A stretch of 64,000 nt of DNA from Aptenodytes patagonicus (lineage: Eukaryota > Chordata > Aves > Sphenisciformes > Spheniscidae), in the NCBI RefSeq assembly GCF_965638725.1, contig NC_134963.1, positions 12,304,501-12,368,500 of the forward strand, read 5' to 3'. The translations under genes were made by a program, and so were the position numbers. Below are positions 1 to 64,000 of this stretch, in pieces. The notes beneath the pieces are model-generated. The model saw only the letters and a program-made list of their open reading frames with translations, was not told where the DNA came from and did no database searches. The first letter of the stretch is position 1; each line of letters starts with the position of its first letter.

Positions 1-338
1 CATCTGCCCTCATCACCAAACATGTTTATATCCACAGAAAACCTTTCCAAGGTTCATAGTCAGTTGCCCCCCTTGATTTCATCACTGCGATAATGATACG
101 CAGGCCCTACAGTAGGGACAGGAAAATTATCGAATACCCAGGAGACAGAAAAGCGTGGCACTGCACGTGAGGATCTAAGAGGGTGCCATAATGCATCTCA
201 GAGCACTGCCTAGACCAAAGGCAGGATATTTTAGTTTTCTAGTAGTAGCAGAAATAGACAGTAGGGGCAGTTTTCTTGTAGGGGCAGAAAGGATAGCTGC
301 TGCCATCAACGTTCACAGTCAGGCAGGTCCGTTACCTA

Positions 339-5231
<4,893 letters not shown>

Positions 5232-5649
5232 CTTGAATTCCAGTTCTTCTCAGCTGCTTTGAGTAAAAATAGCTGAAGACATCTTGCATACCTAACATGG
5301 AAATGAAAGCAAACACAGATCTCTTGTCATTACAAAACCATTCTTTATACCCTGTACGTGAACAAAGGACATTGTACCACCACATAGCCAAGAACGCCAC
5401 ACCTGAAAGACAGGCACACGACAAAGTTTAATAAACATCAGACTAAAAGTTTAGTAATGACCTCTTTACCAGCACTCCCGTCAGAGCTAGTACCGCTCTC
5501 TAAAATCCCATCTTTTGTATTTCAGGGATAAATTCTGAACCTTGTGTTAAATGCATTAAAATGAATACCCAGACTTATGCCCACTGCCAATTATATCTTC
5601 TGGTTTTATCATTCCACCTCTTTCACACGTCTTTTTCCACGTCTTTCAA

Positions 5650-5745
5650 AGACACCGGAATCCACAACCGGATGACGTCACACCAGCGCAGCAGAGCTGT
5701 ATCCCGCAGAGGGCAGCGCTACAGACGTACGGGGCCACGCAAACG
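5650..5745. promoter_or_regulatory. GC-rich cluster in DEPDC5 intron 1: CRE palindrome plus CTCF-like site
   Basis: Within otherwise AT-rich intron sequence there is a short GC-rich island. It holds a perfect CRE octamer TGACGTCA (5673-5680) with GGA/ETS-like cores to its left. About 23 bases further on is CCCGCAGAGGGCAGC (5703-5717), which fits the CTCF core consensus at 14 of 15 positions by eye. The pairing suggests an intronic regulatory element or boundary about 1 kb downstream of the DEPDC5 promoter. Function is inferred from motifs only. Confidence 0.45.
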
Positions 5746-6613
5746 TTTCAGTCTGAGGCACTGATTTGCGTTACTTTGTTTTAACTGCATCAACCACTAC
5801 ATTTTTTCTTCCTGCCACTTTCACTTAACACAAAGCATATTTCAAAGGAGGACCTTTACTTTTACAGTTTACTCTTTTTAGAAGCGCGTTTAAACTGTAA
5901 ATTATCGGTAGGAATAAGGCTTTCTTCATAAAACTACAGCCACATTATTAAAATATAAGCTCTTCTAGTTATAACTGTACTCTTACACCAAATCAAAACA
6001 CAGAGGAACTTAAAAGTATGCCTTTCAAATAGACTATTGAGCTTGCAGATGTGCTTTTCAGAAAGTCGGTTCAATTACCGATCTACAAAGGCATGGTGGG
6101 AAAACACCGTACATCCAAAGTCTGTTAAAACAAGCTCTATAAAACCTTCAAACTTGGAATTGATGTGGGTCTGGAAGAAACAGACACTCGGCTGCAGCGT
6201 GTGACGGCAGGACTCGCACCGAGGGCGCACAGGTAAGCAGGGCCGGCAACGTACTGCCCCGCACGGGTGAAACGGAGAGCAGATAAACCCCAAACATTTA
6301 CAGCCAGCCCTCGTGCTCACGGTCATTAACCCAGGCACGGAAACGCCTGCGCTTCTTCAGTTGCGGGTTTATAAAATTGAGTTAGAGGAGTAAAACAAGA
6401 CGGCCGAGTTCTCCCCGGAGCAGCGGCTAGGGGCGGTCTGGCAGCAGCGGGCTCGGCGGGGGCCGCTACCCTCACGGAGGGCGGTGGCGCAGAGCGAGAA
6501 GCGCGGCGGCCCGCACCAGAACCCCGCCAGCCCCAGGGGAAGGGGAGCGGGGGGCACCGCGCAGCCCCGGGCGCGGAGGAAGCCCGGACGCCTCAACGCT
6601 CCGGGCCGCTCAC

Positions 6614-6830
6614 CGGCCACCGCGGGACGAGCCGGCGCCATAGCAGCGCCGGCGGGGCCAGCCTTCCAGCGGCAGGCCTGAGCGCAGCCCCACCCCTTCC
6701 AGCGGCCGCGGAGCGGGGCGAGGGACGACCGCGGGGCCCTGACCTCCCGGTCCCGTGTCCCCCGCCGGCCGCAGCGGCACCGTCCCGACGAGGCCCCTCG
6801 GGCAGCGCTCGCCACTTCCGCATCCGGGAC
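6614..6830 (-). other. DEPDC5: DEPDC5 non-coding first exon (5' UTR)
   Basis: In the CpG island the minus strand has a good donor, GGCCG|GTGAGC, with the exon border at 6614. It would splice to the acceptor near 5291 just upstream of the DEPDC5 start codon. The transcription start is not visible; about 6830 is a guess from the position of the ETS-like ACTTCCG (6815-6821) and the E-box at 6851. The exon is inferred from promoter position and splice signal only, with no coding content. Confidence 0.5.
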
Positions 6831-6840
6831 CGCCGGGCCA

Positions 6841-6860
6841 GCACGTGCGCGTCACGTGAC
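6841..6860. promoter_or_regulatory. Tandem E-boxes including a perfect GTCACGTGAC palindrome
   Basis: GCACGTGC (6841-6848) is followed two bases later by GTCACGTGAC (6851-6860). The second is an exact match to the palindromic CLEAR consensus bound by TFEB/TFE3/MITF, and is also a high-affinity USF site. It sits between the two divergent first exons, a suitable place to affect both DEPDC5 and PRR14L. The sequence match is direct; the choice of factor is inference. Confidence 0.7.
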
Positions 6861-7029
6861 GCCCACCACCGAGACGGGTGGGAAGGAGCGGGCCGGGCCC
6901 GGCCACCCCCACCGCGGGACGGCGGGCGGGGCCTCTGCCGAGGGACGGGCCCGGCGAGGGCACCGGAGGCGGGGCGGAGCGGCCGTTGGTGGGGGCGGGG
7001 CCACAGCAACGGCCGCCCGGGCCAGGCGC

Positions 7030-7133
7030 GCAGCTCGAGCGAGCGGGCCCGGATGAGGAAGTGATGTGACTGGGGAGGGGGCGGGCGGGCGGCGCGGGCA
7101 GGACCGGGGCCGGCAGCCGCCGCTGCCGCTGAG
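7030..7133 (+). other. PRR14L: PRR14L non-coding first exon (5' UTR)
   Basis: A GC-rich leader ends at the donor GCTGAG|GTAACG (7133). It is the best plus-strand donor in the island upstream of the PRR14L start exon, whose acceptor is TTTTTAG at 8608. The 5' end is not determinable here. Intron 1 (7134-8608) begins in the CpG island and otherwise holds nothing I recognise. Confidence 0.55.
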
Positions 7134-8653
7134 GTAACGGGAGCGGAGCGTGGGGCGACGCGGGGGTTCTGCGGGGGAGCGGACCGCTGCCGCCGTCGCG
7201 CCGCGGAGGAGGGGGGTCTCCGCCGCGGGCCCGCCTCTTCCGCCGCCGGTTGGGAGTGGGCAGCGGCGCCCCCGGGCGAGGCGGGGCGGGGGGCCAGTCG
7301 CTGCCAAGGGGCCCTGCCCCGCCCGGGCGCGACGCGGCGGGGGCTCTGCGGGGCCGGGCCCGCTCCGTGCCGGCAGCGGGGGAGGCGGCGGCGGCGGCCG
7401 GGCACCGGCGGTTGCATAGTTACCGAGAGCGGGGGCCTCCTCCGGTGCGCTGTCTCGGGGCGGGTGCAGACCGCCGGGGACGGGCGTAGCGGATCTCGCC
7501 TCCGGTCGGGCCGCCGCTGTCCGGGGCCGAGGCGGGGGCTTCTGCCTCGAAAGAAGGAGAAGGGTTCGAGGCCGAGTCTGTCCGCGCTGCGGCGGCGCTT
7601 CGAACAAAGGGGCGCTCCCGCAGCCGGCGCTCCCGCAGTGCGGGCCGGCCGGCACCATAGCTGGAATGAATGAGTCAGGATCGCTAGAAAGGTGATCATT
7701 TCCTAAAGACAGCGTCCTCGTGTATTGCCGTGAGGCTGGCGCCGGCGAAGCGCGTTTCTCTATAGGCTGGTTTCCCTTAAGGAGCCGGGAGATCAGCGCT
7801 CGACTAATGAGCCCGTGTTTTTGTAAACCGATGCTCCTGTAAAAACCTGGCTTAGCCCATTCCTGTTTATCCATATACCTTCAGGAGCGATTAGATTGTA
7901 GCATCTTCACATCGGGGTTTTCGTTATGCCGACAGCGCTTGTGTCAGATCAGTCGGAACTCCTCTCCTCTGTGATGCGCGCGCTGCTGTGTGCTCTCGCT
8001 GACAAAGCAGGCTGCCGGGGACCAGCGCGTTCAGTTCTGGGCTGAAGAGGATCCCGACACCGGTACCAGGGCTGTGTGGAAGAGCAGTGCTGGCACAATG
8101 CATCCTACGTACAGCGTGTTGGGTGCTTAGGTGAGAGAAGCTACAAGGCACAGTGTATGATGGATGATGTCCCGGAAAGTGTTCCTTCAAGGCAGAAAAC
8201 ATATGAAGAAAAGTTGGGGTTTTTTTCCCAAAGATTAGAAAAAACTTAAGAAAATCACAGGAAAACAAATGACGCTTTAGTTTTAGCCAAGGAGTAGGAT
8301 GTCTAATCCAAGCCCAAGCGATTTGCTTTATAGTCTCTTTGCAGATTTTCCAGAAGATGAGGGTGTATCTGCAGGGAGACGTTTGAATGTGAAAATGAGG
8401 CTTGGGAATATCTGTTTGTCCATACTCTCTTCTTTTGTTAATGAAGCGTTTGCTTAGATACTCAAATGTTTCTTGGCTCCTTTCTTAAAAAGTTATTTGG
8501 AAGTATCTTTCTTAAATGTAGATGCCTGAATCTTGAAGAATGAAGCTTTTCCTTTTAATCTAGAGATTACTGCTACGTATGTTGATTTAACATTGCTTTT
8601 ATTTTTAGGGTAAACTGTGAAAAGCTCAGGACAACCGATCTTCAGCTGCCCTG

Positions 8654-24638
<15,985 letters not shown>

Positions 24639-27600
24639 AGGAGCCATTTAGCTGAAAATGGTCCAGTCAGCTCCTTTAGTATTTTAGTCCTGTTGGGAGA
24701 AATCTACTGACTTCTTCATACATTACTCTACCACTCTGTTCTAATATCTGATGATCAGTTTTTGGCTGTGGCCTTCTTTAAGGTGCTATTTTATTTTATT
24801 TTAAAATGCTATTGGAGGGATTCTTTTAGGTCCCTGTTTGACTGTAACACAGCCACATACAATTTACCATTCCTTCCCCAACCTCTGGAAATTACTGCTA
24901 ATGTTTAATTAAGTTTAAACACCTTTTGGGGGTAGAGTAGGAGTGTAAAGGAGGAAGTAGTGCACCTTCAGTGATGCTAGAACTCTGTACTCCAGATCAT
25001 TTGCACATTTGAGTCTGCTGTTGTTACTGTAATGGCTGTTTTGAAGAACCTGACAGAAGAGATATGGTGTTTGATAAAGATGAATTCTAGCAAACACATT
25101 CTTCATATACCACTAAATTTTTAATAATTAAAAGTAGCTGTCTGGGTTTGCTTTCAATTGTTTCTTCCTTCCGTTTACTTAGAAGGTTCCTTCTGAGTTT
25201 CTGTGCCCTTCCTGGCTTCAGGCAGCAGAAGCCCCACATAACTAGATTTTAAATAACTTGCACTTTGTATGTGTTTCTCTATTTGCTGCATGAGGACACC
25301 TTTTAACATGATTGAGTTCAAAAAAAGGTAATATTTTAAGAAAAAATTGTGCCCAGTACTAATTTTTCCCAAATAGTAGAGTTTTTAACTACTTGACTAT
25401 TGCCAACCTCTTCCCCAGAGGAAAAGGTAATTAGCCCACGAGGATGTTAAGCTGCAGGATACGTAAGTAGAGGTTTTTAGTTAACTGAGCTGAGCTGCTG
25501 TATGCAGGGAACACCAGCAAAATCTTTGAGATTCATTTTTAAGTTATTTAATTCCAGTAAAACATCAACTTAATTGTAATGCCAACAAGAAAATAATTTT
25601 TTTTCCATCTTGAGGGGTTTTTTACCACTTTAGATTTACAATTCATGTAGCTCATAATTAGATATTCTCTGTACAGCACTGTTGTACATAATAGCTAGTG
25701 TTGTACAAAGAGCCTCCTAGCATGTGGAAATTTTTTTTTTCTTCATTATGTAAGGCCATATGTAATTATCTGATGCAGCACTGGGTAATTTCTCAGCTAT
25801 ACCTTTTGAGGGAAGAGAGCTCCTTTCTGGGATAACTTCTGTTAAACTTACTTGAAGCATAATTCAAAATGAATGCTAGCTGCGTTCAGGTAATTTCTGT
25901 CCTTTAGTGCCTATAGAAGTTATTCAGGCAAAGCTGTCATTGCTGGGATGCTCAAATATAATTAGTCTGTTCTTTCTTTCACTTGTCACTTGAAACTTGC
26001 ACTTTCTTATTTACCTACCCATATAATATAGTTTCTGTTTACCTTCAAAATGAGCAAATATCTAGTGGGTGGGTATTTTTAATAAAGTCCCAATAAATGC
26101 AGGACTGAAAATACCGCCATTATCTTCTGTTGCTCTGCCACTTCTGTTACTGACCGAACAGAAAACTAAAAATTAACAATCTGTTGAATTTGAGAGCTTT
26201 GAAAGTAGAGAAATGGAAAAGGATTAGTACACTGTGTGTGCCTGAGTCTTGAAAGAAATGTAATCTGGGCTTGTTTTACTCCCAGCTGATGTGCTGGGAT
26301 TGCTAGAAGTTTACATTCTTGTTTTGGAGGCTAATTATCTTTAATCAGGAAGACTGAAGAAGAGAGAGGAATGCACACTTAAAGTAGTGGTGTTTGGGTT
26401 TTGAGGGTAAAATAACAAGGCAGGCAAACTTTGAACATATTGACATACTATTTCAGCAGCAAGGTCTGGTTAACCTATTTGGACTGCTAGAGAACATTTT
26501 AATTGATCCTCTTTATTTTTATAAAAAGAAATCCCTAAAAAATAAAGGTTGACTGCCTTTTTAAAAATGTTTAAAACTTTCCCTGTACTGGTTTATTAGC
26601 CCAATTGTTGACTGGTTGGAAGCTGTAGCAAGAGTGAGATATATATTTTTATGGGTTTATGCTATAGAATGGGGTTGTTACACAGCATTCATTCACCTTC
26701 TATTAATATGGGAGGCTTCTAGTCCTGTGACACAATTGAGCTGTAGCCTTACTGGGGCTTTTAAGGAAACAAGGGTATGGGTGGGGAGGGAGGAAACTTG
26801 GGTCCAGGCGAAGTTCAGACCTCTAATGTGCTTCAAAACATGGAACGTGTTGGGTTTTTCCTTTGGGTTGTGGTTTTTTGAGGGGGGTTGGGTTTTTTTT
26901 TTTCATCTGCTTCCCTGCTCTGTCCTGTTTCTGATTGCTTTGAAATAACATTTCTTAGCTTTCTTTTTAACAGCTACAGCAGAGAGAGCAGAGCAAAGGA
27001 AACACTCCATTCTCTTTTGTTTACAATAACTGGAGGAGTTAATTACAAAATGATGTTGCAGTTGCCTAGCTTGTCCCAGACCTTAGTTTGTGGAAACCCA
27101 AATATACAGCATTATTCTGTTTTGGTTTAGTATTCATATGGTGATAGAGATGCAAGCTAATTGAGACAAAGCATCTCTTCCCCACCTCCAGCATACAGAT
27201 GTCAGTCATGCTTGTGCACTTTTTCTTTTTTCCTTTCCCACCTCTGTTCCTGTTTACAGCACTCGTGGAACAGCCTTGTTCCTTGTGGCTGCTGCTTGTA
27301 CACTGGGAGTGATGACTGTGCAAAAGCTAGGTATTTGCCACTGAGCTGCTTCTGTCCCAGGTAATTGAAAGAAAAAAGTTTAGAGGATGCATCTTTTGGC
27401 ATCTTGCATACTTCCCTAGCTGAAGGACATGTACACTTGCTTTTTTATAAAGTGAACCCACTCCAGTGAGGATTTTATTTTTATCATCATGGAAAGACAT
27501 TGTACTTACTGCTCACAGAATGATGACTTAGAGCAGCTTGAGAAGAATTGCAAAGCTTTTGCTGTGTACTGTCTCTTAGTAGTAAGTTTTGCAGAGCCAG

Positions 27601-28085
27601 GCAGCTCTTTGCTAAATTTGCTGATTATGGGAGGTAGAAAGATCACTTTCCAAAAAAAAAAAAAGAAAAAAGAAAAAAAAAATCTTATTTCCATCATGCT
27701 ACGACTGGAGCAGCTGAGGCTACTTAATGTACGTTACAGCATTTGCCTGGCTTGGCTGGCCTTGTGGCTGCATACATTTGAGTTCTGATGCTGGATATGA
27801 TTTTCTGCAAGCAGTTCTCATTTATTGTATTTGATTTGAGGTAGGCCTTTGGTATATTATGTTCCAGGTGCTCTTCTAGAATATGGATGGTAACTGTGGA
27901 TTAAAAGTCTATATGATGCTATTAAATTAACAAATAGCTCAATGAGAATTTGTACACTTGTGCCATTAGCCTCCATCATGCTATTGGCATTTTGTTTCTG
28001 TTCAATATTGTGTGAATCTAAAATTTTACTGTTTCTTTTGTGTGTGTTTTTAATTTATGGAAATAAATTTTTCTGAGAACCTTTC
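24639..28085 (+). other. PRR14L: PRR14L 3' UTR
   Basis: AT-rich sequence without splice-consistent coding potential follows the PRR14L stop codon. AATAAA hexamers occur at 26081, 26092, 26541 and 28062. The last is followed by a T-rich stretch and is the likely distal site; the earlier ones could give shorter transcripts. The exact end is not proven. Confidence 0.6.
28062..28067 (+). terminator. Likely distal PRR14L poly(A) signal (AATAAA)
   Basis: A canonical AATAAA is followed within 30 bases by T-rich sequence, with GT-rich sequence just upstream. It lies at the end of the long A/T-rich 3' UTR. Confidence 0.5.
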
Positions 28086-30409
28086 AGGTTTTTTAAGGCC
28101 TTCTTTAGTCTTGTATCAGTAAATACACGATATATCTGTCTTGCATACATGGGGGGGAGAGGTCAAATCTTCAGAGATTAACACCGTTAAGTAACTGGGT
28201 GGGCTGTTGGTGAGGCATGGAGCAGCAATTCTAGTGTTCATTCATCTGTAGCCATACTTTAACACGAACAGGAACAGACCTGGGGAATTTTAAGCATGAT
28301 CCTAGCTACTGTTCATAGCATTGACACGGCATCCATCTCTTAAGGTAGCAGAGTAGCAGGAGCCAGACAGCACAGACAGTTCCTGCTAGGTTCAGAACCG
28401 AGAGATTCAAAGCTGAAGCAGGCCAGTAGTTCATGTACTACAGTCTGTGCAAGGCATCAGACTGATGTTTTTAAACCAAAGCCAAAGCATAGGAACATCA
28501 AAAAGGCCTGTTAAGCATCTGTAATGTCTATGCCAGAAAACAACTCCCCCTTCCCCTCCCCCCCAACCCATAAAATCTTGTGTATAACCCAGATTTTTAA
28601 CTTATTTCTCTTCAGCTGCATGCTGCTTTTGGCAAAACTAAGCTGGTAGATGCGTTTCTTCACTCTGTTCTCATAACCCCCTTCTCTGATTGAAGTGCAG
28701 TGTTACGTGGGTCCCGCAGATGGCATGTAAGCTCCAGTAAAGAAAGCAAGGGAGCACCTCAGACCTAAACAAGCATCCTGCTGTTCCCCTGCTTCTTCAG
28801 GGCTACGGCTTGCTGGCTGCAACACAGTATACGAGGATTATGCTCTGTTACCATACTCGGACTTGCTTCATTCACTGTTTGCCTCTCCCTTTTTTCTCTG
28901 AAAGGTAGATGAGTTTGGACTTGCATCCTCTCTCTGTTGTTTGATTAGTCAATGTCAAACAATGGGATAAATGAGAAAGAGAACAGTCTTGGCTAAGATG
29001 CACTGAATCTAAAACCCTTGCTGCTGGTCAGAGTGCAATTTTTTTCTTTCTCAGGAAGACAAAAGGGGGAGGAGAGGGGTGACAGTAAGTCAAACAACAG
29101 AAAAGACAAGGTAGACAAAGACGTGGAACTAACTGTTTAAACCCAGGTATTCTTAGTGTTTTTTACAACTGAGTACTTTACTGCTGCCTCACTTTGTTGT
29201 TTTTGGTGGAGGGGTTTTTTAATGTTTTTTCCTTTATATGGCAGATACATTGACTTTATCTCTATTGCAGCTGGCATGTCTTCACTATTTGCATCTCATT
29301 TATTGCTAGCTGAGGTTAATACAACTGCAATATATGTAGCAAGGATTGGAAAGTTTGGGGTGAAGGATCTTTTAATTTTTTTTTTTTTTAAATTAAAAAT
29401 CTTAACCTTGCCTGGTTCAGGGTGCATGGGAGCAGACGGTGATAACACTCTTGCAAACTGAAATGAGCCCTGTCCATGAAGAGCCATCCACTCTAAATCT
29501 TTATCCACTGACAGGCAAAACAAATACATGATACATTCTGTTCAAAAGGCTTCATATCATGTTCAGGCAGTTTCTACTTGTAAAACCAATGCTGTTTAAT
29601 TGATAAATCATATTTTGACACTTCAGAGAATCATAGATTCAAAGGGTCAAAGTACTATAAAGTAATGGTTGGAGTTTTTGACAAGGTTGAATATCCATTG
29701 CTTTCCTTCACCTTAAGGCTGCAAAGCATCCAGTTCTGCTGGCTATTAGATGCCTTAATACATTAGTTTGTGAGAGAAAAATGTTTTGATTTACTCATAT
29801 AAATCCTTGGTTAAAAAAGCAAATACATTCTTCCTAGTTAAAAGCAGAAAAGACTACTGATTCTGATAGTAATTGCATATACAGCCTATAGCATATATGT
29901 GTATTCAGCAAGGACTATCTAGCTGCAACCAAAATCACGGATACAGGAGGACAATGTTGCAACAACCAAAATGTCAGCTGATTTTTTTTTGCATGGAAAC
30001 AGTTTATAAGACAAGCAAGGCAAACTGCTACCAACTAACCTGTGCCACTCATGACAGTCTGTATTTTAGTCCATGGTATTGGCCCTGCTATTTCCACAAA
30101 AATGCTGATTTCTCCATAGTAGTTGTACAGAACTGCTGATCCTAGTTCTGTGCTGTAGGTTATGCAGACTGGCCTGTGCTGTTCCACGTGATGCCATGCT
30201 CCAAACAAGAAAGGGGTGACATATGAGTAATATTACATTATCATGAACGTAAAATCTGCTTTTTTAAAAAAAAAAAAAGAGTATTCAGCATACATTTCTA
30301 GAGATGACTGTTTCCTTGCTGATTGCTTTGGACAGGTTAGACTTGCATATTTCCTTGTTTTCAACATTGATGGTGATGTATGTGCCTTGCAAAGCCTCTG
30401 TATTAGCTG
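28086..30409. other. Tail-to-tail region, includes 3' UTR of the transferrin-like gene
   Basis: The plus-strand PRR14L and the minus-strand transferrin-like gene end towards each other here. On the minus strand, ATTAAA at 29595-29600 and AATAAA at 29299-29304 are candidate poly(A) signals for the transferrin-like gene (3' UTR of about 0.8 or 1.1 kb). A degenerate CR1-like scrap may lie near 29630-29700. No other gene is seen. Confidence 0.45.
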
Positions 30410-33400
30410 TCAGTTCGATGAGGATGCACAAATATCCTGTTTGCAGAAATCTAAGATGCCTACGAACCAGTAAGAAAGTATACACTTAAAGATGCTATCA
30501 GCTTTAAAAATAACAGATTCTTCAGATACTATTCACCAAAACAGCAGAATAGAGGTAAAATTCCCCTTTTGAATTTCAGTTCTTTAACAACTTAGACTCA
30601 CAGAAGTCTAACTTACTGTGTAATCTTCATTTACTTCAATACAGATTTTTAGATCCCAAAACAGCTTGACCCTGGCTCATAGACAGTTTTAGTGATAGCT
30701 AAATGCATACTTCATAGAGCTTTCAGTGGAAAACAATGAAAAAACCATCCCTTAAGTTTATAAAGGTTTTGATCTTGAGTTCTCTAGTGCACTCTTTTTA
30801 AAAAGGAAATTATTTAACTTATTTTGAGGTTAATTCAAGAATTAAATATAAAATTTCTTATCTTCTTCCCAAGTTTGGCATATCCAAATGAACATTATAT
30901 TCCCTTTTCCCACAACTGATCTTTGGAATTGAAAGTAAAAATTTCAGAGTGGGAGTAAAACAGTCCTGTTTCAATAACCTCATATTTGCTCTAAAATGTA
31001 TTTGTTATTCTGTTCCTGCAGAGCTCCAGTTTCAGTGCTTTTGGATAGGAGTTGTAAGAGGCTCTAAAGGAGCTCCAAACACAGTACTCCTTGGAAAACT
31101 GTTACTAACAGGATTATGTAGAACATACTTCTCCATTCAGTCTAAACAAAAGGGCAATAGCTATGCACAGAAGGCTTCCCGCTTTGCATTTTTCTCTAAC
31201 TCAAAATTAAGAACTTGACTTTACCTGCAGGTGTACAGTTAAACACTGATTCTGCCAGTTGAAAGAAAGACACTCCAAGAATTTCCTGATATCTCATGTG
31301 ACTTGCATGAACAAGGTACTGAGTAGTATCTTTGAAAAGCAGATCACTTTCGCCATACTTCCACGACCGAAAGAGATGGAATTCAGAATCCAGTTTGCTT
31401 CCCAGAGATTCCTAAACAGAAAAGAAGTAAATTCCACAGCTTGGATCATAAATAGCAAAGTTAAGCTGGTGACCCTCAGTTTTATAGCAAAATCTAGCCG
31501 GGAAAAGGTTCCACTTTCACCTAGCACTGTACTTATTCATACAAAAAGATGCAGTTTTGCAGTGGCTTATTTCTCAGCAAAAGAAGTATAACCACTGTGG
31601 AATGGCAGCTGGTGCCAAAATGCCCCTTTAGAGAATCCAAATAACTATTTTCTCAATCTTCTATGCACTTTCTTAATTCTTTCATATTGGACCTGAAGGC
31701 ATTTTATGTATTTAATATATAAAGCTTTTGATCTGAAAGGGTTTTCAGCAGTCATACGTAACAAGTGATAACATGCTAACTTTTTCCCTGTTATCTGCCT
31801 TACCTGGGATTTCATTAGAAAGTCATAGATTTTAGTGACAGTGACTGGTCGAGTCATGACTGTGCTGGGGGGAATGGGGCCAAGGTTACAGCCTGCCCAT
31901 TCTGTGACTGCAGCACGCGTTCCATCCGGACACAAGAGTTCAAAGTCAATAGGGGTATAACCTTTTGCCCAACCAGACCTGTCCAGATCTGAAAAGAAGA
32001 TGAAGTGAAAGCAAATCCTTTTAAAAAATGATAGCAGAAGACAGGGTGAATCTCATGCAAAATGTTAAAAATTGAGAGGAAGAAGTTTAGTCAATATGTT
32101 CAAAACAAATGCAGCATACTATGTGGTCATTTATTAGGAACAGGGTAGTGTTTTCACTGCAGAAACAGGCCAGTGAACTTAAGTTGCACCTATCAACTAA
32201 AAACTAGAGTAACATCAAGGCATACGAACAGCTTATCATGCCTCATCTTCATCTGTAATCAGATTGCTTTCTGAAAACAAAGCAATTCAGCCTGCATGTC
32301 CTTTGCTTCCCCAAACAAACTGCTCATCGCTGCATGAATTCCTGTGGGTTTCCAGGCCCTTAAACCTCCACTTGATTTCAGAGAGATTCCTCTCTTAGAA
32401 AAGTCTCTTCTGTTACTGAAATTGCCTAAATTAGAATTTCAGTGTGCTTTATCAGGCTGAACAAAATGGGGGTTCCCTTTCTCTTCACCTCTATGAAAAG
32501 GCAGCATACTTTGGCTGTTAGAGCAGTGGCATAATTTAAGAAATTGAGGGGATTTAAGCTACTGTAACCAAAACCATTTTCATCAACAAAATCCAGTTAC
32601 TAGACTGTTGCAAAGATCAGTATTTCCCGGAGGAATTTAAACATTTCACAGTGTAGTAACAATGTTGTTTTAGAAATTGTGAAAGGCAAAATAATTTGCA
32701 GTATTTTTACCTATTAAGCTATTTGGACTTTTTATTCCATAAGTGCCTGTGAAACAACATGAGGAAGTTGCCATGTCACGATGAAGCCATACAACATCTC
32801 CCAGCACAAACAGCCCACAGCATTGCCCTTATCTGCCATTTTCATTCTTGAGACTCTGATTAAAACCAACAGGTACATGCGCTATGGCTGCCTATGGGAG
32901 AAAGTCTGGTGGGAAAAGTCGCTTGCTTTTTAAAGCTTTGAGCTTTCCAAAAATTAGTGCAGTCTCCAAGGATGATTACTCCCCAACACACACCTTGATC
33001 TTTGCACTCAGTGATTCCTCTTTGCTCTCTAACACTGAACAGTATCTGAACTTCGAGCTTTACTGGAACACCTACATGCAGGAACATTCTTGCAATCTTC
33101 CAGTCACAAACACAAAGCAATTAATGGACATAGATTAAACCTGTAAAAGCTGATCCTCACGAGTGATAGTCAATGTGTGGGAAGTAACTAATGAACATTC
33201 TCAAAGGAAAAGAGAATATCTGCATCTCACTCTCTATGTTCTGGAGTAGGTTAGAGTGTTCCAGGAAAGCTACATCTCCGAAGCTTCTTCCACTGGGATT
33301 GCCAACTAGGCACCTAGTGCAGGAAAAAAACCAAGAAGTTATCAGAGACAGCCACTACACAATGACTGACATTTGGACAGTCATCTGAAGCTAAAACAGG

Positions 33401-36400
33401 AGTAGCTGGAAGTATCCCCCTAATCTGTAATTACTTGGTGGTTATATGGAACAAGTTAGTGATATCAGTATAGACCTTGATGGACAGTGTTCACATATTT
33501 GATAAAACAATCCCTTTCACCCCTTAAAGCAGCTCCCAAGTCAAAGTTGTGGCACAATGTCCATACAGCCTCACCTGTGCCTAGCCAGGAAAGAGAATGT
33601 AATTCAACTAAATGCATTATATATATTCCATAAGAGTGCTTTCACCTTTAATACTCTGCCTCTGCTTCAACTATGTTTTTTTTAATATCTCCAGTCTATT
33701 TAATTACCTCCTGTACCCTACACTGCTTTTTACCACATCACCTCTGCTCTCTGACCCTCTAACTATCTTTCAGCCCTTCTCTTTAATGAGTCAGTACCAA
33801 TGCACTAGGCCTTTCATGTTTGGAAGCACTGTCTTGCTCTGGAAATGGTTTCATGACTGTTTTAAATCACCAATCAGCTGAACATCCCATAGCAACTGCA
33901 ACCAAAACAGAATACATGCTAGCAAAAGTTTATACAGCCAGTTGCTTAACAGAAAAAAAAACTCCAAAGAAAACCATCAGCAAAATAATAAGCCAATTCT
34001 GGCTATTGCTCTGCATTTCTGACTCCAACAAAAGGCTTACCTGAGTGCTCCCATATTGCCATAGTAACGTTCATTGTGACTTGCAGCACATCTGCTAGAT
34101 ACTCGAGCCCCTTCCACCTCACTGTCTCCAATGCACACCCTGCACAGGTTTCCATCTGCTCCTGGCATGCAGCCCTTCCAAAAGTAATTCTGATAAACTG
34201 AGTAGAGAAAATTGAGGTGAGATTAGGGCAAGGTATTCCAAAGCCTCTTCAGGCATGGGAAAAGACAGGAATGGAATTCCATCCTAATAGCTAGCAAGAA
34301 GAGGGCTAAATAGTGTGAAGAATCACACATAGTCAGATAGGAGGAAGGGCTGCTTCAACACCCTCTGAGACTGCAATCATCACTTGCTGGTCAAATCCTC
34401 ATGGCCCCATCTCCATTTTACTCCCAAATTTGGGGCTTCAGATTTCCATGGTCTAGTCAACAGATAACCCAGAGTAGCCCTTACCAGAGCCAACGTCACA
34501 GTTCTCAGTATCATTCTCCAGAGCTCCCATTGTGTATCTGGAGAGCAGTAACCATCCTCCAGGACTATACAGGTGACTGTGGCAGGATCGCCTTCCCTTA
34601 AGGTTACGGATGTTAATCTGTTTGGCATTTTTCTTAGCTAGGGCAACAGCATAAACTGGTGGCAGTGCTGTAAAACAATGACAACAACCAGTTATACCAC
34701 GGCAATTATTCCAGACAGGTACAGCCCCCTTCTTCCCTCCCTCATCCTGTCACGGTATCTTCAGTTACAGCAGAGGATCTGCATTCTTTGCTTAGCCACA
34801 AAGCTCTTGTCCTAGCTGCCCTGCATTATCTGTAAAGCTCCTACTGAACATGCACAGCAATTTCTTTCCCAAACCAACATGCAAATACATTCCTACATAA
34901 ATCTTAGAGGCAGCCTCAGGAAAACCTAAACCTTTTGCCTTCTCAAAGTTGTCCTGTTACCTTTGCGCTTAAGATGAATTAGTTTCCCTGTTTCCTCCGT
35001 GCTCTTAGCAGCCGGGGCACAATCTCCCCCTGGAGAGGAGAGACAACCATTAAGGATCTTGTGACTGCTGTCATTCCTATTACATGGCAGCATCCCATCA
35101 AACACCTTGCAACCCTCTTGAGCCATGTCAGCATCTCTGTCCCTTTTCCAGAAGAGATATAATAAACAGCCAGACCAAATGCTAGAGCCAGTTAGTGGAA
35201 GAGCTGGGAAGAGTATTTGGACATATATATTGATTCCTGCTTCCATCACAACACATCACAAACTGTGGAGATTTAACTATATTTTTAATGGTACTTGTCT
35301 GATTCCCTCCCTTATGCTAAGGTCACATGAGAACTTACCGTAACATTCTGCAGCTACAGGAACCAATCCACACCTCCCTGCAATGTAGACATGCGTTGCG
35401 TCCAGGGTGACTGCATCAGCCTCACTACTCTGCCAACAGCATTACAGAAAATAACAAAAACAGGATTTGCGTGAATTGTGTAACCAAGCAGCTATACTTC
35501 CCCACTGGTTGGAAATTCCCCTGCATAAATTTCCTCTCATTCCCACTGGTTCCTCTAGTGTACAAGCTGGTTTTCCTCTTGTTCAGCTCAGACAAGGACA
35601 TACACACCCTGTGCAGTCTTATCATATACTCTGACCAGAGGGAGTCTCCTACCTTGATCATTTCAATGCATTTGGTCATGGAAGTTGCTTGGACACAGAC
35701 TAATGGGTCAGATTTGATGCTCAGTGCCCACTCCTCACATTTGCGCAGCTCAGCGTCACTGATGCAGCACCAACGCACAACACTGTTGTCCAAAGAGCTC
35801 CCTGCATTAGAAGGAAGGAGCACAGTGAGATCATGTCACCTATGCACCAATCTGTTCTTTGCTAAGGGGACATTTAGGTCTATGCGCTTGTGCCTGGCAG
35901 GGAGGAATAACATGGAAAGAGAACTTTTTCTTCCCTTTCCTTAGCTACAGGCCTCTGGAAGGCTTCTCACCTTCATGGCCAAGTCCCTTTAGGAGAGCTA
36001 CATAATCCAGACCAAGGACATAGGCAATCTCTAGCTGCTCCTCAAGAAGCTGCAGGTGCTGAGTGGCGTCCCGGAACAGCAAGTTCTTTCCCCTGAAGGG
36101 TGCTGAGGTGAAGAGTTCAAACCTGGCTCTTTCCTTTCCTTTTGGCCCAAAGAGGCGCTAGGAAAAGAACAACACTTTTAATTGCAACAGATCTGTTCAT
36201 CCTTCCAGTAACAGGCAGCCTCATCCTCCTCTCCCTTCATATCAGTGGTTTGTAACATAGCACTCAGGGTTCCATCACACTGGGACAAAGCCCACAGGTA
36301 CTGCAGTGAGTGGATGGTTCCAGTCCTAAAAGCATTATATGATTCACTTTTTTGAAGAATTTTTTCCCATCTTAGTTATTCTAATTTATTGGACTGTGCT

Positions 36401-39400
36401 CAATGTCTCCTACCCTGGAAAGGCAACTGAGGGAGTATAGCTGAGTGAGAAACATTTGTGATAAAGATCAGTGCAGTAAAGGGGTGCAAGATATCTTGTG
36501 CTTTATGATGGGGAAGCACCATGTGCAAAGTAGCTCTGTTCAGCCTGATGGTACTGGAAGAGAAGAAAGCACTGGGAAGTGTACTAGGAACACTGCTGCA
36601 TAGCCATTGCTATGTGTGGGGGAACACAGCTAAGATATGTGTGAATATGCACTGACAAAGGCATATGAAGTTCTCTCAATAAAGAAGAGATTTTGTACAA
36701 CTGCTATCTGCCAGAGTCCACATGACAGCACAACCCAGCCCACTGGGTTGAATTATTCACTGACTGCTGGACTATTTTAAGGGCCAGATAGCTTCATAAA
36801 TTATTTAAATTTGCATTTAAATATGCATTTCAGGTTCAGCTTCAAATAGATTCCTGGACATCAAGGTAACAGATACTATTACAAGTTGAGAAAAAGAGAG
36901 GAACAAAGGTGAACCTGCCTGAACCTATGTGTCTCCCTCAGCTACATAAGAATTCACGTAAGTTCCAGGGCAAGATGAACACCATTAGCCATTTTCCAAA
37001 GATGGAAGAAAAGCCTGTGTCTGGAGATATACAGCTTATACTATCCACTCACTTGGATCATGGTAAGGAATTTGTTGGTGATCTTCTGGAAGTTGTGGCG
37101 GGTGATGATGCCACGGCCAGGCCCCTTGCCCAAGTTACAGGTGCTGTATTCAGTCAGCTCAGCTGTAGTCCCATCAGGACATAAGAGTTCATATTCCTGT
37201 TGTTCTGACTCTGAAACAACAGGACACTCATGAATCTATGAAGTGAGACATGACTTGGCAGCAGGCACAGAGATGGAAGGTAAAACGTTTTTCAGAGGAG
37301 GTTGCTCAAAGATTATGCAAGCAGCACAGTGTACCAAGCACACTTGGCAAAGTTGTCTTTGATAGGCTCTTCTCTTAACAAAGAGAGGGACCTCAGCCAG
37401 AGGTACTCCAAAATACTCTTTAAACTGTACCCCTGTAAATACGTTTGTTTAAAAATACTTACCTGCAAATACTACTGCTAACCACCTTCAAAAACGTCGA
37501 TACAGAGCTCGACTGAGTTTAAAAATACAAAACAGGTATATGGGAACTGCACGTTCTAGCAGCTCAACACACTGAATTTTAAAAGGAATCTTGTAACTCA
37601 GGCAATGCAAATACACACAGCTGCGTCAGAGACTTCAGGCTAAAGAAACCACCTGTATAAAAACTTCTGTCTGCTCCCATTCTAAGAATCTCCTGTGAGC
37701 AATTATTGCTCACTTACTCTTTCCTTTTCTGTTTCCTTCTGACTTGTGTGGAGAGCCAAGAAATACCACTGAACTGCTTTCAGGGATTGAATTTTCCCTG
37801 GAAACAACAAAAATATAGGCATATTCCCCAAACTCCCATGGAGGAAAGGGCACAGCCAGAGGTTAAAAGGAATCTGAGTTTTTAGGATTTACCTGTGGCA
37901 CTCATAATTGTTAGATGATCTAAAAAGGCAACATCTGCCACTCCATTCTTCAAGCACCTGCAAGAAGACAAATGCCAGCTTATTAACGTTACCTGGCTTT
38001 TCCTCCCACACAGGTTCTTTTTCCCCTGAAGGTAAATTCAGTGCAATTGTCACATAGCTCACCTGAAGGCTCCCTCAGAGTCATAAAAGGGTTCGTCGCT
38101 GCTTGTCTCACAGAAGTGGTTCTTGTCTCTGACATAGGATTTTTGTCCTTGGCAGAGCGCACACAGTCGAGGAGCAGCAACACCAACCCCAGGGATGCAA
38201 CTTGCATTGAAATACTCACTGATTACTGCAGATGTAGGGGGGAAAAAACAAAAAGAAAGAAAAAAAGTTAAATGGGAAAAAATAGAAGAAAGAAAAGGGG
38301 CCAAACATATCATGGGCATAACTAGGACTATGGTGCTTTCAAAAATAAATAAATAGAACAGCAAATGCAGCTTTGTTTTCTAAACTTCAAATTTGAAACA
38401 TTTGCTGGAAACAAGTGATCAAATTGTGCTTGGTTGAAATCATCCTTGTGCTGGCTAGATATTGCAAAGATTTGTTCCCCGTTGCATACAGAACACAAAA
38501 TTTTCTGTTTTGGTAACAATTCTGCTGCTTTGAGATCACTAGAAAAGTTCTGAAGAGAGCTAAAAGCCAGTATAAAAACACTCCAAGAGGATATCTCATG
38601 CACAATGCCCTTCAGTTTCCACATAGCTCAGTTCATTCTACATCTGCTTGCATTTCACTCACTTTTGCTGAGGGCAGAGACATAGCCCTATGGCTCCTAT
38701 CACCCACCTTGGCTCAGAGGTTGCGCCTCATCCCAGGAAAGATCATTTCTTGCAAGGAGAAAGCCAAGTGGAATATTCCAGCCTGATGTCCATCTGGCTC
38801 CATTGTGGCAGCTGCGCGCACCTCGTAGCCTCTGGATATCCAGAGTTCCTCGTTTGGCAATGGCCACAGCAAACACACAATTTCCTGCGATAGGACAAAA
38901 TATGTAACAGAAATAACTAAATCCCAATTCTGCAGCTTCCATCTGTGTACAGGAGTTCAACTACTTCTGTGAACATGGCTAAGGAGAAAAAAAAAAAATC
39001 TTAGGCATATGAAACATAGGTACTCATGCCAGGAACTTTACCATATACTGGCTACATGGCACCTTCTCGAACTGAGCAATGCAAGTGACGTGCAAAGCAA
39101 GAATGTAAAAATCTGGTGGAAAAGGCTTACAAGATCATCCAGCTCCATCATCCAACGCAATTCCTTCTCAAGAATTTTGAACATTTGTATCACACTGTTT
39201 AGGTATTGTAATGGAAAGAACTCCTATGTCTTATCCTCAGAACATACTTTCCACATGAAACATCAATTCCACTATGATTTCATGGTTCTTCAACCAAAAC
39301 AAAATTCACTTCTGTTCTCATACTGTCCCCTTATTAGTCTCTTCCTACATCCATCTGCTAATTTGGCTTCCTTCTCAGATTCATGTCCCACAAGTATTTT

Positions 39401-42400
39401 CTACTGTATGCTTGATTTTGGCTCAGACTTATTTATTCTTGCCTTATAAATCATTCATTGCACAGACTGTTCAGGTCTGCCAGGAATGAAGAGAAATCTT
39501 ACCATGACAAGATCCTCCACCTTATATTCTTGTCTCTTTAGGGTGAGAAGGAGAGAATTAATTCATGACAGAAGATAATCTCTTAAAGAACCACTAGTAA
39601 ATGTTCAGTTACACCAGTAAAGAGCATGGTATAAGAATTGACACGGATGGAATAAACCCCTTCTTATTCCTACAAGATGTAGAGCTCCAGTACACTAGTG
39701 CTGCAGGCAGGGGTACAGACAATTTGTCATAGTGACAGTACCACAGGCAGAAAGGCTACTAGATACAAAGCACCACTGGTATTTTATGCATCATCACTAA
39801 GTATTTTAGAAACAGTTGTTAGTCACCTCCATACTCCTATAAAGTTAGTGAAAACATATAGACTTTTTTTCAAGAATTCTAGAGCTTTGCCTTTCACCGC
39901 ACAGCAGTTTATTAGCCAAATCAGAAGTACAGCTTATTCTTTTGCTTTATGAACCTACCTTGATCATAGATCTCCTTTGCCACCACTGTCAAACCATATA
40001 GCTTTACAGCAGAGTAAACATCTCCAGCATCCAAGGAGGCAGCATCTGCTTTATTCACCTTAAAAACAACAGCAAAATCCTCAAAACAAGTGTGTTTACA
40101 GGAACACAACAGAGCAGCTTCAAGAGCAGAGTTTCTACCTGAGAAGCAGTAACCAGTGATTTTTACAAGCATTTGCTTTGTTTTTAATTGAATCCCTGCT
40201 ACTAAGCATGATGAAATGTTAGCAATGAAGGCTGAGTTACCTTCAAAAAATACCAGTTCTTTTCCAGCAACATCCTTTCTCACCTCTTCTTTGGGCCTTC
40301 CATTCCCAAAACACAATTCTGATGCCAACTGAAGAACAAGGCAACCCCTATTTCCTCCTACTGCTCCCCCAAGACCCCAGATTCTTCTCAGACTTCTCCT
40401 GGCTATAATCTTGCCATAACCCAGAAAGTGGAACTGAAGTCTATTAACAAGGGTTGCAGGACTGAATGAAAACATGAAATAAATCATTCCCTAAACCAAC
40501 AAGAAAGGTTTTCTTTGTTTTGTTTTCCAGGTCAGATTTGGACTCCATTGAAGGCAACTGGGACTGAATGAAAATGAAAACTGAAATTCTCTATCCCAAT
40601 CAAGTTTAGGTATGTTAATGAAATTATTCTACAGCAAATGTTTATCTTCCTTTTTCATTAGTGATTTTTTTCAAAGCATATAGCACTATGAAAATTTCAT
40701 TTCAGAACTGGTCAATTACAAGAGCTTACACTTACAAAAGGTCTTATGTCTAATTTTATTCAAATTAAAGATTTTTATATTAAAAAGGCTTTGCTCTTTG
40801 CTTCAGAAAAGACTGACTAAGGGCTAAGAATAGCAGGGAAGAAAGGGAAAAGAAAATATTCACTATAGTCAGAGTAGGACCAAAACCCACAAGCAAGGGG
40901 AATGCTCTGAGCAAGTTTTAATTTAGTAGTTTGGTTTTGTCCATTTATTTCCAAGCAGCTTTTACTTATTTCCTGGAGATTGCAAGGACATCAGCTGGGG
41001 TAAAATAGTACATCTAGTAGAATGCTCATGGGTTTTAATTCTTGCCTCTCAAGCTACCGTGTACTTTGTCATATATGCAATACAATCATTTCAGTATCAT
41101 TTTATTCTCCCATGGATTCTGTTTACCAGTTACTTCTTCAAAAGAGGATTTGGACTCAAAATCAGTTTTAAAAATCTCTGTGAACTCACCCTGATTTTAT
41201 CAATGCAGTCATATGTATTGTGGGCTCTGATGCAAGAAATCCTAGCAAATGAATTGACAGTAGCAAGGGGCAGCACAGCCGTAAGTGCTTTGGACAGTTC
41301 AGCACACTTTCTCTGTTCTAGGTCAGAAAGGGTGCACCATCGGAATTTCTTCCCTGTAGGATCAAAAAATAAGTCAAGATTTGTAGGATTTAGTGAAAAA
41401 AAAACTCAATTTAAGACCTTACGGAAAAGTGAGGTTATTTTATTTTAACTTCACAAGTAAGTTGATTCTGCTCACTCACATATCCACACACTTTCAGGCA
41501 CCCAAGAGATGTGCCCAAGCAGTCTGACCAAGATCACTTTTGCCCAACATGGAGGACAATGAATGTTTGCTGTTGAATCTTTACTATGTCTCTGCTTCCT
41601 CTTGACTGGGAGCAACAAACTAGTTTTTAGGTAAATTCTTCAAGAACCAACAATTATTATGGCGTGATCTTTTGCCTCAGAATCTTTCTTGATTCATCCT
41701 CCATGAATTTTAGGCAAGGTTGCCACACAAAATGAGGAAACAAAGGCAAGGACATCTTTATGGCTATGGTCTGTTTTCCTGTTGGGATAGCAAGGAGAGG
41801 AATGGCACTTACAATGTAGGGTAACCTTGTTACCATCTTCCTGTTATCAGGCTGCAGTTTTTCTCCTAACAAGTCAACTGTGATGTGACCTTATCAGAGC
41901 ACAGACCTTCTACTCTTGATGTAAACAATGCATTCCCCAGGGTTTATCAGTTTTATTGCTGTCAATTGTGTCCTTGGTTATCAATACAAGCCATTCTTTT
42001 AACCTTTGCTCTGCTGTTTCCTCTGGTGCTTTCAGACACACATATTCCCATGCATAATTTATCCATACCAATCTTAATATTCCTGTTACAAAGTTCTAGA
42101 GAGTCAGAACTAAGCCTGCAAAAGAACGAGAAGTACGGAGGGAGCATGTTGGTAGGGGATCAAGTTGCTTTAGCTTTGTTGAATTTTGTCTTTAGAGAGG
42201 GGATTGTTGTTTTTTAAACAGACAATAACTGGTGTTCCAAGTCCCAGCTGTCTCACAGCACTGAGCTACGTGCTTTGTTAGAACAGCGTTTCCCACTGAG
42301 CGCCATGCTTTGTTAGAACAGTATTTCCTCCCCATTTTCTTTCCAGACAAGGACTACGTGATTTCAAATAATAAAACCTGCATCAGAGCTCCAGGGTCAG

Positions 42401-43893
42401 AAAACCTTAGATCAGAGAAGTATGAAAATTTTAAGTTGGAAGAAGTTCACAATTAAATGCTACTTTATAATACAGTAAACCAAATCCCTCAGTCCAGGAA
42501 GTGAGGATCTGGGACTATTTGAAATTACAATGGCAATTCTGTGACTTGGACCTTCTTGTGTTTTTAAACAATGTAATATCTAAGTGTTGCCTCAGCAATG
42601 ACAAGTAACTTGCTGCACTTCCCTCAAGACAGAGAGGTTTATCTTCCATAACAACACCTACCACGAAAGACAGAAACTAGGGACAATTTGGTTATTGACA
42701 ATGAAGAATCACGTACTATGTTTAACAGAGTATTGAATAAGTGTTAACCACAAAATCCTTACAATCCTACCTCTTCCAAGCAGGAAGTTAGTAAGAATTA
42801 TCTTAATTTCTGGATGCCAAACAAAGAGATTAAATAACCTGCACAAGAACACTTGATAAATTTGTAGCAGAACTGAACCACTCAGTTGTCAGATCTTTTT
42901 CCAGCTGAAAACTAAGTAACCAATAAAAACCAAAACAAAACAGTGCCAGCAGAAAGAAGGAAGATGCAATTAGAAGTGGAGGAGAAGGTGAAACCTCCTT
43001 TTCCACGGGAAGCCGGGATTTGGTTCATTTAAACTGACTATGAAGCTACGTCCTAAGTAGTCCAGACATGTCAACAAAATTTCCTCTTTTGCTTTAGGCT
43101 CCGATTATTCTATCTTGGATGTACTATGACTTATTTTGTATTCTTCCTATTAAATGCCTTCTACTCTGAAATATATCATCATATACATCTCAAGAAGATG
43201 CTATGCATTTAAGGAGAAAAAAAGTGATTATTCTATATAAAAACAGCATGCAGTTATGTAACTTGAGAGAATCTTATACCATGTAATGAAAACCAGGACT
43301 GAATGCACAGAAAACACTCCAACATCTCTAACGTTGTTATTTCCAGATGTTTAAGCATTTGGCTCTCTGGCGATCTATTAATATTAAAAAAAATATTGCC
43401 TGGAATAAATAATGTTTACAATTAAAACACCTAAGTTTTTATTTCTTTGAGCATAGCATCAGACATTGGTACACCACTTGTTTTGACATTAATTCAGCAC
43501 AATTCCAAAAAGAACCCGTTGTGGTTTTAGAGGGGAGCAGCTTGAAATACAGTGATTCATTTTGACAGCGTTAATGAGTACGCAGATCTCAACTATTCAA
43601 AGGAAACAAACCTTCACTGAATCGCTAAGAAACTAGTGTATCAAGCTGCTTCAAAACTAACAGGGTCACCATCTGCCAGTGATCCAACAGGAAAAATACA
43701 GGCAAATAGAAATCATAGGCACACTTCTAGCTGCAACTTGTTTGCACAGAAGAAAACAAAACCAAAGCATATATTAGAGTTTGTATCCTGGTAACCCATC
43801 CAGAGGTCACCTTTCTCTTTCCCTCTCTGCATCAGCCTTACCTGAAGACAGCAAAGTAAAGATGATTAGGACAATTAAAATCACTGCTTTCAT
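30410..43893 (-). CDS. Two-lobed transferrin-superfamily protein lacking iron ligands, complete
   Basis: Seventeen exons on the minus strand: 43842-43893, 41190-41353, 39959-40058, 38708-38884, 38063-38225, 37893-37957, 37053-37210, 35971-36157, 35653-35801, 35339-35429, 34961-35029, 34485-34667, 34041-34197, 33231-33313, 31804-31988, 31225-31411 and 30410-30459. They join to 2220 nt, 739 aa, with no stop. Seventeen exons with repeated phases in the two lobes is the vertebrate transferrin gene plan. Residues 1-18 are a signal peptide ([17 protein letters not shown]). N lobe: [47 protein letters not shown] lobe: [51 protein letters not shown]. Asp ligands D82 and D415 remain. The positions of the other ligands hold V109, S214, R273 and V463, N567, S641, and the anion-site arginines align with W137 and S493. 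N-glycosylation sequons occur at N171, N510 and N719. It ends [11 protein letters not shown] with no GPI tail, so it is probably secreted. Nearest relatives by eye are melanotransferrin and serum transferrin; a saxiphilin-like or otolith-matrix-like identity is possible, but no thyroglobulin insert is seen. Confidence 0.93.
41354..43841 (-). other. Intron 1 of the transferrin-like gene
   Basis: A 2.5-kb intron separates the signal-peptide exon from the first lobe exon, as is usual in transferrin genes. It holds a 35-bp tandem duplication (listed separately). I see no other gene or clear mobile element. Confidence 0.6.
42261..42330. repeat. 35-bp tandem duplication
   Basis: Two adjacent 35-base copies (42261-42295 and 42296-42330) both start CTGAGC and share GCTTTGTTAGAACAG, with a few mismatches. 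It is a local duplication in intron sequence. Confidence 0.8.
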
Positions 43894-44594
43894 GATTACA
43901 GCAGTTCAGCAAGGATCCTCACTCTACCCTGACGCTCTGCCTTCTCATACCAGGAATTCCACAGTGATGACCAAAGCTTCTGGAAGATCACAAAGGGGTT
44001 TGAGGCATGAACAAAGATAAACTAAGATTTAAGAAAAAAACCAAACTGTCGGAGGATGGGATGTCCTTGTATGCAAAGGAGAAAGGGACAGTGTCCTATT
44101 CCTATCCGCAGATGGAAAATATCAATGCATTTTCTGCTCTGTTATGAACAGACATAGAAAGAAATGTAAGCGTCTGCTTTTGAAATAAATTGTGCTTCTC
44201 CTGTTTCAAAAGGCACCAATATGCCTTCAGGAGATAGGTAAGACTTACATCTATCTTACAAAAAATATATCTAAAGCTAAGTGAATTGTTCAAACTACTG
44301 AACATATCTCTTTACAGAATATTGAAGGGTCCTTCTTACCTTTTTTTTTCACCTGATAAAGGTTTATCTATTGAGTACTTTTAAACAGAAAGTAATCCTA
44401 TGCCTCCCTAAGAATTCAGAACAGAACTGTGACACTGTCGACTTTCTTGACTCTCTTCATTCCATTCTATCACAGCAGTCTCATCCAGGCTGGATTATTT
44501 CCCTGTTTTCTAACACTTAGCCTGGAGTATGACCTCTTAATTACTCTACAGCAGCCATGATTAACATCATTAATTCTACAGCAGAGAAAAAAAC

Positions 44595-44630
<36 letters not shown>

Positions 44631-46260
44631 AAGCAGAAGTGTGCATACTGAACTGATCTGATGATGCATAAAATACTGCTAATATGGTTTCATCTTTCCT
44701 AGTCAGGAAAGAATTGACTATTCCAAAAGTCCTGGAGAAAGAAAGTCTTTTTCCTAGTTTTGTTTTCATTCTTCATCTTATGGATTTTCTTAGTACTTTC
44801 TCTGCTTCATGTATTTTTGCCAATACTTTTCCCAGATTTCTTTTGTTGCCTTATGAACTCTTCCCTAGTGATTCACAGTCCTTATTCCCCACTGGCTTCT
44901 TTTGCATTCACGTACATGGATTCCATTGCTTATCTCTGCGCTTTGTAAGTTCCCTCACTAGATCTGCAACATCTGTTGAGGTGTTATGTCTCCCACTAAT
45001 CCGATCACAGAAGGAGTTACATTTCTCACTACTTCCTGAGCAAACGTTCTTAAGCCCTAAGATCTCCATTCTCTCATTTGCTAAGAGAACAACTGTGGTA
45101 TTATCCCACCCCTTGACTTGGCTCACCTGCACAGGCCTAGCACAGCTCAGTACCCTTTCAGAAGTATGTTTTATTCTGCGGTGAGTGCAGTTTATATAAT
45201 ATTTTGATACAATATATTATCAGATGGTAAAAAAAAAGAAAAGAACAAAACACACGACAAAAGTAATTTTAAAATAGTTAAAGGTCCACATTTTCACTTT
45301 TAATTCCAGGGAGAAAGATTAGATCAGGACAGATCATTAATCGGTTCAGTCAATGTCAGTTAATATACACTATAAAGGAATGTGTTTCATTTAACCAAAC
45401 CTTAACATTTGAATCACTCCTGAATCACTTCTGAGGAAACTTGTCTGTCAGGTCCATCAGCAGGGTGCAGTTAGACATCAAAGCTAATGGCTCTTGCAAT
45501 GCTTGTACCACAGCACCTAACAGGATCAAATCCCACCTTCTTTGAGGTTTTACTTCCTGTCAATCCTACCATTATGCTAGCTCAGGATATACGTACATCC
45601 CAACAACTCAGTCAGCTAATATTATTACTATTACATGAGGGCTGCATCTGGATGTCTACTCACATTTTACATATTTAAAAATAAAAGGCTTTCCTGTATA
45701 TGTCTAAGATACTTATGCAGATACTATGCTGCTGTCTGTGGTGATGTGAAAAAAGCAGAATGACATGCAGATGTTGCAGACTTCATTTAGGCCTAGTCAG
45801 GAAAACAAACAAACATAAATCACAAATGTAAAGTAATCAGGTCAGCCAAGGGGACCATGTCCTAAAGCACTGAGGATGCAGAAACACAGCGGCAGGACTC
45901 TGGAATTATTTTCCTACTGATTCACCCTATGAAACTACCCCCTACCACTGTCAGAAAATGGTAATTAGCTACTTCCCAGTAATGTAGCATCTATGCATCT
46001 ATCTAGGGATGCATTTAAGAAGGTGGAAACCAAATAACCTCTATAAAATCACCTCTGTGCTACGAGGATCCAGGCAAGGGACACCAGAGTAGGAACAGAT
46101 GTTACTGCACTACCCTGCCCGACACCTCACTTGCAGGAACAGCATTGTGTCTGTCCCATGTCGTGTGTGTCCCCCCCCCAGTAAAATCCCTGCCCTGACA
46201 TCCCTGGTGCTCCCATATCTGTGGTCAAGGATTTCCCTGCCCCTCAACAGCAATGCTGGG
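43894..46260. other. Intergenic region between the transferrin-like gene and PISD
   Basis: This region lies between the minus-strand transferrin-like start and the plus-strand PISD promoter. No clear TATA box is seen upstream of the transferrin-like ATG. A pyrimidine-rich stretch at 44684-45184 stays open for 166 codons but shows no domain and no splice context. An (AT)n tract is listed separately. Confidence 0.5.
44597..44625. repeat. (AT)n microsatellite
   Basis: About 14 uninterrupted AT dinucleotides followed by an A-run. Confidence 0.95.
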
Positions 46261-46309
46261 AAGCAGCTGAACCCCAAGTGCCTCATCCTCAACTCCCCAA
46301 GAAGCAGTC

Positions 46310-46625
46310 CTCTCCTCAAACCATACCTCCCTTTGAGGAACAGCTTTGTCCTGATACCATACCCCCTTTTGTGGAGCAGCCTTGTCCCCATGCCACAAAC
46401 CCTCAGGGACAACCCTGTCCCCACACTGCATCCCCCGGGAAACGGCCCTGTCCCCACATCATGTCCCCTCAGGGCCGGCCCTGTCCCCACACCACATCGC
46501 CTCAGGGACGGCCGTGTCCCCACACCACACCCCCCAGAGAACAGCCCTCACCACATACGACGTCCCCCTTTGGGGAGCAGCCTCGTACCCGTGTCCCCAT
46601 TCCGCATCTCCCCTGAGGAACGCTC
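46310..46625. repeat. 33-bp minisatellite upstream of PISD
   Basis: The motif CTGTCCCCACA recurs at a spacing of 33 bases (TG of TGTCCCC at 46383, 46416, 46449, 46482 and 46515), with looser copies on both sides. Because 33 is a multiple of three, several frames stay open; one reads as 11-residue repeats of the type QGRPCPHTTSP. The array ends as the PISD CpG island begins. It is C-rich on the plus strand. I regard the open frames as a by-product of the repeat. Confidence 0.85.
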
Positions 46626-46659
46626 CCGTCCCTACACACCATACTCCCTTCAGGTAACG

Positions 46660-47110
46660 GCCGCCTCCACACACCATCCCCCGGGAGCGCCCCTATCCCC
46701 TCACACCACCTCCCCGCGCCGGCCCCGCCCCCCCGCCGCCGCCGCCGCCGCTTGGCCCCGCCCTCCCGCCCGTCTCCCGCCCTCACGCGCGGGACGCCGC
46801 AGAGGACGCGGCGGCGGCGGCTCTGGAAGATGGCGGCGGCCGTAGCGCGGGGCGGCGTGGCCGCGCTGCGGCGGAGCAGGTACGAGCACGGCAGGCGGGA
46901 CGGCAGCGCGCTGCGCTGCGTCGTCCGGCGATGAGGGGGCTGGGGCTGTCCGGCTCCGGCAGAGCTGGGGGCGAAGCGGCAGCCGCTGTCTGACAGCCGG
47001 CACCCCGGGGGCGGGGGGCGTGAGGAGGAGCCGGGCGGCGGCCCGGCCTCCCCCGGCCCGGGGGCCGCGGCCGCCCCCTCCTCTCCGGCTGCCTCGTTCG
47101 GTGACGTTTC
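46660..47110. promoter_or_regulatory. PISD: CpG island, PISD promoter
   Basis: Very GC-rich and CpG-rich, with a (GCC)n run near 46736, GGGCGGGG boxes and no TATA box. It surrounds PISD coding exon 1 (46830-46879). Long open frames on both strands (such as minus 46701-47207) are GC shadows. Confidence 0.85.
46826..46837 (+). promoter_or_regulatory. PISD: TISU / YY1 element over the PISD start codon
   Basis: GAAGATGGCGGC matches the TISU consensus (SAASATGGCGGC) at 12 of 12 positions and contains the YY1 core AAGATGGCGGC. The ATG inside it is the PISD start. TISU elements direct accurate initiation from very short 5' UTRs and are enriched among mitochondrial genes, so the PISD mRNA leader is probably short. 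The motif is seen directly; the role is inferred. Confidence 0.8.
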
Positions 47111-50100
47111 CCTGCCGGGGTGAAAATGCGGTTGTTTCTGGTGCCTGGGCCCTGTCCCCTGGGCATGTGCAAGGAGTCTTGCCCTCGTTCTCCAAGCTGG
47201 AAAGCAAGATGAAGGTTTTACGTTTTTTAAGAAAGGAAAGCGTGTCGCCTTGTATAATTTTAACTCGGCCTCATAGTCTATAGTTGTCAGTGTCTAACTG
47301 TTTAGTAGAAATTGGTAGATGGGGGCAGCTACTGCCCCAAAGGTTAGGTAATCCCCGGGGGAGGACCGGCTGCGAGGAGAAGCAGCTCGTGGGGAGCCCG
47401 ACTGTCCTTTACAGGAGGTATTCTCTGAAAGCTTTTGATTTTCGTAACAATGAAACAGTTTTAAGAATACTGTTTCTAGGACACAATTTTGTGTTCTTAG
47501 AACACACAATCCCTTTACTCCACCTTCTCTCTCAAAACCTGGAGGAAACACCTCATGCACAGAGCGTGCCATTACCGTCTGGTCTCGGTGCCTGGCAGTG
47601 GAGTGTTGTCCTTCGTCCCGTGACGGCTGAAGTCACCGAGGGGCTGAAGGTAATGACGTGCGGAATCAAACTTCACAACTCAAAAGAGTTATAAAGCAGG
47701 TATGTTTATTACGGCGCCGGGTGCAAGGGGGATAGTTCCTCCTAGTTTGCACACCGTATGTTGCATCAACTGTCTCTTACATGGTTCTGCGGTGTACATA
47801 TTCGTTACCATAGGCTGGGTTAGTACAACTAGTTCTAAGAAAAGGCAGGGATATTTTATTTCCAGGAACCCATTATCATAGGCTCCCTCCTCCTGGCGCA
47901 CGCATACTGTCGTCTGGTGGTCGTCTATTGGGGTCTTTTGGAGGAAGATTCACAGTCGTCTTCACTGTGTACCTTCACCTCTGGCCCAGAATGCTGAGTT
48001 GGCTGAGCTTCAGACCGCAAGGCTGGTTTCAACCAGATGGTCGCTGAGTGTATACATTTAAGTTTCTGTTATCTACCCAACTTCTGTAACTTCTGCTAAC
48101 AATAGGGTTACAGTGTCTTTGCCAAACATTCTATTATGCTTGCAACAGCATCTATGCTATTGGAGTTACTAACTACAATAGTTTATGCTAATAATTAGCC
48201 ATTTGTTCCCTAATTCAGTAATGTGGGATCCTGGCAGTTCCTGCTCCAACAACCTCCCTTCCGGTGGCAGAAGCAGGAGGCCAGTGCTGTCCTACACACT
48301 TGTACCCATCAAGGTCAGGCTGTCAGGAGCAGGGAACGTGAAGCTGACAGTAAACTATTTAGTCTTCTCATCTTTACCTATTTTTAGACAGATTTCAGGG
48401 TAAGGAGGAGACTGGTTTTCCCATGTTGGACATCAAAAACAATTTTGTTAAGAGCTTAGGGTCTCTAATTAATTGTTGCGTCCTTCCTCTGTGATGGTCT
48501 GCCTCCTGAAGTACCAAGTCCCGGTATGCCCTGCCCTGCCGTGGCAACATGACCAGCTCCTGGATGCTCCTGAGAAGCCAACACAGCTAGTTTTGTCCTG
48601 GCTGTGCATTTTTTTTTTTTTTTTTTTTTTTTAGGTTATTATGTATCAAGACTAATATATGTCTTGAGAATACTAGTGCTTTAGGGTGTAGCTAAGTTTT
48701 AGTATTTTTTTCCCCCTGACTTTTTAGGGTTCTAAAACTTTTCTGGTAAATTTAAGTCTAATGCTAACTGGATTAGTTCTTAGCGTTTTTTTAATCCCTT
48801 AAAAGTAGCCCACAGGCTCCCAGCTTACTGATGGGCAAGTACTCCTTTTATCCCAGGTGTTTTAATATGTTGTAAAGCAGGCCTTGTAATACCGCAAATT
48901 AGTGTAGGTCTGGTGTATGACCCAAGCAGATCAAGTGACCTCATTGTTCATCATGAAATTACATCATGTTGCTAGGTAAAACATACAGGTTCTGCAGCAG
49001 TGTGGGACGCTTTTTCTGTCTTCCTAAGGAAATAATATCCTGGGAGATGATGCAGCAGTGTGGCATGTTTAGCATCTGGTTACAGGAATCTATGTTTTGG
49101 GGAGGCACCATCCTGTCACATTTGGGTTAATACAATGGTTTTAATAGAGACGATGAAGCTGAAGGGCAGAGTGAAATATTACTGACACCGTGTTATGGGG
49201 ATAATTGAAAACTAGCTATTTGTCCTTGGCTAACATTAAAACATTGTTAACAAGTGTCAACTAGTATCATTATGTGATTTCTAGACAAGAAATCTGCTAT
49301 TTGTAGACTTCTAAATAAAGAGATAATGTCTATATGTCAGTCAGTAGACACCCGAAATTAATTCTTAAAACTCTTAATAATCACTTCCTGGGATTGAATC
49401 ACCCTAAATGATGCAATAGCTTGTAAGCTAATGAAGTAATTCTGTACTCAGCATGTATCTGATCAAGAGCAGATGAAAGGTCAGAGGGCCAAATGAAGAC
49501 ATCCCAGCTGTGGCATTTGCATCCCAGGAATGAGCGGGCTGCACAAAGACCTGCCAGACCTGGTTCTTCCCAAGGGGCTGAGCCTGTGGGTGTGAGAACA
49601 CTGCCTCTCTCCTGCCCTGGCTTGGGCCTGTGATCCTGTCTGACGGCAGGATGTGGTGTTGCCGTGCCGTCTTCAAGTACTTGTCGAAACACGCTTATTT
49701 ACAGACTTTGAACAGGAGTAGTTCTTGTACAATTGGATGGATCCTTTTCAGATTTATTAGAAACAGGAAATTAAATATTATATATTAAACATATGAAAAA
49801 TCCTGGTTGGACCTTTTCCCTGTGTTGGCCAGTTATAAGGCTATTTTATGTGCTTTCAGAGTGGCAGATCCACTCGCATTACAGTTCACCAACATACAGA
49901 CTGGTAAGACAAATTCTAAAGAAGAGCTTCTGTGCCTGGCAGCTTTTTTACTTTTCCAGCTATACCAGTTGGTCTAATAAATGTCATTACTTCTTCATAG
50001 AATCCATAACTATTCTAGGTGGTACTCCTCCCCACCAGCATGGCGAGGAAGGAGATCATAGAATCATAGAATAGTTTGGGTTGGAAGGGACCTCTAAAGG

Positions 50101-53100
50101 TCATCTAGTCCAACCCCCCCGGCCAGGGGCAGGGACATCTTCAGCTAGATCAGGTTGCTCAGAGCCTATCTTCAGCTAGATCAGGTTGCTCAGAGCCCCG
50201 TCCAACCTGACCAAGGAGATATGTGAACCCAACTCTTAAGTGTCTCTTAAGATAGTTGCTGTTATAGGAAGTTCCTAAATGACACACCTGCATAGCAGCC
50301 TGGTGGAGATGCAATAATCCCAAGTGCTAATGATCATTACAAAATTTACCACTACATTTGCAAGCAGAGTTTGTTTTGATCAGTGTGACTGAATTCACCT
50401 TTGCCCATTATAAACATCACCTTTGGATGGAAGTAAATACGTTAGCCATGTTGTTACAGAAGGTTGTGATACTTGTGCTATGTACTTTACCTGTAAGTAG
50501 AGAAATCTTGTTTTAAACATTTTTGTTTTCCCCAGCAAAATACAAGTAATTTACTGACCTTAAAAGGAGTTGTTTGCGTGCTGTTGAATAAAATTGGTTT
50601 ATGTTAAACTGGAAGCAGATTTAGAGAGTAGTAACTCTCATCAGTTCTAGTATCACTTATTTAAAAAAAAAGAAAAAAGAAAAAAGTAACAGATTACTGA
50701 ACATGTAGGCAAGGCAGTGCATAAAACAAGATGAAATTTGATTATATTAGCTTGCTTTTTAAAAAAGAGTCAGATTGTATTCACAATCACAAACATTTTA
50801 GAACTCCAAACAGGCCAAGATGTGGTACATAATGATAACATGGCAATAGTCCTGTTCGGGCAACTAATTAAGATAAGCACATACAATACTCAGAAGAGTA
50901 TCACTATTACAATAGAATTAAGCTCAAGAGGAACATATGTCAATATTTGGTAAGAAAAAGAAAAGATAAAATAGATGCAACATTAAATAAATATCTGCAG
51001 GAGCAGTTGGATTGTCAGGGGGGTTTTTTTGGTTTTTTTAGGGAAGGAATAGGCCAGACTTTTCCCTCTGTTATTCACCTTCTGAATATAAGATTATCAC
51101 TACGTTAAACTGCTTACATTTGCATTATTAAACATTTGTACTTAAGCAACTGTTTCTCATTTGTTGTATTTGCAGTTTGCTGACTAGCTCTAACTTCCTT
51201 ATACACAAGAACCTGTGTGTTAGAACTGGAGTCCTGTGGAAGCATCCACCTTCTAGGACGTTTTTCAGTGGTAAGTGAAGGCTTGTATCTACCCAGTGTT
51301 TTTAAATTCAGGGTTACTGGAAGTTAGGCAAACTACAGTCACATATTGGTGAATATGAAGTTCTTGAGATTAAAGCAGAAGTGGGAGTCCAGCATCAGAG
51401 ACCTATTCAATTCATGGCGTTTCCAGAGACACAAGCGTGCAAATTACGCTTTACTCCTTTGGTGTTTTGTTTTCCAGAAAGTAAAAGAAGTGTATTTACC
51501 TATTTCAGAAGATTCCTTATGAGGTGTTATTCATTGTTTCTCAGCTATTTTGGAATACTTGGATAGCAAATGTAGCAATAAAAATAAATAGATAAAAAAC
51601 CCCAGAAGTAATTTCCTTTAACAAGAAGAGCATGTTAGACAAATAGCTTCCCTAGCCAAGGTCGAAAGCTTCTTTGTTCTTTTGGAGGTGCCATCCATTT
51701 GACAATGATTTTATAGGTATGAGGAGCCTTGCAGAGATGCAAATCTGGACAGCAGTTTAGATGCTATAGTATCCAGAGCAGTATCAGCTAAAACTGGAAA
51801 GGCAGAGCTGATCCCATCTGGGGGAACGTCACCCCCCAGATCAGGAGTACCTCCACTGGGGCTTATTAATAGGCCATGCAATTGTTTATTTTCTGGGGTT
51901 TTTTCCTCATTATTTTTGTTCACTCTCAACACTCAGTTATACCTGTGTGTGTTTATCAGAAAGTAACCGGCTTGCTTTGTCATTGTGACATCTGCTGCCC
52001 TAATGGTCTCTTTTAATGTACCCACCTTGAGGGTAGTTGCCTTTTTTGAAGCTTCTTTGATGCTTTGACAATCATCCTTTTCACTGGGATTATCGCTTCT
52101 GAAGAAACCTGTGTAACAGGGCCGGCAGAAAAGGAGCTAGGATAATAAAGTGAATGGCTGCTAAGTTTGTTTTCTCTCTCTCTTTTTTTTTTTTTTTTTT
52201 TCCTAAGGGAAATTTATATTGGGATCTGTTTCCATCTTCCTTGGCAATACATGTTTTTTGATGTTTGCTATTTAATTAATATGTTCAAACATTACGATAG
52301 CTGGGCATCTCTGCATCCTTCATACGTGCCTTATTGTATGTCAATACAATACAAATGCACCTTTCTCATATGACATCCATCTCGGCACACTAATGAATCA
52401 AGTTTTTCCCCTGTGAGCATTTTTGTACAACTTAATAACACACTGTAAACTAGGAGCTAGTCATTTAACCACAGTGTCATTTCCTTGGCTTCATCAGCCA
52501 AAATCCCTGTATGCAAAATGAGGGATTTCATGTTTCCCTGTACTCCCTACTCTCAGTAACTGAAGAAAGCAGAACATTCTGTAAAGCAAATTTAATCAGA
52601 TAGACTGTGATACTAATAACAGATGCTAGAGGAAGAAGGACTCTGGGGAAGAGCACATATAATGGAATCTCTTTACCTGTAGCTTTTAAACTTTTCCAAA
52701 CATCTAAAATTTTTCTAGTGAAGATGATCTCTGTATAGCAAATTAAAACCCATTAACCATAGGTTTATTTTTCTTAATTAACTTCTGCACATTACTTAGT
52801 TTTCTGAGGAGTCTACAGTTGAAAAATTACTTTTTTAAAGACACAGTACAGTTTAGCAGAGAGATTCATGTTAGGACTGTTTTTATATTAAAAAAAAAAA
52901 AACAAACCACTTTAATGAACTTGCTGAGCCAATAGTTCATGTACTTCCCACACCTACATTGTATCATTCTCCTTCATTTCAAAATTTGAAACTTTTTTAC
53001 ATCAGTTTAATGGTTTTGCCTGTCCTTCGACAATTTAAGTGTTGCGTTGCTCTAGAGTGTTTCTCGCAGGACAGCACAGCCAAGTAGCAGGCCAGGCATG

Positions 53101-56100
53101 CTTGTATCTCTTGCTGGACAATGTCATGAACGTGATGTGAAAGAGTCTGCATGGATGTTGGCTGAGAGATCTCTGTAATAGCATAGTCATGAATAATGAG
53201 CCTGACAGCTAAAATGACACCCATTGTCAACACGGAAAGCCAGTGAAATAATGTTAGATGTGAAGTGACTGACTGAGAAGGGCAACATCAAGCTTAATAG
53301 ATAATGGATAATAAGAAAGTAACGGCACATACCAGGTGGGAATTTGTTGAAAACTGTTTAACTGTATTACCTGCTTTGTAGTGCAACTCCTATCAGCTAT
53401 TCACCGTGAGAAGTCTGAGGAATTCAGACTTCAGTAGTTTAACAGGCCTGTAAGAAAGAAAACGTATAAGTATCCTTTTATATTTCAATCTGTACTTGTA
53501 ACTTTAATAAATCAGGAAATCGAAGTAGGTTTACATGAAATGTTTAAGACCTGATTAAAATGATGCTTGCACTTGGAGTTACTCTGGCTGGGTAATGCTG
53601 TGAAGATCAAATATTATTGTGTGTTTTCAATATTTGTTTGTGAACTTGTAGCATATGTGTTGTCATATATTAGTACAATAACTGCATATAGTCTTCAATT
53701 TTTGTTTCCTTGCCAGCTGAGGTATTGATCCTATTTTCTATAACCATTTCTTTGGGTTAACTTGCCTGTCCAAACCCTTTGTCTGTCGTGTCATATATGG
53801 ATATTTCATTATTGAAAGATACGTTTGCACAGATTAATAGAAACAGCAGCTCTTTGTTGTCTATAAATCAAAGTTAGTCCTTACAGAAAAAAAAGTATCT
53901 AGGAAGCTGACACACATAATGCAAAACTGTTGATCACATGGAAGAAAAGGTCATTTGAAGTTAGCTTTGAGTTTTGAACAAGTTAACTTTTTAGCCAGCC
54001 ATTTTCTAAACCATTGATATTTCAGATTCAAATTTGGATTTAAATCTAGATGACTTGCAAATGATGTCATTAGGAAGAGAAGATAACTCTTCTTCAGTTT
54101 TATCTCTACCCCTTATAATGGCCTCCTCTCAGTGTGTATCCTTTCCTAGAATAAATTCTTAATTTGGTCAGAGTAACAAAGCAATATTTGTATCATTGCA
54201 TCTGATTGCATAGACTAGGGCATGCCTTCGATTATGCAGTTTGCTTTCTCATCCTGCATTTTTTAACGTTTCTGAGGGAATGAGTCTTCTTCATCTGTTC
54301 CAGAGAAGGAAACGGTTACTTTCTTTTATTCTCATTTGCTGAATATACTCAATGTTTAAGAGAAATCTGAAACAGGTTAGCCTTATCTGTGAGGAGTTCA
54401 GGTTTAGGGTTCAAAGCATCTATAAGTATGTTATAGTATGTTAAAAGCCCTACACCTTTTTCCTCTTGTCCTGGACTTGTTTCTACTGGCTCATGTGCCA
54501 AGACATGAGCTTTCCTCATGTTCTCATGCTACTTGCCAGAGAGCTGCAGTGGTGTTAGTATCATTAGAGAACATGATGTTCAGCTGAAATCTCTAATCAG
54601 CGCCAACTGCCTGAACATGGTATTGTTGCCAGAATCAGTAACTAATCTTTTTGTTTTGGAATTTGTAAACTTGTGTGAATTTCATTCATATCTGAAAGGT
54701 GTGGAATTTTATTTTGTCAGGGCAAAAAAAAGCTTAACAACAGCGTGTTGGATTTGCCAATGATCAGGTTTTGGACACCAGTTACAGAAGTGCTGTTGCA
54801 TTAATGCTGGAGATGGGGAAAAGTCAACTCTTCATTTATCAGCAAATTAAATTGTGTTTGCTGTGGCTCGTGGAACACTAAATGGTTTGGTCTCTAGGAC
54901 AGGAGGAGAAACATTCATGTCGATGTAATCAATAGAGGCTCTTGAAGTGGAAGCAGCCTCTCCCTGGGTACAAACCAGAAAGAGCTGTTCCCGCTGGGGG
55001 GTTTTGGTTTGGGCATTTGCTAAGCTCTGGTGAAATAGCTGAGCAGCTTTGCTAACTTAGAACCAAAGATGTGGTGGGAAGGGAGTTAAAGGCTTTAGGG
55101 CTAAAGAGTATCATTGGTCTCTGTACAGACATTTCTGTTGAAATAGTGATGCAAAGTTGAAAGGTTGTAGAGTCTTTGTAAATTCAAAATAAATAAAAGA
55201 CTTTATTTATAAACATTTAGCTGTTCTAAATGATCCCTGTCCTTTATTGAGCATTGTTCTTTAGGGTAGAATATTTTCTAGAATCTTAACTGTAACTGTA
55301 GTGGCTGCCTTGTTTGTTTGTTGTTGTTTGTGGGTTTTTTTCCAGTAAGAATAAAACTGTTTTCATATTATGATGTATTTTAAGACATATAATTCAAACA
55401 GCGTTTTAAGTCACAGATGTAGGAAAGAAATGAGCAAAAATATTATTTTGGTAAAACAAAATGTGAGCAAGAATTACTTTTATTGGGCATTTTTTTTTCA
55501 GCATCACGGATGAAGAATAGCTGGATGCTTCTAATCACTCTACTACTTAGAACTAAAGCTTCCCAGATTGCTAAGCCATTATGCTTTGTCTCTATGCGTG
55601 CCTAGAAATAGATTCGGTGTTTACTGAATTCTTTTAGTTGTTAATGCATCCTTTCATAGTCAAACCCTAAGCCTGACATTGATGGAACAAGATATAGTCC
55701 ATTGTTTTTGATTCCGGCTCATCCATGTTAATGATTGTTGTGGAAATGACACCAATCAGTATCCGAGAATGAATTCCTTTGGGCATTTTCTCTGTCCGGT
55801 TGTTGCTGAGAACCTTTAAACTGACTAATACAGATAGAAGCAGCACAGTCTAATACTTACTTAGCCCATTATGCCTGAACATACTTGTTTTCTCTGAAGA
55901 TTTTGCAAGGGAAATGCTTCCCACCACTGTGATTGCCCTGTGCGGCTGTCCTGTTGCTTAGTGACAGTGCGGTGTACATGTATCTCACAGATGACATGCA
56001 AGGCTTGTGTTATGCAGGAGGAGCTTGGTAGTTCTCAGTATGAAATAGATGTAATACTAGATGTCATTTTTTTTTCCATGTGGTCACCTGTATTACAGCA

Positions 56101-56835
56101 GAAATGTGCCTATTATCCTGTTTACCAAACCTACGCTAAAGCAGGTCGTAATTTCCTTCCCTCTTCCAGTTAGCTGTACAATTTGGGGATTCCCTAACTA
56201 CAATGAAAGCTTTAATGGCTGAGAAGCATGAAGCGCCACAGTACTACAGATTTCCCCAGCAGCTGATTATTCTGTATAGTAACAACATAGAAGATCTCAT
56301 AGTTGGAAAGTATGATAGTGTTTTCAGGCAGCTCATTTTATATATTTCTCCATGGTGCTTTCAGGCAGCTCATTTTATATATTTTAGGGGGAAGAATGTT
56401 GGAGGGATGTGGGGTGGGGGCTAGGAGGATGAGGTTGAAAACACAGATGACCAGTTAGTGTTCGTCAGCTGAGTTTCAGTAACTTGGTAAGCTGCAGTAA
56501 CTGGAGTACTTAGGAGCATCTATGCATACCTTCTGTATCATAGATTTCTGATCACATTTTCATCACCTAAGCTGACATCCCTCACTGCACATCATAGCTT
56601 TTTCTTTACTGTGTAGTTACTCTCTTTCCTGAAGTCTGTTTTTTTTTTTTCTGTTGCAGACAGGAAGAAGCTTCATACTGCTCCGGTAGGGCAAGTCTTC
56701 CGCCTGCGCCCCTTCCATGTTCTGGTAGCTACAGGTGGGGGATATGCAGGATACAGAAAATATGAGGATTACAAGTTGGAACAGCTGGAGAAAAGGGGCA
56801 TAGAGGTGCCTGTGAAGCTTGCAAGTGAGTGGGAG
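46830..56835 (+). CDS. PISD: PISD, phosphatidylserine decarboxylase, exons 1-3 (partial)
   Basis: PISD converts phosphatidylserine to phosphatidylethanolamine at the mitochondrial inner membrane. Exons 46830-46879, 51176-51270 and 56660-56835 join in phase (50+95+176 nt) to give residues 1-107. Exon 1 reads [16 protein letters not shown], an Arg-containing, acid-free N terminus typical of a mitochondrial presequence. Exon 2 ends HPPSRTFFS. Exon 3 carries the recognisable family stretch: [16 protein letters not shown], then [20 protein letters not shown] (the transmembrane anchor region) and KLASEWE, where human has LAGHWE before VALYKSVP. That next exon and the LGST autocleavage site lie beyond the window. 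The start is fixed by the TISU element and the phase. PRR14L and PISD are on the same strand, as in human, but are separated here by the transferrin-like gene. Confidence 0.94.
47654..48397 (-). mobile_element. Probable solo LTR of an endogenous retrovirus
   Basis: Read on the minus strand, this block has LTR architecture: a long U3, a canonical AATAAA (plus-strand TTTATT at 47705-47710), then about 50 bases of U5 ending in CA at 47654. It lies in PISD intron 1. GGTAA is present directly left of the proposed end (47649-47653) and again one base off the right end (48399-48403), a possible 5-bp target duplication. No gag, pol or env remains, so it is a solo LTR. Ends and family are approximate. 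Confidence 0.6.
48609..48632. repeat. Poly(T) tract, 24 bases
   Basis: An uninterrupted T-run in PISD intron 1. It may be the tail of a degraded retrotransposed copy on the minus strand, but no body is recognisable. Confidence 0.9.
50055..50215 (-). mobile_element. CR1 retrotransposon 3' fragment with internal duplication
   Basis: ATCATAGAATCATAGAAT followed by GGTTGGAAGGGACCTCTAAA and CATCTAGTCCAACCCCCC is the reverse complement of the CR1 3' end. A 30-base unit (50137-50166) is repeated exactly at 50168-50197, a tandem duplication inside the element. It is a 5'-truncated copy in PISD intron 1. Confidence 0.93.
51271..56659 (+). other. PISD intron 2
   Basis: 5.4 kb of mostly AT-rich intron. 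It contains a poly(T) run near 52182-52201, a 9-bp-arm inverted repeat at 51816-51841, a 26-bp direct repeat (56322-56347 and 56359-56384) and an unexplained minus-strand open frame near 53.0-53.3 kb. No further coding exon is recognised. Confidence 0.55.
56322..56384. repeat. 26-bp direct repeat
   Basis: TTTCAGGCAGCTCATTTTAT plus ATATTT occurs at 56322-56347 and again at 56359-56384, with 11 bases between the copies. Confidence 0.85.
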
Positions 56836-57154
56836 GTAAGAAACCTGGGTCAATTTTGCTTCTGCCACGTTTGATGCAAAGCTCCTTTGCTTTCATTCCG
56901 ACAAGGGAATGTTTAATTTGTCTTCTACTGCCAATGCATTTTTGACAAACCATGGAACTAAAGTTTCTGTCACTTAAGTAACTATCACTTTGGCTGAAGT
57001 CAATTTAATGATACATTAGGAACTGCTGGCATCTCCTCCATCTTCTAGTATGGTTGACACTTTAATTTTTTAAATACTTGTCAAATAGGAGGTGGAGGGG
57101 ACAGTTGATCAAGTGGCTGTATTATGTATTTTGAATAAAAAGGTGCTTGGTAGG

Positions 57155-57775
57155 CATTGAATCATTCAGATGGAAGTCATGTAGTCCAACCTCCTGCTTA
57201 AAGCAGGGCCAACACTGATTTCAGACCAGGTTACTCAGGGCTTTGTCCACTTGGGTCTTAAAAATTTCCAAGGACAGAGATTCCACAGGGTCTCTGGGCA
57301 GCCTGTTCCAATGCTTAATCATCCTCGTAGTGAAAAATATTTTCCTTATATCCAGTTAGAACCTTCCCTGTTTCAATTTATGGCTGTTGTCTCTCCATCT
57401 CCCTCAGTAAAGAGCCCGGTTCCATCTTCTCAGTAACCTCTTCTTGGATGTTGGGAGGCTGTTGTTAGGTCCCTCCTAAGTCTTCTGCAGGCTCAGCAAG
57501 CCCAGTACCCTTAGCCCATCCTCACAGGCCATGTGCTGCAACCCTTTGGCCATGCTGCTGGCCCTTCACTGGACATGCTCAAGTCTGTCAACATCTTTCT
57601 TGATCCTAAGAAAACTGGACACAGTATTCCAGATGGGGTCTAACATGCACAAAGTAAAAGGGAATGACCTTCCCTTGGCTTCTGCTCCTCTATGCTGTTG
57701 GCCTTCATCACTGCCAAGGCATGGTGCAGGGTCATCTTCAGCCTACTGTCCACCTGCACTCCTGAGAGAGCTTAA
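57155..57775 (-). mobile_element. CR1 retrotransposon fragment, about 620 bp
   Basis: The plus strand reads as the reverse complement of an avian CR1 3' region. It begins with a degenerate GAATCATTCAGATGGAAGTC and TAGTCCAACCTCCTGCT, followed by GGGCAGCCTGTTCCAATGCT and TCACTGGACATGCTC and CTGGACACAGTATTCCAGAT. It is an older, diverged copy in PISD intron 3. Short open frames here are shadows. Confidence 0.9.
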
Positions 57776-58013
57776 GGCATCCATCTGCCGTAACTGACGG
57801 AGCTGTGGCTCTGCTTAGCACAACGCGTTTTCTCATTTTCCCCACCTTGCATTGCAGGGTAGCAAATTAAGCACGCTGTGCTATTTACAGAATTAAATAC
57901 AGAAATCAAAATAGGCAAGACCAAAATTACATATCATAAAATTAAAAAAACATTCAGTGCTGAGGTTTTTTTGTCCTAGTAGTTCTAGCCGTGGGTACAG
58001 CTTTTGCAGTAGT

Positions 58014-58197
58014 TCATAGAATCATAGAATCATTGAGGTTGGAAGAGACCTCTAAGATCATCGAGTCCAACCGTCGACCCAACACCACCATGCCCACTAA
58101 ACCATGTCCCTAAGCGCCTCATCTACACGTCTTTTAAATACCTCCAGGGATGGGGACTCCACCACTTCCCTGGGCAGCCTGTTCCAATGTTTAACCA
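58014..58197 (-). mobile_element. CR1 retrotransposon 3' fragment, about 185 bp
   Basis: TCATAGAATCATAGAATCAT, then GGTTGGAAGAGACCTCTAAG and ATCGAGTCCAACCGTCGACC, is a well-preserved CR1 3' end in reverse orientation, of a different subfamily from the copy at 50 kb. It is truncated after GCCTGTTCCAATGTTTAACC. Confidence 0.93.
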
Positions 58198-61100
58198 CTA
58201 GTTGTAGGGTTTATCTTCTCACTAGCTGCTCAGTCTGTGCTACTTTTAGCACTTTGCTTGCTTCCTCTATGACCTTCATGCCTTATATAGTTTACAAGGA
58301 AGCTGAGACGGAATTAAGACCTAGTTAATAACAATCTGCCTGTTTTCTTTGTGAATGTATAGCAAGACCTTTTTTTTGTCAGTAGCACCTAGGTCTGTAA
58401 TGGCTCTTGCTGATCCTGAGGGATTTTTGCCTTTTCCTTCTGGATTCCAAGGAGTTTAGAAATTATTGTGGAATTGCAGTCTGTATATCAGATTCATAGG
58501 TCAAATATCCATTGCAGCATTGAAGTAAGAAATATTTCATAACTTCCTATAATGGCTGTATCTCCTTTGAAATATTAAGTATAGTGTACAGCTCCGTGTT
58601 AGACAGTTTAAAGTATATGTGGTGTTCTTCCAAACAGCCAGGTGAGTGCCTGCCTCAGTGCCATTTCTGAAGGCAAGGAGTTAAAAATTCTAAGATTGGA
58701 TTGTGTAGGAGATGCTTCAGTATGACCTTTAGCATCCCGTCTCTTTGCATTCCTGAGCACTGCTGCCAGTTTGTGAGTGGTTTGGCCACATGCCTGTGGG
58801 GGACTGGGCTGGAATCCCTAAATTCATTTTCACTAGTGACCCAAATCAGATACGAACCAGACAGTCCAGATGCTAACAGCTTAGGCTATGATAGCTCCTG
58901 AGGAATTTGTCTGTAAATCTGTTTTCTGTATGTTCTTTTCCTGCTGAAGCTTATTTCAAACAGGTTTTATGTTCTGATTAAAAAAGAACTGGTAAGTGTC
59001 CAAGGAGTATTTACTTAAAAAGGCAATGTCGATTCAGTTTTGATACTCGAAAATGCATGTTTTTTTATTATTGTTCATACTTTTAGGTATGAAATTGGGT
59101 AATTCCCCTATTAAATTTGCTTTCTTTCATTATACTGATATACTGGTTTCTTATTATTTGATGGTTATAATTTGGTGAAGCTATGAGTATTGCTTTTGAT
59201 GAAACAGCTCTAAGGGATTTGGTTTTTGCAGTGGGGAATCACACAAAGAATTTCAAACTGATAACAGCAGGGCTCCAAATGCAGCAGATACTCTAGGAGA
59301 CACTAAGGTTTCCTAGTCCTTCCTGATATGCTTAAGTTCTGTTGAATGCTTCTGTGGGAGGGAAAGAAAACTTGGCAGTTATGAGGAAAAAGAGAAACTG
59401 TGTTCAGACATTGCAAGAAATATTCCAAACAATGAAGGATTCAAGAAAAATAAGAGCTGCTTTGTTCCTTTATATTGGAAAGTGGAGTGGTTTTTTTTTT
59501 TTTTTTTTGCTGACCTATCATTTTCAGTTATTCTGGGTTTTGCGTCCCTGGAAGCACACTTAGGAGTGTGGAAAAGAGGGGTGTCGCCTTGTTTTTAGAG
59601 CAGAATAAGCCTTTGCATAGGCAAAAAGAGACCAAGCATGATTTGAATGGACTTTGAAAGAGTAATATAGAACAAAAAAACCTGCACGTGTCCTCACTGC
59701 CGAGCCTGCTGCTATGAAGTATGATTCCACAGTACCAACCTTGTGTTCATGTGAGAACACGCACCATCTTCCACCTGACAGCTCTGTGGGTAAGGCAGAT
59801 TCCCCTGCTGCTGAGCAGAAGTCGGAGGTGTGAAATAGGTGATCATCATCATGTCATGCAAGCAGAGAATCTGTCCCTGTTGCAGACGTACATATCGGTA
59901 TCGTCATAGAAGTGTGCATAGTTTTTGATTGAATTAAAAAGAGTATACTCCTATATGTTTTTGCTTTGCTCAAACTTCATAAATGAAGGGGGGGAAAAAA
60001 TGAATCTCGTTTAAGTCAAGTGTCCCTTAAGTTTTTCCACAGGGAAAGACAAAACTATTGTTTCTTTAGCATAGACCTTTTCTTCCTATAATTTTCTTAG
60101 AGACATTATGTAGCTAATAGCTTGAGCCGATTAACGCCTTAGAGTGTCTCCTACTGCGAATACCAGTGAGGATCAGCTTTCATTTAATTAGATGAGGTAA
60201 AGCAGAGGGCTTGGAGGGAGACAGGTAGATATTTATCAGATGGATGGAAGCTTATTGTTTCAAATCCTTGCTGTCACAGAACATTTCCTGGCTGGGATCT
60301 GCATGCATGGCTTGCCATTCATATGCTAACTAGAGGCATTTTGCCTCTTCTCACCTGGGCGCTGGGGCGGTGCTGGTGTAGGATCAAAGAATTACTCGGG
60401 GAAGCCTTGGCCAAAGAGTGAGTTTGGATGAACAGAGTGACCAGATGAACAAGTTTTTCTCGAGAGAGAGGAACTTCTTGTCGCTGTCCTTTGCTTCCAT
60501 AGTTGGTTCTGTTTTGTGTAAGCAAAAAGCACTGTTTGTTGGAGTGACGTGCACCAGGAAAACCACAGCGAACCTTTAAGGGAAGTGAGCTGCAGTGACA
60601 TCTGATAATACAGATGACAGATTAATACACAGTTCTGCCCCGTTCGAACTTCAGCTTATTGTCATGGGCCACGGTTTTTAAAAACAGCTTAATACAGTGG
60701 GGAAGTGCTTGAGTATAGCTTTAGGATTTTGATTCTCAGAGGTAAGAACAGCACAGTCTTTCCTATTGATATTGAAAACTGCTCGTATTTATGTAACAGG
60801 GATACTGGATGCTATTTTGGCAGTACAATACAGAAGGTGCTTTTCTTGGCCCAGAGGAGACAGACATTTAGTGTTATGGTAAGAGGTGCGTATCAAGTTC
60901 AGGAAAGAGCTAATAACGGAAAAATCTCCAATTACTCTTTTTTTAATCCAACTTTGGAAGAATGAAACGCAATCTCCAGTTGGTTGGTCTCTTGTTCTTC
61001 ATTCTTGCTCTCATGTTCTGAAGTTTGGAGTTTCATTTGAGCAAACATGCAATTACAAAAACATTTCTTGTAGAGTGGCCCAATGCACGTGACAAAGATG

Positions 61101-61200
61101 GCCAGAAAATGTTAAAAGCGGTGAAATTTCAACAACATCAAAATGTGTGAAAGGTGTGACGGTGTAAATGTTTTTCTCAGCTGTCCTGGAAAACTGAACT
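58198..61200 (+). other. PISD intron 3, plain stretch
   Basis: AT-rich intron with a T-run near 59490. No coding exon matching the expected next PISD segment (VALYKSVP...) and no RNA gene or mobile element were recognised. Confidence 0.5.
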
Positions 61201-61379
61201 GAGTAAAATCAGCCTTTTTTTAATCTGACCAGTGAGATGGCTTTTTGACTATATAGGCCTGTTCTGTCTCGTACAACTTCCTGAGCATCTTGCTGGGATT
61301 ATGCAGCAATTCATCTGAGCGCTTCAGGAGCGCTTTATGAGACCGCAGTGCACTTTCTTGCCTTGGCTGAAAATGGGTA

Positions 61380-62470
61380 TGTCGGACTGTGTTGACGCAC
61401 CAAGACACACCGCGGAAAGCGCAGTCTCCCGGGAAGCCGGGCGACGTACAGCATCCGCGCTGCCGCGTTGTTCCCCGACGCGGTCGCTCTCCCTGTTGCC
61501 TTGGCCGGTGGCTCCTAAGCGGTGATGCGGGGACCTCCTTGTTCCCCGGGAGTGCCCGACAGCCAGCCTGGCAGCGCCTGGATGCCTCCCCGGGCAGACC
61601 CCTTCTCCCGCCGAGCGCCCGAGGTCCGGCCCGCCGGGCTGCGGGCCCCCCGCCCCGCCCTGGGGTGCTGCCGGGCGAGACGGCGTTGTCGCCGTGTTCC
61701 GGTCCCTCCGGTTTCTCTTCCTTTTCGTTTCTGCTGCCCTGGCTCCTCCTCCGAAGGGGGCCGGGGCCCTGCGGGAAGGCAGCCGCCTTGGAGCGCCAGT
61801 GGCTGGGAGGCGAGGCGGGGGAGGGCCGCCTGCCCCGCGCCGCTTCCTTAAGGCGAGGACCGGGCGGCGGCGAGCGGGCGGGAGCGGGGGCCGGCGGCGT
61901 CCCCTGCCCGGCCGTGCCGGAGGTAGGTGGGGGCCTGCCGGGAAGGGGGTGCGGGTGGGGCCCTCCATCCCGGCCCCCCCGCTCTGCCGGAGAAGGGGCT
62001 CGGCCGGCGGCGCGGAGCCCCGCGGGGTTGCGGGGGCGGGAGAGCTGGGCCCGGCCGGCGCGTTGGTGGGGTTTGCGTTCCGCTGCTTTGTTCACGTGTC
62101 TGAAAACTGCTTTAAAAGGGCGGGTCAGCGTCGCCTTTCAGCGAGTGGAAGCAAAAAGCCGGGACGGAGGAGACCTCGCTCGGCCGCTGGCGCCGCCGGC
62201 CGGCATCAGGTAAGGGCTTGCGGACTTGCAGGGCAGATGTGCGAGGTCTGATGGCCGGGCGGCAAATAATCGTTGGTCTCTGGCTTGCTGGAAGTTTCGG
62301 GAGAGATGTTCCAGAGTCTGGGCTCTCTCACGAGCGATCTCCCAGCAGATGTAAACAAAACCGGTCTCTTGGACCAGCGTTATCGGAGTTCAGGGTCCCG
62401 TTAACTTCCTCAGCCGCCGGGAGGGCGGCTGGGGCCGCCGCAGCCGCCGCGGGCTTTGTTCAGCTTGGCC
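61380..62470. promoter_or_regulatory. CpG island inside PISD intron 3, possible alternative promoter
   Basis: A second strongly CpG-rich block lies 4.6 kb beyond PISD exon 3. Near its right side a TATA-like TTTAAAAG (62111-62118) is followed by GGGCGGG. About 30 bases further a leader could start (about 62140) and run to a good donor, GCATCAG|GTAAGG (border 62209). PISD is known in human to have isoforms with different N termini, so an internal promoter for PISD is a reasonable reading. A separate gene is the alternative. Open frames through the block on both strands are GC shadows. Confidence 0.6.
62140..62209 (+). other. Candidate non-coding first exon at the internal CpG island
   Basis: This stretch lies between a TATA-like box (62111) and a consensus donor at 62210, and contains no ATG. 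It is predicted only from signals. Confidence 0.35.
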
Positions 62471-62959
62471 GGGCTCTGCTTTGTTGGGAAGGTGTAACGC
62501 GGTTTATGCTTCCGTTAGAGCTCCCTTACAGGGCAGAGAGTTTGCTTTGCAGGTATCTTAAGCTGAAGCATGGTCTTTTTAAACATGAAACGGAAAACAT
62601 TGCTACAAAATACTAAAATAATACAGCGTATTTTAGGTGTCATCAATTTTCATGTCACTTTGCAAAAGTGAATAAAAGTAAAAAAAGTAAATAAAACTTC
62701 TTTTCCTTGCTTCACAGAAGAGATCTTTGAGACTGCGTAACAGGCTTTTTGCACAGAATTCGGGTTTAAGTTTAAAAAACCACCCAACCTTTTACGACTA
62801 GCTTAAAATACCGCTTTTTTTCCCCCCTCCATTTATAGAATGCAACGAAAACAGCAACGTAAAATTGGAGGAAGACGATCGAAGGTTTTTTTCTTAATAA
62901 ATTAAGCATATTTATATTAATAAGTATTTATTAGTACATTAGGAAAAGATACAGAAAGC

Positions 62960-63330
62960 TTTCTTCGTATGGGAAGTGGAAGAGCTGCAGAAGCCGGGGC
63001 GGGTAAGGCGGGGCGCGGCCCGCTGCCCCGGCCCGCGGCGGGGAGCCCGCGGGAGGCGGTGCCCGCGGCCGGCCCTTCCCGGCCGAGCTGGAAGCGAAGG
63101 CGCTTCTCAAAAATCACGCGGCCTTGGCAGCCGCCGGCTCTGTCTGCGCTCGCGTTTCCCCGCAGCGTGAGAGCAGTTCTGTTGTGCTCTCGGAGCTCGG
63201 GAGCTCCCGGCTGGGCGTGGAGCATCCAGCGTTTCTCCCGCTGGGCTGGCTCGGGAGAGGGTTGGGTGGGAGCGGGGATTACGGGTCTGAAATTAAACGG
63301 GTACTGCTGGGAAAGGAAGGGGACCGTTAA
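62960..63330. promoter_or_regulatory. Small GC-rich, CpG-rich island
   Basis: A separate GC-rich block follows AT-rich sequence at 62.6-62.95 kb. It could be part of the same regulatory region as the 61.4-62.5 kb island. No exon is supported. The sequence from 63331 to the window end shows no recognised feature. Confidence 0.4.
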
Positions 63331-64000
63331 TAAACGGTCGCCGAGTACCTCTCCCCTGGTTGCAAGACCTTATTTTCGCTGGCACTTAAATAGAATGCAG
63401 CGCTTGGATGCGTACGGTGCATTTTTTAAACCGCGGTTCTGTTACCAAACGCAGAAAGTGTGACCCGAGGGCTTTGAGCGCTCGGACCAGCACATTCCAA
63501 GCCTAATGATTCACGCTTATGATTTGAAACCGAGACTGCAGGTTTGAAGTTCAGTTGCATAGTAGTCTTTCTTGCAAATGCCTTGCTGTATTGTTTTTTA
63601 AAACTTGAGGGGAAGGGTTTGAGGTAGTAATGGAAAGACGAGTAATTAAAGGGGTCACTGGATTTGACGCTTATTTGAGCTGGCAGAGCAGAACGGTGCT
63701 GCGTAGCTGGCAGATTAGCAGTTCTCTGTTAGATAATAATTCTCTAGGGATTTATACCTGCTGGTAACTGCTGCTTTTATTTGCCTAACGTGGATTCTGG
63801 GTGAGTTCAGACAGGTGGGGCAGTTTGGTACTGATGACCAACCTCCTACAGACCAGCAATCGCCCAGATTCTTGTCTAAGCTAATAACGCAGGCTCTGTG
63901 GCGCTGCCTGCATCACAAGAAGTCCGGCTATTGAGATGCCATTACATGAGTTCCCCTGTCACGAGCTGGTTGATTACCAGTTCTTGTTCCTTTCCCCGTG

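Follow-up and report, generated by a model that had tools for sequence, protein, structure and literature searches.

The window, a 64-kb stretch of penguin DNA, carries a real and intact gene of the transferrin family, which is an ancient variant of this known family rather than a sauropsid novelty. Transferrins are textbook iron carriers; judged by its sequence, the protein encoded here has lost the iron site from both lobes. The gene has most likely been present since the jawed-vertebrate ancestor, its product would act as an iron-independent secreted carrier, and it would have been lost in mammals.

A two-lobed transferrin-family gene and its neighbours

An intact two-lobed transferrin of 739 amino acids, spread over 17 minus-strand exons with correct splice borders, had been described in an earlier note on this DNA, and the gene model agreed with that description to the base (Table 1). 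The coding span, running from 43893 to 30410, comprised 2220 nt in frame and was translated without any internal stop, and all 16 introns started with GT and ended with AG. When the 739-aa product was scanned with Pfam, Transferrin was the only domain above the cut-off (E 2.7e-141, in two stretches), the other match being a sub-threshold Phosphonate-bd. No second transferrin-like sequence was found outside the exons in the 64-kb window (best match, E 1.4). Since the protein presented a signal peptide, disulphides and no hydrophobic tail, it was predicted to be secreted, and there was no sign of a lipid anchor because the C-terminus is not hydrophobic. The predicted structure reached a mean pLDDT of 79.9 and a pTM of 0.63, with six short stretches below 50; the relative arrangement of the two lobes in this model is unsure.

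The position of the gene between PRR14L and PISD, also claimed in the earlier note, was borne out by an open frame with a Tantalus domain on one side and a PISD exon on the other. The Tantalus match in 24339-24635 (E 1.4e-7, 31.8 bits) fell just below the Pfam cut-off of 32.8, and we take Tantalus to be a domain of PRR14 and PRR14L. The large PRR14L exon at 11940-17774 gave no Pfam match at a threshold of 0.001 and weak unrelated ones only at 5, and it is from the Tantalus frame, not from this exon, that PRR14L is identified. No second PISD exon was detected within the 64-kb window, even in a laxer repeat search, and therefore the rest of PISD would extend past the window. The PISD and DEPDC5 queries were sequences that we take to be the human ones.

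Table 1. Positions within the window of the transferrin-family gene, its exons and the neighbouring genes (hTF, human serum transferrin).
Feature	Position	Strand	Basis
Whole coding span, transferrin-family gene, 739 aa	30410..43893	-	Splice-border reading and Pfam
Exon 1: start codon, hydrophobic signal peptide	43842..43893	-	Gene model; signal peptide by reading
Exon 2	41190..41353	-	Gene model
Exon 3: Asp82 (hTF Asp63, kept)	39959..40058	-	Gene model, hTF alignment
Exon 4: Val109 (hTF Tyr95), Asn133/Trp137 (hTF Thr120/Arg124), family-wide Cys108	38708..38884	-	Gene model, alignment
Exon 5: Ser214 (hTF Tyr188)	38063..38225	-	Gene model, alignment
Exon 6: Asp232 (hTF Lys206)	37893..37957	-	Gene model, alignment
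Exon 7: Arg273 (hTF His249)	37053..37210	-	Gene model, alignment
Exon 8	35971..36157	-	Gene model
Exon 9: start of C-lobe, family-wide Cys368	35653..35801	-	Gene model, alignment
Exon 10: Asp415 (hTF Asp392, kept), His418 (hTF Phe395)	35339..35429	-	Gene model, alignment
Exon 11	34961..35029	-	Gene model
Exon 12: Val463 (hTF Tyr426), Ser489, Tyr492, Ser493 (hTF Thr452, Gly455, Arg456)	34485..34667	-	Gene model, alignment
Exon 13: Asn567 (hTF Tyr517)	34041..34197	-	Gene model, alignment
Exon 14: Glu590 (hTF Lys534)	33231..33313	-	Gene model, alignment
Exon 15: Ser641 (hTF His585)	31804..31988	-	Gene model, alignment
Exon 16: Lys688 (hTF Arg632)	31225..31411	-	Gene model, alignment
Exon 17 and stop; C-terminus without hydrophobic tail	30410..30459	-	Gene model; by reading
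Open frame with Tantalus domain of PRR14L; 3′ neighbour, convergent	24339..24635	+	Pfam
PISD 5′ coding exon; upstream neighbour, divergent	56656..56838	+	57% to human PISD
DEPDC5 5′ exons, eight pieces, beyond PRR14L	between 5231 and 342	-	Match to human DEPDC5

Relatives, age and place of the family

In a first protein search, the best 120 of 631 matches were all bird-named and showed identities of 87-97%, so that chance resemblance is out of the question. The Tauraco protein matched at 95% identity over the full length and the hoazin protein at 97% over 62%, the hoazin record (P0026) being an isoform from which exon 12 is absent. A wider search considered only proteins of at least 723 aa, short partial bird proteins being left out, and its best 120 of 560 matches comprised 16 birds and 104 others, at 58-81% identity and mostly over 95-100% of the query. 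The non-bird groups among these 120 were crocodile, turtles, lizards, snakes, salamanders, caecilians, frogs, lungfish, bichir, sturgeons, gar, many teleosts, two sharks and a chimaera. Members were also seen in quail or turkey, in Xenopus and in cyprinid fishes. For two records of the 'lgn' source (P0138 and P0209), the contigs measure 3067 and 2500 bases and carry frames of 734 and 731 codons, respectively; being much shorter than the 13.5 kb of the gene, they probably represent spliced transcripts. This depth of conservation supports a present function, for which the earlier note had argued from the intact frame.

The main tree was built with the window protein, 25 fetched members, human TF, human LTF, hen ovotransferrin, human MELTF and two frog saxiphilins; it held one MELTF row and neither the otolith matrix protein (OMP) nor the carbonic-anhydrase inhibitor (ICA). 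All 26 family members formed one clade with a support of 100/100. Because full-length relatives in sharks, a chimaera, ray-finned fishes, lungfish and amphibians fall into this single clade, the gene itself cannot have arisen in the sauropsid line. That serum transferrin or melanotransferrin was duplicated or inserted here in the bird or sauropsid line, which names such as melanotransferrin-like and serotransferrin-2-like would favour, is hardly credible against full-length relatives that range from chimaera to turtles, and a bird-line origin was dropped on these grounds. The earlier note had left the choice between a sauropsid insertion and a loss in mammals; the shark-to-amphibian relatives remove the former, and the latter stands as the better reading. 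Of the best 120 of 560 matches, 118 carried an organism name and none of these was mammalian, the search covering proteins of 723 aa or more and not mammal genomes, whereas amphibian, lungfish and fish proteins scored 1006-1219 bits, the weakest of the 120 rows having 1006. Had mammals kept an orthologue conserved to the degree seen in other tetrapods, its score should exceed 1006 bits. It is on this comparison that loss is preferred, and the gene was probably lost in mammals. Its absence there, if true, would explain the lack of a settled name, and would mean that its work is dispensable in mammals or has been taken over.

Regarding the other transferrins, the TF/LTF group received a support of 92/86 in the main tree, and the window protein lay outside the group of human TF, human LTF and ovotransferrin. 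Both frog saxiphilins grouped with TF/LTF (96/97). AU tests rejected neither a single clade of the family and saxiphilin (p 0.177) nor a position of the family next to TF/LTF (p 0.107). Inside the family, amphibians, squamates, birds, turtles and cartilaginous fishes branched much like the species tree; the crocodile joined the turtles (87/83) instead of the birds, and support for the deepest fish branches was weak. Long branches meet in this tree, which is a warning sign. In a tree of separate N-lobes and C-lobes, the two MELTF lobes joined each other (85/80), and therefore the root and the order of MELTF, TF/saxiphilin and the family are not fixed. The earlier note had proposed a tree with TF, MELTF and saxiphilin, and in the one run here the family separated from all three. 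The family is distinct, and its nearest transferrin kin is not fixed by the main tree, the AU tests or the lobe tree.

Members are listed in databases as melanotransferrin-like, serotransferrin-1-like, serotransferrin-2-like and saxiphilin-like, or as 'saxiphilin' in Xenopus, and the melanotransferrin-, serotransferrin- and saxiphilin-like names do not fit. No description of the gene family was found among the titles listed in the open-access literature. This is likely a long-conserved protein of unsettled role that sits under misleading database names.

The surroundings of the gene may differ in the teleost Siganus, in which the model P0211 was a run-on of the transferrin relative (1-695) and a sirtuin (696-973); the latter had its best PDB match in 5oj7, taken here to be a SIRT4. 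The 3′ neighbour in Siganus is therefore probably a sirtuin gene and not PRR14L, and the PRR14L-PISD position may be younger than the gene itself.

Replacement of iron and carbonate residues

According to the published accounts, the iron site of each transferrin lobe consists of Asp-Tyr-Tyr-His (DYYH), with Thr and Arg for the carbonate (PMC7804310, PMC3125230). Compared with human TF, the N-lobe of the window protein carried Asp82, Val109, Ser214 and Arg273 at the ligand positions and Asn133/Trp137 at the carbonate site, and the C-lobe carried Asp415, Val463, Asn567 and Ser641 at the ligands and Ser489/Ser493 at the carbonate site. Six of the eight DYYH ligands and both carbonate arginines were replaced, one Asp being kept per lobe, and the tetrad was present in neither lobe. 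The replacements extended to the family: none of 224 members had Tyr at three of the ligand-tyrosine sites, nor did any of 223 at the fourth; Arg456 was kept in 0/224, Arg124 in 4/224 (the chimaera, both sharks and the lungfish), Thr120 in 3/224 and His249 in 8/224, and Lys206 was replaced in all 224. The aspartates corresponding to hTF Asp63 and Asp392 were kept in 222/224 and 224/224 members, respectively. The protein is no relic, as several of the new residues were close to fixation (Asn567 in 223/224, Ser493 in 221/224, Asp232 in 223/224 and Glu590 in 224/224). Most disulphide cysteines were kept and two extra ones, Cys108 and Cys368, were found in 224/224; we suspect that they are a candidate disulphide pair.

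Losing single ligands does not always end iron binding (PMC7804310). In the C-lobe of MELTF, the lost iron binding is credited to the loss of both carbonate residues (PMC7804310). Both carbonate residues were lost in both lobes of the window protein. The protein might still handle metal, binding Fe(III) or another metal through non-canonical residues, and the conserved Asp63 and Asp392 positions, together with the near-invariant His418 beside Asp415, would fit such a role; however, the four Tyr sites, the C-lobe Arg and Lys206 are changed in all members and the N-lobe Arg in 220/224, which renders continued metal handling decidedly improbable.

Serum transferrin, ovotransferrin and lactoferrin have in common with the window protein the two-lobed fold, most disulphide cysteines and the two ligand aspartates. 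The family differs from serum transferrins by the missing Tyr ligands, C-lobe Arg, Lys206 and, in 220/224 members, N-lobe Arg, and by its separate clade. In cod, Tf1 and Tf2 are reported to have 17 exons, the same count as the penguin gene, and so is MELTF (PMC3125230). MELTF was also the best PDB match of the window protein by sequence (429.5 bits). Its C-lobe, which has Ala/Ser at the carbonate site, is likewise described as devoid of iron binding, and human MELTF as having a full DYYH in the N-lobe and possibly a lipid anchor (PMC7804310). Unlike MELTF, the window protein is without DYYH in both lobes and its C-terminus is not hydrophobic. OMP, a fish transferrin relative, is characterized as single-lobed and missing most iron residues (PMC3125230); in contrast, the window protein is two-lobed, and the fish members are long enough for both lobes and align over most of them.

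The C-lobe cleft and a possible ligand

Conservation of the clefts was analysed in 106 sequences (102 non-birds, the window protein and three birds; effective number, 23). As cleft positions we used a list assumed from human transferrin and not derived from coordinates, in which only the ligand and carbonate sites are backed by papers. With this list, the C-lobe cleft showed higher conservation than the lobe that contains it (39 of 20000 random sets were as low), and when only the sites differing from TF/LTF were considered, 172 of 20000 sets were as low. The N-lobe cleft was not more conserved than its lobe (2384/20000 and 3812/20000, respectively), and because of this the idea of a ligand rests on one lobe. 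The positions that stood out in the C-lobe were Asp415, His418, Tyr492, Ser493, Pro494, Trp497, Leu498, Asn567, Glu590 and Lys688. Raised conservation of the cleft could also be compatible with hinge and folding needs.

We consider it fairly probable that this protein, with a two-lobed transferrin fold, six of eight iron residues replaced and a predicted secretion, binds a non-iron ligand, likely in the C-lobe cleft. Each lobe would still work as a Venus flytrap, opening and closing on the aspartate that it has kept (Asp82 or Asp415), but having lost the tyrosines and the carbonate arginine it would no longer grip Fe(III)-carbonate in the usual manner. The C-lobe pocket formed by Asp415, His418, Tyr492, Ser493, Asn567, Glu590 and Lys688 might bind a small molecule or an anion, much as saxiphilin holds another small molecule, the N-lobe acting mostly as a scaffold. 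Kept flytrap lobes, a lost iron grip and a rebuilt and conserved C-lobe pocket would together make the protein a secreted non-iron carrier or sensor. The gene could have been born by duplication before the split of cartilaginous and bony fishes and lost on the mammalian stem. The whole sequence of events, in which iron was given up in both lobes before the shark/bony-fish split and a new, near-unchanged C-lobe pocket was kept by the other major jawed-vertebrate groups seen and lost in mammals, is in our judgement an even call. An iron-site-less branch that extends from shark to bird, with members still about 60% identical, indicates that, through most of jawed-vertebrate history, the transferrin fold has very likely served a second function.

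A protein-protein binder acting as an inhibitor or decoy, in which the clefts are dead remnants, is a rival reading. ICA has a transferrin fold and is not known to transport iron, and it provides a solved member of the fold (3mc2) that scored 368.6 bits to the window protein vs 935.7 bits to human TF. Near-invariant changes outside the assumed cleft, namely Cys108, Cys368, the PLV stretch at 388-390, Lys405 and the linker region 348-356, are also in line with a binding surface of this kind. We nevertheless hold it unlikely, as it would not predict a C-lobe cleft more conserved than its lobe, even among the changed sites.

The non-iron ligand that we favour has a counterpart in frog saxiphilin, a transferrin relative with a non-iron ligand that presents Asn at hTF 517 together with an additional Cys at hTF 94, as the window protein does. 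These two shared residues, the 'saxiphilin-like' names in fishes, caecilians and Xenopus, the AU result for a joint clade (p 0.177) and the occurrence of Phe at the F561 column and of Asp at D794, each in 17/224 members, could suggest a true saxiphilin orthologue serving as a toxin sponge. However, the frog saxiphilins joined TF/LTF in the best tree (96/97), a placement that the AU test does not make decisive, no thyroglobulin domain corresponding to the saxiphilin inserts was found by Pfam in the 739-aa window protein, and toxin-contact residues are replaced in it. Among the toxin-contact positions compared, F561, T563, P727, F784, D785, D794, Y795 and Y558 are ones that we take to be contacts. 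The window protein has Leu at F561, Pro at T563, Ala at F784, a gap at D785, Glu at D794 and Ile at Y795, with a gappy alignment at 558-563, and it agrees at P727 alone among the nine positions; at Y558, the reference chain is itself mutant. It also has Ala at E540, a contact position given in PMC12022044. An orthologue of saxiphilin is thus highly improbable, and this identity was dropped on account of the missing inserts, the absent contact residues and the placement in the best tree. In a study of salmon gills, a 'saxiphilin-like' gene is named with others linked to the sequestration of toxins (PMC8202022); this gene is likely a member of the iron-site-less family, and misleading database names may carry wrong functions into expression studies.

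Cysteines and anion sites in the transferrin-fold family

In the alignment of the transferrin-fold family, the residues equivalent to Cys108 and Cys368 of the window protein were cysteines in all 224 members; in the same alignment, human TF, LTF and MELTF and ovotransferrin presented no cysteine at either place. Frog saxiphilin also has a cysteine at the Cys108 place, in common with the family. The column of the N-lobe carbonate arginine (human serum transferrin, hTF, residue 124) was occupied by tryptophan in 219 of the 224 members. This arginine was retained in a chimaera, two sharks and a lungfish (P0166, P0169, P0204 and P0168), where it is apparently a remnant of an earlier anion site. 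The former C-lobe carbonate site was encoded by exon 12, the exon absent from P0026, an annotated hoazin isoform lacking the corresponding stretch.

Members with unusual records

The Xenopus laevis record named saxiphilin (P0162) was placed by the tree inside the family and apart from the two PDB frog saxiphilins. In Siganus canaliculatus, a single protein model (P0211) comprised a family part followed by a sirtuin, whose top PDB match was 5oj7. This continuation hints that the 3′ neighbour of the gene in teleosts differs from that in the window.

Flanking genes and CpG islands

PRR14L and DEPDC5, the latter located with a human query, were arranged head to head around a CpG island. The island beginning at 46301 is likely the PISD promoter; the two islands close to the right-hand end of the window are not assigned to a gene.

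Features located in the window
Feature	Position	Strand	Remark
DEPDC5 5′ exons	5231..342	-	match to human query sequence
CpG island	6101-8100		between DEPDC5 and PRR14L
Exon 12	34485-34667		183 nt, in frame
CpG island	46301-47500		
CpG island	61201-62600		one of pair near window's right end
CpG island	62801-63500		second of pair near window's right end
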